Below are positions 1 through 64,000 of a DNA stretch of 64,000 nt, in pieces (the stretch's first letter is position 1; the number at the start of each line of letters is the position of its first letter). The notes below the pieces were generated by a model that saw only the letters and a list, made by a program, of their open reading frames with translations, ran no database searches and was not told the origin of the DNA. The position numbers and the translations under genes were made by a program. The DNA is from Natronogracilivirga saccharolytica. GTDB taxonomy: Bacteria > Bacteroidota > Rhodothermia > Balneolales > Natronogracilivirgulaceae. The stretch spans positions 62,001-126,000 of the forward strand of contig NZ_JAFIDN010000003.1 of NCBI RefSeq assembly GCF_017921895.1. The letters run 5' to 3'.

Positions 1-662
1 TTCAGTGCGTTGCCGCTGCTAAGGGTGAGAACGGTGCGGTGGACCGGATTCTTGAAGCCGCACAAACGGCGCTGGAAGAGCGGCATGATCCGGACCGCTA
101 CCGGTTTGCTACGGATCCCAGGTGGATACCGCGGTCCCTGGCTTCCGAACCCGCTTCATCTGTCCGGGAAGTGTCTCTGGAGGGCAGTGTCGGGCGATAC
201 ACCTCTTTTTCTGTTGAATATTCAAGCGGCGGCAGAAATCGCACGGCTGATATTCAACTCAAGGTCACTATGGAGAAAAAGCTGCCGGTAACCTCGGAAA
301 GGGTGACCTCGGGTACGGTGATTTCTGATGATCACCTGGAATACCGCTGGGTGGAAATCGGCCGCTGGCGGGGACAACTGGTTTCCGAAGCTGACGAGCT
401 TCCGGGCAAGACACTCAGACGGACACTGGCCATGGGCGAGCCGGTGCGTCGCGCGGATATTACCACCGAGTATCTTGTAGAAGCCGGGGAAAGTGTCACG
501 CTGGTATTTATTAACAGCGGAACACGTATTGACCTGTCCGCCACGGCAAGGCAGAGCGGAGCACTGAATGAAGATATCCGTCTCTACAGCGAGGAGACAC
601 GGAGAACCTATCTCGGCACCGTTTCCGGAAACGGAGAGGTAATCTGGAAGCGGACACTGTAG
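1..662 (+). CDS. flgA: Flagellar P-ring assembly chaperone FlgA (5' end cut off)
   Basis: FlgA is a periplasmic chaperone that helps FlgI assemble into the P ring. The frame is open to the left edge of the window (first full codon at base 3) and ends in TAG at 662, so the signal peptide is missing. An in-frame GTG at 39 exists, but the reading frame runs through it. The C-terminal ~130 residues form the SAF-type domain: an LPVTSERVTSGTVI stretch, then PGKTLRRTLAMGEPVRRADI and VEAGESVTLVF, all typical of FlgA. flgH, flgI and flgJ follow on the same strand, which supports the call. Confidence 0.88.
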   Translation, partial: QCVAAAKGENGAVDRILEAAQTALEERHDPDRYRFATDPRWIPRSLASEPASSVREVSLEGSVGRYTSFSVEYSSGGRNRTADIQLKVTMEKKLPVTSERVTSGTVISDDHLEYRWVEIGRWRGQLVSEADELPGKTLRRTLAMGEPVRRADITTEYLVEAGESVTLVFINSGTRIDLSATARQSGALNEDIRLYSEETRRTYLGTVSGNGEVIWKRTL

Positions 663-700
663 GCACATGAATACATACTGACTGTCAAAAACACCACAAT

Positions 701-1327
701 ATGTCCAGGCAAATTATTTCGATAACGTTGTTTTTTACTGCTGTCAGCCTCATTGCCGCTGCGGCAATGCCGGCATCAGCGCAGAACTCTCTTTACCGCG
801 ATGTAAAAGCGCAGGAGGTCGGCGATATCATCACAGTGATTCTTCAGGAGAATATTTCCGGCAGTTCGTCCTCGGATTCAAGAAGGAACTCAAGCACCGG
901 CGGTGAGGCTTCGGGATCCACATCAAGCAACTTCCTCCCATTTGAACCCTATTTCGGCAGCAGTGCATCCGTCAATTACGACGCCGATGAGCGGAATCTT
1001 GCCAATCAGCAGCAGCTTCTGGAAGGCTATCTCAGCGTCCAGATCCGGGAAGTTACCGAACGCGGTGACCTGATTGTGAGCGGCAGCAGGCTTACAGAGA
1101 TCAACGGAGAGCTCCACGAGATTACACTTGATGGTGTTGTGCGGTCCAATGACGTGGACAGCCGCAACCGGGTGCCCTCTTATCGCGTGGCCAATGCAGA
1201 AATCAATTACCAGAAAAAGCAGGGCATCAGTCAGTCATCCAGACGGCCCGGTTTTGCGAGAAGGCTGGTGTTTTACGGTATCGGCGCTGCTATGGGAGCA
1301 GCCATACTGGTCCGCGAGCTTCAGTGA
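701..1327 (+). CDS. flgH: Flagellar L-ring protein FlgH
   Basis: FlgH forms the outer-membrane L ring around the flagellar rod. The 208-residue protein starts with a signal peptide (hydrophobic residues ~5-22, then PASAQ, a type I cleavage site). It continues with the family pattern SLYRDVKAQEVGDIITVIL, a Ser/Gly-rich stretch (~55-75), and LEGYLSVQIREVTERGDLIVSG. The mature N-terminus has no cysteine, so the lipobox normal in FlgH is absent and the protein would not be lipidated. It lies 38 bases after flgA in the ring-gene order flgA-flgH-flgI. Confidence 0.93.
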   Translation: MSRQIISITLFFTAVSLIAAAAMPASAQNSLYRDVKAQEVGDIITVILQENISGSSSSDSRRNSSTGGEASGSTSSNFLPFEPYFGSSASVNYDADERNLANQQQLLEGYLSVQIREVTERGDLIVSGSRLTEINGELHEITLDGVVRSNDVDSRNRVPSYRVANAEINYQKKQGISQSSRRPGFARRLVFYGIGAAMGAAILVRELQ

Positions 1328-1389
1328 CGGTACTTCATGATCCGCAATGATTTAAAAACGTACTTCAATCCAAATTTTATAACAACGCC

Positions 1390-2526
1390 ATGACCGCGTT
1401 CAGAAACATATTGATTTTTGTGATGGCCGGGTTGTTCCTGGTTCCGATCAACGGTGAGTTGTCGGCCCAGACCCGCCTGAGCGACCTGGTGGAGGTAGAG
1501 CAGGCGCGCCGTAAAGAACTGATCGGATACGGACTGGTAACGGGACTCGACCGTACCGGAGACCGCACGCTCAGCAGCCGAGGATCGGTTTTCACCGTCC
1601 AGTCCATCGCAAACATGCTTGAAAATTTCGGCATTACCATAGACGGTGACCGGCTGCGGACCCGCAATGTTGCGGCCGTAATGGTGACGGCTACCATCGG
1701 ACCCTACCATGCACCGGGCAGCGAGATTGATGTGACCGTATCGTCCCTCGGGGATGCCAGCAGTCTTCAGGGAGGCGTGTTGCTGCAGACCCCGCTTTTT
1801 GATCCGGATAATGAGGAGGTTTTTGCAAAAGCACAGGGGCCGCTTATTGTAGGCGGGATTACCGCCGAGATACCGGGTGCGCGTATTACCCGCAATCAAA
1901 CACTGACGGCCACGGTCCCGGGAGGGGGGATGGTCGAAAAAAACACCACGTTTTCGCATGACAGTGAAACTCCGCTGGGATTGGTGCTTCGTGACCCCAA
2001 TCACACAAACGCCCGGCGTATAGTCGAACAGATTAATGAAACGTTTGACGAAGATCTGGCGCATATTGAGCATCCCGGACTGGTTCGGGTTGCGTGGCCG
2101 GAGGCGTTCCGCGACGACGCAGGAAACATGAACGTGTTTACCAGCCTGATCATGGAGCAGGAAATTACTGTTGACACACCGGCACGGGTCGTCATCAACG
2201 AACGCACCGGCACGATTGTAGCCGGTGGCAATGTCATTATCGATGAAGTGATGATTGCACACGGCAACATTCAGGTGCGTACGCAGGTGACGCCATTCAT
2301 ATCCCAGCCACCGCCGTTCTCACCGGGTGAAACCGTTGTGGGACAGATACCGGAAGTGGGCATCAGCGAGCAGGCGGCCCAGACTCTTCTTCTGGAGCCG
2401 GAGACGACGGTCGATCAGCTTTCGGGATCGTTGAACTCACTGGGACTCAGTCCCCGCGATATCATCTCCATCTTTCAGGCGCTTGACCGGTCGGGTTCTC
2501 TCAGGGGAAAACTTATTGTGATGTAA
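1390..2526 (+). CDS. flgI: Flagellar P-ring protein FlgI
   Basis: FlgI builds the periplasmic P ring in the peptidoglycan layer. The 378 residues match the usual family length. A signal peptide (residues ~1-27, LSAQ cleavage region) is followed by LIGYGLVTGLDRTGD, the FTVQSIANMLENFGI block, RTRNVAAVMVTATI and the C-terminal IFQALDRSGSLRGKLIVM; all are FlgI hallmarks. The gene sits 62 bases after flgH. That gap carries an A/T-rich initiation region resembling the other leaders in this cluster. Confidence 0.96.
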   Translation: MTAFRNILIFVMAGLFLVPINGELSAQTRLSDLVEVEQARRKELIGYGLVTGLDRTGDRTLSSRGSVFTVQSIANMLENFGITIDGDRLRTRNVAAVMVTATIGPYHAPGSEIDVTVSSLGDASSLQGGVLLQTPLFDPDNEEVFAKAQGPLIVGGITAEIPGARITRNQTLTATVPGGGMVEKNTTFSHDSETPLGLVLRDPNHTNARRIVEQINETFDEDLAHIEHPGLVRVAWPEAFRDDAGNMNVFTSLIMEQEITVDTPARVVINERTGTIVAGGNVIIDEVMIAHGNIQVRTQVTPFISQPPPFSPGETVVGQIPEVGISEQAAQTLLLEPETTVDQLSGSLNSLGLSPRDIISIFQALDRSGSLRGKLIVM

Positions 2527-2550
2527 CAACAGAAATATCTCTTTTGCACT

Positions 2551-2928
2551 ATGAATATTGAAAATCTCCTCCAGCTGAAAAATGTATCACCGGGTGACGA
2601 CCGCCACGAGACCATCCGCCGGGAAAAAACGGCTGAAGAGTTTGAGGAACTGTTTGCGCGTCATCTCGTTCGTGAAATGACTAAAAATACGTTCGAAATG
2701 GCCGATAACAATGGTGGGCCCGGACAGGCAAACAGCATGTACCGTGAATTTGTAACAGACACGCTTGCCGGAAAACTGGCATCACAAAGGCAGCTCGGAA
2801 TGGCTGACCTGGTGACGAAATACTGGAACAGCCAACCCGGACTCAATGAAAAAGATGAAAACAGGCCGGCTTCTGAAGGACCGGTGGAATTGAACGACAA
2901 AAGAACGGAAAACCACACTTTGAAGTGA
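2551..2928 (+). CDS. flgJ: Rod-binding protein FlgJ, short form without muramidase domain
   Basis: The 125-residue protein corresponds to the N-terminal rod-binding (rod capping) domain of FlgJ only. The sequence EEFEELFARHLVREMTKNTFE followed by GGPGQANSMYREFVTDTLAGKLA is the family core. The C-terminal glycosaminidase domain of proteobacterial FlgJ is missing, as in many other phyla, so peptidoglycan must be opened by another enzyme. The last ~25 residues are charged and probably disordered. It follows flgI by 24 bases. Confidence 0.85.
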   Translation: MNIENLLQLKNVSPGDDRHETIRREKTAEEFEELFARHLVREMTKNTFEMADNNGGPGQANSMYREFVTDTLAGKLASQRQLGMADLVTKYWNSQPGLNEKDENRPASEGPVELNDKRTENHTLK

Positions 2929-2935
2929 AATGAGA

Positions 2936-3042
2936 TGAACTAGGCCGGACATGGTCCCGGGTCTGCAGCAGCATGAATACATACGGTCATGAAAACTCAA
3001 GTATCATTTGGAATCAGGATTTTAAACACACAAAAATTATTA
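2936..3042 (+). repeat. Degenerate copy of the flagellar leader repeat upstream of flgN
   Basis: The gap between flgJ and flgN contains CATGAATACATACGGTCATG followed about 40 bases later by GATTTTAAACACACA. The spacing and wording resemble the units upstream of flgK (CATATGATTAAATACGGTCATGG, then TTTTAAACAGATG). It looks like one decayed unit of the same family. The match is partial, so confidence is low. Confidence 0.4.
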
Positions 3043-3061
3043 CCAGTTAACAGGAGCAGTT

Positions 3062-3577
3062 ATGCAGAATCACTCCCAAAGCACCTTTCCCATCAATGAA
3101 TTGTCCCGAAAAGCAAGACTGCTCGACCATGCCAGTCAGCACCTGCTTGAAGTGATGGATGAGCAGGTCAATGCCGTGATAGCATCCGAAGCAGACAAGC
3201 TTGTCCGGTGCACGGAAAAGAATGTTTCAGCCCAGCAAACATTCATGAATGCCGAGAAAGCGTTCATCAATTCGCTTGTTACCAGCATTCCCGGCGCCTC
3301 CCGCAATGACAGCAGGGTATCTCTGGAACTGCTCAGGGAGTCCTATCCGGACCACGCGGAGGATATTGTCAAATGGAAAGATCAGATTTCACAGAATATT
3401 GACAAGCTGCAGCGCAAGCAGAAACAACTGGTGGAATTGCTGGACTTTGCACAACAGCAGAACAAATCGCTCATGCAGACACTCTACGGCGTAGAGGATG
3501 CAAAAAATGTACACTACAGCCAGAAAGGGGTGAAGTCAGGAGTGATGTCCGGCATGGCAGTGAACCAGGAAGGATGA
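3062..3577 (+). CDS. flgN: FlgN-like export chaperone for hook-filament junction proteins
   Basis: FlgN-family proteins hold FlgK and FlgL in an export-competent state in the cytoplasm. This 171-residue protein is helical and coiled-coil-like. It contains LLEVMDEQVNAVIASEADKL near the start and a long helix around IDKLQRKQKQLVELLDFAQQQN followed by MQTLYG, the layout of the FlgN family (PF05130). AGGAG lies upstream of the ATG, separated by 5 bases. It sits directly before flgK and flgL, which is the standard place for this chaperone. Confidence 0.8.
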   Translation: MQNHSQSTFPINELSRKARLLDHASQHLLEVMDEQVNAVIASEADKLVRCTEKNVSAQQTFMNAEKAFINSLVTSIPGASRNDSRVSLELLRESYPDHAEDIVKWKDQISQNIDKLQRKQKQLVELLDFAQQQNKSLMQTLYGVEDAKNVHYSQKGVKSGVMSGMAVNQEG

Positions 3578-3598
3578 GGAAATTAGAAATCATAACTT

Positions 3599-3801
3599 TT
3601 TAACACATGAAATGTCCATGACCGGGCCGACGCCCGGACACACAGGCATATGATTAAATACGGTCATGGCATTACATCTGACTGTATAAATCCAAAATTT
3701 TAAACAGATGAAATACCCATGGCGGCTTACCGTCACACAGGAGCATGATTATAGCCAACATGGGTACTACATGTGACGTCAGAATCATAAATTATAAACA
3801 C
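3599..3801 (+). repeat. Two-unit leader repeat (structured, with mini-ORFs) in front of flgK
   Basis: Two imperfect units of ~101 and ~94 bases precede flgK. Each begins with TTTTAAACA-N-ATGAAA-type wording, the same as the real flgK start, so the unit looks like a duplicated start region. Unit 1 has complementary arms CCATGACCG (3616-3624) and CGGTCATGG (3661-3669) enclosing a small hairpin CCGGGC/GCCCGG (3622-3637). Unit 2 has TACCCATG (3714-3721) and CATGGGTA (3759-3766). Mini-ORFs start at 3607 (MKCP-stop) and 3708 (22 codons). The same family occurs three times at 11890-12177. Confidence 0.75.
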
Positions 3802-5160
3802 ATGAAAACCCTATTTGAAATTTCCAAAAGCGGACTGCAAAGCGCGGAACGGTCGCTGTCAGTGACTTCCAATAATGTCATCAATGCCGATACACCGGGA
3901 TACAGTCGTCAGAGAGTGGAGAAAGAGCCGGTAGGCCAGCACGTAAGGGGTCTCCATTCCGGACTCGGGGTGAATATCACCAGCATATCGCGGCTTCGCA
4001 ATGAACTTATTGATGTCCAGCTTGGCGACAAGCGCCAGGAAATGGGCTTCATGGAGGAAAAAATCAAACTGTACGAACAGCTGGAAACATCGGTTGCTTC
4101 CGATTCCGGCGGCGATCTTGATGTGCGTATCGGCAGCCTGTTCGATACGTTTTCAGAACTCTCCAACGATCCGCAGGACTTCAGTGTCCGCAATAACCTG
4201 GTCGGAGAAGCCCGGCAGCTTTCGGAAAAGATGGGGGACATGGACCGCAGTATTGACCGCGTTAGCGACGTCACCAGAGATTCGGTGAATACCACCGTTG
4301 ACAAGATCAATGAAATCCTGGCTGACCTGGCCAGCCTGAACAAGTCCATCACTGTCTCCGATGCCATGGAACGACCGGATCATGCCAGTCTGGATGTACA
4401 GGTTCAGAAGCTTGAGGAGCTCTCCGAGCTGGTCGACATCGAAACGATGACCGCCAAAAACGGCGGACTCGAGATTCGCATCGGCGGTGTGCAGGTCCTC
4501 AACCAGGACACGCACCGGGAAATCGTTGCGCATAATGACGATGTCGAAAAGCAGTTCGACCTGCGCCTGGAGAACGGAACTTCGGTGAATGCCAGCGGAG
4601 GCAAGCTGGCTGCCGGCATTGATATTTATGAAAATGAAATACCCGGTATGAAAGACCGCCTCGACCGGATTGCAGAGACGCTCGTTACCGAAATCAACAC
4701 CCTGCACAGCAGCGGATATGGTCTGGCCGATGACGAATCGCGCGACTTTTTCGACCCGGATTTCACCTCGGCATCCGACATCCGCATCAATCAGGAGATT
4801 GCGGATAATCACGAGCACATCGCGGCATCATCTGTTGCCGGACAGGCAGGAAACGGTGACATGGCGGCATCCATGGCCGAATTGCGGAACGAGCAGCTTA
4901 TAGACGGACGGAAAGTTGTGGACTACGCGGTCAACCTTATCAGCGAGCCCGGAAGCAATCTGGCGCAGCTGCGGACGGCGGCCGACTCCAGAGAATCCGA
5001 GATACGGATGCTGGAAGTTCAGCAGGAGCGTGAGGCCGGGGTGAATGTGGATGAGGAGCTGAGCAAGCTCATCCAGTATCAGAACGCCTATCAGGGAGCC
5101 GCACGGGTCATGTCATCAGCCCAGCAAATGTACGATACACTAATCAGTCTTGTGAGGTAA
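3802..5160 (+). CDS. flgK: Flagellar hook-associated protein 1 (FlgK)
   Basis: FlgK is the first of the two hook-filament junction proteins. The N-terminus has the rod/hook-type motif ISKSGLQSAERSLSVTSNNV followed by NADTPGYSRQRV, and the C-terminus ends VDEELSKLIQYQNAYQGAARVMSSAQQMYDTLISLV, both diagnostic. At ~452 residues it is somewhat shorter than enterobacterial FlgK. An in-frame ATG at 3745 lies inside the leader repeat. ATG 3802 is preferred because the FlgK homology begins there and the upstream in-frame codons are repeat sequence. flgL follows after 2 bases. Confidence 0.95.
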   Translation: MKTLFEISKSGLQSAERSLSVTSNNVINADTPGYSRQRVEKEPVGQHVRGLHSGLGVNITSISRLRNELIDVQLGDKRQEMGFMEEKIKLYEQLETSVASDSGGDLDVRIGSLFDTFSELSNDPQDFSVRNNLVGEARQLSEKMGDMDRSIDRVSDVTRDSVNTTVDKINEILADLASLNKSITVSDAMERPDHASLDVQVQKLEELSELVDIETMTAKNGGLEIRIGGVQVLNQDTHREIVAHNDDVEKQFDLRLENGTSVNASGGKLAAGIDIYENEIPGMKDRLDRIAETLVTEINTLHSSGYGLADDESRDFFDPDFTSASDIRINQEIADNHEHIAASSVAGQAGNGDMAASMAELRNEQLIDGRKVVDYAVNLISEPGSNLAQLRTAADSRESEIRMLEVQQEREAGVNVDEELSKLIQYQNAYQGAARVMSSAQQMYDTLISLVR

Positions 5161-5162
5161 TC

Positions 5163-6056
5163 ATGCGCATCACTCAGAAAATCATTTTTGACGATTTCAT
5201 GCGGGATATCAACAAAAACCGCAGCAAGATGGCCGGCATTCAGTCGGACCTTTCCAGCGGGAAGCGGGTGCGGATACCCTCGCAGGATCCTGTTTCCTTC
5301 CAGCGAAGCCGGATTGTTGAAGAGGATATCCGCAAACAGGAGCAGTATCAGAAAAATATCAGCAACGGGTTGCGTCAGGGCAGACTGGCTCAGGAAGCTC
5401 TTGATGAAACCATCGACAGTCTCATCGATATCAAGCGAATTGCCACTCACGGAGCATCGGATACCTCGCGCGATAAAGTCAGAGAGTCCATGGCGGAAGA
5501 GATTTCCGGCATCAAGGATACCATGGTTGCGACATTGAACGGATCCTATGGTGACAGATATCTGTTTGCCGGGACCAACTCCGATCAGGAGCCGATGGAG
5601 TTTGATGATGCCGCTCCCGGCGGGGTGGCCAACAACAGCAACGATACGACACCCAGGGTCCAGGCCGGCGACAAGCTGTTCATTGAGATCAGCATCAACG
5701 GTGTGGAACTGCGGGACACCGACGCAGGGGACATGTTCGAAGTCATCGGCAATATCGAACAGGCGCTGATGGATGATGACACCGAATCGCTGAACGCCAT
5801 GCTCACGGATATCAGCGAAGTGATCGATCATACCTCCATCATGGCATCCCGCCTCGGGAACAACATCAACAGGCTGGAATTCATGACCGAGCAGTATGAA
5901 TCGACCAACATTGTGATGGAATCGGATGTCAGCGAGCTGGTTGACACCGATTATGCCAAGTCATTTTCAGATATGCAGCGGACTCAGATTGCTTTCGAAG
6001 CCGCCATGGCGGTACACACACAGATGATTCACAATACGCTGCTTGATTATCTGTAG
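5163..6056 (+). CDS. flgL: Flagellar hook-associated protein 3 (FlgL)
   Basis: FlgL is the second hook-filament junction protein. The N-terminus MRITQKIIFDDFMRDINKNR followed by SSGKRVRIPSQDP, and the C-terminus SELVDTDYAKSFSDMQRTQIAFEAAM, match the flagellin/FlgL superfamily D0/D1 helices. The central part has the GSYGDRYLFAGTNSDQEPM segment typical of FlgL. Length is 297 residues. It starts 2 bases after the flgK stop, so the two are translated together. Confidence 0.95.
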   Translation: MRITQKIIFDDFMRDINKNRSKMAGIQSDLSSGKRVRIPSQDPVSFQRSRIVEEDIRKQEQYQKNISNGLRQGRLAQEALDETIDSLIDIKRIATHGASDTSRDKVRESMAEEISGIKDTMVATLNGSYGDRYLFAGTNSDQEPMEFDDAAPGGVANNSNDTTPRVQAGDKLFIEISINGVELRDTDAGDMFEVIGNIEQALMDDDTESLNAMLTDISEVIDHTSIMASRLGNNINRLEFMTEQYESTNIVMESDVSELVDTDYAKSFSDMQRTQIAFEAAMAVHTQMIHNTLLDYL

Positions 6057-6091
6057 CGGACTGTTTTGACCACAACAAACCGGACGGACAT

Positions 6092-7483
6092 ATGAACACA
6101 GAACAAGGACAGCAGAAGCACAGGATCGACTGGGTCGAGCCGGCACTGTATCTGTCGGATTCATCAAAACCGGTTCCTTCAACTCTGTTTCAGTGGCTGA
6201 AAGTGTTTCCGGCAGTTCAGGTCGCCTCTCCGGACGCGTGTCCGAAGTCGCTTGAGGGCAAAGTCTCCTGGTACCGTTATACTGATGAGGAAAACCGGAC
6301 CGGTGTGTGGAATAAAATGGCGGCCGCAGCAAAAGCGCCTTGGGTTCTTTTTCTTCAGGATGATGAAAAACCGGATCTCAGCTCGATTCCCGGCATACAG
6401 GATATCTCAGAAGATTACTGGAAACCGGTATTGATCCGGTGGCGCGAAAACGGATCGATGCACCAGTGCTATCAGATCCGGCTGGTATCATCGGCTGCCG
6501 ACAACCCGTTCGACGGGATCGGGCTGCCTGACGGCAGCGGCTATCTCTTCAGAAAGAAAATCCGTCTCGGTCATCAGCCCGTTACCATTCAGCGCGAAAG
6601 TGACCCGTTTGCTGATCTGGATACCGAACGGGAGCTCGTTTCGCCAAGGCCGTCATCACAATCGTTTCTCGTGGCAGGAAGAAGGCTTGTTCAGCAGGGT
6701 GATTACGTACTTGCGGCGGCTCAGTTCCGCAAAGTGCTGAAGACCGAAAAATTGCTTGTTTGTGACAGGGCAGCCGCCCTGAACGGCCTGGCCGGATGCA
6801 AGGCCGAGCAGTTCAAATGGGACCGGGCTGCTGAATTTGCAGAAAAATCCATCCGGCTGCAGCCGCGCCAGTGGCTTCCTTATCTGATCCTTTTCCGGAT
6901 CCATCAGCTTGGAAAGCGATGGCAGGAAGCACATGATGTCCTGAGTGAATATCACAGGATGAACAAGCAGGTCTCGGGAGCCAGCTTTGACCGCACATTG
7001 TCGGAAACAGAGACCCTTAAACAACTGGCCGACATGTCAGCGCGCGCAGGGAATATGGAAGGTGCGTTTTCGTATTACCAGAAACTGTATGAGTCTGATA
7101 AGGCAGCTGTTGCGTCTGATGATTCTGAAGCGTCTGTTAAGGCTGATTCCGGCAATAAGCTTCTGGAACGGCTTTTGATTTTTGCCCTGGAGCTGGAAAA
7201 ATACGACTGTTCGGTACACTACTACCGCAAGATGTTCGGTGATATCCCGCCGGGTGAAATGGATGAACAGCGGGAGGAGCTTCTTTTTGACTGCCTGGGT
7301 TTGTTTATGAGGAACGGATGGTACGATTTTGCTTCCGCCCGCTATAAGGAACTTGTGGAAAATGAGCCCGAAAACGATGTGTATATGCGCAGATGGCTCG
7401 TAGCGCTGTCTAAAAGCAAGGATATCGACAAGGCGCGGTCGCTGCTGACTGGCATCAGGAGAAGGAAACGCAAAGCAGTTTAG
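6092..7483 (+). CDS. TPR protein with a GT2-like N-terminal region, flagellar cluster
   Basis: The 463-residue protein is not a known flagellar structural part. Residues ~70-110 (RTGVWNKMAAAAKAPWVLFLQDDE) resemble the middle of a GT-A family 2 glycosyltransferase, with QDDE in the DxD position. The rest of that fold is short and diverged. From ~190 on the protein is TPR-like helical repeats (GDYVLAAAQFRKVL, DRAAEFAEKSIRLQPRQW, GNMEGAFSYYQKLYES). It starts 35 bases after flgL and so probably shares that transcript. A role in flagellin or junction-protein modification is inferred from position and from the TPR-glycosyltransferase giant nearby. It could also be only a scaffold. Confidence 0.6.
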   Translation: MNTEQGQQKHRIDWVEPALYLSDSSKPVPSTLFQWLKVFPAVQVASPDACPKSLEGKVSWYRYTDEENRTGVWNKMAAAAKAPWVLFLQDDEKPDLSSIPGIQDISEDYWKPVLIRWRENGSMHQCYQIRLVSSAADNPFDGIGLPDGSGYLFRKKIRLGHQPVTIQRESDPFADLDTERELVSPRPSSQSFLVAGRRLVQQGDYVLAAAQFRKVLKTEKLLVCDRAAALNGLAGCKAEQFKWDRAAEFAEKSIRLQPRQWLPYLILFRIHQLGKRWQEAHDVLSEYHRMNKQVSGASFDRTLSETETLKQLADMSARAGNMEGAFSYYQKLYESDKAAVASDDSEASVKADSGNKLLERLLIFALELEKYDCSVHYYRKMFGDIPPGEMDEQREELLFDCLGLFMRNGWYDFASARYKELVENEPENDVYMRRWLVALSKSKDIDKARSLLTGIRRRKRKAV

Positions 7484-7500
7484 CAGCCGGTCAGTGCCGG

Positions 7501-8979
7501 TCAGTGCCGGGAGCCGATCAGCTGTTCCTCATCTTCAGCTGAATATCCGCTGTTTTTCAGCTTGTTGCGAATGGTCCGGTCTGAGATGCCGAGCAGTTTG
7601 CCCGCTTCCTTCTGATTGCCGCGGGTGCGCTCCAGCGCCTTCTTGATCATCAGCAGTTCCATCTCTTCGATGGGAATAAGCGGAACATCGGACAGCACCT
7701 CGGATTTTATTTCTTCAGAAGCCTGAGAGAAGAGCTGATCTTCGATGTCATCGATGCACAGTTCGTCTTTGTCACCGGAAAGGATCACGCCCCTGTGAAT
7801 GACATTGTCCAGCTCCCGAACGTTGCCTTTCCACTCCTGCTGCATGAGATAATTCATGAGTTCATCGGTCGGCTTTTTTTCCGGAAGTTCATACTCATCG
7901 GTATATCTTTTGATCAGATGCTCAACCAGGAGCGGGATATCCTCTTTTCTTTCACGAAGCGGCGGGATGACAATCGGAAATACATTAAGCCGGTAGAAGA
8001 GATCCTCCCGGAAACGGTTTTCGGCCATGGCTTCCTTGATGTTCAGGTTGGTAGTGGCGATGATGCGGACATCAACCTTGACCGGTTTCTGGCTTCCGAC
8101 CCGCTGAAATTCCTTTTCCTGCAGGACACGAAGCAGCTTGGCCTGGATGCTGATTTCGATTTCGGTGATTTCGTCCAGAAGCAGGGTTCCGCTGTCTGCC
8201 TTGTCAAAGGCGCCTTTTTTGTCGGTAATAGCTCCGGTGAACGCTCCCTTGACATGACCGAACAGGGTGCTCTCCACCAGTTCGGAGGGCAGGTTGGCGC
8301 AGTTAATCTTGACATAAGCCTCGTTGGCCCGGTTGCTTTCCTGCTGGACCAGATGTGCATAAACCTCTTTCCCGGTGCCGCTTTCACCCTGAATAAGCAC
8401 GGGCGCGTTATTGTTGGCAATTCGGGGAAGCAGGTTGAGCAGCTTTTTTATGTTTTTGTGCCTCCCGACCATTTTGACTTTTTTGGGTCCGGGAGTCTTC
8501 CCTTTTTTCTGAGACTCTGAAAGGTCCTGCTCATGGGTGGCTGCCGCTTCAGAGGCAGGCTGCTGTCTGGAAGCAGGTTCTTTTTGCTGCGATTCTTTAT
8601 TGCTGGAATCCTCTGTGAGACTGTTGAAATACCTGTTGATGCGATACAGCACTTCGCGTGCAGTGAATGGCTTGGTAATGTAGTCAAAAGCGCCTTTGCG
8701 GATGGCGTTGACCGAATGCTCGATGTTGCCGAAGCCCGTCATCAGGATGACTCCCGTACCCGGGTGGTGCTTTTTTACATGATTCAGAACCTCATCCCCG
8801 GTCATTTCCCGCATTTTGACATCACTAATGACGAGGTCAACGCTGTTTTTTTCCAGCCATGAGAGCGCTTTTTCGGGAGATTCAAAAGACTGAATATCAT
8901 ACTTGTTCATGGTCAGGTGCTCTTCCATGAAATCAAGCAATAATTTATCGTCGTCGACAATAAGTATGCGACCTTTCAT
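7501..8979 (-). CDS. NtrC-type sigma-54-dependent response regulator, probable flagellar activator
   Basis: The 492-residue protein has the full NtrC layout. A receiver domain (residues ~3-120) has acidic pocket D9-D11 and phospho-acceptor D53 in VISDVKM. An AAA+ domain follows with Walker A GESGTGKE (~198) and the sigma-54 contact loop GAFTGA (~247). A C-terminal Fis-type helix-turn-helix ([20 protein letters not shown]) completes it. Such proteins open sigma-54 promoters after phosphorylation. It ends 17 bases from the convergent TPR gene. Two clear sigma-54 promoters lie at 11792-11830, so it is the natural candidate to drive the fliS operon and the giant enzyme gene (the FlrC/FleR/FlgR role). 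No dedicated kinase adjoins it. Confidence 0.93.
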
Positions 8980-9120
8980 TGAAAATTAAATAGGTGTTAT
9001 GGTAATGTAGATGAATAAACGCTGTGACAGAATAATAAAATTACCGGTTATTCCAAAAACGGATATCTCATCTGTCAACCACAAACCTGATATAGCGGAA
9101 GCATTTATAAGAAAGGCAGG

Positions 9121-9468
9121 TTACTCCTCAAGCATTTTTCTGGCAATGCCGGTCCAGACAGCCGGATCGTTAAGCTTTTGTCCGATTTCTGTTTCTGCCG
9201 CCTTTTCTGAAGACTCGCTTTTTGCCGTGTCATATTCGGCAAGTTTGGCTTTCAATACATTCATTTTCTCAAAAGATGCCTGAGTCTGTTTTTCGTATTC
9301 TGTTTTTGCAAACAGTAGTTCGTTCTTCCGGAAAGAATATCCGTCAAGCGAAACCTTGTCCTGAGATCCGTTTTTTTCGCCGTCTACAGAGGATGCTCCT
9401 GATGCGGACTGCCCTTTTTTGGCGGGCTGCGACCCGTTCAGGTGTGTTGTCAGTTTCTTAATATCCAT
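9121..9468 (-). CDS. Small FlgM-like protein, candidate anti-sigma-28 factor
   Basis: The 115-residue protein begins MDIKKLTTHLNG. It has a low-complexity Ser/Gly/Lys section, then SQDKVSLDGYSFRK (compare the DKVSLS segment common in FlgM), a helical middle (FEKMNVLKAKLAEY) and a terminal helix ending IARKMLEE. FlgM proteins share this plan: disordered N-terminal half, sigma-binding C-terminal helices ending IA(D/E)KMLxx. It is the last gene of the fliS-fliD-fliT-like operon in a cluster rich in sigma-28-type promoters. The assignment is an inference from layout, not a clear family match. It could also be an export chaperone. Confidence 0.5.
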   Translation of the reverse strand: MDIKKLTTHLNGSQPAKKGQSASGASSVDGEKNGSQDKVSLDGYSFRKNELLFAKTEYEKQTQASFEKMNVLKAKLAEYDTAKSESSEKAAETEIGQKLNDPAVWTGIARKMLEE

Positions 9469-9483
9469 TTCAATACAAATATC

Positions 9484-9924
9484 TTAGCGTTCTGAAAAAT
9501 AAGAAATATCAGGCTCGCCCAAAATGTGATATTTCTCTTCTGCCTTGCGCAAGTTGGATGCCCCGCCCAACTGTTCTTTTTGTCCCTCCATCTTTTCATT
9601 CAGGACGGACTCTGTCTGTTCATGGATCTTTTTAAACTCGTTAAACCGGTGATTCAGGGCGCTGCGATCAGAATCGGACAAATTCCGGACGAAAGAGGGT
9701 TCCAGATTGTCGATGCTGTTTTGCATTGCGTCAATCTGCTCCCTGCGGTCAGCCAGCATTTTTTCAAGTTTGTCAAAGTCAGAAATACCGGCATCCTGTT
9801 CCTCACCGGCAATTTCTTTACCAATACGCTCAGCATCAGGCTGATTGTCCGACGTGCTTACATGCGTCAAAATATCACTGCTGATACTGTTGATCTTATC
9901 GATATGCCGGAGTAGTTCGTCCAT
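9484..9924 (-). CDS. FliT-like coiled-coil protein downstream of fliD
   Basis: A helical, strongly charged protein of ~146 residues with coiled-coil segments (DFDKLEKMLADRREQIDAMQNS; LNHRFNEFKKIHEQTESVLNEKM). It is not recognisable by a hard motif. Its position after fliD and fliS, small size and helical nature fit FliT, the FliD export chaperone. A TTG at 9930 is in frame, but ATG 9924 is preferred because it lies 12 bases after the fliD stop and starts the sequence MDELLRHIDKIN. The FlgM-like gene begins 15 bases after its end. Confidence 0.6.
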   Translation of the reverse strand: MDELLRHIDKINSISSDILTHVSTSDNQPDAERIGKEIAGEEQDAGISDFDKLEKMLADRREQIDAMQNSIDNLEPSFVRNLSDSDRSALNHRFNEFKKIHEQTESVLNEKMEGQKEQLGGASNLRKAEEKYHILGEPDISYFSER

Positions 9925-9936
9925 TGTCAAACCAGT

Positions 9937-11364
9937 TTAAAACATGCCAAGTTGCTGCTGAAATCCCATCACCTGATTGAACTGATCCTGTCCCTCAGTG
10001 ATGATCTGCTGCAGACGGTTGAACTCATCCCGCTGACGCTCTTCATACTGCTCCAGATAGCGTTCCTGGGCCGCAATACGGTCATCCAGGCGGCTGATCT
10101 GCTGATCGATACCGTCTTTCATGGAAGCGATGATCCCGGTACGGGCCCTGGTGTACGCCTCGGTCTGCTCTTTCATCTGCGCAATGGGAGATTCCTCGCT
10201 GGTGAAAAATTCGGTCACTTCGCCCGGACGTGTTTCCAGCATCTCGTTCAGAAGCGCGCTGTCTTCCACACGCATGGTTCCGTCATTGTCAAATCCGATG
10301 CCCATTTCTGACAAGCGAGAGAGCTGACCCTCTTCAGCACCATCCATGGGCAGCAATCCGGTCTGACGCAGGTTCAGTGTGAGATTTCGGATTGATCTCA
10401 TGTTCTGTAACTCACCGCGTTTGTCTCCTTCTGCGTCAACAAATGTTTTGTCGCGGATGGTCTTGTTCATGTCGTTGAAGGCGGAGATAAAACCATCAAC
10501 ATTGGAGCGTGCCTTGTCGGTGTCACGCTGGACGGTCATCTGCTCGGCCTGCTCGGACGGACGCATAAGTTCAAAAGTAAGCCCCGTTATTGCGTCATCA
10601 ACTACGTTTTCGCTGCGTTCAAAAGTGACCCCGTCAATCGTGAAACGGGCATCCAGCTCATCCTGCGGCACAAGGTGCGTCATACCGTCCATTGCCGCCG
10701 TGCCGTCAGCCACTGCAGCCAGGGCTCCGCCGGCATCGCTGAACTCAAGGCGGTTTTCATTGCCGGTCATCAGGCTTTGGATGGAGAATTGAACCTCTTC
10801 ATTGTTCACGCTGAACACATTGGCCTGGGCTTCTTCGCCGAAGTGCACCGAAACCTGGTCGGCAAATGACTCGAGGATTTCCCGGTTGGTCTTGTCGACC
10901 ATATTGCCGTCCTCATCTTCCCTTTGTGCGGCAACAGCCAGCGTTTCGGTCTTGTCGCCGATGGTCAGAGTGATCTCCCCGTCGCCTTCGGCCGCAAGAT
11001 CAAATCCGTCGCCCTGCATGACAGACGACAGCGCCGTGTCACGGGTAGCCAGCCGGTCGATGTCGATGTTATAGGTCGACGGCCGCTCGATGCCGTCAGC
11101 CGAGTGGACATTGACCACGCCTTCGTTGGATGACGATGTTTTAAGCGGACTGAAAGACTGATTGTCGGGATCCTGAAGTTCGGTCAGCTTGCTGTTGAAT
11201 GTGGACAGCTTGGAGCTCACATCACCCAGGGCGTCTTTGCGCTCACGGTGATCGCTCTGCTCAGCCTGAAGCTTCATTTTGGTCTGGCTTTCAAGCTGTA
11301 CCAGCTGCTGGACATATTTTTCGTATGGATTATTCTGCTGGAAAATATTTCCTACGGAACTCAT
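9937..11364 (-). CDS. fliD: Flagellar filament cap protein FliD (hook-associated protein 2)
   Basis: FliD caps the growing filament and folds incoming flagellin. The 475 residues show the N-terminal helical region (NPYEKYVQQLVQLESQTKMKL), a central part with INRIKN-free beta segments (RFTIDGVTFERSENVVDDAITGLTFEL) and the C-terminal coiled coil (IDQQISRLDDRIAAQERYLEQYEERQ) followed by the ending FNQVMGFQQQLGMF. This order is diagnostic for FliD. fliS lies 5 bases upstream, so fliS-fliD are co-transcribed. Confidence 0.94.
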   Translation of the reverse strand: MSSVGNIFQQNNPYEKYVQQLVQLESQTKMKLQAEQSDHRERKDALGDVSSKLSTFNSKLTELQDPDNQSFSPLKTSSSNEGVVNVHSADGIERPSTYNIDIDRLATRDTALSSVMQGDGFDLAAEGDGEITLTIGDKTETLAVAAQREDEDGNMVDKTNREILESFADQVSVHFGEEAQANVFSVNNEEVQFSIQSLMTGNENRLEFSDAGGALAAVADGTAAMDGMTHLVPQDELDARFTIDGVTFERSENVVDDAITGLTFELMRPSEQAEQMTVQRDTDKARSNVDGFISAFNDMNKTIRDKTFVDAEGDKRGELQNMRSIRNLTLNLRQTGLLPMDGAEEGQLSRLSEMGIGFDNDGTMRVEDSALLNEMLETRPGEVTEFFTSEESPIAQMKEQTEAYTRARTGIIASMKDGIDQQISRLDDRIAAQERYLEQYEERQRDEFNRLQQIITEGQDQFNQVMGFQQQLGMF

Positions 11365-11369
11365 AATCG

Positions 11370-11690
11370 TTACCCTTTGGCATTTTCAGCGGTGACCTGT
11401 GATGCCGACTCTTCCCAGGCATCACGAATCGGTTCGAGTATCTCCCGAATCTCTTCAAATTTCTTTTCACGAGACAAATCCTGGCAATAACGGTAGATGC
11501 TGTAGAGCTGATCGGCCGGCTGATGGTCAAAATTCAGTCCCTTGATCAGCGTGGAGAGGATTTCCCGCAGCTTTTTATCGTCTTCACGGTACGTTGACTG
11601 AATGGCCAGGTCATAGAGTTTTACCACCAGTTTGATTGGTGAGGCGTTCATGACAGCCTGACGCTGATATTGAAGTTGTGGGTCGCGCAT
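11370..11690 (-). CDS. fliS: Flagellin export chaperone FliS
   Basis: FliS binds the C-terminus of unexported flagellin and prevents its polymerisation. The 106-residue protein carries the family core: YQRQAVMNASPIKLVVKLYDLAIQS at the N-terminus, LIKGLNFD in the middle, and a terminal helix ending IRDAWEESA. It is first in the operon fliS-fliD-fliT-like-FlgM-like. A sigma-28-type promoter (11725-11751) and a sigma-54 promoter (11792-11807) both point at it, giving short (~28 nt) and longer (~90 nt) leaders. Confidence 0.92.
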   Translation of the reverse strand: MRDPQLQYQRQAVMNASPIKLVVKLYDLAIQSTYREDDKKLREILSTLIKGLNFDHQPADQLYSIYRYCQDLSREKKFEEIREILEPIRDAWEESASQVTAENAKG

Positions 11691-11724
11691 AATGGTTCAG
11701 GTTTGATAGCTCGTGTTATTCGGG

Positions 11725-11751
11725 TTATCGGAATGATCCGCCAAAAACTTA
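11725..11751 (-). promoter_or_regulatory. Sigma-28 (FliA)-type promoter of the fliS-fliD operon
   Basis: Read on the minus strand: TAAG, 15 bases, TCCGATAA. The FliA consensus is TAAA-N15-GCCGATAA, so spacing is exact and 10 of 12 positions agree. The -10 element ends about 35 bases before the fliS ATG. The same TAAG/TCCGATAA wording recurs at 17957-17983. Confidence 0.8.
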
Positions 11752-11791
11752 ATGAGATTAAGAAATTCTAAAGTGCTCCGGGAGATATCGC

Positions 11792-11807
11792 TGCAAGTTT
11801 CGTGCCA
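11792..11807 (-). promoter_or_regulatory. Sigma-54 promoter of the fliS-fliD operon (perfect consensus)
   Basis: Minus strand TGGCACGAAACTTGCA matches the sigma-54 consensus TGGCACG-N4-TTGCW at every position, with GG and GC ten bases apart. Transcription should start about 12 bases further on and run into fliS. An NtrC-type activator is encoded 2.8 kb away. A second sigma-54 promoter on the other strand begins 7 bases to the right. Confidence 0.92.
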
Positions 11808-11814
11808 CAGTAAA

Positions 11815-11830
11815 TGGCATGTTCTTTGCA
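11815..11830 (+). promoter_or_regulatory. Sigma-54 promoter of the giant glycosyltransferase/methyltransferase gene
   Basis: Plus strand TGGCATGTTCTTTGCA differs from TGGCACG-N4-TTGCW by one base, and the GG-N10-GC spacing is exact. It points at the gene at 12178. A start near 11842 would give a leader of about 335 nt that contains the whole three-unit repeat. Confidence 0.85.
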
Positions 11831-11889
11831 ATGGTTTGATACGGACATATTGATGAGCTACGCATACACAAAACCAGTGTCCGATGGAA

Positions 11890-12177
11890 TACTGATGACC
11901 GGGTGGCTTACCGATCACAAAGGCATACGATTATATATACTCATGACACTACATCTGTCATTATAAACCGAAAGCTTTTTAGCATGAAATACCAATTGCG
12001 GCTTACCGTCACACAGTAGCATGATTATAGCCAACATGGGTACTGTATGTGACGATTTAAATCCAAATATTTAAACACATGAAATGTCCATGACCGGCTG
12101 AAATCCGGACACACATGCGCATGATTGAAACGGTCATGTCATTCTATCTGACATTATAAATCAAAACTTTTAAACAG
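11890..12177 (+). repeat. Three-unit leader repeat in the 5' region of the giant enzyme gene
   Basis: Three imperfect units (about 11890-11983, 11984-12078, 12079-12177) share wording with the two units before flgK. Common blocks are GGCTTACCG-TCACACAG, GCATGATTATAGCCAACATGGGTACT and CTGACATTATAAATC, ending in TTTTAAACA-N-ATGAAA. The last unit has arms CATGACCG and CGGTCATG enclosing CCGG-N7-CCGG. Mini-ORFs start at 11984 (11 codons, MKYQLRLTVTQ) and 12079 (MKCP-stop). It lies downstream of the sigma-54 promoter and would therefore be transcribed as RNA. Confidence 0.75.
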
Positions 12178-15100
12178 ATGAAACTGCAGCTGCAGCGGGC
12201 GATCGCCCTTTTGAACAGCCAAAAACCGAATCCCGACAAAGCCATAAAGACACTCCGGCCTCTGGTGAAGAAAAAGAATGCTCCCTGGCCGGTGTTTCAC
12301 TATATGGGCGTGGCGCTGATGCAGAAGGACAGGAATGGTGATGCAGCCGGATTCCTGCGCAAGGCACAGGAGCTTGGGTCCGATCAGCCGGAAACCTGGC
12401 ATTTGATGTCCGTGGCCGAGCACAAACAGGGGAATCATGAGCAAGCGGTGATATACGGGCAGGAGGCGCTGAAGCGGAAACCCGATTTCTTCAAGGCGTG
12501 GCTCAATCTCGGATCGGCCTACAGGGCGCAGGCAAAACTTGAAAGTGCGCTCAAATGCTATCAGAAAGCCAATCAGCTCGATCCGCGAAGCGCCGGTGTG
12601 GCATTTCGCATCGGATCCATCTACAAGGACCAGGGCAATCTCAGGAAAGCCATGGAGCTGTTCGATATTACCCTGAAAGTCGACCCGGAATACCATCAGG
12701 CAAATATTCAGAAAGCACTTATCCACCAGAAAAGCGGGGAATATCAGGAAGCCAGGGCCTGCCTCGGGGCCATTCTGGAAAAAATGCCACGCGATCTGGA
12801 AGCGAGAATATCGCTGGCTGAGGTGTGCCGTGCAGAAGGCCGTTTCGAGGAAGCAATTTCCCGCTACGAGGACATTTTGTCCGAAAAGCCGAAATTCGGT
12901 GCGGTGCGATCCAATTATGCCCTGACGCTTCAGGATATGGGCCGGTTCAACGAGTCGGAACAGAACTACCGGCAGGCATTTCGTGATCAGCCGGGGTCCA
13001 CGGAGTCCCTTTCCAATTACCTGATGGGACTCCATTACAATCCCGAAAGAACCCGGGAGGAAATTTTTGAGGCGCATATGGAGTGGGACAGGCACTTCGC
13101 GCCGGAAATCCGTCCGGAGCGCCCCGTGCCGGCCGATAAAAGCCCGGACCGCAAGCTGCGTGTCGGATTTATTTCCGGTGGGTTCTTCCGGCATCCGGTG
13201 GGCTGGATGATCACGGAAGCCCTGGAAAACCTGCCGGACGATCAGTTTGAAATTATTTGCTACACCAACAATAACATCAACGACCTGATCACAAAAAGGA
13301 TACACGCGGCTTCGGATGAGTGGAAACCGATTGTCGGATACAGCGATGAGGTTGTCGGACAGATGATCCGGGATGATGAGGTCGATATTCTGGTCGAGCT
13401 TTCCGGCCATTCGGCGTACAACCGGCTGAAGACGGTCGCGATGGAGCCGGCGCCGGTCATTGTGAAGTGGGTTGGCGGACTGTTCAACACCAGCGGGCTC
13501 CGCGCCATGGACTACCTGATCACCGACTGGCACGAGTCGCCCGAAGGAGAAGAGCCCTGTTACACGGAGAAGCTGATCCGCATGCCCGATGATTACATCT
13601 GCTTTCTGCCGCCCGAATACGCCCCGGAAGTGGGACCCCTGCCGGCAGAAGAAAAGGGGTACATCACCTTCGGCTGTTTCAACAATCCGACAAAGGTGAA
13701 CAGCCGGCTCATCGAAAAGTGGGCGGAAATCATGCATCGCGTGCCGGACAGCCGGTTGTTTCTCAAGAGCAAGCAATACGATACCGCGATGTTCACGGAC
13801 AGCATTATCAGTCAGATGGAATCTGCGGGCATTGCCCGTGAACGGCTGATCTTTGAGGGGATGTCGCCGCATCCGGAACTGCTGGATGCGTACAACCGTG
13901 TGGATATTGCGCTGGACCCCTGGCCGTATTCCGGCGGTTTGAGTACATGCGAGGCGCTTTGGATGGGTGTACCGGTAGTGACGCTGCCGGGTCCGACCTT
14001 TGCCGGGCGGCATTCCACGACCCATCTGATGAATGCGGGTTTGCCGGAGATGGTGACCGGCAGCCGTGAGGATTACATCGCGAAGGCGGTGGCACTGGCC
14101 TCGGACAAGGAGGCGCTTGCGGAGCTGCGGGCGGGCCTGCGGGAGCGGGTGCGGTTGTCGGCGCTGTGCGATGGTGAGCGGTTCGGGGCACATCTGGCGG
14201 TGGCGTTTCGTGAGATGTGGAAGCAGCGCGTGGCAGGATGGGAATCTGCTGATGACGAATGGCGGGATCATATTGCGGTGGAAGCGGGTGTATCTGTCAC
14301 AAAAAAATCAGCAGTTGAAAAAGAAGAAGCGGTGGCAAATGCATCCGGAAACGGTGCGCAGCAGGCATCGGGTGATATTAATGCAAACGGGAATGGGACC
14401 CTGTCACCGGAAACAAATGGTAATCCCGTGAAGGGCAGTACCGGTAACGGCTCAGTTGACAGTAATGAGGAAAAAACATGGAAAATCGAGACCAAAGACG
14501 ATGTGACCATCTGCACACCGGCCGACCTGAACATGCTGACGCCGTATGTGTTGCTGGAGCAGGAACAATGGTACGAGCCGGAGCTCCAGTTTGTGCGGGA
14601 TTACCTGAAGCCGGGCATGAGCGTGGTGGATGTTGGCGCCGGTTTCGGCGTGTACGCGCTGCCGATGGCGAAAAAAGTGGGTCCGGGAGGAAAGGTGTAT
14701 GCATTTGAGGCGGGGTCGCTGGCGCGCAGACATCTGGAGATGAGCAAGCTGGAGAACGGGTTTGAGCAGCTCGAGGTGATTGGCCGGGCAGTGTCGGAAA
14801 CACCGGGCAAAGCTGTTTTGAAGCATGGGAAGACTCCGGAGGAGAGCACGATCGTTGCTGACGGACAGGGCGATGAGGTGAACCTTGTCACGCTGGATGC
14901 CTGGTGGGAGTTTGAGGGGCGTCCGGAGGTGGGTCTGCTGAAAATTGATGTCAACGGAGAAGAGACCGCTGCATTGAAGGGGGCACAGCAGCTTGTCAAA
15001 GAGGAAAAACCACTGCTTTTGATTGCATTAAGCGGGCAGAACTCGCGTGATTTTGCGGAAGTTGCGGCCGGTTTTGGATACATCTTGTATGAATATGTAC

Positions 15101-17808
15101 CCGGGGCGAACATTTTGACGGAACATGATGCCAATGCGGGTGCTGATCCTTATCTGCTGAATCTGATAGCAATTCATCAGAGTCAGCGAGGGGCAGCTAA
15201 AGAAGCCGGATGGCTGTATGATGAGGCAGTCGCAACATATGAGCCGAAGATCGATCTCTGGAAAACGGAGCTCGCAAAACTGCCGTGGACCGATGAGTTG
15301 ATGGAGCAGTGCAAGAGTATTGAGGTTTCAGGAGACACTGAAAAGTATGTAAAGGCACTAAATTATCTGTTAGCAGCAGAACAGATTGAAGTATTTGGGG
15401 CGGCTGCCGGTCATGCCGGAAGCAAGAAGGCAAAACTGTTGCTTGCGGCGGCTCAGATGTTGATCAATTTGTACAATCAGGGGACGGAAAGTGCCCCTGT
15501 TGTGTTCACGCTGGTGCGGACATTACATGCATTGGGTAAACAAGGGCAGGCCGTGGCAGTGATGCAGAAACTGATTCAGACCACAAGCCTGGGACAGGAG
15601 AACATGAGTTTGGATCTTCCTTTCATGTTGCCGGTATCAGGCCAGGATCATGCGCCTGTCAAAACCGGTCTTGCAAAATGGCTGATGGTCAGAACAGTTG
15701 AGTCCTGGATTCAGCTCAAAGATGTGAGTACGTATCGGAGTGGTCCGCAGGAGCGTAAGATGATGGAGGTGCTTGAGGGGAATGCGGAAAAACAGCCCTT
15801 TATCATAAAAGCGGGTTTTCTTGGAAAAGGTAATGCTTATAACCTGAGCATAACTCATACATTATGGCAAAACTCGATTAATTTTAACAAATGGTTTTGG
15901 GTCGTCAAAAATGATGATAGCCCAATTGATTTGAACTTAAAAAATAAGAAGCGTAAGGTCGATATCTCTGATGAAAATAAACCTTCTACCAGGTTAATTG
16001 AAGCGGCAATTCGTAAGCTAACGGAACAAGAAGCTCCAATAATTCAAAGTGTTGCATATTATGATGTAGAGGGGAAAGCGAGAGGAGCAAGTACGGCAGT
16101 TGTTTACGAAGCTGCAGTTAAATATCGCAATCAGTCGAACATCAGATCTGCAAGTTTGCTCATAAAAGTTTTACAGAAAAAAGGATATACATTCGAGAGT
16201 GAGACAAACTACTGGGAGAGGGAGGGCTTATTTTATGAGAATCAACATTTGTTTGAAGGACATGCGCTAAAGTTTCCCAGAGCCTTAGCTATTGATAGAA
16301 ATGAAGATAGGATCGTAATGATATTGGAATATCATTACGATAAAGGTACTCCCTGGAGAAGAATTGATTATTTAGAAGCGGCAAAAGCCATAGCTGATTT
16401 TAATAAAATAGTAAAGGTCGGAGATAAGAAAGACTGGTTTTACAGGTCGAAAATGAGTCAATTCAGGAATTCATTGACTTCTGCCAGGCAAATTGCAGAC
16501 TATTTGGTCAAGATGAACATGAGGGATACCTGGGTCGATGATGCAAAAGAAATTATTCGCCTTACTGAAAAAAAAGTAAATGAAATATTCGGAAAACTAT
16601 CAGACAGGCTCCCTGAAGTTTTGTGTCACTCTGACCTGCATAGAAACAATTTGATACGAAGTAGTAATGGGCTGGTTGCAATTGACTGGGCTACTGTGGG
16701 TACAGGTTTTCCGGGTGAAGATGTCGGAAGGATGATTCATCCAAATTATGCAGCGGGCACACATTGGCCAAATTTGGACAATTTGGAAGCATGGTTTTAT
16801 GAAGTGGTAGATACCTATGTAGAGAATTGGTCTTCGGTAAATGAAGGTTATGACCCGGATGATATCGTCTCAGCTGCCAGAATAGGTTGTATTACAAGGG
16901 CGAATTTTTCCCTGTATAAGATGAAAAATACTTTAGCTGTTATTTCGAAAGGCATAAAAGAAGAAGCAACAAAGCAGTCAGTTAGCAAGGAGCTTGAAAA
17001 AGTAATCTCTTCAATGGATTTGTATTTACATCATTGCAGAATACTATTGAAAGAGGACGTTGAATCTTCAGTGGCCAAAAAAACTATCTCTACGCCAAAG
17101 AGTAATGGTTCAAGAAATAATTATAAATATCTCTTAAATGAGGGAGCTAAAAAAGACTCATTGACAAAAGCAAAAGATCATTTTGTAAAACTACTTGGCA
17201 ATATTGAGACATATCAGCCGGTTTTTATAGAGAATAAACAAATATCTTCGGGTAGATACTCTATGGAAAGAGACTTGGTGATACGAGACATTATCAGGAA
17301 AAGTAATTGTCTATCGCTAAGTGATTATGGTTGCAGCGAAGGTCATTATCTAAGAATAGGTTGTGAAGAGGGGTGTTTCTCTGTAGGAATGGATGCAAGC
17401 AAAATTAAAGTAATGACGGCACAATGGTCTCTATGTCTTAATGGGTTTGAAAATTTTGCTTTGTATACCGGAAGCTTATATGACGAACAAATCATTAAGC
17501 AAATCCCCTCAACGGATATCACAATTTCCCTTTCTGTGATTCATCATATAATTATGGAAAAGGGGTTGGAATACGCAGAACATTTGATGACAAGTTTTTC
17601 TAGGAAAACAAATTTCGGGTTAATATTTGAAATGGGTCAATCAAATGAAATCAATTTTCATTGGCACAAATTACTGCCAGACATGGGCTCCGATCCGGAT
17701 ACATGGATTGCAGAATGGTTGAATAAGGTTGGCTTTAGCGATATAGAAACAATTTGTAAAGTTCCCAGAAGAGGTGTCGATCGATATACTTTTTTTGCCA
17801 AGATATGA
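12178..17808 (+). CDS. Giant TPR / GT41 glycosyltransferase / FkbM methyltransferase / APH-type phosphotransferase / methyltransferase fusion
   Basis: One 1,876-residue frame with five parts. Residues ~1-290: TPRs. ~325-690: a GT41 (OGT/SPINDLY) catalytic region starting [17 protein letters not shown], with the nucleotide-binding block [20 protein letters not shown] and [13 protein letters not shown]. ~700-775: Asn/Gly-rich linker. ~785-1000: FkbM methyltransferase with DVGAGFG (~818) and [10 protein letters not shown] (~921). ~1000-1210: helical region. ~1215-1660: APH-like phosphotransferase with HSDLHRNN (H1484, D1486) and IDW (D1503). ~1690-1876: a second SAM methyltransferase (DYGCSEG, ~1716). 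From about 15830 the DNA becomes clearly A/T-rich, so the last two enzyme domains look added later. A sigma-54 promoter shared back-to-back with fliS-fliD suggests flagellin O-glycosylation and further decoration; that role is inferred. Confidence 0.85.
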   Translation: [1876 protein letters not shown]

Positions 17809-17956
17809 AATCTTTTGTCACTACTATTCTGCGCCATAGAAACTTTATCACTTCTTATCAGTCATAGATTTCTGAATTCTTCTGAAGCTTAATCCAACAC
17901 TAAACTGAATTTCATTCCAAGAGGTACTTATGCAAAAAGTTTTGAATATCTAAGCT

Positions 17957-17983
17957 TAAGCTCACCTCTTTTTCTTCCGATAA
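17957..17983 (+). promoter_or_regulatory. Sigma-28-type promoter upstream of the first PAS kinase
   Basis: TAAG, 15 bases, TCCGATAA: the same two elements and spacing as the fliS sigma-28 promoter. It lies ~228 bases before the kinase ATG with no other gene between, which is a long leader. A sigma-70-like promoter lies nearer. It may therefore add flagellar-phase expression of the kinases. Confidence 0.6.
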
Positions 17984-18114
17984 CTGTGATCATCCCGCTC
18001 TCTCATCACTAAATCAGGGGGATCGCACATAATCACGTTTTCCGGAGGAGGAAGTGTTGCCACTGGCATAAATAACAGAAAATCAAAATGATGCCGGGTT
18101 TCTATGCACAAAAG

Positions 18115-18142
18115 TTGACATTGGCCTTGATAATTGTAAAAT
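18115..18142 (+). promoter_or_regulatory. Sigma-70-like promoter of the first PAS kinase
   Basis: TTGACA (18115-18120), a 16-base spacer and TAAAAT (18137-18142) resemble a housekeeping promoter. It lies 68 bases before the ATG at 18211. If this organism uses the Bacteroidota-type -33/-7 consensus the match may be fortuitous. Confidence 0.5.
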
Positions 18143-18210
18143 GCGACAAACGGAATAACTCAGGTGTAACCTGCTAAAAATACTTTTCTGAACATCCTGG
18201 AGGGCTGCCC

Positions 18211-20850
18211 ATGGCGCACGTTCACTACAAGGATCTCATCAAATCAGCACCTTATGGCTATGCCTGGCACAAAATAGTCCTGGATGATCACGGACGTCCA
18301 TGTGATTACGTTTTCCTGGATGTGAATAAGGAGTTTGAACGGCTGACCGGATTGAAGGGCTCAGAGATCTGCAACCGGCCCGTGACGGAAGTTATTCCGG
18401 ATATTGCAAATGATGAATTTGACTGGATCGGCAAATATGGCGACATCGCCCTGAATAAGGGTGAATTGATGTTTGAACAGTACTTCGGTCACTTACAGCG
18501 CTGGTACCGTGTGCAGGCATATTCTCCCAAAAAGCATTTCTTTTCGACCATATTTGTCGATATTACCAATTTTAAAAGGGCGGAGGATGAGCAGGATCTT
18601 CTGGTCGACAACATCGGTACCCAGATCTGGTATCTCAAGGATTGCGAGCACTATGGCAGAGTCAACCAGGCTCATGCCGATTTTCTTGGTATTCCGAAAC
18701 ACCAAATTCAGGACAAAAGCCTGTACCAGTTTCTGAATAAAACCGAGGCCGATATTTGCTATGCCAATAACTGTCAGATTTTTGACAAAAAGGCACCGGT
18801 TACCACCGAGGAGTGGGCAACCAACGGCAAGGGCGAACGCCGTCTGCTGCGCGTCACCAAAAACCCCAAACGTGACCGCTACGGCAATGTGGAGTTCCTG
18901 GCCTGTACAGCCGAGGACATCACCGGGCGCCGGCGGGCAAAGCAGGCATTGCGCCAGAGTGAGGAGAAGTTCCGGCAGATTTTTCAGAACTCTCCCCTTG
19001 GCATATTCCACTTCAGTGCCGATGGCATCATAACCGACTGTAATGAAAATTTTGTCAAAATTATTGGATCCGAACGCGATGTTCTGGTAGGTCTGAATAT
19101 GTCTGATCTCCCTGATACCAAGGTCAAAAGCGCTGTTTCAAAGGCACTCGCTGGCGACATAAGTACCTATGACGGAGAGTACGAATCGGTTACTTCAGGA
19201 AAGATCACCCCTCTGAGAGGTATATTCGCACCGATAAAATCGGAACATCAGGCTATTAAAGGCGGGATTGGTATTATTGAGGATATTACGGATCGAAAAA
19301 AAGCAGAAAAGGAACTGAAGGTCAGCGAGCAACAGCTTCGCTCGCTTGTCGAAGGTATCGATGAGACCATTTTTGTGGTTGACTGCAACGACATTATTGT
19401 CGAGTTCAGTCAGCCTCAAAGCCGCACACTTTACAGGCCCAAAGAGGATTTTCTCGGAAAACATCTGGATGATATCGAGTTTCCCGAGCCTGCAAGGGCA
19501 AAAATTTGGAATGCCCTCAAGTACACCCGCAGAACAGGGGAATATTCAAATGTCGAATATTATGTCGACCTGCCCGATAAACGATTGTGGCATGATATGA
19601 ATATTACCGCTGCCCGTGATTATGAAGGAAACAGGATTCTTATTGGTGTCGTGAGGGATGTGACACGGCGCAAAGATGCTGAGCTTACCATTCGTGAAAG
19701 GGAAGCCAGCTACCGCCAGCTGTTTGAAGATTCACCGGTTTCGCTGATTGAAATGGACTATTCTATGGTGAAAGAACAGATGGACCGGATGAAGCTGGAA
19801 CTTGATACGGATCTTGGTTCCTGGTTGCAGAACAATCCTGAAAAAGCATTGAATCTGATGGGAGAAGTGGTTGTTTGCGACGTCAATAAAACCGCCGTCA
19901 CCGAGCATAAGGCGGATTCCAAAGAGCAGCTGTTGGATGCACTGGATCGCGTTTTTCATGAAGGTTCAATGCATAATTACATCACTGTCCTCAAGTTAAT
20001 TGCCAGGGGAGGCACCGAAGCAGCCTTTGAACACAAACACCGGGCCTTTGACGGAAGCGAGCTTATTTTTGATATCCACTGGTCGGTGATGTCCGGCCAT
20101 GAATCTTCCTATTCCAGGGTGATTATCAGCGCCATGAATATCACCGATCGCAAAAAGGCCGAAGCTCTCATCCAAAAAAACCTGCGGGAAAAAAACGTTC
20201 TGCTTTCGGAAATTCATCACCGGGTGAAAAACAACATGGCAGTGATTTCGAGTCTGCTGACACTGCAGTCGGATTTTCAGGCCGGGCAGGATCCGCTTAC
20301 CATGCTTCGGGATACGTGCAACCGCATCCGCTCCATGGCTCTTGTCCATGAACTGGTGTATGAGGACCAGAATTTTGCCGAGATCAGGTTTGATGAACTG
20401 CTTAAGCGCCTGGCTGATAACATCAAGCAGATTTACGGAAGTCATGACAAAGACATATCCGTCAACATCACCTGTGACGATCTGATGCTTGAAATGAATC
20501 AGTCCGTTCCCTGCACGCTTCTTGCCAATGAACTGATCACTAATGCCTGCTTGCATGCCTTTGATGGAAATGACAGCGGAGTTATTGATGTAATATGTCA
20601 CAAAGACGGTGAGTGCTGCAAACTGGTGGTCCGTGACGACGGAAAGGGAGTCGCTGATACAGCAGCCCTGGAAACCCCGGAGTCTTTTGGATATACGATC
20701 ATACACGGTCTTGTACAACAAATTGGGGGTATTATTGACATCGCATCCGGTGATACCGGATTGTCTGTGGAAATCCGTTTCAAACCGCACAAACCATTTT
20801 ATACCGGAATGAAAGAGAAAAAAGAGGCGGCAACTCCGGGATGCTGCTGA
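18211..20850 (+). CDS. Multi-PAS sensor histidine kinase, HisKA_2 family
   Basis: The 879-residue soluble kinase has no membrane segment. About five PAS domains run from residue ~8 to ~650, each closing with a PAC-type ending such as VEFLACTAEDITGRRRA or ILIGVVRDVTRRKDA. The transmitter is of the HisKA_2 class: EIHHRVKNNMAVISSLLTLQS, with the phospho-acceptor histidine at 669/670. It ends in an ATPase domain with NELITNACLHAF (N box) and VVRDDGKGV (G1 box). A good Shine-Dalgarno GGAGGG supports the start. No response regulator adjoins it. It is a close paralogue of the next gene. A possible sigma-28 site upstream hints at a link to motility. Confidence 0.92.
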   Translation: MAHVHYKDLIKSAPYGYAWHKIVLDDHGRPCDYVFLDVNKEFERLTGLKGSEICNRPVTEVIPDIANDEFDWIGKYGDIALNKGELMFEQYFGHLQRWYRVQAYSPKKHFFSTIFVDITNFKRAEDEQDLLVDNIGTQIWYLKDCEHYGRVNQAHADFLGIPKHQIQDKSLYQFLNKTEADICYANNCQIFDKKAPVTTEEWATNGKGERRLLRVTKNPKRDRYGNVEFLACTAEDITGRRRAKQALRQSEEKFRQIFQNSPLGIFHFSADGIITDCNENFVKIIGSERDVLVGLNMSDLPDTKVKSAVSKALAGDISTYDGEYESVTSGKITPLRGIFAPIKSEHQAIKGGIGIIEDITDRKKAEKELKVSEQQLRSLVEGIDETIFVVDCNDIIVEFSQPQSRTLYRPKEDFLGKHLDDIEFPEPARAKIWNALKYTRRTGEYSNVEYYVDLPDKRLWHDMNITAARDYEGNRILIGVVRDVTRRKDAELTIREREASYRQLFEDSPVSLIEMDYSMVKEQMDRMKLELDTDLGSWLQNNPEKALNLMGEVVVCDVNKTAVTEHKADSKEQLLDALDRVFHEGSMHNYITVLKLIARGGTEAAFEHKHRAFDGSELIFDIHWSVMSGHESSYSRVIISAMNITDRKKAEALIQKNLREKNVLLSEIHHRVKNNMAVISSLLTLQSDFQAGQDPLTMLRDTCNRIRSMALVHELVYEDQNFAEIRFDELLKRLADNIKQIYGSHDKDISVNITCDDLMLEMNQSVPCTLLANELITNACLHAFDGNDSGVIDVICHKDGECCKLVVRDDGKGVADTAALETPESFGYTIIHGLVQQIGGIIDIASGDTGLSVEIRFKPHKPFYTGMKEKKEAATPGCC

Positions 20851-21002
20851 TGAGATGAGAAAAAAAAGTTGCCGAAGTGCAGTTTTGCAGCAAAACCCAT
20901 ATATTCTCCAATTTATTTTCCCGCAGACGACAACAGGGGTCGCTCTTGAGAACCCGGGCCCGCATCATTATTTCCTGAAGCAATTTTTTACACTCGCAGA
21001 CA

Positions 21003-23597
21003 ATGAAAGAGGACTATTACAAAAAGATTCTGATGGAATCTCAGGTGGGTTATGCATTCGGCAAAATAGTTCTGGATGATGACGGCCGCCCCGAAGATCT
21101 TTACATTCTCGAGGTAAACCCCGCTTTTTGCCGGCATACCGGGTTGTTGCCCGGCCAAATCGAAAATAAAAGAATCGGAAATGTCCTGCCGGATCTGCGT
21201 GCGAAGGGGTTTACATGGATCGAAAAAATAGGAGAGGTTGCATGCAATGGCAGCAGCACCATTGTTGAGGATTACGTCGCCCCGCTTGATCTCTGGCTGC
21301 GCGTGGAGCTGCAGTCACCGGAAAATATGTACGTTTCCGCAACACTGACAGATATCACCCACGAGAGAAGATTGCGGGAAGAGTACGAACTGCTGGCCAA
21401 CAATATTTCCACGCAGATATGGTATCTGAAAGATCTGGAAACCTATGGTAATGTAAACAGAGCCCACGCTGATTTCCTCGGACGTACCGTCGAGGATGTA
21501 CAGAATAAAAGCCTGTACGAAGTGCTCTCGCGCTCAGAAGCAGATATTTGTGTATCAGGTAACCAAAGGGTATTTAATGAGAAAAAAGCACTGGCCGCGA
21601 ACGAATGGGTGACCAACGCTGCCGGTGAGTCTCGTCTTCTCAGGATTACAAAAAATCCGAAACTCGCCTCTGATGGTTCGGTTCGTTTTGTCGTCTGTTC
21701 CGCTGAGGATGTCACCGAACACCATTTTGCAGAACAGGCCCTGCGCCGCAGCGAAGAACGCCTCCGCCGGATTTTTGAGCACGCCCCGTTCGGCATCATG
21801 CATGTGAATGGCAGTGGCAGGATCACAACATGCAATGACCAGTTTGTGAATATTATTGGCTCCTCACGTGAACAGCTGCTGGGGTTTGATGTTCTCAGCA
21901 TTCAAAATAAAGAAGCAAAAAAGGCGATTGCAAACGCTTTTGAGGGTAATGTTTCGGACTATGAGGGGGTGTACACGTCCATGATGTCGGGCAAGACTAC
22001 ACCGGTACGAGGCTTCTTTACCCCGTTAAAAGCAGAAGACGGCTCAGTGAACGGAATTTTGGGAATTATTGAGGATATCACCGAACGCATAGTGGCAGAA
22101 AATGCGCTAAGGGCCAGCGAAGAGCAGCTCAGATCGCTTTTCGAAACCATGGATGAGCTCATATTTATGGTCGATGAAGACCTGATATTCCGCGAGTATC
22201 ACATGCCCAAATCGCGATCATTCCGGCTGTCCGAAGATCATTTTCTGGGCAAATCGGTGTACGAGGCTTCATTCCCCCGGCCGGCCAGGGACAAGGTGAT
22301 CGAAGGGCTGAAAAAAGCAAGGGACAAGAATCGCTTCACCAATGTGGAATACTACCTCGACCTTCTGGGTGGACGCAGCTGGTATGACATGAATATCAAT
22401 CCGGTCCGCAACAAAGACGGCCGCAAGGTTTTGGTAGCCGTAGTCAGGGATGTAACTGCACGCAAACAGGCAGAACTCGACCTGATGGAGAGCGAGCAGA
22501 AATACCGGCAGCTGTTTGAGGATGCCCCCATCTCTCTATGGGAGAAAGATTTCTCGATTATAAAGCACTGGCTGAATAACCGCGAAGACCTGCCGGCGGA
22601 TAATCTGGAAACCTACTTTCTGGAAAGGCCGGAAATGGTCCGTAAGCTGTTCCAGAAAGTCAAGATTCTTGATGTCAATCAGCGGACACTCAAACTCTAC
22701 AAGGAAGAACACAAAAATTCACTGATCAAAGGATTGAACAGTATTTTTACGGAGCATACATGGAAGGATTTTGCCAGATCGCTTGCTGCCATTGCCAGGG
22801 GTGACAAGGACTTTACTGCTGAAACCCGGCACAAGACAATAGACGGCGAAATTCGTGATGTCTCCATCCACTGGAAAGTTGCTCCCGGTTATGAAAAAAC
22901 ATACGCCCGCGTGCTGCACAGCGAGTTCGACATCACCGAACAAAAAAAGGCGGAAGAGCAGATCCGCGAAAACCTCAGGGAAAAAAACATCCTGCTGGCC
23001 GAAATCCATCACCGGGTAAAGAACAACATGGCAGTGATTTCCAGCCTGCTGACACTGCAATCCGAGTTCCAGTCCGATGCCGACCCCGGAAAAATATTGC
23101 GGGATACAAGGAACCGCATCCAGTCGATGGGACTTGTCCACGAACTGGTCTATGAACATGACAATTTTGCCGAAATCAATTTCCGTCCGCTGCTGGAGCG
23201 ACTGGTACAGATCCTTTCGGATGTTTATCTCGTAAATGACAAAGAGATCTCGGTTAATGTCTCCTGCGATGATGTCCAGCTCGATCTGAACCGCTCGATG
23301 CCCTGCACCCTCATCGCCAATGAGCTGATGTCCAACGCATTTCAGCATGCATTCAGCCAAAGCGACAAGGGAAACATCGATGTCATTTTCGAAAAAAAGG
23401 CAGACACTTACCGGCTGGTGATCCGGGACGATGGTGAGGGAATCGATGATCCCGGAGACCTTGAGAATCCCGGATCGTTCGGCTATACCATTATACACGG
23501 ACTGGTGCAGCAAATCCGCGGTGACATCTCCTTCTCTGCAGAAAATCCCGGCCTCAGTGTGGAAGTGACGTTTCATACGGAACAGCCCGGAAAATGA
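21003..23597 (+). CDS. Multi-PAS sensor histidine kinase, HisKA_2 family (tandem paralogue)
   Basis: The 864-residue kinase is colinear with the preceding one. The N-terminal segment ILMESQVGYAFGKIVLDDDGRPEDLY mirrors SAPYGYAWHKIVLDDHGRPCDYV, the second PAS shares STQIWYLKDLETYGNVNRAHADFLG, and the transmitter repeats EIHHRVKNNMAVISSLLTLQS. N box NELMSNAFQHAF and G1 box VIRDDGEGI are intact. The pair clearly arose by tandem duplication and diverged mostly in the PAS sensors. The 152-base gap contains a short perfect inverted repeat GTTTTGC-A-GCAAAAC but no convincing promoter, so both genes may form one transcript. Confidence 0.92.
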   Translation: MKEDYYKKILMESQVGYAFGKIVLDDDGRPEDLYILEVNPAFCRHTGLLPGQIENKRIGNVLPDLRAKGFTWIEKIGEVACNGSSTIVEDYVAPLDLWLRVELQSPENMYVSATLTDITHERRLREEYELLANNISTQIWYLKDLETYGNVNRAHADFLGRTVEDVQNKSLYEVLSRSEADICVSGNQRVFNEKKALAANEWVTNAAGESRLLRITKNPKLASDGSVRFVVCSAEDVTEHHFAEQALRRSEERLRRIFEHAPFGIMHVNGSGRITTCNDQFVNIIGSSREQLLGFDVLSIQNKEAKKAIANAFEGNVSDYEGVYTSMMSGKTTPVRGFFTPLKAEDGSVNGILGIIEDITERIVAENALRASEEQLRSLFETMDELIFMVDEDLIFREYHMPKSRSFRLSEDHFLGKSVYEASFPRPARDKVIEGLKKARDKNRFTNVEYYLDLLGGRSWYDMNINPVRNKDGRKVLVAVVRDVTARKQAELDLMESEQKYRQLFEDAPISLWEKDFSIIKHWLNNREDLPADNLETYFLERPEMVRKLFQKVKILDVNQRTLKLYKEEHKNSLIKGLNSIFTEHTWKDFARSLAAIARGDKDFTAETRHKTIDGEIRDVSIHWKVAPGYEKTYARVLHSEFDITEQKKAEEQIRENLREKNILLAEIHHRVKNNMAVISSLLTLQSEFQSDADPGKILRDTRNRIQSMGLVHELVYEHDNFAEINFRPLLERLVQILSDVYLVNDKEISVNVSCDDVQLDLNRSMPCTLIANELMSNAFQHAFSQSDKGNIDVIFEKKADTYRLVIRDDGEGIDDPGDLENPGSFGYTIIHGLVQQIRGDISFSAENPGLSVEVTFHTEQPGK

Positions 23598-23640
23598 TCG
23601 CGGATTGATGTATGCCCCTTAGACCCGATGCAAGCCCATT

Positions 23641-23667
23641 TAAGTTGCATCAGGCTACGGTCGATAA
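23641..23667 (+). promoter_or_regulatory. Sigma-28-type promoter of the chemoreceptor gene
   Basis: TAAG (23641-23644), 15 bases, GTCGATAA (23660-23667), one base from GCCGATAA in the -10 element. It is 137 bases before the chemoreceptor ATG at 23805. Chemoreceptors are commonly in the sigma-28 class of flagellar genes, which agrees. Confidence 0.75.
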
Positions 23668-23804
23668 TCCTGAGAAATCGGTAGACATTCACTGGCACAG
23701 AGGATGGTTCCAGGTCAGCCATCACTCGTATTCTACTATTATTTCAAAACAGGGCGATACTGCTAACGCATATCGATTCTGAACAGACGTAAAGGATTAT
23801 TGAA

Positions 23805-25748
23805 ATGCAAAATCAGAAGCAGAAGTACACACTGGGGGCAAAAATCAAGGCGGGGTTTATTGCAGTCGGACTTTTTGCCGTTGTACTCGGCGGTGTCAGC
23901 ATGTATGTGATGAATTCCGTCGAGGATGATACCAACTGGCTGATTGAGGGTAACCTGCCCGAATGGCGCGCCTACTGGTATCTGGAATACCACACCCAGG
24001 AAGCCGGATATTTCATGTCCCGATATGCTCACATGCAGGAGTCCGGCGATTTTGAAGAGGCAAAGCGTGCGGTTTCGGATTTTCGCAATGAACTCGATGC
24101 AGGCCGGACGCTTGCCGATGAGCAGGGCATGGATGGTCTGAACGAAAGCATGGCAGCCATCGAAGCAGTGCTTGCCGGTTTTGACCGCACCATGAACCGG
24201 CTCGGACAGTATCTGCAGGGGATGGAAGAGGACCGGGAACGCGCCATGCAGGGACTCATGGGCTATATGCAAAGCCTGAACAGACTTGAACAGCACATCC
24301 GGGAAGAGGAAGAGGAACAGGTGGTTCGTGAGTCAATGACCCGGCTTTCCGGAATCCGGAACAGCACCAGCGAGCTCCACACCATGGTGCTGAGAGCGGA
24401 AAAAGATCATGATACTTCGCTGATTACCCCCATTCTGGACGGACTCGGTGATCTTGAATCGAATGTCCGGCTGATGAATGATATCGGAGGAAGTTCTGAA
24501 ATGGCCGGACTGGTGGATGGCGTGGCTGAAGGTGTGCAGCAAACTGCGGAGGGACTGACCCCGTTCCTTGAGCGCATACGGAACATCAGCGAAGCCAACG
24601 AGGAATTTCTGACCGATTATGATGCCTTGTTGGGCGAGATCTACGAGCATTCTACCGGTGCCATCGACGAGGGGCTGGCTCACGGCGAAACGGTATCTGG
24701 ACTGCTCAACACGGCAATGATGATACTCGGGGCCGGTTTTATTATTCTGCTGCTGGCCGCTGCAGGGATCGGCTTTGGACTCACGAACAACATCACCAAA
24801 TCCATCCGGAAAATTATCAGCAATCTGACAGCGGGTGCCGGGCAGGTCAACGCTTCGTCTTCACAGCTTTCAAGTACCAGTCAGGAGCTGTCGGAAGGGG
24901 CAAGCGAACAGGCTGCCGGGCTGCAGCAGACCAGCTCATCTCTGGAAGAGTTTTCCGCTCAGATCAAGAAAAATGCGGAAAATTCATCAGAGGCCGAACG
25001 TGCGATGCAGGAGGCCGGACCGCTCGTGGAGAGTGGAGTCAACGCGATGGAGCGTATGAACCGGACCATGGAGGAGGTGCGTGAGGCATCGAACGAGACC
25101 TCCGAAATCATCAAGACGATCGAAGACATTGCATTTCAGACGAATCTGCTTGCACTTAATGCGGCTGTCGAGGCGGCAAGGGCCGGCGATGCCGGGAAAG
25201 GCTTTGCCGTGGTGGCGGAAGAGGTTCGCTCACTTGCCAAACGGAGCTCTGAAGCTGTCGAAAAGACTTCGCAGATGATTCAGAAGTCACAGGATAGCAC
25301 CGAACGGGGTACCGCAGTAGCCGGTGAGGTTGCAGAAAATCTGCAGAAAATCAGAGAGAGCGCCGGAAAAGTAAGTACGCTGGTCGAGGAAATATCAGCG
25401 GCAGGCAAAGAGCAGGCAAGCGGCGTTTCGGAAATCCAGACCGTGATGAGCGAAATGGACCGGGTGGTTCAGCAGAACGCATCGGGCTCTGAAGAAAGCG
25501 CCAGTGCGGCGGAAGAGCTGTCCTCCCAGGCCGAAGAGCTCAACGCCATGGTTGCTGATTTGGTGGCGCTGGTTGGACACGGAGGATCCCGTCAAAACGG
25601 TACCGCAGCTGTCGCGCCGCATTCCGGAAACGGACATGGGCGTGACAAGCGGGAGGTCTCTTATGATGAGGAATGGGAGACCGATGCGGAAAGCAGCGGG
25701 TCAGGAAACAACAGCCGGGAGCAGCAAAAGGCCTTGCAGGAGTGGTAA
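23805..25748 (+). CDS. Methyl-accepting chemotaxis protein
   Basis: The 647-residue receptor has TM1 (~15-36, [21 protein letters not shown]) and a ~265-residue periplasmic helical domain, large enough for a helical-bimodular (HBM)-type sensor. TM2 (~303-328) is followed by HAMP-like helices and a cytoplasmic signalling coiled coil. The conserved hairpin tip is [22 protein letters not shown] (~438-460). Adaptation-type Glu/Gln-rich helices flank the tip. The C-terminal tail after ~600 is Gly/Asn/Arg-rich and ends ALQEW, not the usual NWETF pentapeptide for CheR/CheB docking. A sigma-28-type promoter precedes it and AAAGGA lies before the ATG. Confidence 0.95.
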
Positions 25749-25754
25749 CAGGGG

Positions 25755-27017
25755 CTATTCTGCCTCTTCCATTCTCCTTTTCAGCGCGGGAAGATATCCG
25801 TACGTCGCCGCGCGCCAGAGCCACTCCAGAGGTCCCATGGTAAACCGCTGCATCCACCAGTGGGCGGCGGCAACCTGAAGCACAAAAGTGGCCAGGGCGA
25901 TGAGCAGCATCCCCGCAACAGGCACCTTCATCATCAGGCCGAGGCCGTGTCCGTAAAATACCGTAGTCAGAATGACTGACTGAGTCAGATATACGGTCAG
26001 CGACATGCGTCCGGCGGAACCCAGCCACTCCCAGATGCGCGCCCGGCGCCATCGGTGATAGCCAAGGATCAGAAGCATTGCGTAGGCAGAAGAAAGTAAC
26101 GGGGTGCCGACCACAAAGAGAGTGATGTAGGCTGCCGAGTTCCAGTCCGGGATGAGGATATCCGCCCGGAGATAGAGAATGTATGCCGGGATGGCAATGG
26201 CGAGTCCGGCAAGCAAAAGCCAGGGAGCACGCTTGCGGATTACATGCAGCTTTTCCTCAAGGTTCTCAAACCATCCCTGGCGTCCGGCAAGCATTCCGGC
26301 GAGGAACAGTCCGAACAGATAAAAGAACCCGATGCCGCCGAACAGATACCCCTGGTAGACGAAAGCGAGCTCCTGCAGCCGGACCGGGATCATGGCAGTC
26401 CAGCTGGACGACTGATAGGCCTGCAGGGTTGCGGCGGTGAGTTGCTCCATCTGCATGCGTGCTTCGTCAAATCCGGCCATTACCTCATCTTTTGCCTCCG
26501 GAATCGTCAGCGCCCACTGAACAAGGACAACGAATCCGACCACCAGCAGAACCTGGAATGCGGGAAAGAGCACCATCCAGATACGCACGGTTTTGTCCGA
26601 CCGGTTTAGAAAAATCAGAAGTAGCAGCCCCAGGATGGCGTAGGGGATGAGGATGTCACCTGCCCAGAACAGGGTGGCGTGTGCCGCGCCGAACAGTGCA
26701 AGCAGAAAAATGCGCCAGAAGAAGAGCGGGCCGGCCGTGCGTCCGCGCTCCCGTGCGCGATGGGTAAACATCCAGAATCCGAAGCCGAACATGAAAGAGA
26801 AGAGGGTGATGAACTTGCCTTCGAGGAGAATTCCTACGAGACCTTTACTGAACTGGCTCAGGGGGTCGGTAAAAGGGTGTAGGTCGGTCAGCGCCTTGAA
26901 AAACGGCAGACCGATAAACTGCACATTGACCATGATGATGCCGAAGAGGGCGAAACCCCGCAGCAGGTCGAGTTCGGGGATGCGTTCCCGGCGGGAGGTG
27001 GCGGTAAGTGGGTTCAT
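25755..27017 (-). CDS. DUF418 family polytopic membrane protein
   Basis: The 420-residue protein has ~10 hydrophobic segments. The start RIPELDLLRGFALFGIIMVN is the DUF418/YeiB signature, and the C-terminal third contains the DUF418 block SAGRMSLTVYLTQSVI plus GPLEWLWRAATYG. The biochemical role of this family is unknown. It is convergent with the chemoreceptor gene (6 bases apart), and no flagellar role is implied. Upstream, three GGAGC-containing direct repeats lie between its start and the flagellin terminator. Confidence 0.9.
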   Translation of the reverse strand: MNPLTATSRRERIPELDLLRGFALFGIIMVNVQFIGLPFFKALTDLHPFTDPLSQFSKGLVGILLEGKFITLFSFMFGFGFWMFTHRARERGRTAGPLFFWRIFLLALFGAAHATLFWAGDILIPYAILGLLLLIFLNRSDKTVRIWMVLFPAFQVLLVVGFVVLVQWALTIPEAKDEVMAGFDEARMQMEQLTAATLQAYQSSSWTAMIPVRLQELAFVYQGYLFGGIGFFYLFGLFLAGMLAGRQGWFENLEEKLHVIRKRAPWLLLAGLAIAIPAYILYLRADILIPDWNSAAYITLFVVGTPLLSSAYAMLLILGYHRWRRARIWEWLGSAGRMSLTVYLTQSVILTTVFYGHGLGLMMKVPVAGMLLIALATFVLQVAAAHWWMQRFTMGPLEWLWRAATYGYLPALKRRMEEAE

Positions 27018-27077
27018 GAGAAAATAGTCGGGATGCGGTTGCGTGTCGGATACTTGTAGTGGACGGATTCAAAACAT

Positions 27078-27133
27078 TTCAAAAACGGAGCCAAAAATCA
27101 TTCAAAAACGGAGCGAAATTCTAAAAAAGGAGC
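27078..27133. repeat. Three short direct repeats upstream of the DUF418 gene
   Basis: TTCAAAAACGGAGC occurs at 27078-27091 and 27101-27114, and a variant TTCTAAAAAAGGAGC at 27119-27133. They lie between the start of the DUF418 gene and the terminator of the first flagellin. They could be operator sites for the leftward DUF418 gene or slippage products. No dyad symmetry is seen. Confidence 0.5.
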
Positions 27134-27175
27134 TAAAAAAAAGCCTCCCGGCTTGTACGAAACCGGAAGGCTTTG
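27134..27175 (-). terminator. Rho-independent terminator of flagellin 1
   Basis: On the minus strand AAGCCTTCCGG, a short loop and CCGGGAGGCTT form a near-perfect stem followed by a run of T (complement of the A run at 27135-27142). It lies ~75 bases after the stop of the flagellin at 27249-28268. Confidence 0.85.
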
Positions 27176-27248
27176 GTTGCATTGAAAGTGACCATTTGTG
27201 CCATCAGCCCTCAGGTGATGACTATTCGGTCAGCTGTCAGAAGAGAGA

Positions 27249-28268
27249 TTATCCGAGGAATCCGAGAACAGACTGCGGACCCTGGTTGGCCTGGGCCAGA
27301 GCGGATACAGCTGTCTGCTGCAGGATTTGCAATCGGATAGATTCACTTTGTTCCTTTGCGAAGTCAGTGTCCATGATACGGCTGGATGCCGACTGGTTGG
27401 CGCTGATGGACTGCGAAAGGGTGACTTCGCGAACGGTCAATGAAGATTGAGCGACACCGACTTCATTGACGCGGTCGGCCATGCTGTCGATTGCGTTGTC
27501 AATGGCGCCGATGAAATGACGGAAGTCTTCAGCAGTGGCAGCTACTGCTGGATCTGCTCCATCATTGAAAACCAGCTCTCCTTGTGCCCCGGGATCGTTT
27601 TCATGAACCACCCGAATATTAGCAATACTTGTAGTACCATCGGCGGTAACACCTTCGACTGCATCGGATGTTCCAACATCAACACCAAAAAGGGAAGCAA
27701 CATTAACTGCTTCTATGCCGGTTTGCAAGGTATCCTGAGCTCGCTCTCCAACCTGAAAGGTAAGTCCAAAAGTACCTGTTAAAGTCGGATCGCCTTCACC
27801 GGCCCATGCTTCAGAGCCATCATCAGAAATGGCACCATTCAGCAATTGAAAATCCTGGAATACCGTTTGATTTGCAATTTCATTGATGTCGTTTCCAAGG
27901 GCCTGAATTTGCTCACCAATGTATCCTCTTTCCTGCTCACCGAGGGTGTCATTGGCAGCCTGGGTGGCCAGACCTTTCATTTCGATCAGGTTATCCATAA
28001 TCGTATCGAAGCTGGACTCGGCGATGTCCAGAACGGACTTGGCATCACCGACGTTCTGCAGGGCTTGTTCCAGACCTGCAACGCGGCTGTTCAGCTTGGT
28101 TGCAATGGAATAGCCTGCGGCATCGTCTTCGGCGCGGTTGATCCGCAGACCGGTCGACAATCGGAGCTGGTTTTCAGCCAGCCCTCTGTTAATGCGATTC
28201 AGTGAGAGCTGAGCATCCAACGACTGGATGTTGGTATTCACTCTGTTAAGATCACCAAAACTTGACAT
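27249..28268 (-). CDS. fliC: Flagellin 1
   Basis: The 339-residue flagellin has a conserved N-terminal D0/D1 (NIQSLDAQLSLNRINRGLAE, STGLRINRAEDDAAGYSIA) and C-terminal D1/D0 (RVNEVGVAQSSLTVREVTLS, ending QANQGPQSVLGFLG). The variable middle is only ~100 acidic residues, so D2/D3 are minimal. AAAGGAG precedes the ATG. It is the leftmost of four tandem paralogues, each with its own sigma-28-type promoter. Residues near ~225-250 (GELVFNDGADPAVAATAEDF) are shared exactly with flagellin 3. Confidence 0.96.
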   Translation of the reverse strand: MSSFGDLNRVNTNIQSLDAQLSLNRINRGLAENQLRLSTGLRINRAEDDAAGYSIATKLNSRVAGLEQALQNVGDAKSVLDIAESSFDTIMDNLIEMKGLATQAANDTLGEQERGYIGEQIQALGNDINEIANQTVFQDFQLLNGAISDDGSEAWAGEGDPTLTGTFGLTFQVGERAQDTLQTGIEAVNVASLFGVDVGTSDAVEGVTADGTTSIANIRVVHENDPGAQGELVFNDGADPAVAATAEDFRHFIGAIDNAIDSMADRVNEVGVAQSSLTVREVTLSQSISANQSASSRIMDTDFAKEQSESIRLQILQQTAVSALAQANQGPQSVLGFLG

Positions 28269-28344
28269 GATAAACTCCTTTTTAGAAGTAAATGGTAAAA
28301 GTACTTGTTATGTGAAGCTGTAGTACTGATCAGCTTTGAAGGAG

Positions 28345-28371
28345 TTATCGGTAGGTATTACAGTACCTTTA
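28345..28371 (-). promoter_or_regulatory. Sigma-28 promoter of flagellin 1
   Basis: Minus strand TAAA (28368-28371), 15 bases, ACCGATAA (28345-28352): one mismatch to TAAA-N15-GCCGATAA. It is the best sigma-28 match of the window. The -10 element is 77 bases before the ATG. Confidence 0.9.
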
Positions 28372-28454
28372 ATAAAATTTTACTTTTTGTTACAAAAGTG
28401 TTCGTTTTCATCAAGTTTTGAAGTGTAATTGCATTCAACACTGCCCGCATGAAA

Positions 28455-28488
28455 TAAAAAAGCCCCCTGAGGTTATCAGGAGGCTTTG
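28455..28488 (-). terminator. Rho-independent terminator of flagellin 2
   Basis: Minus strand GCCTCCTGATAACCTCAGGGGGC forms a GC-rich stem-loop followed by TTTTTTATTT. It lies ~118 bases after the flagellin 2 stop. The same hairpin and 3' region recur at 29886-29919 behind flagellin 3. Confidence 0.85.
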
Positions 28489-28605
28489 CTTTCTTCCGGA
28501 TCTTCGTGATCAGATGGGGCTGAGTAAGGCGGGGTGTTGATCATCTGTTCATCCCCGTTTTTCCCGTCATCAGGTTTCCTGATCAGAATCTCCTCATCAT
28601 TCAGG

Positions 28606-29592
28606 TTATCCGAGAAATCCGAGAACGGATTGCGGTCCCTGGTTGGCTTGCGCCAGAGCGGAAGTAGCCGTTTGCTGCAGGATCTGCAGTCTCACGGATT
28701 CACTTTGCTCTTTGGCGAAGTCGGTGTCCATGATGCGACTGGACGCCGATTCGTTGGCGCTGACTGACTCGGAGAGCGTAACTTCGCGGACGCTGAGTGA
28801 TGACTGGGCAACACCGACTTCATTGACACGGTCAGCCATACTGTCAATCGCGTTGTCGATGGCGCCGATGAACTCACGGAAATCCTGAGCTCCTGCCGCG
28901 GTACCATTTCCAGACTCAAATACGAGTTCGCCTTGCTCACCGGGATCATTATCGTGAGCTACTTGAATATTTGTAATCGCTCCAGTTCCACCGGCAGTAA
29001 CACCTGTTACTTCACCTGTTGTACCAACTTCAACATCAAAGAGGTTGGCAACATTAACAGCTTCGATATCAGTAGATAATATATCCTGGGCACGTTCTCC
29101 AACCTGAAAAGTTAAACCAAGTGAATCTTCGAGTGTTGGATCTCCATCGCTAAGAGCTCCATTCAGCAATTGAAAATCCTGGAACACCGTTTGATTTGCA
29201 ATTTCGTTGATGTCATTTCCAAGAGCCTGGATTTGCTCACCAATGTATTCTCTTTCCTGCTCACCGAGGGTGTCATTGGCCGCCTGGGTGGCCAGACCTT
29301 TCATTTCGATCAGGTTATCCATGATCGTATCGAAGCTGGACTCGGCAATGTCCAGAACGGACTTGGCATCACCTACGTTCTGCAGGGCCTGCTCGAGGCC
29401 TTCCACACGGCTGTCCAGTTTGGTTGCAATGGAATAGCCGGCAGCATCGTCTTCGGCGCGGTTGATCCGCAAACCGGTCGACATTCTGAGCTGGTTGTCG
29501 GCCATGTCGCGGTTGATTCGGTTCAGTGACAGCTGGGAATCCAGCGACTGAATATTGGTATTTACTCTGTTGAGATCTCCAAAGCTTGACAT
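28606..29592 (-). CDS. fliC: Flagellin 2
   Basis: A 328-residue flagellin with the same N- and C-terminal D0/D1 domains as its neighbours (DMADNQLRMSTGLRINRAED; VTLSESVSANESASSRIMDTDFAKEQ). The variable middle (~150-240) differs: GTTGEVTGVTAGGTGAITN, NGTAAGAQDFREF. AGGAG precedes the ATG. Its promoter, first ~430 bases, last ~190 bases and 3' untranslated region are nearly identical to those of flagellin 3. Confidence 0.96.
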   Translation of the reverse strand: MSSFGDLNRVNTNIQSLDSQLSLNRINRDMADNQLRMSTGLRINRAEDDAAGYSIATKLDSRVEGLEQALQNVGDAKSVLDIAESSFDTIMDNLIEMKGLATQAANDTLGEQEREYIGEQIQALGNDINEIANQTVFQDFQLLNGALSDGDPTLEDSLGLTFQVGERAQDILSTDIEAVNVANLFDVEVGTTGEVTGVTAGGTGAITNIQVAHDNDPGEQGELVFESGNGTAAGAQDFREFIGAIDNAIDSMADRVNEVGVAQSSLSVREVTLSESVSANESASSRIMDTDFAKEQSESVRLQILQQTATSALAQANQGPQSVLGFLG

Positions 29593-29667
29593 AGTAACTC
29601 CTGTTTTTAATGTCAGTTTTTGTTTTGTTGGGTAATTCGATTCGCATGTGTTATGCGGTTACACAGG

Positions 29668-29694
29668 TTATCGAACTGCTTTGGTCTCACTTAA
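29668..29694 (-). promoter_or_regulatory. Sigma-28-type promoter of flagellin 2
   Basis: Minus strand TTAA (29691-29694), 15 bases, TTCGATAA (29668-29675). Spacing is exact and nine of twelve positions match TAAA-N15-GCCGATAA. The element and the following ~75-base leader are almost identical to those of flagellin 3. Confidence 0.8.
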
Positions 29695-29885
29695 ATAAAA
29701 CGGCGCTGTTTATGGTCCGTTTGATAAGTTTTACCTCAAGGATTTTCATTACAATGATAATCAACAGTATCAAAGCAAGGTGTAGCGTCAAAAGTCAGGT
29801 TTTGAAATTGCTGATAGCAATGCTGAGGGTGGGATATTATGATATTATTAAGTACCCATATTTTGTTAGCATTCAATTCGTTACA

Positions 29886-29919
29886 AAATAAAAGCCCCCT
29901 GAGGTTATCAGGAGGCTTT
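29886..29919 (-). terminator. Rho-independent terminator of flagellin 3 (copy of that at 28455)
   Basis: The same stem GCCTCCTGATAACCTCAGGGGGC with a T-rich tail as behind flagellin 2. About 140 bases of 3' untranslated sequence are also duplicated with few changes. Confidence 0.85.
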
Positions 29920-30037
29920 GCTTTCTTCCGGATCTTCGTGATCAGATGGGGCTGAGTAAGGCGGGGTGTTGATCATCTGTTCATCCCCGATTTTCCCGTC
30001 ATCAGGTCTTCTGATCAGAATCATCTCATCATTCAGG

Positions 30038-31027
30038 TTATCCGAGAAATCCGAGAACGGATTGCGGTCCCTGGTTGGCTTGCGCCAGAGCGGAAGTAGC
30101 CGTTTGCTGCAGGATCTGCAGTCTCACGGATTCACTTTGCTCTTTGGCGAAGTCGGTGTCCATGATGCGACTGGACGCCGATTCGTTGGCGCTGACTGAC
30201 TCGGAGAGCGTAACTTCGCGGACGCTGAGTGAAGATTGGGCTACACCGACTTCATTGACGCGGTCGGCCATGCTGTCGATTGCGTTGTCAATGGCGCCGA
30301 TGAAATGACGGAAGTCTTCAGCAGTGGCAGCTACTGCTGGATCTGCTCCATCATTGAAAACCAACTCACCTTGGGCTCCATCTGCTACAGTTCCTTCAAC
30401 TCTGATATTTGCAATATCTTCAGCACCACCTGCAGTGACACCTTCTACTGGGTCTCCACCTTGTGCATCAAAAAGCGCAGCAACGTTTACAGCTTCAATA
30501 CCTGTATCCAATGTATCCTGAGCTCTTTCACCAACCTGGAAGGTCAGTCCGAACGTGCCTGATAATGTTGGATCCCCGTCAGTATCAAGATCACCATTAA
30601 GCAATTGAAAATCCTGGAATACCGTCTGATTGGCTATTTCATTGATATCATTACCAAGTGCAGAAATTTGCTCACCAATGTATTCTCTTTCCTGATCACC
30701 AAGGGTGTCATTTGCAGCCTGTGTAGCCAGACCTTTCATTTCGATCAGGTTATCCATGATCGTATCGAAGCTGGATTCAGTAATGTCCAGAACGGACTTG
30801 GCATCACCGACGTTCTGAAGTGCCTGCTCGAGGCCTTCCACACGGCTGTCCAGTTTGGTTGCAATGGAATAGCCGGCAGCATCGTCTTCTGCGCGGTTGA
30901 TCCGCAGACCGGTCGACATTCTGAGCTGGTTGTCGGCCATGTCGCGGTTGATTCGGTTCAGTGACAGCTGGGAATCCAGCGACTGAATATTTGTATTTAC
31001 TCTGTTAAGATCTCCAAAGCTTGACAT
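30038..31027 (-). CDS. fliC: Flagellin 3 (mosaic of flagellins 1 and 2)
   Basis: A 329-residue flagellin. Its N-terminal half, promoter, last ~60 codons and 3' region match flagellin 2. A stretch encoding GELVFNDGADPAVAATAEDFRHFIGAIDNAIDSMADR (DNA ~30230-30365) is almost base-for-base that of flagellin 1. This patchwork is the mark of gene conversion between the tandem copies. The variable middle (DTDGDPTLSGTF, AQGGDPVEGVTAGGAEDI) is partly its own. D0/D1 ends are intact, so the protein should be functional. Confidence 0.96.
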   Translation of the reverse strand: MSSFGDLNRVNTNIQSLDSQLSLNRINRDMADNQLRMSTGLRINRAEDDAAGYSIATKLDSRVEGLEQALQNVGDAKSVLDITESSFDTIMDNLIEMKGLATQAANDTLGDQEREYIGEQISALGNDINEIANQTVFQDFQLLNGDLDTDGDPTLSGTFGLTFQVGERAQDTLDTGIEAVNVAALFDAQGGDPVEGVTAGGAEDIANIRVEGTVADGAQGELVFNDGADPAVAATAEDFRHFIGAIDNAIDSMADRVNEVGVAQSSLSVREVTLSESVSANESASSRIMDTDFAKEQSESVRLQILQQTATSALAQANQGPQSVLGFLG

Positions 31028-31099
31028 AGTAACTCCTGTTTTTAATGTCAGTTTTTTTGTTGGGTAATTCGATTCGCATGTGCTATGCGGTTACACAGG

Positions 31100-31126
31100 T
31101 TATCGAACTGCTTTGGCCTCGCTTAA
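31100..31126 (-). promoter_or_regulatory. Sigma-28-type promoter of flagellin 3
   Basis: Minus strand TTAA (31123-31126), 15 bases, TTCGATAA (31100-31107). It matches the flagellin 2 promoter in both elements and in most of the spacer. Confidence 0.8.
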
Positions 31127-31167
31127 ATAAAAAAACAAAAGCCCTCCGGCCGTCGCCGGAGGGCTTT
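31127..31167 (-). terminator. Rho-independent terminator of flagellin 4
   Basis: Minus strand GCCCTCCGGC-GACG-GCCGGAGGGC is a perfect 10-bp stem with a 4-base loop, followed by TTTTGTTTTTTT. It lies 114 bases after the flagellin 4 stop. A second perfect stem (CCGGTGA/TCACCGG, 31250-31270) sits right after the stop codon. Confidence 0.9.
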
Positions 31168-31280
31168 GTTCAGACAGAGAGTATCCTTGGGCGGATGGGG
31201 ATCTTGGGCGGAATCCCTGTTCTTCTGCCTGCTATATGATTGCTGCTGCCCGGTGATGCCCGTTCACCGGACGAGTTTCT

Positions 31281-32270
31281 TTATCCGCCAATGAAACCGA
31301 GTACAGACTGCGGACCCTGATTGGCTTGCGCCAGTGATGATGTAGCCGTTTGCTGCAGAATCTGCAGACGAACGGATTCACTTTGCTCTTTGGCAAAATC
31401 GGTGTCCATGATCCGGCTGGCCGCCGCCTCATTGGCACTTATTGACTGTGACAACGTCACTTCACGAACGGAGAGCGATGACTGGGACATGCCGATGTCA
31501 TTTACACGCTCGGACATCCGGTTGATGGCTTCGTCGACGGCACCTATGAACGCCCGGAAATCGGTCGCTTCGGCCGCATCGCCATCTTCGTCAATTTGAC
31601 TATTGAATACCAGGCTTCCCTGGGTTCCGGGTCCGGTATCGGTTGTATCGAGAATGATATTATCAATAGTGGATCCATCCGCACCATCGCCCGCTGTAAA
31701 GCCAGTGATGCCATTCTCATCACCATCAAACAGCGCCGCCACATTGACCGGACTCAGATTTGCTTCCAGAACATCCTGGGCGCGTTCGCCGACCTGGAAT
31801 ACCAGGGTAAGGTCCGTCTCAAAATCACCATCATCGCCGTTCAGCAACTCGTAATCCTGAAATACCGACTGATTGGCGATTTCATTGATATCATCGCCGA
31901 GAGCGAAGATCTGCTCTCCGATGTATTTACGTTCTTCAGCGCCGAGCGTGTCGTTGGCCGCCTGGGTGGCCAGTCCCTTCATCTCAATCAGACTGTCCAT
32001 GATTGTATCGAAGCTGGATTCGGCTATATCGAGGACCGACTTGGCATCACCGACGTTCTGCAGCGCCTGATCGAGTCCCGTGACCCGGCTGTTCAGTTTT
32101 GTTGCGATGGAATATCCGGCTGCATCGTCTTCGGCCTTGTTGATCCGCAGACCGGTTGACATCCGCATCTGATTCTCTGCAAGGTTCCGGTTGATGCGGT
32201 TCAGCGACAGCTGGGAGTCGCGGGACTGGATGTTGGTGTTGATCCGGTTTAAATCTCCAAAACTTGACAT
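31281..32270 (-). CDS. fliC: Flagellin 4 (most diverged copy)
   Basis: A 329-residue flagellin with the same D0/D1 frame. It differs more than the others (NIQSRDSQLSLNRINRNLAE; RVNDIGMSQSSLSVREVTLS; ending GPQSVLGFIGG) and has a distinct Asp-rich middle (FDGDENGITGFTAGDGADG). Its promoter and leader are also different from those of flagellins 2 and 3, including three TTGCCCAATG repeats, so it is probably regulated separately. TAGGAG lies before the ATG. Confidence 0.96.
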   Translation of the reverse strand: MSSFGDLNRINTNIQSRDSQLSLNRINRNLAENQMRMSTGLRINKAEDDAAGYSIATKLNSRVTGLDQALQNVGDAKSVLDIAESSFDTIMDSLIEMKGLATQAANDTLGAEERKYIGEQIFALGDDINEIANQSVFQDYELLNGDDGDFETDLTLVFQVGERAQDVLEANLSPVNVAALFDGDENGITGFTAGDGADGSTIDNIILDTTDTGPGTQGSLVFNSQIDEDGDAAEATDFRAFIGAVDEAINRMSERVNDIGMSQSSLSVREVTLSQSISANEAAASRIMDTDFAKEQSESVRLQILQQTATSSLAQANQGPQSVLGFIGG

Positions 32271-32296
32271 AATTATCTCCTAAGATTTGATATACT

Positions 32297-32361
32297 TTGC
32301 CCAATGAAAATTGCCCAATGATGCACGAAGTGCTGCGTTTGCGTGTTGCTTTTGCCCAATG
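32297..32361. repeat. Three direct repeats TTGCCCAATG in the flagellin 4 leader
   Basis: TTGCCCAATG occurs exactly at 32297-32306, 32311-32320 and 32352-32361. All lie between the sigma-28-like promoter (32418-32444) and the start codon (32270), so the mRNA carries CATTGGGCAA three times. No such repeats are seen in front of flagellins 1-3. They may be binding sites for a translational or transcriptional regulator. Confidence 0.7.
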
Positions 32362-32417
32362 CCGTTCCGTTCGTCCCGGACCAGCGACGCATATCTTCAT
32401 GCGTTAACTTGATACCA

Positions 32418-32444
32418 TTATCGCACCCCTTTCCCGCACTCTTA
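32418..32444 (-). promoter_or_regulatory. Sigma-28-type promoter of flagellin 4
   Basis: Minus strand TAAG (32441-32444), 15 bases, TGCGATAA (32418-32425). Compared with TAAA-N15-GCCGATAA there are three mismatches and the spacing is exact. The leader is ~140 nt and holds the three TTGCCCAATG repeats. Confidence 0.65.
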
Positions 32445-32714
32445 AATTTTTTTTCCGGTTTTTTTAGAAAAAAAATCATAACGGTGTTTTTTTGTAACTC
32501 ATTAAAATTCGGGCCTTATGAGTATATGGATCTGGATGAAAATCCCCGGAATTGTTAAGTAAACATTAATTTATTTTAATATTTACGCGGTTTTTCGTAT
32601 TCTTTTACACAATATTTGAGGGAATTATTTCCGGAACCGACGTCAATCGAAAAACAGCGAATACAAATTTCAAGGGCAGGATCTTAATCATTTGTTTATT
32701 TAAGTGCGGCACGT
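32445..32714. other. A/T-rich gap between flagellin 4 promoter and histidine kinase
   Basis: No gene, terminator or clear promoter is recognised. The sequence is rich in A/T runs (for example around 32450-32490 and 32560-32620) and probably holds the promoter of the rightward kinase at 32715. No sigma-28 or sigma-54 match was found on the plus strand. Confidence 0.5.
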
Positions 32715-33590
32715 ATGGTACAACATCTTTACGAATCTCAGACGCAGCAAAATGAAGAAGCGCAGGACAACCATTTCTCAGAGGATCAAACAGCGATTGA
32801 CGATATTCTGGATCAGAACGATTCCGGTGCCTCACCGGTATTCAGTCTGCTGAAGCAGATCAACGATCTGGCATCCCGGCAGAAACAATCGGAGCACCAG
32901 GCTGAGGTCAGCAAAAAAATGCTCAGTATGACTTCGCACGATCTCATGTCGCCTATCAATGCCATCACCGGGTACCTGGATCTGATGAAACACAGTCTGG
33001 ATGCGGGTGTGGATCCCGACCAGCTCGCGGATTACCGCATGCGCATTAAAAGCGGGATCAGCGACCTGAGCGCCATAGTGCAGAATCTGCGTGAACTTGC
33101 CCATTCCGAAAGTGTAGAGGATGCTTCTCTTCCCTGCGAGGTGGATATCAACTGGGTCGTCCGTGAAGTATGTGAAATAATGGACGGTGCCGCTGTAGCC
33201 AAGGAGCATGTTCTCATCAGCACGTTCACTTCAACACCCGCCCACGTGAATGCCGATATTCCGCAACTCAAACGGGTCATCTACAACCTGGTCAGCAACG
33301 CTATCAAATACACCCACCGCGGGGGGCTGATCCGTGTCAATGTCAGAAAAGAAAGAAATGAAGTGAAAGTTATTGTCCGCGACAACGGAATTGGTATCCC
33401 GGAAGAGGAGCACTGCAACATATTCAAGCCAAACAACAAACTTCAGAGTTGCGGAACCGAAGATGAACCGTCGTCCGGACTCGGCCTCTATATCTGCTCC
33501 CGTTTTGCCGAAGCCATGAACGGGTATCTGACGGTCGAAAGCGAACAGAACAAAGGTTCCGTGTTCACCCTGCACCTGCCCAATATCTGA
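32715..33590 (+). CDS. Soluble sensor histidine kinase (HisKA type)
   Basis: The 291-residue cytoplasmic kinase has no sensor domain beyond ~70 N-terminal helical residues. The dimerisation/phospho-acceptor motif is SHDLMSPINAITGYL with H75. The ATPase domain has the N box NLVSNAIKYTHRGG, G1 VRDNGIGI and G2 SSGLGLYICSRF. Placed between the flagellins and a sigma-28-linked gene, it could feed the NtrC-type regulator at 7501-8979, but nothing in the sequence proves that pairing. Confidence 0.9.
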   Translation: MVQHLYESQTQQNEEAQDNHFSEDQTAIDDILDQNDSGASPVFSLLKQINDLASRQKQSEHQAEVSKKMLSMTSHDLMSPINAITGYLDLMKHSLDAGVDPDQLADYRMRIKSGISDLSAIVQNLRELAHSESVEDASLPCEVDINWVVREVCEIMDGAAVAKEHVLISTFTSTPAHVNADIPQLKRVIYNLVSNAIKYTHRGGLIRVNVRKERNEVKVIVRDNGIGIPEEEHCNIFKPNNKLQSCGTEDEPSSGLGLYICSRFAEAMNGYLTVESEQNKGSVFTLHLPNI

Positions 33591-33600
33591 TATCAGCGAT

Positions 33601-34071
33601 TCAGATGACGGCCTTGAAGTGCGTTCCTAACGGGGAGTGGAAGAAATAATGGGTGAAAAAGTAGGTTTTGTTGCGAATATCGTCGATATCATGTGATGCC
33701 AGGTTCATGATATCCGGCCGGAACAGCGTCTGCTCACTCAACCCCTTCTGATGCCGGATGTTATTCCGCATATGTATGATCTCATCGTGCCCCGGGGTCA
33801 TGAAAAATTCGAACATCTCCCGGAAGTCCGAATTCAGCACCAGCCGGAACATCTCAGGCATACCCTCCGGAAGATGCTGTGCATTGTTAATGGATTGCTG
33901 CGCTTCCTGTTGCTCGTTCTCTTTATCATCCGGTTTGGAACCATCGTCCGGCAGTCGGAATGCCGCAGGCAAGCCTCTCTGATGATACGGATTCAGTCCG
34001 GGTATCTGATGCGTACCTTCAACAGGCTGCGATGTCGTCTGAGCCGAAGGATGTAAAAAGTGATAAAGCAT
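33601..34071 (-). CDS. Unknown 156-residue protein with a sigma-28-type promoter
   Basis: No family is recognised. The N-terminal ~45 residues are Pro/His/Gln-rich, then a charged Glu/Gln segment (DDKENEQQEAQQS), then a helical C-terminal half (MPEMFRLVLNSDFREMFEFFM; DIMNLASHDIDDIRNKTYFFTHYFF). It has no signal peptide and no membrane helix. A very good sigma-28-type promoter ends 45 bases before its ATG, so it is likely a late flagellar gene. It is convergent with the kinase gene (10 bases apart). No Shine-Dalgarno is evident. Confidence 0.65.
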   Translation of the reverse strand: MLYHFLHPSAQTTSQPVEGTHQIPGLNPYHQRGLPAAFRLPDDGSKPDDKENEQQEAQQSINNAQHLPEGMPEMFRLVLNSDFREMFEFFMTPGHDEIIHMRNNIRHQKGLSEQTLFRPDIMNLASHDIDDIRNKTYFFTHYFFHSPLGTHFKAVI

Positions 34072-34115
34072 GAGTGAGCGTCAGTAAAGAAATAAATCGA
34101 CAATACATTACTCAA

Positions 34116-34142
34116 TTATCGGCAAAAAAATGAAACTATTCA
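34116..34142 (-). promoter_or_regulatory. Sigma-28-type promoter of the unknown 156-residue gene
   Basis: Minus strand TGAA (34139-34142), 15 bases, GCCGATAA (34116-34123). The -10 element is the exact FliA consensus, and the -35 element has one mismatch (TGAA for TAAA). Confidence 0.82.
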
Positions 34143-34230
34143 TCTGAAACCGTAAATGTTAACATATTTTCACATGGCTTCCCGGCGGTGCCTTAATATC
34201 AGCAGCATCCGTAATCCATTAGCAGTTCCC

Positions 34231-36528
34231 TCAGTAATACGAAATTTCATCACCGCTCTTCATCCAGTATTTGTCAGGCGACCATTCTATGATCTGGCCG
34301 TTCCGCTTTTTCACCCACTGAAACTCGAAGTAGGTATTGGCCGGCAGTTTCATATGAATTTCCCAGCTGGGATAGGAGGACGGATCCAGCGGACCGATGG
34401 CCTTATCCGGATTCCAGGAGCCCAGCTCCGGAATATTTCCGACCAGATAGACATTCTCCCCGAACTCCGTCTCAACAATCACATCGATAATGGTGTTTTC
34501 GGCCTCAATGGATGGCTTTTCGTTGGTGCCGGTCAGCCAGTAAAACCCATATGGCTCAAGTACAATTTCATTAAAGCTGAAATCCAGTACCCGGTCGGAA
34601 TACAGATCGCGGAAATGGCGCTTCTGCCATTTTTCCGGCAGCATCCCGGTCGGCACATGGACCGGCTCACGTGAGAAATTGGACAAAAACAGGGTATCCT
34701 GATGTTTGCTGCAGCGCTCAAAGCAGAAGATCGAATCAATGTCCAGAATCACCAGGCGGTCTTTGGATGCCCCGTGAATGGCCGGTGTTCGCTTGCGGGC
34801 ATCCACCATTTTACGGAATTCGGAAAAAAGCCGGTGCTCGATGGTGCCCGGCATATCGCGGAGATCAACTTTGTCCCATAGCATTCTGGGACGGTGAACC
34901 CACCGGTTGTCGCGCAGCTTCAGCGGATTGGATAAATAGGTGTAATCGTTGGTCTGACCGATCTCATCACCCAGATAGATCAGCGGTATGCCTTTCCATG
35001 AAAATATGACATTTTTGAGGAGCATGATCCGGCGGATGGAGTCGTCTATTCCAAGATCCTCGGCTTCAACCATGGCTTTCTGCAAGCCGGCCAGCGAGGC
35101 CGTGGTCCCTGAGACCCGGGCTTCGCCGGAATAGTAATCGCGCTGGAAGGCGTACCCCTCGGCATAGCTGTTGGCCAGCTTTCCGGTGTAGAAATCGGTG
35201 CAGAACATGCGCGTATGATGCCCGTTCTGATGCACGTCAGCGGCAAATTCGTCGGAAATCCCCCATCCGATGTCATCATGACAGCGGATGTAGTTGACCC
35301 AGGAGGTGTTGCGCGGAGCCCTGGGCAGCTTGCTCAGGGAGGTGCGGATCAGATGGGTGTTCTCGGATGCCAGGGCATGCCACAGGTGCGACATCAGTGT
35401 GGCATTGTAGGCCAGGTCGCACTCTTTACCCTCAAAACCGTCAACCCCGAGATAGCGGACTATCTCCTGCGGAGCCACAATCGCCTCTGCCATGAAAAGG
35501 ACCCCGGGCGAAAGTATTTTGAGCAGCGCCCGGTAAGCCCGGAGCAGGTGGTGCGCCTCTTCCTGGTTCTGGCAATGCGTGCCGAGCTTTTTCCACAGAT
35601 AAGGGACGGCATCCAGCCGCAGACAGTCCGTCCCGGTGTTCACAAGATGAACCATCTCGTCGAACATCGCATGGAACACATCGGGATTCGCATAATTCAG
35701 ATCCCACTGAAACTCGTAAAAGGTGGTCCACACCCATTTGTCGATTTGCGGATAGTAACTGAAGTTGCCGGGGGCAAAGTCCGGGAACACCTCAATGAGG
35801 TGATTTTCGTACATGTCGGGAATAGTGCGGTCATCAAACATGTGATAAAACCGCTGATAACGGGTGTGTCCGCTCATGGCGGCCTGCGCCCATCCGTGCT
35901 CTTTTGCCGTATGGTTCATCACAAAATCGAGCACGAGATTGATGCCCTCATTATGCAGCACCCTGGAAAGTTTCCGCAGATCGTCATAGGTGCCCAGCCG
36001 CCGGTCGACATCCCGGTAGTTCTGCACGGCATATCCGCCATCGTTCAGACCGTCACGCGGGCGAAGCAGCGGCATGAGATGCAGAAAATTGATGCCCAGC
36101 TCTTTGAGGTAGGGAATCTTTTCCCGGAGTTTTTTCAGGTCACCGGCAAACAGATCCACATACAGCACCCCGCCGACAATTTCCTCACTCTGGAACCAGA
36201 GCTGATTCTTCTCCCGCTCCTGATCCAGCTGAAGCATATCCTTCTTGCGGTCCAGCAGGCCCTGGAGAATGGAGTTGAAGATGCGGATGATCCAGCGCTG
36301 CTGTTCGTATCCGTCCCCGTAAATGGAGGTATAAAACCGCCAGAAATCGTCAAAATTCTTCTCAATCCGCTTTTTCAGATAGGGATGACGCCGGTAATGG
36401 GGTTTGTACCGTTCCATCAGATCCCGCTTCATGAGCTCACGCCGGTCTCCCCGCTTCCATTCCTTGCGGGAAATATTCAGGGGGATATATTGTGATACGG
36501 ATCTGGGATTCCAGGTTTTTAAAGCCAT
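34231..36528 (-). CDS. Amylosucrase-type GH13 enzyme with C-terminal CBM20
   Basis: Amylosucrases (GH13_4) build alpha-glucan from sucrose and release fructose; close relatives hydrolyse sucrose. The 765-residue protein has the helical N-terminal domain, then the barrel with LVLDFVMNHT, nucleophile D306 in CLRLDAVPYLW, acid/base E348 in FMAEAIVAP and D418 in RCHDDIGW. CHDDIGW is characteristic of GH13_4. Residues ~675-765 form a CBM20-like starch-binding domain (VYLVGNIPELGSWNPDKA), which classical amylosucrases lack. No signal peptide is seen, so it acts in the cytoplasm. The fructokinase gene lies just upstream and would use the released fructose. Confidence 0.85.
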   Translation of the reverse strand: MALKTWNPRSVSQYIPLNISRKEWKRGDRRELMKRDLMERYKPHYRRHPYLKKRIEKNFDDFWRFYTSIYGDGYEQQRWIIRIFNSILQGLLDRKKDMLQLDQEREKNQLWFQSEEIVGGVLYVDLFAGDLKKLREKIPYLKELGINFLHLMPLLRPRDGLNDGGYAVQNYRDVDRRLGTYDDLRKLSRVLHNEGINLVLDFVMNHTAKEHGWAQAAMSGHTRYQRFYHMFDDRTIPDMYENHLIEVFPDFAPGNFSYYPQIDKWVWTTFYEFQWDLNYANPDVFHAMFDEMVHLVNTGTDCLRLDAVPYLWKKLGTHCQNQEEAHHLLRAYRALLKILSPGVLFMAEAIVAPQEIVRYLGVDGFEGKECDLAYNATLMSHLWHALASENTHLIRTSLSKLPRAPRNTSWVNYIRCHDDIGWGISDEFAADVHQNGHHTRMFCTDFYTGKLANSYAEGYAFQRDYYSGEARVSGTTASLAGLQKAMVEAEDLGIDDSIRRIMLLKNVIFSWKGIPLIYLGDEIGQTNDYTYLSNPLKLRDNRWVHRPRMLWDKVDLRDMPGTIEHRLFSEFRKMVDARKRTPAIHGASKDRLVILDIDSIFCFERCSKHQDTLFLSNFSREPVHVPTGMLPEKWQKRHFRDLYSDRVLDFSFNEIVLEPYGFYWLTGTNEKPSIEAENTIIDVIVETEFGENVYLVGNIPELGSWNPDKAIGPLDPSSYPSWEIHMKLPANTYFEFQWVKKRNGQIIEWSPDKYWMKSGDEISYY

Positions 36529-36634
36529 TGCCGTTGAGGATACGAACCTTTGTGATGGAGATAAATAATGTTATGACTCAGACATGATAACGATGCGGGA
36601 AACCGATGCGGCCTTTATCAGGGATGCAAAAACA

Positions 36635-37513
36635 TCAGCTCAGTGACGAGAGGACCGCTTCCGGAAGCTCCGGCATGGCACCCTTGCGGGCGGCCACTTG
36701 CGCCGCATATTTGTTGGCCACTCTGATGGTGACATCAAGCGGGGTTTTCCTGAGCAGATGATGCGTAAGGGCGGCAGTGAAGGCATCACCCACGCCGACT
36801 GAGTCACCGTTGCTGCTGTCAACAGGATGCACCGGTTCGATGAGATGCTCGTCTGCAGTCATAAGCTCGGCGCCGTCACTTCCTTTGGTGAGGCAGATCG
36901 TGGTGACGTTCATTTCATTGAGCAGCCACTGCCTGACATCATCGGCACCGGATATTTCGCCCAGCTGCTTCCACTCGGCTTCGTTCAGCTTGACAACATC
37001 CGCCAGTTCAATGGTTTTTTTGATGATGTCATCGGTGTAATGCGGCTCCCGGAGATTGATATCCGCAATTTTCAGGCAGTCGCCGGACGTGTTTTCAAGA
37101 AACTGCCGGATGGTCCGGCGGCTGATTTCGTCGCGCTGCGCCAGGGTGCCGAAACAGACCGCATCCGCTTCGCGGGCCAGGTCAATCCAGCTTGATGTCA
37201 GCGCAAGATGATCCCAGGCAACGTCTTCGCTGATAGTGTAGGATGCCTCTCCGTCGGATATAAAAACTTCCACGGTTCCGGTAGGAGCAACGTCGTCTTT
37301 CTGGATGTAAGAGATGTCGAGTCCGTGTGATGAAAGAAGATTCAGCAGTTCGGCTCCGTCTTCGTCATCACCCACACGGCTGGCCGGAATGCCACGGTTG
37401 CCAAGCTGACTGGCGTGAAAAGCCACATTGGCGGGGGCGCCGCCGGCACGCTTGTATTCCGGAAATACATCCCAAAGAACCTCTCCTAATCCTGCAATTA
37501 CGGGCTTGTTCAT
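36635..37513 (-). CDS. PfkB-family sugar kinase, probable fructokinase
   Basis: A ~292-residue ribokinase-fold kinase. Motifs are AGGAPANVAFHASQLG near the N-terminus (sugar-site Gly-Gly) and SVGVGDAFTAALTHHLL near the C-terminus, a variant of the PfkB GAGD signature with VGVGD; its Asp is the catalytic base. VFPEYKRAGGAPANVA is typical of bacterial fructokinases. A GTG at 37534 is in frame, but ATG 37513 (MNKPVIAGLGE) begins the family homology. It is 106 bases upstream of the amylosucrase-type gene on the same strand, which supports fructose as substrate. Confidence 0.85.
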   Translation of the reverse strand: MNKPVIAGLGEVLWDVFPEYKRAGGAPANVAFHASQLGNRGIPASRVGDDEDGAELLNLLSSHGLDISYIQKDDVAPTGTVEVFISDGEASYTISEDVAWDHLALTSSWIDLAREADAVCFGTLAQRDEISRRTIRQFLENTSGDCLKIADINLREPHYTDDIIKKTIELADVVKLNEAEWKQLGEISGADDVRQWLLNEMNVTTICLTKGSDGAELMTADEHLIEPVHPVDSSNGDSVGVGDAFTAALTHHLLRKTPLDVTIRVANKYAAQVAARKGAMPELPEAVLSSLS

Positions 37514-37651
37514 AAGCGAAGTAGTTTGATGCACATTTCAGACCGCGATAATTTTTGCGACAGTCCGTTCATTCGTTTTCTGATGCCGAAATTTAGCGAT
37601 GTTACAGTAGAGATAAAACTTCAGATATTCGTTCAGCCGGTCAGATTTTCC

Positions 37652-40600
37652 CTAATCGGGAAGTGTTGCCGCGGAACCGGGGGACTCGCTTTTGTTCCAT
37701 GAAGGCAGCCAGCCGCGGATTCTGTCGAAGGCAGCAGTGACCGACACGTAGACGATGGGGATAAATATGAGTGTGATGAGCGAGGAGACGGCCAGCCCGC
37801 CGATAACCACGCGCGCGAGCGAGGCCTGAATTTCGCCACCGGCACCGGTGCCGAATGAGAGAGGGAGCATGGCCAGTATTGTGGTAAGGGTGGTCATCAT
37901 GATGGGTCTTAAGCGCAGTTTCCCGGCCTCAACAACCGCCCGGTACAGGGGCAGCTGCTGCTCGCGGCGCATGAGATTGATATAATCCACCAGTACGATG
38001 GCATTGTTGACGACAATGCCGATCAGCATAACCATCCCCATGAAACTCTGTATGTTGAGCGAGGTCCCGGTCAGCATCAGGGCTGGAACAACACCGATCA
38101 GGGCCAGTGGAACAGAAAACATGACAATCAGCGGGTCGATGAAACGCTCGAACTGCGCCGCCATCACCATGTATATCAATACCAGCGCCATGATGATGGA
38201 GAGCATAAAGTCCCGCTGCGCCCGCTGCTGCTCTTCGTACTCACCGCCGAAATAGACCGAGAATCCGTCCGGCATGGAAAACTCACGCAGCTCATCTTCA
38301 ATCATGGTTACCGCTTCACCGAGGGCGAGTCCGCGCTCCAGATTGGCGGTAATATAGGTGACCCGCTGGTTGTTGATGCGGTTGATGTTGACCGGACTTC
38401 GGGTAAATTCCTGTGTCACAACGGAGGACACGGGGAGGATGGCTCCCTCGGAACTTCGTATGGAAATGTTGTCCAGGTCCAGCACGGACAGGCGGTCTTC
38501 GGGACGCAGCCGGACGGTGATCGGCCACTCCTCACCATCGACACGGTACATTCCGGCACGGGTTCCGCCGACATTGGTCTGAATGGCACCGGCTACATCA
38601 CTTACACCGAGTCCGAGTCTTGAAATTTTTTCACGGTCGAAGCGGAAATCCTGCTGCGGGCTCCCTTCACGTCGATCCCGCTCCACATCGGTCACGCCGG
38701 GCAGGCGTTCCAAAAGTGTGAGAAGCTGCCGTGATACATCATCGGCGGCATCCAGGTCATTTCCGCGAAGCTGGATCTGCAGCGATTCGCCCTCATCTTC
38801 ATCGCCTCCGCCACCGCCGCCGAAAACGCGGCGCAGCACCCAGAGGCCGGACCGCGCCGAAACCCTGATATCCGCACCGGGAATGACGCCCTGCACTTTG
38901 TCGCGGATCTCATCGGCCAGGTCGAAACTGGATATGCGGCGCTCATCGGGCGGACGCAGAGTAAGGTCAATCCGGCCGTTGCCGTTGCGGACATCTTTAG
39001 AGTAATAAAGCACCTCCTCCTGAGGAATCACAGCCTGCACCTTTTCATCCAGCTCTTCAAGATACTGGTGAATGACGGCAATATTGGTCCCGTCGGCCAT
39101 AGTCATGCGAATCCGCACCTCATCGGCATCCACCTGAGGTGTCAGTTCGTAAGGCACCATCCGCAGCCCCCACAGCGCTGCACCAAAAAGCAACAGTACG
39201 CCGCCCGCAATGATAAGCTTGCGGTTCAGCGCCCGTTCAAGCAGGTGGGCATAGCTGTTTTCTATCCGCTCGAAAAAGCGCTGAGCCCTGGACCGCTTTT
39301 CGGGGTCTGGATCATCTGGCTGCACGGTCAGGATTTTGCTGGCCATCATTGGGACGAGGGTCAGGGCAACGGCAAGGGAGCATAAAAGGGCGAACACCAC
39401 CACGATGGCGAGCTCCTGAAACAGCAGTCCGGTAATGGTCTGCATGAAAACGACCGGAAGGAATATGACGGATGTGGTAAGTGTGGCGGCAATGATGGCT
39501 CCGGAGACCTGGCGGGTGCCGATCAGGGAGCTTTGTTTCCGGTCTTTGCCGTTTTGCCGCTGCCTGACAATATTTTCCAGCACCACAATGGCGTTGTCGA
39601 CAATCAGGCCGACCCCCAGGGCAAGGCCGCCGAAGCTCATCTGGTTGAGCGTCAGCCCGCCGAAATACAGCATCGCAAAGGTGGCGATGATGGATATGGG
39701 GATGGAAATACCGATGATGAGTGTGGTAGACCCGTTCCGCAAAAAGGCGAAAAGAACGATGATAGCGAGGATACCACCCCAAAGCGCGGCATTCCGCACA
39801 TTATCGATGGAAGACTGGATGAAGCCGCTCTGGTCGGTAATGACCCGCAGTTCCAGATCAGACCGCAGGCGGTTGATGCGTTCCACTTCACTGTGGATAT
39901 CCCGCGACACAGCCACCGTGTTGGCACCGGTCTGCTTGCGGATCCCGAAACGGATGGTTGGCCGTTCGTCAATTTCGATATAGCGGCCGATGTCCTGGTA
40001 GCCTTCATGTACTTCGGCAATGTCACCCACGCGGATGGGCGCACCGTCCACGTTTCTGATGATGGTCTGCCGGACCTCATCCACATTTTCAAACTCACCG
40101 ACCGAGCGCACGTACAAGTCGCTCAGCCCGTCTTTTACATTGCCTCCGGGCAGGGTCACATTTTCACGACCCAGCGCCTGAACCACATCCATGGCCGTAA
40201 GCTCGCTGGAAACCAGGCGCTCACGCATCAGGTCAACCTGGATCTCACGATAGACTCCACCCCACACATCGATCGAACCGACCCCCGGGATCTGTTCGAA
40301 ATTCTTTGTGACGTCCCGTTCAAGCACCCTGGTCAGGTCCGAGAGTTCGCGGTTGGACCGCGCCCCGATAATTACAATAGGGGAGTCGTTGGGGTCAAAT
40401 TTCCATATTCTGGGCGGATCGGCCTCCTCAGGCAGGCTTCGCCGGACACGGTCAAGTGCTGCACGTACATCGTTGGTGGCTTCGTCGATGTTCGTGCTCT
40501 GTGAAAAATTCAGTGATACCCAGCTGCGGCCTTCGGATGAGTTGGACGACACCTCCTCCACATTGGCCACTCCGGCCAGCGCATTTTCGACCTGTTCGGT

Positions 40601-40789
40601 GACCAGAAGCTCCATTTCCTCCGGCCCGACATTGTCGTAATTGACAACCACGGTCAGTCTCGGGTATTCGATGGGAGGAAGCAGGTCAATTGGAAGGTAG
40701 CGGAAACCGATGCTTCCAAGCACAATGACGATCAGAAAGACCATCATTGTGGTTACCGGTCGGGCTACGGATCGTTCGGATAGAAACAT
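37652..40789 (-). CDS. RND efflux transporter, HAE-1/AcrB type
   Basis: A 1,045-residue inner-membrane proton-driven exporter. It has TM1 at the N-terminus (ARPVTTMMVFLIVIVLGSIGF), two large periplasmic loops, the TM4 motif GLALGVGLIVDNAIVVLENI and the C-terminal bundle (MVMLIGIVVNNAIVLVDYIN; LRPIMMTTLTTILAMLPL). A Gly-rich loop (RRVFGGGGGGDEDEGES) sits in the second porter domain. The adaptor gene lies 22 bases upstream on the same strand. No outer-membrane channel gene is in the window, so a shared TolC-type channel is expected. Substrate cannot be read from the sequence. Confidence 0.95.
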   Translation of the reverse strand: MFLSERSVARPVTTMMVFLIVIVLGSIGFRYLPIDLLPPIEYPRLTVVVNYDNVGPEEMELLVTEQVENALAGVANVEEVSSNSSEGRSWVSLNFSQSTNIDEATNDVRAALDRVRRSLPEEADPPRIWKFDPNDSPIVIIGARSNRELSDLTRVLERDVTKNFEQIPGVGSIDVWGGVYREIQVDLMRERLVSSELTAMDVVQALGRENVTLPGGNVKDGLSDLYVRSVGEFENVDEVRQTIIRNVDGAPIRVGDIAEVHEGYQDIGRYIEIDERPTIRFGIRKQTGANTVAVSRDIHSEVERINRLRSDLELRVITDQSGFIQSSIDNVRNAALWGGILAIIVLFAFLRNGSTTLIIGISIPISIIATFAMLYFGGLTLNQMSFGGLALGVGLIVDNAIVVLENIVRQRQNGKDRKQSSLIGTRQVSGAIIAATLTTSVIFLPVVFMQTITGLLFQELAIVVVFALLCSLAVALTLVPMMASKILTVQPDDPDPEKRSRAQRFFERIENSYAHLLERALNRKLIIAGGVLLLFGAALWGLRMVPYELTPQVDADEVRIRMTMADGTNIAVIHQYLEELDEKVQAVIPQEEVLYYSKDVRNGNGRIDLTLRPPDERRISSFDLADEIRDKVQGVIPGADIRVSARSGLWVLRRVFGGGGGGDEDEGESLQIQLRGNDLDAADDVSRQLLTLLERLPGVTDVERDRREGSPQQDFRFDREKISRLGLGVSDVAGAIQTNVGGTRAGMYRVDGEEWPITVRLRPEDRLSVLDLDNISIRSSEGAILPVSSVVTQEFTRSPVNINRINNQRVTYITANLERGLALGEAVTMIEDELREFSMPDGFSVYFGGEYEEQQRAQRDFMLSIIMALVLIYMVMAAQFERFIDPLIVMFSVPLALIGVVPALMLTGTSLNIQSFMGMVMLIGIVVNNAIVLVDYINLMRREQQLPLYRAVVEAGKLRLRPIMMTTLTTILAMLPLSFGTGAGGEIQASLARVVIGGLAVSSLITLIFIPIVYVSVTAAFDRIRGWLPSWNKSESPGSAATLPD

Positions 40790-40811
40790 ACGGGTTTGAC
40801 TTGCAGAAGAA

Positions 40812-42110
40812 TCAGACGCCCGGCAAGGTGTCGCTCTGATTGCGGTCTGTCATTTTTTGCTCTATGATATCAAAAAGGTCGCGGCTTTGAAGCTGCTGAA
40901 GGTCGATGATGTGATCCCATTCAACGGGGCGCACATTGGCCTCCTCGGAGCCGCGAAGCAGCAGGTTGTGCCCGAGTGTGACCACCCAGCTGTCGGCGGG
41001 AATCCCTTCAATTCCGGATACCAGCCGGCCTTTGGCAATCACATCCACCGGTTTGAAACGCACCGGTGCCGGCCCGATAAGCTCCTGCGGCGGATCATCA
41101 CCCTCAAATTCAAGTTCCTGCCCGGCCAGTTCGGTGATGAATACCCCTTCCTCTCCGCGGTCGGGATGCTGGTACAGCGCATTGTTGGGTACCAGGATAG
41201 CCTGTTCGGTTTCACCGTATTTGATGGTAACGGTGACAAACATTCCCGGACGCAGCCGGTTGTCGGGGTTGTCCACCTCTATTTCCGCTGTTGTGGAATG
41301 TGTGACCGGGTTGAGGAACGGTGAAATCCGCGTCACGGTGCTTTCTACAGGGTTGTCGGACCTGGGGGAGGATATGTGAGCCTGCTGCCCGGGCTGAACA
41401 TGTCCGGTCATGGCTTCGGTCAGAACGACCTCAACCTTCATGGATCCGGGATCGCCGATCTGAAAAAGCCGCGTGGATGTACTGGCCTGCTGGCCGATCT
41501 CGGCATTACGCAGTCCTACCACACCGCTTATGGGTGCCCGGATTACGGTATTTTCAATTTCGTTTTTGCGCTCCTCTATAACAGACTCCGCCTGGTTCTT
41601 CTCGGCCATGTTCAGCTCAAGCGAGGCCTCGGCAGATTCCACCTCGGCTTCTCTGCTCTCCAGTTCAGCCTGGGTTTCCATATCCCTTTCCCTGAGCTGG
41701 CGTGTCCGGTTAAGACTGACGCGCTTCTGATTCAGGTCTGCTTCGGCCTGGCGCACCCGGGCGCGGGCAATCTGATATCCTGCTTCGGCCTGGCGGAGCC
41801 GCTCCCGCGCTTCGACATCGCGCAGCTGTACCAGCACATCGCCCTCCTCCACAAAATCCCCGTTATTGACAAGTACCTGCGTGATGGGTGCGGATATCTG
41901 CGGATAAATATCGGTCTGGTTTCTGGCACGTACGGTGCCGGTAAGCACCTCTTCCAGCGGCAGGCTGCCGGTCATAACCTGGACAGATTCGACGGTCGGA
42001 GCGCGATCTTCCTGCCGGTTTCCGGAGTTTTCGCCGGAATCACCTGAGCAGGCGGCGGCAAAAGCCGCAACTGAAAACAATAATATATACGATGCGGTAA
42101 AATTCTTCAT
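40812..42110 (-). CDS. RND efflux periplasmic adaptor lipoprotein
   Basis: A 432-residue membrane fusion protein. The signal peptide ends in a lipobox AAAC (C21), so it is lipid-anchored. Core features are the biotinyl-lipoyl halves (YPQISAPITQVLVNNGDFVEEGDVLVQL; NTVIRAPISGVVGLRNAEIG), a long alpha-helical hairpin between them (GYQIARARVRQAEADL and onward) and beta-barrel/MP domains. It precedes and is co-transcribed with the RND transporter. The last ~60 residues extend beyond the usual end. Confidence 0.94.
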   Translation of the reverse strand: MKNFTASYILLFSVAAFAAACSGDSGENSGNRQEDRAPTVESVQVMTGSLPLEEVLTGTVRARNQTDIYPQISAPITQVLVNNGDFVEEGDVLVQLRDVEARERLRQAEAGYQIARARVRQAEADLNQKRVSLNRTRQLRERDMETQAELESREAEVESAEASLELNMAEKNQAESVIEERKNEIENTVIRAPISGVVGLRNAEIGQQASTSTRLFQIGDPGSMKVEVVLTEAMTGHVQPGQQAHISSPRSDNPVESTVTRISPFLNPVTHSTTAEIEVDNPDNRLRPGMFVTVTIKYGETEQAILVPNNALYQHPDRGEEGVFITELAGQELEFEGDDPPQELIGPAPVRFKPVDVIAKGRLVSGIEGIPADSWVVTLGHNLLLRGSEEANVRPVEWDHIIDLQQLQSRDLFDIIEQKMTDRNQSDTLPGV

Positions 42111-42295
42111 TTAGAAATGTTCTCGGGAAAAAGTGCAGCTCTGCGAACAGGCTGCTGATAAAAAGTCTGATTCGGGTAAGTGTCCGTCTCGGATGAAATC
42201 CGGATGTGACTATATAAATAGATACAAGTCGCAAATCATTCCCTGCAAAGGGAGTAATTTACGGATTTAGCCGCATCATGTATTGTAAAATGTTG

Positions 42296-43060
42296 TCAAA
42301 CCGTGTTCGCTTTTTCGGTTTCTATCTCACCGTTCCACTCAAGATAACGCCGGCGCATCTCGTCACGGTATTCGCGGATGTTCTTTTTATCCCAGCCGGA
42401 GGTGTCGACGGGCTCATGTATATGGATGGTCACGGTGCCCGGTCGGGTGAGAAGGGAGTTTCCGGGACAAAGCTCATATGCTCCCTCGATGTAAATGGGA
42501 ACAACCGGATATCCCAGGTCAACGGCGGTGTGAAAAGCACCGGACTTGAAGGGCATGATTTTTCCGGTGCGCGACCGCGTTCCTTCCGGGGCAAACATGA
42601 TTGAGAGCCGGTTTTTACGGATATGCTTATACGCCTCATTCAGCTGCTGCAGTGCTTTTCTGGTATCCTTGCGGTCGATCATAATCTGACCGGTCATTTT
42701 GGCAATTGCCCAGAAAAACGGGTTGTACTGCAGCTCTTTTTTGGCAATGAACCGTACCCGGGGCAGGTGCAGTGAAGTGATGATGAACAGGTCGAGTGTG
42801 GAGCAGTGATTCATCAGGAATACCGCCGGTTCCTCAGGTTTGGTTCCGTGATAGCGAATATCCATGCGTACGCCGGCCACAGCCATGGTTGACCTTCCGA
42901 AAATGTGTCCGACCCAGCGGATCAGGAAGTCCTGAAGCCGGCCGAGTGATACAATCATTAGTATGGCCATTCCTGCCACCAGCAATGGCAGGAGAATAAT
43001 CAGATAGATCAGAGTGATCACCAGCCTGATTTTCTGGAAAATACCAATGTCGGTACTCAT
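42296..43060 (-). CDS. plsC: 1-acyl-sn-glycerol-3-phosphate acyltransferase (PlsC family)
   Basis: It acylates lysophosphatidic acid in phospholipid synthesis at the inner membrane. The 254-residue protein shows an N-terminal hydrophobic segment (~12-35) and the catalytic NHCSTLD motif (H-x4-D). FAPEGTRSRTG (motif III) and VPIYIEGAY (motif IV) follow. It is a single gene between the RND operon and divergent argD. Confidence 0.92.
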   Translation of the reverse strand: MSTDIGIFQKIRLVITLIYLIILLPLLVAGMAILMIVSLGRLQDFLIRWVGHIFGRSTMAVAGVRMDIRYHGTKPEEPAVFLMNHCSTLDLFIITSLHLPRVRFIAKKELQYNPFFWAIAKMTGQIMIDRKDTRKALQQLNEAYKHIRKNRLSIMFAPEGTRSRTGKIMPFKSGAFHTAVDLGYPVVPIYIEGAYELCPGNSLLTRPGTVTIHIHEPVDTSGWDKKNIREYRDEMRRRYLEWNGEIETEKANTV

Positions 43061-43316
43061 GATTTATGTTCGGTTCTTGAATATCATTAACTGTCCGGAA
43101 ATAACGGCCTCGATTTTTTGCATGCGGGAACGGTTTGCCGGATGTGACTGCTTTAAGTAATGCTTCGTCCTGAAAAAGTATAACTTTTTGCATCCATTTA
43201 CCATCGGCAGGCGGCTGACTTTTGCAGATACGTCAATATTTGATAACTTAAAAGATTGTCCGGAGTAATAATACAGTCCGGAACAGCAAACATAGAAATT
43301 AAAATCACAGATATAT

Positions 43317-44507
43317 ATGGACGAAGCCCGAGCCCTGGACCAGAAAAGTCACTTTCAAACCTACAAACGCCTGCCCTTTACCCTCAGTCACGGCAAAGGC
43401 GCACGGGTATGGGATACCGGCGGCAAGGAGTATATTGATATGCTGGCGGGCATTGCTGTAAACTCACTCGGACATGCACATCCCGCCCTGGTTCATGCCA
43501 TAAAGAATCAGGCTGAAAAGCTGATCCACGTTTCCAATTTCTACACAACCGCGCCCCAGGCACGTCTTTCCGCCAAGCTCACCTCACTGAGCGGTATGGA
43601 CCGCGTATTCTTGTGCAGCAGCGGGGTGGAAGCCATTGAAGGTGCATTCAAGGTTGCCAGAAAATATGCGCACAGCAAGGGCAAGTCCGGTCCGATCATC
43701 TCGCTGGAAGGGTGTTTCCACGGCCGGTCCATAGCTGCGATTGCATCCGGGAAGGAGAAGTACCAGCAGGGATTTGAACCGATGCCGGGAGGGTTCCGGC
43801 AGATCCCGTTTAATGATAAAAAAGCACTGGACGAGCATGTGGATGACCAGACGACAGCTTTGATCATTGAACCCATTCAGGGAGAGGGCGGAATCCGTCC
43901 GGTTGATCCCGATTATCTGCAGTATGCCCGGGAAGTATGTGACCGTCACGGTACGACACTCATACTGGATGAAATTCAATGCGGGATCGCACGCACGGGA
44001 AAGATGTTTGCTTTTGAGCACAGCGGAATCAAGCCGGATATCATGACACTGGCCAAGGGTCTCGGCGGCGGTGTTCCTGTAGGCGCAATCCTGGCCCGCG
44101 AGGATATCGCCGGGGCATTGAATCCCGGAGATCACGGAACCACATTCGGAGGCAATCCGCTGGCCTGTGCAGCGGCCCTGGCCGTCCTGAAAACCATCGA
44201 GCGGGACGGACTGATCGAACAGGCTGCTGAAAAGGGTGCTTTTCTGAAACAAAAGCTGAATGAGAAACTCAAGGGGCACAAACTGGTGAAAGAAATCCGC
44301 GGATCGGGCCTGATGGTCGGAGTTGACCTGAATACCGATGGTGGCGCGGTGATGCGCAAAATGGCCGAGATGGGGGTGCTGGTGAATGCCGCATCGATGA
44401 CTGTCATCCGGTTTGTTCCGCCGCTTATCGTGAATGAAAAGGATATTGAAACCGCCGTTGATGTTCTTAAAGAGGCGCTGGACCAAAGCCCGGATGAGCA
44501 GGAATGA
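43317..44507 (+). CDS. argD: Acetylornithine aminotransferase family (ArgD-like)
   Basis: A class III PLP aminotransferase of 396 residues, the normal length. Motifs are [29 protein letters not shown] (phosphate binding), [25 protein letters not shown] and the Schiff-base lysine in [11 protein letters not shown]. The subfamily fits acetylornithine/succinyl-DAP aminotransferases best. Related ornithine or 4-aminobutyrate transaminases cannot be excluded because no other arginine gene is nearby. Its stop codon overlaps the start of the next gene by 4 bases (ATGA). Confidence 0.85.
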
Positions 44508-45607
44508 ACGTAAAGGAACTGGAATCGTCCACATTTGAACAAATCTGGGAAAATGCCTTTGACGCCATGCGTCTGGTCAATGCCGAAGGGGTTATTGTGG
44601 AGGTAAACAAGGCCTTCTGCACCATGGTGGAAATGTCCCGGGAGTCGCTTGTTGGCCGTCCCATGGCCGTTATCTACAGCGAGCCGGATCATGACACCAT
44701 ACAAAAGAAGCTTGTCGAGCGGTTCCGGGCCCGGAAAATTGAGATCAGCATCGACCGTCCCCTGATGCTGTGGAACGGCAAGAAGGTCTGGTTTGAGGCC
44801 AGCAACACGTTTGTGGACTCCGAAAACCACGGGACCTTGCTGCTCAGTATTTTCCGAGATATTACCGAAAAGAAGAAATCGGAAGAAGAGGCCATGGAGT
44901 ATATGGAGGAGCTGAAAAAACTCAACTCTGAAAAGGACAAGTTTTTGTCCATCATCTCCCATGACCTCAGGGGGCCGTTTCAAAGCCTGCTGGGTATGAG
45001 TGAGCTGCTATCCGAAGAGTTTGAAACCATGGAGCCCGATGAGCTGAAGGAGTATTTTGCCAGTATGAACCGCTCTTTGAGAGCACAGTACACGCTGCTG
45101 GAGAACCTTCTGACCTGGTCCCGGCTCCAGATCGGACAGGTTCAGATGGAGAAAGAGCAGATCTCCCTTGCAAATGTCATCGCTGAAGTGCTGGCTGTAA
45201 TGGAGACGACAGCCGTTCAGAAACAAATCACCATACATGCGCAGGTGCCCGATGCACTCAGGGCAAGTGCAGATGTCAACATGCTCAAATCGGTTATTCA
45301 GAATCTTGTTTCCAATGCTTTGAAATTCACCCCGCGCGGCGGAGATATTTACATTACGGGTGAGTCCGGAAGCAGCCGGGCCGCTGTCAGTATTCGCGAT
45401 ACCGGTGTCGGTATGGATGAAGATGAGATTGAGCAGCTGTTTGACATCACCAGAAAGAAGACCCGGAAAGGTACGGATGGGGAGAAAGGCACCGGACTTG
45501 GCCTGATAATCATCAGGGATATGACCGAATTAATGGACGGGACGCTGGATATCGATTCCAGGCCCGGTGAGGGAAGTACGTTTACAATTCAGCTGCCTGT
45601 AAGCTGA
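44504..45607 (+). CDS. PAS-domain sensor histidine kinase coupled to argD
   Basis: A 367-residue soluble kinase. One PAS domain (~8-130; FDAMRLVNAEGVIVEVNKAFC, ISRDITEKKKSEE-like PAC end) precedes the HisKA helix pair with phospho-acceptor His at ~153 in SHDLRGPFQSLLGM. The ATPase domain has NLVSNALKFTPRGG and IRDTGVGM, then GTGLGLIIIRDM. The start overlaps the argD stop by 4 bases, so the two are translated together. That is an unusual partner for a sensor kinase. Confidence 0.92.
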   Translation: MNVKELESSTFEQIWENAFDAMRLVNAEGVIVEVNKAFCTMVEMSRESLVGRPMAVIYSEPDHDTIQKKLVERFRARKIEISIDRPLMLWNGKKVWFEASNTFVDSENHGTLLLSIFRDITEKKKSEEEAMEYMEELKKLNSEKDKFLSIISHDLRGPFQSLLGMSELLSEEFETMEPDELKEYFASMNRSLRAQYTLLENLLTWSRLQIGQVQMEKEQISLANVIAEVLAVMETTAVQKQITIHAQVPDALRASADVNMLKSVIQNLVSNALKFTPRGGDIYITGESGSSRAAVSIRDTGVGMDEDEIEQLFDITRKKTRKGTDGEKGTGLGLIIIRDMTELMDGTLDIDSRPGEGSTFTIQLPVS

Positions 45608-45647
45608 AGAGGTTATGCTGCCGCGATTGATATTGATCTGAATGGAA

Positions 45648-45684
45648 TAAAAAACGCCGCACTCTTCAGGAATGCAGCGTTTTC
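45648..45684 (-). terminator. Terminator behind tRNA-Leu (possibly bidirectional)
   Basis: Minus strand AAAACGCTGCA, an 11-base loop and TGCGGCGTTTTTT form a stem with a T tail just after the tRNA 3' end. On the plus strand the same hairpin ends in TTTT, so it may also stop transcription of the argD-kinase pair. Confidence 0.85.
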
Positions 45685-45688
45685 GGGG

Positions 45689-45772
45689 TGCCCTGGACTG
45701 GACTCGAACCAGCACGCCAATTAAGGCACTACCCCCTCAAGATAGCGTGTCTACCTATTCCACCACCAGGGC
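45689..45772 (-). tRNA. tRNA-Leu, anticodon GAG
   Basis: Reading the minus strand, the acceptor arms GCCCTGG and CCAGGGC pair perfectly. The D-loop contains AATAGGTAGAC. The anticodon arm is CTATC-TTGAGGG-GGTAG, giving anticodon GAG (reads CUC/CUU). A long variable arm (the class II feature of Leu) and GGTTCGAGTCC in the T arm follow. The discriminator is A, and CCA is not encoded. Confidence 0.95.
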
Positions 45773-45880
45773 ATTTTGTTGTAGAATCCAAATATAAGAC
45801 GTATTGAGGCATAGTTGCAAATACGGATTTGCAATCAGCTAATACGGATTTCCACACAGTAAAACGAAGAGGAAGGGAGC

Positions 45881-46156
45881 TTATTCCTCGTCTTTTTTCT
45901 TGCGTTCAGAAGGAATTTCCTCAAACTCCGCGTCTTCGATATGATCAAACCGGCCCTGGTCCGGCCGGCGCCCGGGTGCACTGTTTCGTCTCTGGCCGAA
46001 CCCGTGCTGATTCCCGAAATGTCCCGTGCCTTGCGACGGATCGCGGTCATGATGCATGCGGGCACGGCGCCGGTCCGGTGATTGCGTAAGCAGCAACCGC
46101 AGTGCGATCCGGATCACAATGTAGGAGATAATAATAATGAGAATAATACGCAGCAT
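45881..46156 (-). CDS. Small membrane-anchored protein, DUF4834-like
   Basis: 91 residues with one N-terminal membrane helix (LRIILIIIISYIVIRIALRLLL). A basic, His/Gly/Arg-rich linker and an acidic/basic tail (EDAEFEEIPSERKKKDEE) follow. This plan matches the small DUF4834 proteins of Bacteroidota, whose function is unknown. The tail is probably cytoplasmic. It starts 3 bases after the deoxynucleoside kinase stop and so is probably the last gene of the dnaA-folB-folK operon. Confidence 0.7.
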   Translation of the reverse strand: MLRIILIIIISYIVIRIALRLLLTQSPDRRRARMHHDRDPSQGTGHFGNQHGFGQRRNSAPGRRPDQGRFDHIEDAEFEEIPSERKKKDEE

Positions 46157-46159
46157 GGG

Positions 46160-46798
46160 TCAGCCCGGTGTGATATGTGTAGTATTGCTACGAATGGGCT
46201 CGGAAAATATTTGATCCTCGATGTATTTCAGATGTGCTGCATCCTGCACGAAATCCACTTCGCTGGCATTGATAATAATCAGCGGAGACCGGCTGTAGTG
46301 GTGGAAAAAGTGATTGTAGGCATTGTTGAGCTCTTCAATATAGTTTCGCGAAATCTCCTTTTCATACGGCCTGCCGCGCGAGGATATGTTTTGCATGAGC
46401 CGGTCAACAGATGACTGAATGAATACGACAAGGTCGGCCTTTGCCGCAATACTGCTCATAATGCTGTAGATACTGTCGTAAAGAGCCATTTCATCACCCG
46501 AAAGGTTCAGCCGGGCAAATATGCGGTCCTTGTCAAACAGATAATCCGAAATGACCATCTCCTGAAACAGGTCACGGTTTCGCAGCACTTCCTGCTGCTT
46601 GAACCGGCTCGCCAGAAAAGCCAGCTGAGTCTGAAATGCATATCGCTCCCGGTCTTCATAGAACTTCGGAAGAAAAGGGTTCTCCTCGAACTCCTCAAGC
46701 ACCAGCCGAGCATTGTGGCGCTCGGCCAGAAGGCGGGCAAGTGAAGTTTTTCCGGCCCCGATAACTCCTTCGATAGCGATAAAGTCGAATTGGTTCAT
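46160..46798 (-). CDS. Deoxynucleoside kinase (deoxyadenosine/deoxyguanosine-type)
   Basis: A 212-residue enzyme that phosphorylates deoxynucleosides for salvage. The P-loop is GVIGAGKTS (residues ~10-18). The catalytic acidic residue lies in LEEFEENPFLPKFYED, and ISDYLFDKDRIFA corresponds to the DRS-type motif. YIEELNNAYNHFFHHY near the C-terminus is typical of the bacterial dGK/dAK group. The preferred base cannot be told from sequence. It is in an operon with folK upstream (12 bases). Confidence 0.88.
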   Translation of the reverse strand: MNQFDFIAIEGVIGAGKTSLARLLAERHNARLVLEEFEENPFLPKFYEDRERYAFQTQLAFLASRFKQQEVLRNRDLFQEMVISDYLFDKDRIFARLNLSGDEMALYDSIYSIMSSIAAKADLVVFIQSSVDRLMQNISSRGRPYEKEISRNYIEELNNAYNHFFHHYSRSPLIIINASEVDFVQDAAHLKYIEDQIFSEPIRSNTTHITPG

Positions 46799-46810
46799 AA
46801 CGTCATAAAG

Positions 46811-47302
46811 CTACCAATTTAGGTCTGTTTTAAAAACCTCAATTTTGGGTGATACGGTGATCATCTCGTCTATCGTCCGGCCGGTGCGCAGATCGGTCCA
46901 GTCCGGATGAATTTCCTGCAGCGGACAGAGCACAAACAGCCGCTTGCTGTATTCAGGGTGGGGGACATGAAGCCTTTGGCGGGCAATTACCATCCTGTCG
47001 TAGTCGATGATATCCAGATCGATGGTGCGGTTGGACCAGCGCGGGGCTTCAGCATCCCTGCCGTGGTGATTTTCGTACATCTTCAGCTGCTCGAGCAGCG
47101 AGAATGGCGGCAGATCGGTCCGGAATGAACAGACGGCATTGAAATAGGTCCGGGTAGAGATCTCGCCGACAGGTTCGGTTTCGTAGATGGCGGATGCCGC
47201 AACGGGCGTGCTGCTCAGAGTCGACAGAAACGCTTTTGCCGATGCCAGATGTGCCCGGCGGTCACCAAGGTTTGATCCTAACGCAACTACAACCTGGGCC
47301 AT
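46811..47302 (-). CDS. folK: 2-amino-4-hydroxy-6-hydroxymethyldihydropteridine pyrophosphokinase
   Basis: HPPK transfers pyrophosphate from ATP to the pterin alcohol in folate synthesis. The 163 residues show VVALGSNLGDRRAHL at the start, YETEPVG and YFNAVC in the middle, and NRTIDLDIIDYD followed by VPHPEYSKRLFVLCPLQEI, the full family signature. It overlaps the folB end by 16 bases in another frame, so the two are coupled and act in consecutive folate steps. Confidence 0.95.
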   Translation of the reverse strand: MAQVVVALGSNLGDRRAHLASAKAFLSTLSSTPVAASAIYETEPVGEISTRTYFNAVCSFRTDLPPFSLLEQLKMYENHHGRDAEAPRWSNRTIDLDIIDYDRMVIARQRLHVPHPEYSKRLFVLCPLQEIHPDWTDLRTGRTIDEMITVSPKIEVFKTDLNW

Positions 47303-47649
47303 CGGCTCCTTACTTCTGTGAATTCACAGGAGGGCTCCATGGGGGGATTCAGCTTCCTGACGGCGACCTCGATATTTTCGGCTTTCGGATAGGCGCGTGT
47401 CAGCGATTCGCCGATCCGGTACAGCAGTGTCTCCACCAGTTTGACCGGTTCTCCGTTCATGATATCCCCCGCGATTTCCGCGGCTTCACCGTAATCTATG
47501 GTTGCTGCGAGGTCATCGCCGGTGGCCGCTGCTTCCAGCTCGAGCCAGATCGTAATATCCACCTCAAAATCATTTCCTTTTTCCCTTTCGGCAGGAAAGT
47601 AGCCGTGGCCGGCATGAAATCGAAGGTTTTTTATTGTGATACACTCCAT
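47287..47649 (-). CDS. folB: Dihydroneopterin aldolase
   Basis: FolB makes 6-hydroxymethyl-dihydropterin, the substrate of the following folK. The 120 residues show MECITIKNLRFHAGHGYFPAEREKGNDF (the Gx(Y/F)xxE(R/K) region), an ATIDYG motif and LVETLLYRIGESLTRAYP, typical of the family. It lies 11 bases after dnaA and overlaps folK. Confidence 0.92.
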   Translation of the reverse strand: MECITIKNLRFHAGHGYFPAEREKGNDFEVDITIWLELEAAATGDDLAATIDYGEAAEIAGDIMNGEPVKLVETLLYRIGESLTRAYPKAENIEVAVRKLNPPMEPSCEFTEVRSRWPRL

Positions 47650-47660
47650 GGGTATGCCGG

Positions 47661-49181
47661 TTACATGATTGCAAGCTCAACACGCTGCCGGATGTCTTTT
47701 ACGACCTGCCGGAATTTGGGGCTGGTTTCCTGGCGGTCTTCAACAGCATTGATGGCATGTATTACAGTGGAGTGATCCCTTCCGCCAAACTGCAGGCCAA
47801 TCGTTTTGAGGCTGGATTTTGTCATGGTCTTAGAGAGATACATGGCAATCTGCCTGGCTTCCACTATCTCCTGTTTCCGTGTCTTTTCGCGAACCTTGTT
47901 CGGGTCAATCCCGAAATAATCACATACCATTTTCTGGATGTCTTCGATCGATATGTGCTTTTTGGTTTCTTTGATCAAATCCTTCAGAATGCGTTTGGCC
48001 ATCGTCAGATCAATATTGTCGATCTTCTGGAGGGATGCTGTGGCCAGAAGCTTGATGATGGCTCCCTGAAGGTCCCGCACGCTTGACTTGAAATTGTGGG
48101 CTATGAACTCAAAAATTTCACCTTCAAACTCAATTCCGTTTTCCAGTGATTTCTTTTCAAGGATGGCATAGCGGGTTTCGTAATCGGGCATTTGCAGGTC
48201 AGTGCTCAGCCCCCAGTTGAATCGTGAAATCAGCCGCTCTTCAATGTCCTGAATATCCTTGGGCGCCCGGTCACTGGTCATGATGATCTGCTTGCCATCC
48301 TGATGAAGCGCATTGAAAATGTGGAAAAACTCTTCCTGTGTCTTCTCCTTGCCGCTGAAGAACTGAATATCGTCAATAATCAGTACATCGATATTTCGGT
48401 AGAACATCGAAAATTCCCGCGCCCGGTTGTTGCGGATGGCATGGACAAACTCATTGGTAAACTGATCGGAGGAGATATACAGCACCGAGAATTCGTCACC
48501 GAAGTCCTGCCGTATTTTGTTTCCGATGCTCTGAATAAGGTGCGTTTTACCGAGTCCGACTCCGCCGTATACAAAAAACGGATTGAAGGAGTTTTTCCCG
48601 GGATTTTCAGCGATGGCGATAGCGGCGGACCGGGCCAGCCGGTTGCAGTCGCCTTCAATAAACTGACTGAATACGTAATTTTCGTTGAGGTTCGGATCGA
48701 TTTTGTGCTTCCGGATGCCGGGTATCACAAAGGGGTTCTGAATGGCCTCAGTAGAATAGGATGAGTCAAAGCCATAAGCAGGGTTCCCGGTCTGTCCCTC
48801 ACTCTCCTGTGCAGGGGGAGAAGACCGCTGCGGCATTCTGACAGCCAGGTCGTCGTTATCCTGTTCGGCTTTTTCCAGCACAATGGAATATTCAAAACGG
48901 GCACCTTCACCAAGTATCCTGGCAATAGTGGACCGCATGATATTGTAGTAGTGTTCTTCGAGCCATTCATACCAGAACTGGGAGGGAACCTGAATGGTCA
49001 GTGTTTTGCCGTCAAGTGCCACCGGCTTGATCGGCTGGAACCATGACTTGTATTTCTGATGGTTGATGTTGTCCCTGATAATCTCCAGGCACCGGCCCCA
49101 CACTTCACCGGCCGTCAGTTCTTCATTGTTTGCTTTGGCCAGCTCGCTTTTCTGACCTGTTTTGTAATCTGTCTCCAACAT
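47661..49181 (-). CDS. dnaA: Chromosomal replication initiator DnaA
   Basis: A 506-residue initiator. Domain I spans ~20-105 (WGRCLEIIRDNINHQKYKSWFQPIKPVAL). A linker to ~165 leads to the AAA+ domain with Walker A GGVGLGKTHL (~206) and Walker B IDVLIIDDIQFFSGK. DNA-binding domain IV has the DnaA signature FGGRDHSTVIHA preceded by EARQIAMYLSKTMTKSSL. Upstream are three exact DnaA boxes (see the oriC entry). folB, folK and a deoxynucleoside kinase follow on the same strand. Confidence 0.97.
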   Translation of the reverse strand: MLETDYKTGQKSELAKANNEELTAGEVWGRCLEIIRDNINHQKYKSWFQPIKPVALDGKTLTIQVPSQFWYEWLEEHYYNIMRSTIARILGEGARFEYSIVLEKAEQDNDDLAVRMPQRSSPPAQESEGQTGNPAYGFDSSYSTEAIQNPFVIPGIRKHKIDPNLNENYVFSQFIEGDCNRLARSAAIAIAENPGKNSFNPFFVYGGVGLGKTHLIQSIGNKIRQDFGDEFSVLYISSDQFTNEFVHAIRNNRAREFSMFYRNIDVLIIDDIQFFSGKEKTQEEFFHIFNALHQDGKQIIMTSDRAPKDIQDIEERLISRFNWGLSTDLQMPDYETRYAILEKKSLENGIEFEGEIFEFIAHNFKSSVRDLQGAIIKLLATASLQKIDNIDLTMAKRILKDLIKETKKHISIEDIQKMVCDYFGIDPNKVREKTRKQEIVEARQIAMYLSKTMTKSSLKTIGLQFGGRDHSTVIHAINAVEDRQETSPKFRQVVKDIRQRVELAIM

Positions 49182-49199
49182 GAAAAAAGATGAAATTCT

Positions 49200-49500
49200 G
49201 CTTGACTTTCTCGTTTCTATTACCAGTTATCCACATCGGCCATCGTGCCTCCCGTAACATGAATTTTTAAGATGGCAATATTTTCCTCACTTGTCAATAA
49301 AAACAAGTTTCGGGCCGGTGAATTTATCCACATAGCACACAACACCGCAACTTATTGATACGCAAAGACATGCAAGTCAATATGTTAAAACTGTATGTGC
49401 TTTATGGCACCCGCAATATGTCACGTCGGAATAAAGAAGCGGAGTTTTCCAAAAGCCGCTATGAGCAGTTAAAGTTTTAAACAAGTTATCCACATCGGAT
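49200..49500. other. Candidate replication origin: three exact DnaA boxes upstream of dnaA
   Basis: TTATCCACA occurs exactly at 49227-49235, 49324-49332 and 49486-49494, all in the same direction. The first and third share the longer core AGTTATCCACATCGG. The 389-base dnaA-prmC gap is free of genes and has A/T-rich stretches (around 49260-49310 and 49370-49400) that could unwind. The boxes may alternatively serve dnaA autoregulation only. Confidence 0.65.
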
Positions 49501-49570
49501 TCAGGGCTTGTAAGGCTTATTTCCGGCAAGGCCGCCAAACAGACATTTATGGTTTATTTTGGCGATTCTT

Positions 49571-50446
49571 TTAAAAGCTGCCGGCAACAAAGCGGTGCTT
49601 TCCGGCATCATCCTTAAGAAGCCGGGAACGGAATGATGCAGAGCGGCAAAGGTCCGCTATCTCATCTCCGTCACTTTCGTTTATTTCAAAATAAAACCGG
49701 CCTTCCGGAGACAGGGACTCACGGCACAGGGACAGAAGCTTTGAGTAGATCCCGGAAACATCATCGGTTACAAGCGCAGTGAGCGGTTCAAATGCAGCAA
49801 CCTGCTTCTCAAGATCTTCAGTTTCATGCTTGTGGACATAGGGCGGATTTGAAACAATAATATCTATCTTTCCGCCCGGACGGTACGAGCTCAGGTCTCC
49901 ACGATGGAATGTCACCTCAAGAGACTCATTATCCGCATTGCTGCGGGCAATTTCCAGAGCGGCTTCACTGATATCCATCCCCGTGATGATCCAGTCAGGC
50001 CGCGCCTTTTTCAGGGCAAGGGCAATACAGCCGGATCCTGTCCCGATGTCCAGTACCCGCCTTTTTTTATCCCGGGGATGCTCTTGCAGAATGAGATCAA
50101 CAAGCTGCTCGGTTTCCGGCCTGGGAATAAGAACATCAGGTGTGACGGCGAGCGTAAGGTTGTAGAAGTCCGTGCTGCCGGTAATATACTGCAGGGGCTC
50201 ATGCCGGGCCCTGCGCTGCACCAGTGGTTTGAGACTGTCCAGTTCAGGCCGGGTGAGCGGACGGTCAAACTGAAGATATAAATCCAGCCGCTTGACCTGC
50301 AGTACGTGCGCAAGAAGCCATTCGATGCTCAGCCGCGGAGAGGGTACATTTTTGTCTTCGAAATAGCCGGTCGCCCATTCGAGCATCTCAACGACAGTCC
50401 AGTCCGGTTTTTGCATGGATGAATTACCGTCTGCTGCCGGACTCAC
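49571..50446 (-). CDS. prmC: Release factor glutamine methyltransferase PrmC
   Basis: PrmC methylates the GGQ glutamine of release factors. The protein has an N-terminal helical domain (SPRLSIEWLLAHVLQ) and a Rossmann methyltransferase with VLDIGTGSGCIALALKKARP and the catalytic NPPY in IVSNPPYVHK (~197). PRPETEQLVD is also typical. The longest frame starts at a GTG (50446) overlapping the previous stop. ATG 50416 (MQKPDWTVVEM) is an equally good start and fits the usual family N-terminus better. Confidence 0.94.
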   Translation of the reverse strand: MSPAADGNSSMQKPDWTVVEMLEWATGYFEDKNVPSPRLSIEWLLAHVLQVKRLDLYLQFDRPLTRPELDSLKPLVQRRARHEPLQYITGSTDFYNLTLAVTPDVLIPRPETEQLVDLILQEHPRDKKRRVLDIGTGSGCIALALKKARPDWIITGMDISEAALEIARSNADNESLEVTFHRGDLSSYRPGGKIDIIVSNPPYVHKHETEDLEKQVAAFEPLTALVTDDVSGIYSKLLSLCRESLSPEGRFYFEINESDGDEIADLCRSASFRSRLLKDDAGKHRFVAGSF

Positions 50447-50817
50447 GACTCCTTTCTGTTTTGAACCGTAAGGCCGTACTTTTTACTGAAATCGAGTATG
50501 AAATCGATGATCTGATCGTACATGGGTTGATCTTCGAGTCCCTGCGATCCCCGGAATCCGCTTTGCCTGCCGACATCCGCAATTTCAAAATGCAGGGAGG
50601 CAGAAAGTTCAGAGAGGATGCACGTCACGCACCGGGAGCTTTGCACTCCCGTATTCTGGTCTTCATATATATACACCCTTACATGCTGGTTATTCTCTAC
50701 CTCTCTGGAAAAGTAGTGTACATGCGGTGTTTCCCGGAACATCACTTCTCCCATCCGGAGCAGATATTTTTGGGGGCCGTAAACTTCAAATCGTGAAATA
50801 TTCGCCATTGATGCCAA
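50443..50817 (-). CDS. Unrecognised 124-residue protein upstream of prmC
   Basis: No family is recognised. The protein is probably cytoplasmic, with mixed strand/helix character: RFEVYGPQKYLLRMGEVMFRET, then VHYFSREVENNQHVRVYIYEDQ, then CVTCILSELSASLHFEIAD. The C-terminal helix is MYDQIIDFILDFSKKYGLTV. A second ATG (MANISRF) is three codons in. Its stop overlaps the GTG of prmC, which suggests coupled translation. It is compact enough to be a real gene; no function is proposed. Confidence 0.65.
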   Translation of the reverse strand: MASMANISRFEVYGPQKYLLRMGEVMFRETPHVHYFSREVENNQHVRVYIYEDQNTGVQSSRCVTCILSELSASLHFEIADVGRQSGFRGSQGLEDQPMYDQIIDFILDFSKKYGLTVQNRKES

Positions 50818-50823
50818 TTACTT

Positions 50824-50846
50824 GTTTGTCAGATGTTTGTCAGATA
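50824..50846. repeat. 11-base tandem duplication TTTGTCAGAT(G/A) in a divergent promoter gap
   Basis: TTTGTCAGATG is followed at once by TTTGTCAGATA, and a related GCCAGATGCG lies 16 bases on. It sits just upstream of the unrecognised protein at 50443-50817, in the 242-base gap to the divergent outer-membrane protein. It may be an operator or simple slippage. A possible Bacteroidota-type -7 element (TATCTTTA) lies near 50994. Confidence 0.4.
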
Positions 50847-51059
50847 CCATCCAATTGCCAGATGCGTTATTTACGCTGAAACGATCTGGTTCTTTTTGGC
50901 ATTTGGAAAATACGACAAGATTTGTCTTTCGCAAGAAGTTGATTCACATAAAGCAAGAGCAGCTTGTTTTGGTTTAGGTCACGGCAATCTGTTATCTTTA
51001 TTGCTGGTGTCCGGTTTACATTTTCATTCATCCCAATCAATTGATTCAACGCAACTGAC

Positions 51060-51884
51060 ATGCATCGAATAGCGCTCCCAGCCATACTGTTGTTTACTAT
51101 TTGTCTGACCGGACCGGCTTCAGGCCAGGACAGAGAGTTTGAAGATCACGAACCCGAAGTGGCCGATATCGACCGGCCGATGTCACATCTCGATTTTGAT
51201 ATGCGCAACGGAGCTGGTCTGCGCATTCAGGTCAATAATTTCGGATTCGGTATCGGAGGTGAGTACCGAAGAGTCATATCCCGTTATACCAAAGGGTTTT
51301 TCGAATTTCAGATTAACAATGTCCGGGACGAAAGCGAGCAGACGTTCCAGGATTTCTTCGGTTTCAATGTCATTCCCAATAAATACAACCGCATTCTGGC
51401 ATTTCCGGCCATGCTCGGAGTCAGCAGGAGATTGTTCGCCCAGCCACTGTCAGACAACTTCCGCCTTTTTGTGCAGGCATCCGGCGGGCCGACGGCCGCA
51501 TTTGTCTATCCCTACTATGATCATGATTTCTATAATATGGGGTTCCGGCCGCAGTTCCGGGGATTGAACCAGCAGCATTATGATCCGTTTCAGGGATGGA
51601 GTGAAGGAGAGTTTATACTTGGTGCTTCCGGTCAGCTTGCCATAGGTGCGAACCTGGGAGGTGATTTCGGTAACATTCAGTCCATCCGGATCGGCTACTT
51701 TTTCCACTATTTCCCCCAGGGAATCCAGGTCATGGAACCTTTCCGACCCGGCGATAATATCGGAAACTTCGATTTTGACCTTCCTCCTGAAGAGCAGGGT
51801 CCCGGAGTGGTTGAGCGGGCTGCCGATGAGCAATCCTTTTTCGGAACACCACACATCACTATTGTATTCGGTACGATGTGGTAG
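51060..51884 (+). CDS. Predicted outer-membrane beta-barrel protein
   Basis: 274 residues with a signal peptide (~1-22, GPASGQ cleavage). Alternating amphipathic strands follow (GLRIQVNNFGFGIGGEYRRV, GFFEFQINNV, IRIGYFFHYFPQGI), and the C-terminal strand HITIVFGTMW ends in an aromatic residue, as in outer-membrane barrels. No specific family is recognised. It stands alone between divergent and convergent neighbours. Confidence 0.7.
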   Translation: MHRIALPAILLFTICLTGPASGQDREFEDHEPEVADIDRPMSHLDFDMRNGAGLRIQVNNFGFGIGGEYRRVISRYTKGFFEFQINNVRDESEQTFQDFFGFNVIPNKYNRILAFPAMLGVSRRLFAQPLSDNFRLFVQASGGPTAAFVYPYYDHDFYNMGFRPQFRGLNQQHYDPFQGWSEGEFILGASGQLAIGANLGGDFGNIQSIRIGYFFHYFPQGIQVMEPFRPGDNIGNFDFDLPPEEQGPGVVERAADEQSFFGTPHITIVFGTMW

Positions 51885-51897
51885 TGGCAGGCTTTTG

Positions 51898-53954
<2,057 letters not shown>

Positions 53955-54019
53955 ACATCTGATCGCAAATGGCTGCCTGTTCACATCGCAAATGTGAAAT
54001 GTGAACGGCAGGGAAGTAT

Positions 54020-54061
54020 GTAAAAGCAGACTGTGGTTCGAATAGCAGTCTGCTTTTTTTT
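54020..54061 (+). terminator. Rho-independent terminator of enolase
   Basis: AAAAGCAGACTG (54022-54033), a 12-base loop and CAGTCTGCTTTT form a perfect stem running into eight T. Just before it, TTCACAT and ATGTGAA (~53979-54004) form a second possible hairpin. Confidence 0.9.
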
Positions 54062-54172
54062 ATATTCCCATCCAGTATCCGATTACATAGTTGCATTTTC
54101 CTGCAGATTGCATCCGGATGCAGAAGATGAAAAATGCAGCGCTTCACGAAAAGGCATCAGCAAGAAAGTGAT

Positions 54173-54502
54173 ATGAATATCTATGTAGGTAATCTGGCCT
54201 GGAAAACCAAACGCAAGGAGTTACAGGATCTGTTCGAGAATTTCGGTGAGGTCAACAACGCCTTTATTGTCCGGGACAAAAAAACGAGACGTTCCCGGGG
54301 CTTTGGTTTTGTCGAAATGGCGGAAGAGAAAGAGGCACATCAGGCTATTGAAAAGCTGAACAACACCGTGTTTCATGACCGAACCATCATTGTGAATGAA
54401 GCCCGCCCCAAGGATGAGCAGGAAGACGGGCAGCAATACGACTATGATTTTGATGATTCCGGCGATGATGGCAATACGGATTCCGACCAGTCCGATGCAT
54501 GA
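54173..54502 (+). CDS. RRM-type RNA-binding protein
   Basis: A ~109-residue protein with one RNA recognition motif. RNP2 is IYVGNL at the start and RNP1 is RGFGFVEM at ~43-50, with the usual beta-alpha-beta layout (LQDLFENFGEVNNAFIVRDK). An acidic disordered tail (DYDFDDSGDDGN) follows. ATG 54173 is chosen over 54134 because RNP2 starts there and AAGAAAG lies just before it. Small RRM proteins are common in Bacteroidota and cyanobacteria. Its last codons overlap the recF start by 4 bases, so it is translationally coupled to recF. Confidence 0.9.
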   Translation: MNIYVGNLAWKTKRKELQDLFENFGEVNNAFIVRDKKTRRSRGFGFVEMAEEKEAHQAIEKLNNTVFHDRTIIVNEARPKDEQEDGQQYDYDFDDSGDDGNTDSDQSDA

Positions 54503-55644
54503 TATCAATTACCCTTTCACTTACGAACTTCCGTAACCATCATCAGACGGTTGTTGAGTGGGGGGATCATGTAAATATCATCACCGGGCCGAACGGAGCC
54601 GGAAAGACCAATCTTATTGATGCACTGCACTATCTGTGCATGGGCCGGAGTTTTACAAGCAGCTCGGACCAGTATGTCGTGCGGCAGGGTGCGGCTTCGT
54701 TTCTGATCAAAGGCCTGTTCAGGGGGAATATCCGCTCGCAGTTTGAAATTGCATGTGCTTACAGCCGCGGTGAAGGGAAAAAGCTGTTTGTCAATGACAG
54801 CCCGCTGGAACGCCATGCAGACCTGATCGGCCGCGTGCCGGTGGTGCTGGTATCACAGAATGACCGTAAACTGACCGGGGAGGGACCGGCGGAGCGGCGT
54901 TCTTTCCTTGATGCCCTCATTTCGCAGACCTCTCCGGCCTACCTTGATGATCTGATCCGTTACCGCAGGATTGTCAGACAGCGAAACCGGTTGCTGTTCG
55001 AGCACAGCATGGATCGCGGGTACCTGAACGTGCTGCTCGAGCCCTGGAACCGGCAGCTTGTGGAGACCGGCGCGCGCATCATTTCCGGGCGCAACAAAAT
55101 GGTATCCAAATTCTGCAAATACCTGAAATTTGCGCATGAACAGCTGGCGGGATCCGGCCTGGAGCCGGCCATATCCTACAAAACGTTCTGCAGTGATCAG
55201 CAGAGCTTTCTTTCGCTGAACAATGAGGAAATTGCCGATGCCTACCGCAGTGAGCTTGACGAAGCATATGAGCGCGAGCTGGACCGGCGTCAGACCGTCA
55301 TCGGTCCGCACCGGGACGACCTCGTTTTTTTTCTGGATGACATGGAACTCAGGAAGTTCGGTTCCCAGGGACAGCACCGTATATTTGCACTGGCGCTGAA
55401 AATGGCCCAGCTGTATTTTTACAGAGACGAGCTGGAGGATCTGCCCGTTTTTTTACTTGACGATGTGTTCGGCGACCTGGATCCGTCCAGAACAGATACG
55501 GTGATGAACATGCTGCTGCAGCACAACGGACAGTCGTTCATTACCGCTGCGCATCCGGACAAAATTTCCGGATTCCGGGATCAGGAACATGCACGGATCG
55601 CCTGGTATGACGTCAAAGACGGTAACGTTTCATCAACGGAATAG
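54499..55644 (+). CDS. recF: DNA replication/repair protein RecF
   Basis: RecF helps load RecA at gapped DNA. The 381-residue SMC-like ATPase has Walker A ITGPNGAGKTNLIDALHYLCMG (~30-50), a QNDRKLTGEGPAERRSFLD block (RecF signature) and PHRDDLVFFLDD. The signature/Walker B pair is GSQGQHRIFALALKMAQ and LLDDVFGDLD. It is followed by the DUF721 gene 4 bases later. dnaA is 5 kb away rather than adjacent. Confidence 0.95.
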   Translation: MISITLSLTNFRNHHQTVVEWGDHVNIITGPNGAGKTNLIDALHYLCMGRSFTSSSDQYVVRQGAASFLIKGLFRGNIRSQFEIACAYSRGEGKKLFVNDSPLERHADLIGRVPVVLVSQNDRKLTGEGPAERRSFLDALISQTSPAYLDDLIRYRRIVRQRNRLLFEHSMDRGYLNVLLEPWNRQLVETGARIISGRNKMVSKFCKYLKFAHEQLAGSGLEPAISYKTFCSDQQSFLSLNNEEIADAYRSELDEAYERELDRRQTVIGPHRDDLVFFLDDMELRKFGSQGQHRIFALALKMAQLYFYRDELEDLPVFLLDDVFGDLDPSRTDTVMNMLLQHNGQSFITAAHPDKISGFRDQEHARIAWYDVKDGNVSSTE

Positions 55645-55648
55645 GCAA

Positions 55649-55948
55649 ATGGGAATATATCGCAAACAGCCAAGGCAGTTAAAGGACCTGGTGGAAGACT
55701 ACATCGAAGAATATCCGAACCGGATTGCCATGAAAAGGGGAATGATTCTGGCGCTGTGGCCTGAAAAAGTCGGTGCGGCTGTCAGAGAGCAGGTAACCGA
55801 TATTGCCTTCAGGGGCAGCCGGCTGGTGCTGCGTGTTCCCGATCCGTCCTGGCGTCACGAAATTCATATGCAGCGTCATCAGATCGCAAGACAGCTCAAT
55901 GAGGCCGTAAACGAAGAGGTCATCCGGGACATCATGATTAAGTCCTGA
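55649..55948 (+). CDS. DUF721 / DciA-like protein
   Basis: About 99 residues. DUF721 (DciA) proteins are replicative helicase-loading or helicase-associated factors in bacteria without DnaC. The family pattern is visible: LKDLVEDYIEEYPNRIAMKRGMILALWPEKVGAAVREQV, then RGSRLVLRVPDPSWRHEIHMQRHQIARQLNEAV. ATG 55649 is the natural start; a longer frame upstream lies inside recF. Position behind recF is the usual place for this gene. Confidence 0.85.
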   Translation: MGIYRKQPRQLKDLVEDYIEEYPNRIAMKRGMILALWPEKVGAAVREQVTDIAFRGSRLVLRVPDPSWRHEIHMQRHQIARQLNEAVNEEVIRDIMIKS

Positions 55949-56110
55949 TTAGCCTGACCGATTGTCAGATGCAGGAACGTGTGTAACCCGGAACCATGGA
56001 AAATCCGTCAAAAAAACGAAATAAAATGGCTGCCGGACAAGATTTTACCTGTTACAATCGCTATTATTGATAAATTACCCTACAGTCGATTCTTATTACA
56101 TAAACAGGGA

Positions 56111-57097
56111 ATGGGAAAGCAAAATAAATTGCGAAGCTGGTTTTCAAGGTTGTTCACACCAACCGAAAAGGAGACTGTGTATCTTCACAAGGGTGAAATT
56201 CTGGTTATTTTTCTGATTGGTTTTTTTATCGCATTGTCACTGTGGATGCTGATCAATCTCGGCAAGGAATATAGCGTGACGGTGGAACTGCCGGTTTCCG
56301 TCACCGGTCAGAACGATGAATTAATGTTTGCCGAACCACCGCCGGAATCGGTTCAGGTTGCCGTCACCGGTGAGGGCTGGAACCTGATATCGATATATCG
56401 CAGCCCCCCCGAAATCAAAATTCCCTATGAAGAAGGAGTTTTGAACCTGAGTGATTTTGTTGAGGATTACCTTGCCGGGTACTCCGGAATATCGGTGCAG
56501 AAGGTGGAGCCATCGCTGATTTCGTTGGCATTGGAACAGCGAGCCCGGAAACGGGTCCCGGTATCGCCGAATCTGGATATCCGCTTCAAAGCCCGTTTCG
56601 AGCAGGTCGGAGAGCTGGAGGTGAGTCCCGACAGTGTCACAGTTTCCGGTCCTTCATCCGTAATTGACACCCTTCAAAGCTGGCCGACCGAATTCCTGCG
56701 GCTCCATAACGTACAGAGCAATATTGACCGCAGCATACCGCTGATGGAGTCGGATCAGATCTCCCTGCAGGATACCTCGGCAGTGCATATCTTTGCAGAA
56801 GTGGCCGAGTTCACAGAGGGTGATATTCGGATTTATGTGCGGACCGTTGATGTTCCCGAAGATGTCGAAATCAGATTCAACCCGTCCGTAATTACGGTAA
56901 GGTATGACGTTCCGATAGAGTTCTTCAGTGACGTGCAGGATATGGTGCCTTATGAAGCCGTGGTCCCGTACGAAGAAATCCTGCGTGATACGACCGGGGT
57001 GGTCCGGCCGGAAGTAAGACCGGTGACCGATGAGTTTGACCTGAGGCTCCGGTCCTATCAGCCCAGACGCGTGTCCTGGTTCCGGGTCATTCCGTAG
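56111..57097 (+). CDS. YbbR-domain membrane-anchored protein
   Basis: About 328 residues. One N-terminal membrane helix (GEILVIFLIGFFIALSLWMLINLG) is followed by an extracytoplasmic region with two or more YbbR-like beta modules (VTVELPVSVTG; LRSRVPVSPNLDIRFK-like; VSPDSVTVSGPSSVIDTLQSWPTE). YbbR proteins include CdaR, a regulator of diadenylate cyclase, but no cyclase gene is next to it here. ATG 56111 is chosen because ACAGGGA precedes it; the longer frame from GTG 55979 lacks family character. It overlaps the convergent ispH by 11 bases. Confidence 0.8.
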   Translation: MGKQNKLRSWFSRLFTPTEKETVYLHKGEILVIFLIGFFIALSLWMLINLGKEYSVTVELPVSVTGQNDELMFAEPPPESVQVAVTGEGWNLISIYRSPPEIKIPYEEGVLNLSDFVEDYLAGYSGISVQKVEPSLISLALEQRARKRVPVSPNLDIRFKARFEQVGELEVSPDSVTVSGPSSVIDTLQSWPTEFLRLHNVQSNIDRSIPLMESDQISLQDTSAVHIFAEVAEFTEGDIRIYVRTVDVPEDVEIRFNPSVITVRYDVPIEFFSDVQDMVPYEAVVPYEEILRDTTGVVRPEVRPVTDEFDLRLRSYQPRRVSWFRVIP

Positions 57098-58322
57098 CGG
57101 TGAAGGGCTCAAGAGCCACTTCGACCGGCCGGCAGCCTTCAAAATAGGAAGCCACCTTGAGCAGCACCTCGTCCACAAGGGTGTCCGGACAGGATGCGCC
57201 GGATGTCAGTGCAATGGTAACCGGTTCGGCCGCCTTCGGCATCCATCCCCGGGTCTTTTCAACCTCCTTTTTCCACTGGTTAAAATGATGGATTTCATGC
57301 TGGTTTTTGATTTCAGACGCATCCCGGATATGATACGTGGGGAAACGCTCTTCCAGCAGCTCAACCAGGTGCATGGTGTTGGATGAATTGTATCCGCCCA
57401 CGACCAGGGCCATGTCGGCGCGCTCTTCCATCAGAGCATATGTTGCTGCCTGATTTTCATGCGTCGCATAGCACAGGGTATCCGACGTGTCGGCAAAATG
57501 CATCTCGGCTTCCGCTTCGCCGTATTTTTCGATAACCGCGCTTTTCAGAATATCCATTATTTCCTGCGTCTCGGTGGCAAGCATGGTGGTCTGGTTGATC
57601 ACGCCAAACTGTTTCATATCGGCCAGCGGGTCAAATCCTTCGGTGCACTTCATGCCGAAATAGGTGTGGAAATCCTCTTTGGGGCGTTTTTCCAGCAGGA
57701 TGTCAGCAAGGATGCGGGCCTCTTCGGGATTGAGCACAACCACACTTGGCGCTTCTTCAGAGCTGTGCGAAAAGGTGGCGCGCGTCTCCTCGTGCTTGTG
57801 CTTGCCGTGAATAACCAGGGAATGTCCCCGTTTGCCAAGCTGTTTTCCGCGCTTCCACACTTTGATGACAAACGGACAGGTGGTGTCGTACTGATACGGA
57901 TTGACCCCCTGCTCTTCGAGCTGCTTCTGAATTTCAAGCGTGGTTCCGAATGCCGGTACGATGACAATATCGTCCGGAGATAGCGAGGATATGGGGATGC
58001 GTTCGGTGCCGTCGGTTTCAAAAAGGAACTCCACGCCGCGCGACTGCAGGTCTTTATTGACCGTCGGATTGTGGATCATCTCGCTCAAAAGGTAGATGGT
58101 TTTGTCCGGATGCTCTTCTATGGTGCGGTAGGCGATGTCGATGGCATTTTCAACACCGTAGCAAAATCCGAAATGACGCGGGATGAGGAAGCGCACGGGA
58201 CCAAGATCCAGGACACTGGGGACGCGGTCTTTTTTCCGGGGATCCAGTATCTGCCTGGATTGTTTTACCGTTTTCGTGATTTCGGACTGGTAGAGATCCG
58301 GGATGAAAAACTCTTTTGGCAT
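57087..58322 (-). CDS. ispH: 4-hydroxy-3-methylbut-2-enyl diphosphate reductase
   Basis: IspH makes IPP and DMAPP in the MEP pathway with a [4Fe-4S] cluster. The three cluster cysteines are present: FCYGVENA (~53), TTCPF (~149) and SGASCPD (~378). Substrate-binding His lie in EMIHNP and VIHGKHKHEET. At 411 residues it belongs to the long, cyanobacterial/plant-like form, with an extra ~40-residue N-terminus and internal insertions compared with E. coli IspH. It is a single gene, convergent with the YbbR gene. Confidence 0.94.
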   Translation of the reverse strand: MPKEFFIPDLYQSEITKTVKQSRQILDPRKKDRVPSVLDLGPVRFLIPRHFGFCYGVENAIDIAYRTIEEHPDKTIYLLSEMIHNPTVNKDLQSRGVEFLFETDGTERIPISSLSPDDIVIVPAFGTTLEIQKQLEEQGVNPYQYDTTCPFVIKVWKRGKQLGKRGHSLVIHGKHKHEETRATFSHSSEEAPSVVVLNPEEARILADILLEKRPKEDFHTYFGMKCTEGFDPLADMKQFGVINQTTMLATETQEIMDILKSAVIEKYGEAEAEMHFADTSDTLCYATHENQAATYALMEERADMALVVGGYNSSNTMHLVELLEERFPTYHIRDASEIKNQHEIHHFNQWKKEVEKTRGWMPKAAEPVTIALTSGASCPDTLVDEVLLKVASYFEGCRPVEVALEPFTATE

Positions 58323-58443
58323 ATGAGGTAACGATGCGCTTTTTTACTGCAGTGATATATGGGAACGGAATGTGCCGTTTGCCAGGTGACGCATATTTAT
58401 CAGCGGATGCCTGCCGGCGGATACCATCAGCAGGCTGTCGGCT

Positions 58444-60117
58444 TCAGTCCCGCTTAAGCTTCTTGTACTGAATGCGTTTCGGCTGATCGTCGATACCCAG
58501 CACATCCCGCCGGTAATCCTGATACTGCCGGAAGTTGCCTTCAAACCACCGCACCTTGCTGTCGCCTTCAAAGGCAAGAATGTGCGTGGCGATTCTGTCG
58601 AGAAACCACCGGTCGTGAGAAATAACGACAACACAGCCTGCAAAGTTCAGTAACGCATCCTCCAGGGCCCGCAGTGTCTGAACGTCCAGGTCATTTGTCG
58701 GCTCGTCAAGCAGCAGCAAATTGGCCCCTTCCTTAAGCGTTTTGGCGAGATGCACACGGTTGCGCTCACCGCCCGAGAGCTCATTGGTCTTTTTCTGCTG
58801 ATCTCCGCCGCTGAAGTTGAAACGGGCAACATATGCCCGTGAGTTCATCTCCTTGGAGCCAAGCTGAACAGTATCCTTGCCGTCTGATATTTCCTCCCAA
58901 ATCGATTTTCCGGGATCGAGCGGCCGGCTTTGGTCGGCATAGCCGATTTTAACTGTTTCTCCCACTTCGAAGGAGCCGTTGTCCGGGTTTTCCTGGCCGT
59001 TGATCATGCGGAAAAGAGTGGTTTTTCCGGCTCCGTTCGGACCGATAACACCCACGATACCCCCGGCAGGAAGGTCGAACTCCAGTTCCTCAAAGAGCAG
59101 CCGGTCACCGAATGCCTTGGATACATCATGCGCCCGGATGACCTTGTCGCCAAGCCTGGGTCCGGGCGGAATGTAAATTTCCAGCTCTTCGCGTTTTTTT
59201 TCCTGCTCGCGGCTTGAAAGCAGGTCCTCATAGGCGGTGATCCGCGCCTTGCTTTTGGACTGCCGGCCTTTGGGATTGGTCCGGATCCACTCCATCTCCC
59301 GGTCGATCGTTTTGCCGAGGCGCTTGTTCTGACGGTCTTCAAGCTCAAGACGCTTTCGTTTCTGCTCAAGCCAGCTGGTGTAGTTGCCCTCGAACGGAAT
59401 TCCCTCTCCGTGATCAAGTTCGAGGATCCATCCGGCCACATTGTCCAGGAAGTACCGGTCGTGCGTGATGGCGATGACGGTGCCTTCGTAACGCTCCAGA
59501 TGCTGCTCAAGCCAGTTTACCGAGTCGGCATCGAGATGGTTGGTAGGTTCGTCGAGGAGCAGGACGTCCGGCTCTTTCAGCAGCAGCCGGCACAGGGCAA
59601 CACGACGACGCTCACCGCCGGAAAGCACCTCAACCTGCGTATCTTCAGGCGGACAGCGGAGGGCCTGCATGGCCATTTGAAGCTTGCTGTCAAGGTCCCA
59701 GGCGTTTTTCTGGTCGATTTGTTCCTGAAGGGTGGACTGCCGGGCGATCAGGGCATCGAAATCGGCATCGGGGTCGCTGAATTTTTCGCTGATCTGCTCG
59801 TATTCTTTCACCAGGTCCACAAGCTCCTGAACGCCTTCCTCGACAATGTCTTTCACGGTTTTGGACGGATCAAGTTCCGGTTCCTGAGGCAGGTGTCCGA
59901 ATGTAACCCCCGACTTGGAGGTGACTTCACCTTCGTAGTTCTCGTCGAGTCCGGCAATGATGCGCAGCAGGGTGCTTTTCCCTGATCCGTTGGCACCGAT
60001 GATGCCGATTTTTGCTCCATAGAAAAAGGAGAGGTAGATGTCTTTGAGTACGCGCTGATTCGGGCCGTAGGTTTTGCCTACGCCCATCATCGAAAAAATG
60101 ATTTTGTTATCGCTCAC
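58444..60117 (-). CDS. ettA: Energy-dependent translational throttle protein EttA (ABC-F)
   Basis: A ribosome-associated ABC-F ATPase without membrane part. The 557 residues hold two ATP-binding domains: Walker A GANGSGKST and GPNGAGKTT, signatures LSGGERRRVAL and LSGGERNRVHL, Walker B LLLDEPTNHLD and LLLDEPTNDLD. The linker between them (RLELEDRQNKRLGKTIDREMEWIR) and the short arm inside domain 1 fit EttA. Length agrees with the family. Confidence 0.95.
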   Translation of the reverse strand: MSDNKIIFSMMGVGKTYGPNQRVLKDIYLSFFYGAKIGIIGANGSGKSTLLRIIAGLDENYEGEVTSKSGVTFGHLPQEPELDPSKTVKDIVEEGVQELVDLVKEYEQISEKFSDPDADFDALIARQSTLQEQIDQKNAWDLDSKLQMAMQALRCPPEDTQVEVLSGGERRRVALCRLLLKEPDVLLLDEPTNHLDADSVNWLEQHLERYEGTVIAITHDRYFLDNVAGWILELDHGEGIPFEGNYTSWLEQKRKRLELEDRQNKRLGKTIDREMEWIRTNPKGRQSKSKARITAYEDLLSSREQEKKREELEIYIPPGPRLGDKVIRAHDVSKAFGDRLLFEELEFDLPAGGIVGVIGPNGAGKTTLFRMINGQENPDNGSFEVGETVKIGYADQSRPLDPGKSIWEEISDGKDTVQLGSKEMNSRAYVARFNFSGGDQQKKTNELSGGERNRVHLAKTLKEGANLLLLDEPTNDLDVQTLRALEDALLNFAGCVVVISHDRWFLDRIATHILAFEGDSKVRWFEGNFRQYQDYRRDVLGIDDQPKRIQYKKLKRD

Positions 60118-60232
60118 GATGTGGCTGCTTTGTTAGGGGGTTGGTAATTAATTGCAAAGGGGGGATGCATCTGATGTGCATCCGGAAAAAGTCCGGGTAT
60201 ATTTCCGGCTGGTGCCGGCGCATTCCGTGTCG

Positions 60233-63200
60233 CTACGCCGCAACGTCATCGAGCCGCACACCGACAAGCTTGCTGACGCCGACTTCCGGCATGGTCACGC
60301 CGTACATCATCTCGGATTTTTCCATGGTCATCTTGTTGTGCGTAATGACGATGAACTGCGTGTCGTCGCTGAATTTTTTCAGCAGTTTGGAGAAGCGCAG
60401 GATGTTCGGGTCGTCAAGCGGGGCGTCAACCTCATCCATGACACAGAAGGGGGACGGCTTGACCAGATAGATGGCAAACAGCAGGGCAATGGCCGTGAGT
60501 GTTTTTTCACCGCCGGACAGCTGTTCGATGACACTCGGCCGCTTTCCGCGGGGATTTGCGACAATTTCAATTTTGGCTTCAAGCGGATCTTCAGCCTGCT
60601 CATCAATGACCAGATCACAGTGGTCGTTTTCTTCAAAGAGCGTGTTGAATACCGTCCGGAAGTTTTCACGTATCTCCCTGAAGGTCTTGTTGAAACGCTC
60701 CTGGGCGTTTCTGTTGATTTCCTGGATGGTTTCAATCAGCTGTTCTTCGGCATTTTCCAGATCGCCGATCTGCTTTTCGAAATGCTCCAGCCGTTCTTTC
60801 TCCTCTTCATATTCCGTGATGGCCAGCGGGTTGACCTCGCCGATGTTTTTGAGGCGCTGTTTGAGAGTAAAAATGGTCTCCCTGGCTGTGGACAGGTCGG
60901 TGTCTTCCGGCAGTTCCTGATCAATCTGGTCGATGGTCATGCTGTAGGTTTCCCAGATGTGATCGTTGATGTTCTTCTGCTCCATCTCAAGCCTGGATTT
61001 GGCAAGTTCGAGGGAGTGGAGCAGGTCCTGGTTCGAATCTTTTTTCCGCCGGGTGTCCTTGAGGTCCTCTTCGAGGAGGTTGATTTTCCCGCGCTGACGG
61101 GAACAGGCCTCTTCGGCTCCCTGAAGCTCTTTTTCAACTTCTTCTTTTTTAATGAGCATTTCACGAAGCTGGTCTTCATACTCATCCACCTGCTCGCGCA
61201 GACCAATGATGCGGTCCTTGCTTGCTTTTGCCTGATCAGCCTGATTCGTAAGCCGGTCCTTGATGGCCTTCACGTCAGATTCAAACCGGCCGATATCCCG
61301 CTTCAGAGTATTGACTTCGTTTTCGGCTGTCTGATGCCGGAGTCCGACATCATTGAACCGGCTCTGCGCACGCTGGAGGATATCCTCCTTTTCCTTGAGC
61401 TTTGCCTTCAGGGCAACCTCATCGCGAACCACCGTCTCCATCTGCCGGTTCAGCGCCTCCAGTTCCGGCTCGGTCTCCTTCTGCTCTTCCCGGGCCTTCA
61501 CCACGGTTTGCTGCAGTTCATCCAGCCGCTGTTCCAGCTCCTTGATATTATTCTCGTAAAACCCGGTCTGCGTCCGGAATGACTCCGAGCGCGACTCGTG
61601 CTTCTGCAGGTTGCCCGAGGCCTCCTTCACTTTCTGTTGATAATGGTTAAGATCGAACTTGCTGTAAGCATCCTCCATCTCTTCCAGCCGCATCTCAGCC
61701 TTCTCAACTTCCCTGCCCGTCTGCTCAGCCTGAGCCCGCCTTTTATCCACTTTCTCAGCCAGGCCAATCCGGACTCCCGCGTTTTTGTTGCTGCTTCCGC
61801 TGTACATGAATCCGTCAGAGGTCACCACATCACCCGAACCGGTCACAGCCGTGATCCCCCTGCTGCCGGACACCTCCGCGGCAGCCGCCAGACCGTCCGC
61901 CGTCACTACTTCGCCGAAAAACAGACGCCGCAGCGCCTCAAACCGCGAATCGCATGACACACTGTGGTAAAGGGCATCATCGGTCACCGGATGATCGCCG
62001 TTCAGACGATTCAACGGAACAATCGTCACCCGGCCCTTGTCCTGTTTCCGTATCAGTTCGAATGCCCGCTCCGCTTCATCTTCGTCAGCTGTCACCACAT
62101 AATTGGCCGCCTCGCCGAGAACCGCTTCAACCGCTGCCGAAAGCGATTCGTCACTGGAAAAAATGTCACTCAGAATTTCCAGCGTGCCGAATTTACCACG
62201 ATGCTCCTTGAGATGCCGGACTCCGGCAGGGTGCGCGTCCGACGATTCCGAAAGATTTTTCAGGAGCTGATATTCTGATTCATAGGCATCGCGCCTGCTC
62301 TGGAGATTGCGGATTTCATCTTTCTGCCTGTTGATATCGGCGAGCAGTTTTTCCCGTTCATTGCGGGCTTTTTCAAGCTGTTTTTCGGCCTCTTCGTACT
62401 CCTCCTGCAAGATCTCGTAACGACCCTCGAGCTTGTCCTGCTCCCCGGAAAAGGACCGGATTTTCTCCCGGCTTTCGGCAATCTCCTTTTTCAGGCGCTG
62501 TTCCTGCTCGCCGGAATTTTCGATACGTGATTCCAGCCTGATCTGCAGGTTCTGAAGTTCATTGATACGCGTGTTGCCGCGGCTGTGCTGCTGCCCGATT
62601 TCATCCAGCTTGTCCCGGAGTTCCTGCACGGCGTTTTTTTCATTTTCAAGACTTTCCCGGGCGGCTTCCCGCTCTTCCGCAGCCTTTTCAAGACGCGCTT
62701 CGGCATGGGTAAGCTCTTCCTGGTTGGCCTTCAGGTTTTTCCTAAGATCCTTGATCTGGTTTTCTGCCTGATAGATGTCCTGCTCGTAACGGGAGATCAC
62801 CCCTTCTTCATTGGTGATCTTTTCTTTGGTGATGCGGATGCTGGTCCGGATCTCCTGGACATCGCTGTTGATCTGAGCGGCTTTTTTCCTGATTTCGTTC
62901 TGGGCTTTCTCCTTTTCTATCAGATTCTCATGGGCTTCGTTCTCGTTTTGTTCAAGGCCCTTGATTCTTCGCTCCAGTTCTTCCCTTGAGGAAGATGCGC
63001 TTGCTATTCGTTCAAGGAGCGGATCCAGTTCGCTTCTTACGTTCTCGTACTCCTTGCGGGAGACCGCCTTGTCGAGGAAATCAAGCTCTTCGCGGTACTT
63101 GTGTGCACGCTCGGCCCGGGAGGCCTGGGATTGCAGTGAGCGGGTTTTTTTGCGGACTTCAACCAGGATATCCTCCATGCGCTGAAGGTCGGCACGCGTA

Positions 63201-63748
63201 TCAGACAGTTTCTTGAGTGTCTGCTTTTTCCGCTCCTTGAATTTGGTTATTCCCGCGGCCTCTTCAAAAAGTCTCCGCCGGTCATTGTTTTTATCGTTGA
63301 GAATTTCTTCGACCATTTTGAGCTCAATCACCGAATAGGCGTTGGATCCCATTCCGGTATCCATGAACAGGTCGGTGATATCGCGAAGCCTGCAGGGCTT
63401 TTTGTTGAGCAGGTACTCGCTTTCGCCGGAGCGGTAGAGCCGGCGGGTCATGGTGATGTCCGAAAACTCGGTAGGCAGCACGCCACGGTTGTTGATGATC
63501 GTAACCGAAACCTCGGCCATCCCGAGCGCCTTCTTGGATGCGGTCCCGTTGAAAATGACATTGGTCATCGCTGCCGAGCGCAGGAGGGAGGGGCGCTGTT
63601 CTCCGAGCACCCAGCGAAGGGCGTCTACGATATTGGACTTTCCGCACCCGTTCGGACCGACAATTGCTGTGATGCCGCTGTCGAACTTGACTTTAGTTTT
63701 GTTGGCAAAACTTTTAAATCCTTGTAGCTCAAGTTCGGCAAGATACAT
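60233..63748 (-). CDS. smc: Chromosome segregation ATPase SMC
   Basis: A 1,171-residue SMC, normal length. The N-terminal head has QGFKSFANKTKVKF and Walker A IVGPNGCGKSNIVDALRWVLG. Two very long coiled coils flank a hinge at ~510-660 (FGTLEILSDIFSSDE, VVTSDGFMYSGSS). The C-terminal head has LSGGEKTLTAIALLFAIYLV and Walker B PFCVMDEVDAPLDDPN. It condenses and organises the chromosome with ScpA/ScpB, which are not in this window. frr lies 23 bases upstream. Confidence 0.97.
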   Translation of the reverse strand: MYLAELELQGFKSFANKTKVKFDSGITAIVGPNGCGKSNIVDALRWVLGEQRPSLLRSAAMTNVIFNGTASKKALGMAEVSVTIINNRGVLPTEFSDITMTRRLYRSGESEYLLNKKPCRLRDITDLFMDTGMGSNAYSVIELKMVEEILNDKNNDRRRLFEEAAGITKFKERKKQTLKKLSDTRADLQRMEDILVEVRKKTRSLQSQASRAERAHKYREELDFLDKAVSRKEYENVRSELDPLLERIASASSSREELERRIKGLEQNENEAHENLIEKEKAQNEIRKKAAQINSDVQEIRTSIRITKEKITNEEGVISRYEQDIYQAENQIKDLRKNLKANQEELTHAEARLEKAAEEREAARESLENEKNAVQELRDKLDEIGQQHSRGNTRINELQNLQIRLESRIENSGEQEQRLKKEIAESREKIRSFSGEQDKLEGRYEILQEEYEEAEKQLEKARNEREKLLADINRQKDEIRNLQSRRDAYESEYQLLKNLSESSDAHPAGVRHLKEHRGKFGTLEILSDIFSSDESLSAAVEAVLGEAANYVVTADEDEAERAFELIRKQDKGRVTIVPLNRLNGDHPVTDDALYHSVSCDSRFEALRRLFFGEVVTADGLAAAAEVSGSRGITAVTGSGDVVTSDGFMYSGSSNKNAGVRIGLAEKVDKRRAQAEQTGREVEKAEMRLEEMEDAYSKFDLNHYQQKVKEASGNLQKHESRSESFRTQTGFYENNIKELEQRLDELQQTVVKAREEQKETEPELEALNRQMETVVRDEVALKAKLKEKEDILQRAQSRFNDVGLRHQTAENEVNTLKRDIGRFESDVKAIKDRLTNQADQAKASKDRIIGLREQVDEYEDQLREMLIKKEEVEKELQGAEEACSRQRGKINLLEEDLKDTRRKKDSNQDLLHSLELAKSRLEMEQKNINDHIWETYSMTIDQIDQELPEDTDLSTARETIFTLKQRLKNIGEVNPLAITEYEEEKERLEHFEKQIGDLENAEEQLIETIQEINRNAQERFNKTFREIRENFRTVFNTLFEENDHCDLVIDEQAEDPLEAKIEIVANPRGKRPSVIEQLSGGEKTLTAIALLFAIYLVKPSPFCVMDEVDAPLDDPNILRFSKLLKKFSDDTQFIVITHNKMTMEKSEMMYGVTMPEVGVSKLVGVRLDDVAA

Positions 63749-63771
63749 GTAAAATCAGCTCCGGTCTGATA

Positions 63772-64000
63772 TTAAACAGTCATTATCTCATCTTCCTTAT
63801 CCTTGAGCATCTTGTCTACTTCGGATATATGGGAATCGGTGAGATTTTGCAGCTCTTCTTCAGCGGCATAACGGGAATCTTCGGGCAGCGACTGGTCTTT
63901 GACTTCTTTCTTGATTTCGTCCTTGATATCACGGCGGGTGTTCCGGATGCTGATCCGGGCTTCCTCGGCTTTTTCTTTTGCTACTTTTGCGAGTTCTTGT
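63772..64000 (-). CDS. frr: Ribosome recycling factor, C-terminal part (cut by window edge)
   Basis: The minus strand encodes 75 residues up to TAA at 63772. They include ELAKVAKEKAEEARISIRN and RRDIKDEIKKEVKD, then EELQNLTDSHISEVDKMLKD and KEDEIMTV. This is the C-terminal helix pair of ribosome recycling factor, which frees ribosomes after termination. The start lies beyond base 64000. It is on the same strand as smc with a 23-base gap. Confidence 0.93.
   Translation of the reverse strand, partial: QELAKVAKEKAEEARISIRNTRRDIKDEIKKEVKDQSLPEDSRYAAEEELQNLTDSHISEVDKMLKDKEDEIMTV

Follow-up and report, generated by a model that had tools for sequence, protein, structure and literature searches.

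A structured repeat unit ending in ATGAA, found before flgK and a giant TPR-GT41 gene, is probably a spreading 5′-leader element of one Balneolota family

Introduction

The usual picture of small dispersed repeats is one of copies scattered through extragenic DNA. Elements of the IS200/IS605 type insert beside a fixed short motif, lack terminal inverted repeats and carry subterminal hairpins, and some riboswitches and RNA thermometers bury the start codon within a 5′ leader. The repeat units described here, which occur in a 64,000-nucleotide stretch of DNA from Natronogracilivirga saccharolytica (hereafter, the window), resemble each of these in part. Like the IS200/IS605 type, they have subterminal hairpins and no terminal inverted repeats and appear to insert 3′ of a short target; however, no transposase gene lies in any unit, Y1 transposase genes do not track the units, and one pentamer serves as both target and right end. 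With riboswitches and RNA thermometers they share a 5′-leader position, conserved helices, a start-codon stem and tandem copies, but they have no match in Rfam, form 78 arrays before unrelated genes and are not kept at the tested orthologous sites.

REP sequences and REPINs, which are associated with RAYT transposases (Bertels and Rainey 2011, PMC3116915), are, like the units, short, non-autonomous, dispersed in high copy number, partly in tandem clusters, and able to fold as single-stranded DNA or RNA; in contrast to REPINs, the units are about 100 bp long, end in ATGAA, are co-oriented with the gene, lie on start codons and have no consistent Y1 transposase. The pneumococcal BOX, RUP and SPRITE sequences (PMC3049150) are likewise small interspersed repeats, and BOX is in addition modular with tandem boxB, is transcribed with its neighbours and can create small ORFs (PMC3049150). 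The likeness to BOX is one of description, and BOX is not described as ending where the following gene has its native start codon. The units work like a small dispersed repeat of the REPIN or BOX kind, and here a fold-conserved family of such repeats occupies native start codons, including those of the housekeeping genes sucC and purQ, with the protein unaltered. No published description of the units was found in the open-access literature, and repeats are not mentioned in the paper that describes the genome of a cultivated member of the phylum from a soda lake (PMC6243061).

Units in the window

Window coordinates are positions of contig C3 (NZ_JAFIDN010000003.1) minus 62000. The first-pass annotation of this DNA had counted two units before flgK, three before the giant gene and a decayed one before flgN, and this tally was correct. 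Scores refer to a covariance model (R1) built from 26 units.

2930-3034, + strand, very decayed unit before flgN, terminal ATG lost (R1, 34.9 bits, E=0.019)
3607-3712, + strand, unit 1 before flgK, subtype A, 106 bp including both ATGAA ends, one ATGAA being common with unit 2 (R1, 126.9 bits)
3616-3669, + strand, P1 stem of unit 1, CCATGACCG (3616-3624) pairing with CGGTCATGG (3661-3669) and enclosing hairpin P2 and the conserved core ACACAGGCATATGATTA
3675-3710, + strand, P3 stem of unit 1, CATCTG (3675-3680) with CAGATG (3705-3710), the latter strand containing the next unit's ATG; with a C-G/G-C swap among members of the family
3708-3806, + strand, unit 2 before flgK, subtype B, terminal ATG at 3802 being the flgK start codon (R1, 84.3 bits)
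3770-3804, + strand, P3 stem of unit 2, CATGTG (3770-3775) with CACATG (3799-3804), burying the flgK start codon in the predicted minimum-energy fold
11815-11829, + strand, sigma54-type promoter motif TGGCATGTTCTTTGC of the giant gene, kept before the orthologues of five relatives
11884-11988, + strand, unit 3, first before the giant gene, decayed and weak (R1, 46.7 bits, E=1.1e-4)
11984-12083, + strand, unit 4 before the giant gene, subtype B (R1, 80 bits)
12079-12182, + strand, unit 5 before the giant gene, subtype A, terminal ATG at 12178 being the giant-gene start (R1, 103.1 bits)
12145-12180, + strand, P3 stem of unit 5, TATCTG (12145-12150) with CAGATG (12175-12180), predicted from the sequence and the pair counts of the family to bury the giant-gene start codon
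12178-17808, + strand, giant gene downstream of units 3-5, 1876 aa, with TPR, GT41, FkbM methyltransferase and APH domains (Pfam)

The identity of the gene starting at 3802 as flgK is backed by Pfam matches. Each window unit has ATGAA at both of its ends, in degenerate form where the unit is decayed, and neighbouring units overlap by exactly these five bases. As had been noted before, intact units do end in a copy of a start region, usually the native start of the gene. Units 3-5 lie downstream of the sigma54-type motif, within the predicted 5′ leader of the giant gene. This motif belongs to a divergent pair (window 11793-11829) with a spacing of 7 bases, in which TGGCACGAAACTTGC on the minus strand faces fliS/fliD and TGGCATGTTCTTTGC on the plus strand faces the giant gene. 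Elsewhere in the window, four consecutive flagellin genes lie on direct repeats of about 1.2 kb (27249-32270, minus strand).

Fold and covariation

The long-range arms CCATGACCG...CGGTCATGG and the P2 stem that is kept while its loop changes, both described in the first-pass annotation, were confirmed in the window units. A second stem per unit (P3), which had been missed, pairs CATNTG with CANATG and takes up the downstream start codon. Against shuffled sequence, a better fold was obtained for the units at 3607 and 3708 (z about -3) but not for the unit at 11984 (z -0.98). Among 107 aligned units, 86.5% of the pair cells were standard, and compensatory changes on both sides were found in 15 of 18 pairs across all three helices; for P1 in the unit family they were found in 7 of 8 pairs. 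The covariation score was 0.198, against 0.113 for shuffled alignments (0 of 500 shuffles reached 0.198) and at most 0.041 for slid structures, as obtained from an alignment that was fitted to the model, and so favours its structure, and from copies that share descent. When RNAalifold was applied to a MAFFT alignment, the start-codon stem only was returned, because subtypes A and B are offset by one base; P1 and P2 were recovered with the model-based alignment. Judged from the aligned sequences, the fold of the unit is a real, conserved nucleic-acid structure.

The variable base of P3 swaps between C and G in step with the start region (p=7e-4 in the own genome, G000; p=1e-4 in the other genomes) and avoids complementarity to the upstream ATG (p=0.03 and 0.015, respectively). 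Since this anti-start base complements the downstream and not the upstream start region, the strand matches the start that follows within its own unit rather than the one that precedes it. The variable base and the base preceding the upstream ATG tend to be alike, and tandem units tend to alternate between C and G types (for example, window 3675-3710 and 3770-3804). In strong units, G-T wobbles on the sense strand outnumber A-C mismatches by 57 to 19, with a few positions dominating these counts, and this excess hints that it is the sense strand that folds, as RNA.

The compensatory changes in all three helices, the swap of the start-codon stem with its avoidance of the upstream ATG, and the wobble excess would also suit a genome-wide RNA regulon, that is, a cis translational switch recruited to many genes, in which the CATNTG strand sequesters the start codon until a ligand, a protein or an sRNA frees it. 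The evidence on the other side of this reading comes from the distribution of the units and is given with it below. A search of Rfam 15 returned no match, either for the window at the gathering threshold or for six unit-bearing loci at E<=1, in agreement with the earlier statement that no known riboswitch class is recognised. CsrA sites were also considered by eye and rejected, with no conservation between subtypes.

The mini-ORFs reported earlier (MKCP-stop, MKYQLRLTVTQ-stop and a 22-codon ORF) are all present by direct reading. Their length varies with subtype (two, four or 22 codons) with no conservation between subtypes, and they look like a by-product of the ATGAA overlap. A leader-peptide function was rejected because the mini-ORFs differ among subtypes. 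In 49 of 66 aligned units, the ORF opened by the ATG of P1 stops at a TGA that overlaps the core ATGATTA (ATGA overlap). The spacing of this overlap is not tied to a single reading frame (31 instead of 32 nt in 10 units of the own genome), and since it is not strictly kept, the chain of stop/start overlaps probably reflects common descent.

Copies in the genome and in relatives

The covariance-model scan that the first-pass annotation had proposed was run, and units with covarying folds were found dispersed throughout the genome and in relatives. The 16-base core occurs in 41 exact copies in the own genome, against 0 for a reversed control pattern, and at least 105 units were detected by the R1 scan at E<=0.01. 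At least 109 R1 matches make up the 78 arrays (55 single, 17 double, 4 triple and 2 quadruple), in which the overlap between tandem neighbours is exactly ATGAA, five bases, at 27 of 31 junctions. The units are 95-120 bp long, identical copies lie at unlinked loci (for example, L097/L135, L116/L127 and L122/L131), and a self-BLAST of about 0.9 Mb of the own genome gave them as the dominant short intergenic repeat. At L138 1266-1405 (own genome C8, about 86.6-86.8 kb), unit matches on opposite strands overlap, which indicates a head-to-head or flipped unit.

Related units were present in 17 of 20 genomes of one Balneolota family, namely the own genome and 16 others (the named relatives being soda-lake Balneolales MAGs) with at least 4 to at least 141 units each, counts that are lower bounds, with 150 candidates scored per genome; the three other genomes of the family had no R1 units. 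When the exact core pattern was used, no other sampled family of the order stood out from the control. Plasmids, phages and viral contigs gave no match, and inspection of the sequence immediately around nine orphan unit ends (heads or tails) of the own genome did not reveal a longer autonomous relative bounded by unit halves.

A tandem RNA regulator dedicated to flagellar assembly and the glycosylation of flagellin, along the lines of the leader first proposed from the window, would account for five units before two genes of the flagellar cluster and for three giant-gene units downstream of a conserved sigma54-type motif. About 100 further units before unrelated genes, and orthologous flagellar leaders of relatives without units, speak against it; this proposal is largely refuted by the genome-wide distribution and is hardly credible now. 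The part of the earlier interpretation that stood is the conserved fold with compensatory changes and without an Rfam class. The part left unsupported is a leader particular to flgK and the giant enzyme, as the same units precede dozens of unrelated genes, orthologous leaders are empty and near-identical copies are unlinked. A structured, covarying tandem leader is not necessarily a riboswitch.

Orthologous sites

A mobile element leaves orthologous sites filled in some genomes and empty in others, and such sites were found at flgK, sucC and the giant gene. Starts without a unit were found in 11 flgK orthologues of relatives, where between a few and about 100 nt separate flgN from flgK, in 17 sucC orthologues (G011 having a decayed copy about 100 nt upstream) and in 6 giant-gene orthologues. 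These empty starts show that the units there are lineage-specific insertions, whose exact boundaries are taken from the array geometry, the relatives being too distant for base-by-base alignment around the empty sites. Since the sigma54-type motif is kept before five of these giant-gene orthologues, which were aligned, the three giant-gene units were added inside the predicted leader. For another unit-bearing gene, L095, the orthologue search gave distant homologues only and no usable empty site.

In three gene families, those of rmlA, of an amine-oxidase-like gene and of a further gene, units were seen in two or more genera, with differing subtypes. From the sequences, different subtypes at one orthologous start fit repeated insertion or replacement. 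Units retained in several genera would also agree with a kept function, as the RNA regulon supposes; this reading is opposed by the replacement of one subtype by another at a single site and by the empty flgK, sucC and giant-gene orthologues. Retention before one pathway across species, as seen with riboswitches, was not found, the genes being unrelated and the orthologous sites empty.

Placement at start codons

In the own genome, 52 of the 78 arrays have a terminal ATG that starts an ORF at least 90 codons long. Strong arrays lie at 34 starts and 9 other places, against 168 unoccupied non-coding ATGAA sites near gene starts and 238 elsewhere (p=3e-6), with 2715 further unoccupied ATGAA sites in coding sequence; these figures are approximate, as the genes were called as simple longest ORFs in 800 kb of the own genome. 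The enrichment at start codons beyond that given by ATGAA alone may reflect, at least partly, selection against harm elsewhere rather than targeting.

The unit-bearing genes share no function and include purQ, sucC, rmlA, a cobalamin adenosyltransferase gene, transporter genes and flgK, most names having been read from the beginning of the protein and not from full annotation. The MK or MN protein starts behind the units are native, as in sucC, where MNIHEYQAKE is kept in 17 relatives. In the relative G003 (L054), a unit immediately precedes an ORF of 51 aa whose sequence looks like ribosomal protein L34 (rpmH), and the leader seems to be tolerated before this highly expressed type of gene.

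The start-codon enrichment would also be expected of the RNA regulon. The lack of a common function among the downstream genes, and nine strong arrays whose terminal ATG opens no 90-codon ORF, are at odds with it, and we regard such a regulon as rather unlikely. A repeated DNA element such as a promoter or operator could make use of the A/T-rich tail of the unit and of its conserved core as a protein site; yet the units end exactly at the ATG and not at promoter distance, lie downstream of the sigma54-type motif at the giant gene and of a TTTGTAA motif, also present in relatives, at sucC, and show compensatory changes in pairing, which makes this explanation very improbable.

Proposed movement and possible effect on translation

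The units are best explained, with a probability of about 0.78, as a non-autonomous, proliferating or mobile structured 5′-leader element of one Balneolota family, inserted 3′ of ATGAA. Briefly, the element, which itself ends in ATGAA, would insert 3′ of this pentamer, so that on landing at a gene that starts with ATGAA the start codon and the reading frame would be preserved, and the transcript would gain a structured leader and an A/T-rich ribosome-landing tail (AAAATTTTAAACA[CG]ATGAA). Later copies would land on the new ATGAA and give rise to tandem arrays with five-base overlaps. Movement would be brought about by a trans-acting enzyme working on a folded single-stranded (or RNA) copy. Two enzyme families were compared with the units and neither tracked them, and neither excision nor transposition was directly observed.

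A miniature element of the ordinary REP/REPIN type or derived from IS200/IS605, with a Y1 tyrosine transposase as its mover, would likewise be short, hairpin-forming, dispersed, non-coding and partly tandem, and one full-length Y1_Tnp gene (PF01797) is carried by the own genome. The units do occur, as REP sequences do, in many extragenic hairpin-forming copies. However, Y1_Tnp was absent from most unit-rich genomes (for example, G007, G003, G012 and G014), including one 98% complete genome with 42 units, and was present in unit-free ones; the units are gene-oriented and end at start codons, in contrast to REPIN doublets, for which a random distribution over extragenic space is described (PMC3116915). 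By reading of the consensus of 107 units, no REP tag (GTAG/GGAG or CGTC at the foot of a 20-40 bp palindrome) was found at the foot of P1/P2, GGAG occurring only inside the core of some units. As for MITE features, the consensus has ATGAA at both ends in the manner of a duplication, and its termini are not inverted repeats of each other. A Y1-moved element of this ordinary kind is improbable. As mobilisers of the units, the Y1 transposase and also reverse transcriptase were rejected because their presence does not track the units.

With the spreading leader element, translation would be expected to be influenced modestly by way of the stem in which the start codon is buried. Bacteroidetes mRNAs lack Shine-Dalgarno sequences, and mRNA structure and start-adjacent nucleotides tune initiation (PMC6847099, on Flavobacterium; we assume that this carries over to Balneolota), and in the same Flavobacterium work extra AUGs were underrepresented near Bacteroidetes starts (PMC6847099). 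The location of the start codon inside a conserved stem makes an effect on translation plausible. With a unit come an A/T-rich landing tail on the one hand and additional AUGs and a start-codon stem on the other, so a change in translation, up or down, would be likely. More tentatively, the units may be a mobile element specialised for start codons, whose target and right end are both ATGAA, so that the gene's start would be restored at each insertion; the result would be a self-spreading, ready-made translational-control leader with an anti-start strand paired to its own downstream AUG and kept mismatched to the upstream AUG, and with a mover not yet recognised. If movement takes place as proposed, such an element could spread nearly harmlessly in a compact genome, possibly rewiring the translation of dozens of genes, and the numerous filled and empty sites render this spread testable.

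Accompanying repeats

A 17-nt insert, CCGAAGGTCACGAAGTG, occurs right after ATGAA, either ahead of the first ATG that belongs to the unit or, in inverted orientation, in the other of the two arms, and was not seen in both arms. It is present in 30 copies in the own genome; units that carry it include those at L103, L055, L074, L087 and L122. In the relative G014 (contigs C85 and C258) it also forms tandem copies spaced 39 bp apart. Another repeat, 208 bp long and present at two places with 99% identity, ends in AATTATAAACACATGAA at the starts of two unrelated genes.

L236 2485-2692 (own genome C4, about 287 kb), - strand, copy of the 208-bp repeat ending in AATTATAAACACATGAA
L238 2714-2924 (own genome C16, about 21.3 kb), + strand, copy of the 208-bp repeat ending in AATTATAAACACATGAA

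This repeat is a different element with the tail of the units, and its ending at gene starts in the same AATTATAAACACATGAA suggests machinery common to both.

Follow-up and report, generated by a model that had tools for sequence, protein, structure and literature searches.

The 1876-residue protein encoded at positions 12178–17808 of the window (the whole stretch of 64,000 nucleotides of Natronogracilivirga saccharolytica DNA analysed here) is, as judged from its sequence and those of its relatives, probably a modular, polymorphic enzyme of flagellin glycans rather than a unique assembly line. The conserved front part probably glycosylates the filament protein, whereas the back part, exchanged horizontally and different from species to species, probably determines which decoration results. 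The best explanation as a whole, judged slightly better than an even bet, is a conserved core with an exchangeable tail that modifies flagellin, in which the tail of the present protein would add a methyl-phosphate cap.

The gene and its flagellar locus

The gene and the neighbours that bear on its function are as follows.

12178..17808, + strand: whole gene, predicted modular flagellin-glycosylating enzyme, 1876 aa; intact ORF with orthologues in 39/245 genomes of the class
11370..11690, − strand: fliS, flagellin chaperone, divergent neighbour; named by reading, order conserved across orthologous loci
9937..11364, − strand: fliD, filament cap; named by reading, order conserved across orthologous loci
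27249..32270, − strand: four flagellin genes (339, 328, 329 and 329 aa), likely substrates; translations with typical flagellin termini

The single unbroken frame reported in the first-pass annotation is borne out: it runs from an ATG start through 1876 codons with no internal stop, on a contig of 455,622 bases. The domains that had been listed (TPR, GT41, FkbM, phosphotransferase and a second methyltransferase) were all recovered by Pfam, NCBIfam and PDB searches, the last lying below Pfam cut-offs, and two features are new, a helical domain at residues ~1000–1204 and a break in composition near position 15790. An antisense ORF of 705 aa (12154–14271) was discounted as a shadow ORF of the gene itself.

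The gene diverges from a block consisting of fliS, fliD, a fliT-like gene, an FlgM-like gene and NtrC. Almost every orthologue region inspected has this block, with or without the fliT-like gene, next to the orthologue; the exceptions are L100, in which the order differs, and contig-end cases such as L111. The orthologues of named records belong mostly to Balneolaceae, Fodinibius, Aliifodinibius and Balneolia MAGs, which places the window in a Balneolales genome; throughout the 39 genomes they are found nearly always in this same flagellar neighbourhood. Flagellins related to those of the window adjoin the orthologue in many relatives, often as one to four genes directly after it, and in a Desulfobacteraceae MAG (L054) a fused GT41–FkbM relative directly precedes flagellins, fliD and fliS (named by reading). 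This conserved synteny makes flagellin the likely substrate, in agreement with the target proposed earlier. An acceptor other than flagellin, such as FliD, the hook protein or an exopolysaccharide, is quite unlikely; GT41 acceptors are varied, gene order is the sole link to flagellin and fliD is equally close, but the orthologues adjoin fliS and are often followed directly by one to four flagellin genes, the fused Desulfobacteraceae relative likewise precedes flagellins, fliD and fliS, and enterobacterial GT41–methyltransferase proteins sit in flagellin glycosylation islands (PMC4875605).

The four flagellin genes of the window are closely similar and in tandem; in the relatives, between one and four lie near the orthologue. 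Directly downstream of the gene are two tandem, similar, PAS-containing histidine-kinase-like proteins of 879 and 864 aa (18211–20850 and 21003–23597; named by reading), which a 745-aa protein downstream of the orthologue in L027 resembles, also by reading. Between flgL and the NtrC-type regulator lies a 463-aa TPR protein (6092–7483), with a similar-sized protein at this position in many Balneolales loci; its identification as a glycosyltransferase was rejected because Pfam finds TPRs only.

The conserved core

Residues 1–1204, which alone are conserved among the orthologues, comprise four domains.

12178..13017, + strand: TPR superhelix, residues ~1–280; Pfam TPR families
13096..14238, + strand: GT41/SPINDLY-like catalytic domain, residues ~307–687; PF13844 at 148.8 bits, matches to 5djs and SPINDLY, His339 and Lys506
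14482..15177, + strand: core FkbM methyltransferase, residues ~769–1000; TIGR01444, PF05050, AF2 model and Foldseek
15178..15789, + strand: conserved helical domain closing the core, residues ~1000–1204; conserved in 25 orthologues, all-helical in AF2

The glycosyltransferase domain far exceeds the PF13844 cut-off of 25 bits, follows N-terminal TPRs and retains His339 and Lys506, which align with SPINDLY residues and are presumably the catalytic positions of OGT and SPINDLY. The earlier designation as an OGT-type enzyme holds for the GT41 family as such; within the family, the domain is closer to the bacterial protein 5djs (E 4e-86) and to SPINDLY (E 5e-80) than to animal OGT. The protein thus shares with SPINDLY and bacterial OGT-like enzymes (AtSPY 7y4i/8dtf; 5djs) the TPR superhelix and a GT41 domain with aligned His and Lys, and differs from them in being fused to further enzymes. 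Because a TIGR01472 search of the genome gave no GDP-mannose 4,6-dehydratase (Gmd) above the cut-off, GDP-fucose is not assured as the GT41 donor, a weak argument against it.

The FkbM domain is supported by PF05050 (49 bits, cut-off 22.7) and TIGR01444 (76.5 bits, cut-off 37.7), has intact VVDVGAGFG and KIDVNG motifs, the SAM motif included, and is conserved in the orthologues. The region that follows has no Pfam match; an AF2 model built from 25 orthologues (pLDDT 89.6) gives FkbM and then an all-helical domain, and the top Foldseek match of this model is the FkbM structure 2py6. In Proteobacteria, a gene of its own encodes FkbM together with the helical domain (L047, L049 and L053; Rhodocyclales, Rhodospirillaceae and Sulfuritalea), and in L047 and L053 it is near GT41 genes.

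In the mechanism that is inferred here, in its steps, their order and its acceptor alike, the TPRs would bind flagellin, alone or together with its chaperone, the first sugar would be placed on Ser/Thr by the GT41 domain, and O-methylation, of that sugar or at a different site, would fall to the core FkbM domain. The attached glycan would then be modified by the C-terminal module.

Fusions of this general kind are already known. Enterobacterial flagellin islands, which vary between strains, encode SPINDLY-type GT41 proteins with attached methyltransferase domains close to flagellin genes, and these proteins resemble the present one in both fusion and location; the variability described in the accessible part of that report is between island genes, and that part describes neither a kinase module nor exchange of tails within a gene (PMC4875605). 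The earlier view that the combination is unrecognised is therefore too broad for the GT41–methyltransferase part, and stands for the kinase–methyltransferase tail, of which no example on a flagellin-modifying enzyme was found in the literature searched, which included few subscription papers.

Exchange of tails at a fixed junction

15784..15796, + strand: exchange junction, residues ~1203–1207; end of homology to all full-length orthologues and drop in GC

Full-length orthologues align with the present protein from residue 1 to residues 1202–1209 and then stop or fade, with short, weak extensions past the junction in a few, and the stop is the same for orthologues of 41 to 65% identity. In pairs of near relatives, identity falls from 65–100% to 5–25% within 20 residues of the junction, and the DNA behaves likewise. 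Near position 15790 of the window, GC falls from 0.55 to 0.37 and GC3 from 0.64 to 0.34; in 24/24 orthologues, too, the GC of the tail is lower than that of the core (Wilcoxon p 2e-5). In the best explanation, the present tail, which is foreign in composition, came by horizontal transfer and was fused to the core at residue ~1205. A PHROGs search with the tail gave no match, so no phage origin is shown, and a plasmid tblastn search gave one weak Deinococcus phosphotransferase.

The abrupt change in composition, together with the restriction of the kinase–methyltransferase pair to this one among the genomes searched, would also fit an assembly chimera at ~15790 or a recent non-functional fusion. 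This is highly improbable, because the frame runs for 672 residues past the junction without a stop and with its motifs intact, over 20 further genomes carry differing tails at the same junction, and a related phosphotransferase domain is fused to the same glycosyltransferase in another genome (G004).

The tails, classified by BLAST against one another and by Pfam searches of representatives, are of the following kinds.

GT1_2: L027, L090, L092
GT2 plus GT1_2: L094, L095, L097
GT2 plus other: L093
GT2 plus methyltransferase: L088, L098, L107
GT4: L028 (truncated at the end of its contig)
GT56/WecF-like: L030, L089, L104
second FkbM: L033, L096, L100, L101, L102, L106, L108
unknown plus protein-kinase-like: L032, L091
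WbdD-like methyltransferase plus kinase: L029 (WbdD E 8e-8)
APH, with core FkbM absent: L035
APH plus methyltransferase: the present gene only, one genome

On a quick tree of the glycosyltransferase core, 18 changes of tail class are needed over 29 rows, and unrelated tails occur in near relatives (L029 and L032; L088 and L089; the present gene, L027 and L028). The last two domains, which had been read as steps of an assembly line, are thus not a fixed part of the protein; they represent one C-terminal module among many that are exchanged. The GT56 module is fused in L030, L089 and L104, and in L105, L109 and L112, which belong to one genus, a shorter core gene is immediately followed by a separate TPR–GT56 gene, an argument for joint action of core and module. 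An extra 914-aa gene in L095 (2808–5552) and L097 (2277–5021), consisting of an FkbM core, the helical domain and a GT1_2 module without TPR–GT41, resembles a free-standing spare cassette.

Polymorphic proteins such as those of contact-dependent inhibition have a conserved N-terminal part to which unrelated C-terminal domains are joined at one point. The present family is alike in this arrangement; its swapped parts, however, are glycan-modifying enzymes rather than toxins, and immunity genes are absent. The more specific proposal, that replacement of the 3′ third at a fixed point beside fliS alters filament chemistry in the style of polymorphic toxins and yields methyl-phosphate-capped flagellin in this organism, is plausible but falls a little short of even chances. 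If it is true, module exchange would switch the filament among extra sugar, extra methyl, phosphate and methyl-phosphate. In the literature searched, again with few subscription papers, no flagellin-modifying gene was found that swaps unrelated C-terminal enzymes at a single junction. The tails would also provide a natural collection of enzyme modules that can replace one another on a shared core.

The kinase–methyltransferase tail

15991..17037, + strand: APH-type phosphotransferase, residues ~1272–1620; PF01636, similarity to the tail of G004/L035, motifs
17203..17805, + strand: WbdD-like methyltransferase, residues ~1676–1876; weak PDB match to WbdD (E 6e-4), shared motifs

The first domain of the tail scores 42.8 bits against PF01636 (cut-off 23.2), contains CHSDLHRNN (1483–1491), which fits HxDxxxxN, and the downstream Asp in AIDW (1501–1504), and is 36–37% identical over ~349 aa to the tail of G004/L035. 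The second lies below Pfam cut-offs (PF08242, 19.8 against 30); its best PDB match is WbdD, weakly, with which it shares GC-x-G (here within DYGCSEG), LSV-x-HHI and an E..E..F.W....PD stretch. An AF2 model built for the tail on two aligned sequences had a pLDDT of 32.8 and was set aside. As to whether the architecture recurs elsewhere, the core does (39/245 genomes of the class), and the complete tail was found in the present genome alone among 129 genomes of the order, 245 of the class and 395 of the phylum, its APH half occurring also in G004; a search of named genomes gave no relative of the tail.

In E. coli O9a, WbdD adds a phosphate to the terminus of the O-antigen chain and methylates it (PMC3482155), and ORF6 of Klebsiella O7, which contains a methyltransferase and a kinase like AmiN (amicoumacin kinase, of the aminoglycoside-kinase fold), forms methyl-phosphate on rhamnose in vitro (PMC11231755). 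By analogy with these enzymes, the APH-type kinase would phosphorylate a sugar hydroxyl and the WbdD-like methyltransferase would methylate that phosphate. The tail is best read as adding a methyl-phosphate cap to the flagellin glycan, at about even odds, in view of the WbdD match, the WbdD-like methyltransferase–kinase tail of L029 and the Klebsiella precedent. Methylation of an independent side chain, as had been suggested, is less likely, because the likeness to WbdD points to the kinase-added phosphate.

Several differences speak against the methyl-phosphate reading or limit the analogy. The WbdD match is weak, and WbdD (PDB 4azs, 4ax8, 4uw0) caps an O-antigen polysaccharide with a protein-kinase-like kinase located C-terminal to its methyltransferase, followed by a coiled-coil ruler and a membrane helix; the present kinase is of the APH type, precedes the methyltransferase and stands behind a GT41 core, and the protein ends with the methyltransferase at residue 1876. 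ORF6, compared by description only, is likewise a multi-module glycan enzyme with a methyltransferase and an AmiN-like kinase, and differs in acting on O-antigen and in having GT2 modules, the order methyltransferase–kinase and a coiled coil.

The main rival to the cap is that the same modular enzyme would place phosphate and methyl separately, as a sugar O-phosphate and an independent O-methyl (or N-methyl) group. A linker of ~55 residues lies between the two domains, each of which is complete, and L035 has an APH kinase without any methyltransferase after it, which implies that a product bearing only the phosphate is viable at that locus. Because the methyltransferase is closest to one that methylates phosphate (PMC3482155) and is joined with the kinase on one tail, this rival is considered rather unlikely.

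A third reading derives from flagellin glycans of the C. difficile Type A and P. aeruginosa b-type, which, like the predicted product, bear phosphate and methyl groups, in their case with N-methylated threonine; FgtA/PA1091 of PAO1 is, moreover, a known glycosyltransferase–phosphotransferase fusion in one protein (PMC11833859, PMC10714395). The present tail could accordingly form a phospho-N-methyl-amino-acid or amino-alcohol substituent, and the APH fold includes choline and thiamine kinases, to which it has weak matches. The reading is very unlikely, however, since PA1091 and CD0240/CD0244 have GT2 rather than GT41 domains and the known route, which adds N-methylated threonine phosphate, needs a TagF-like CDP-dependent phosphotransferase and a cytidylyltransferase; a PF04464 search of the genome, which is 97% complete, found no TagF-like protein, and neither gene was seen beside the present one.

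Tail type and neighbouring sugar genes

Nucleotide-sugar genes lie immediately downstream in 10/13 loci with glycosyltransferase tails and in 1/11 loci with kinase or methyltransferase tails (Fisher p 0.0013; p 0.0055 with close pairs collapsed), a small count that is phylogenetically non-independent beyond the collapsed pairs and in which several neighbours are named by reading alone. The neighbours differ with the tail.

GT56 tails: DegT aminotransferase
GT1_2 tails: FdtA and RmlA-like (the latter named by reading); also DegT plus WbqC
GT2 tails: CDP-dideoxysugar-like set

In many relatives, the module would thus be a second glycosyltransferase supplied by the neighbouring nucleotide-sugar genes. 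The present locus has no such genes downstream; ATP and SAM would be all that its tail requires, and these would suffice for a methyl-phosphate cap.

Phages, hosts and predators encounter flagellin glycans at the cell surface, where these structures vary from strain to strain, and the usual account of this diversity is the exchange of entire gene islands. In the present family, a single gene with a fixed junction seems to be the source of the diversity, and tail type seems to predict the neighbouring sugar genes, so that glycan structure would be partly predictable from sequence. Methyl-phosphate on flagellin, of which no description was found in the literature searched, is a directly testable prediction for a poorly studied phylum.

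The WecD-like identity of a 256-aa neighbour in L089 was dropped, its Pfam match being absent. In L098, L100, L101 and L107, sulfotransferase-like genes (named by reading) directly follow the gene, behind second-FkbM and GT2-plus-methyltransferase tails, which suggests that flagellin glycans at these loci may be sulfated.
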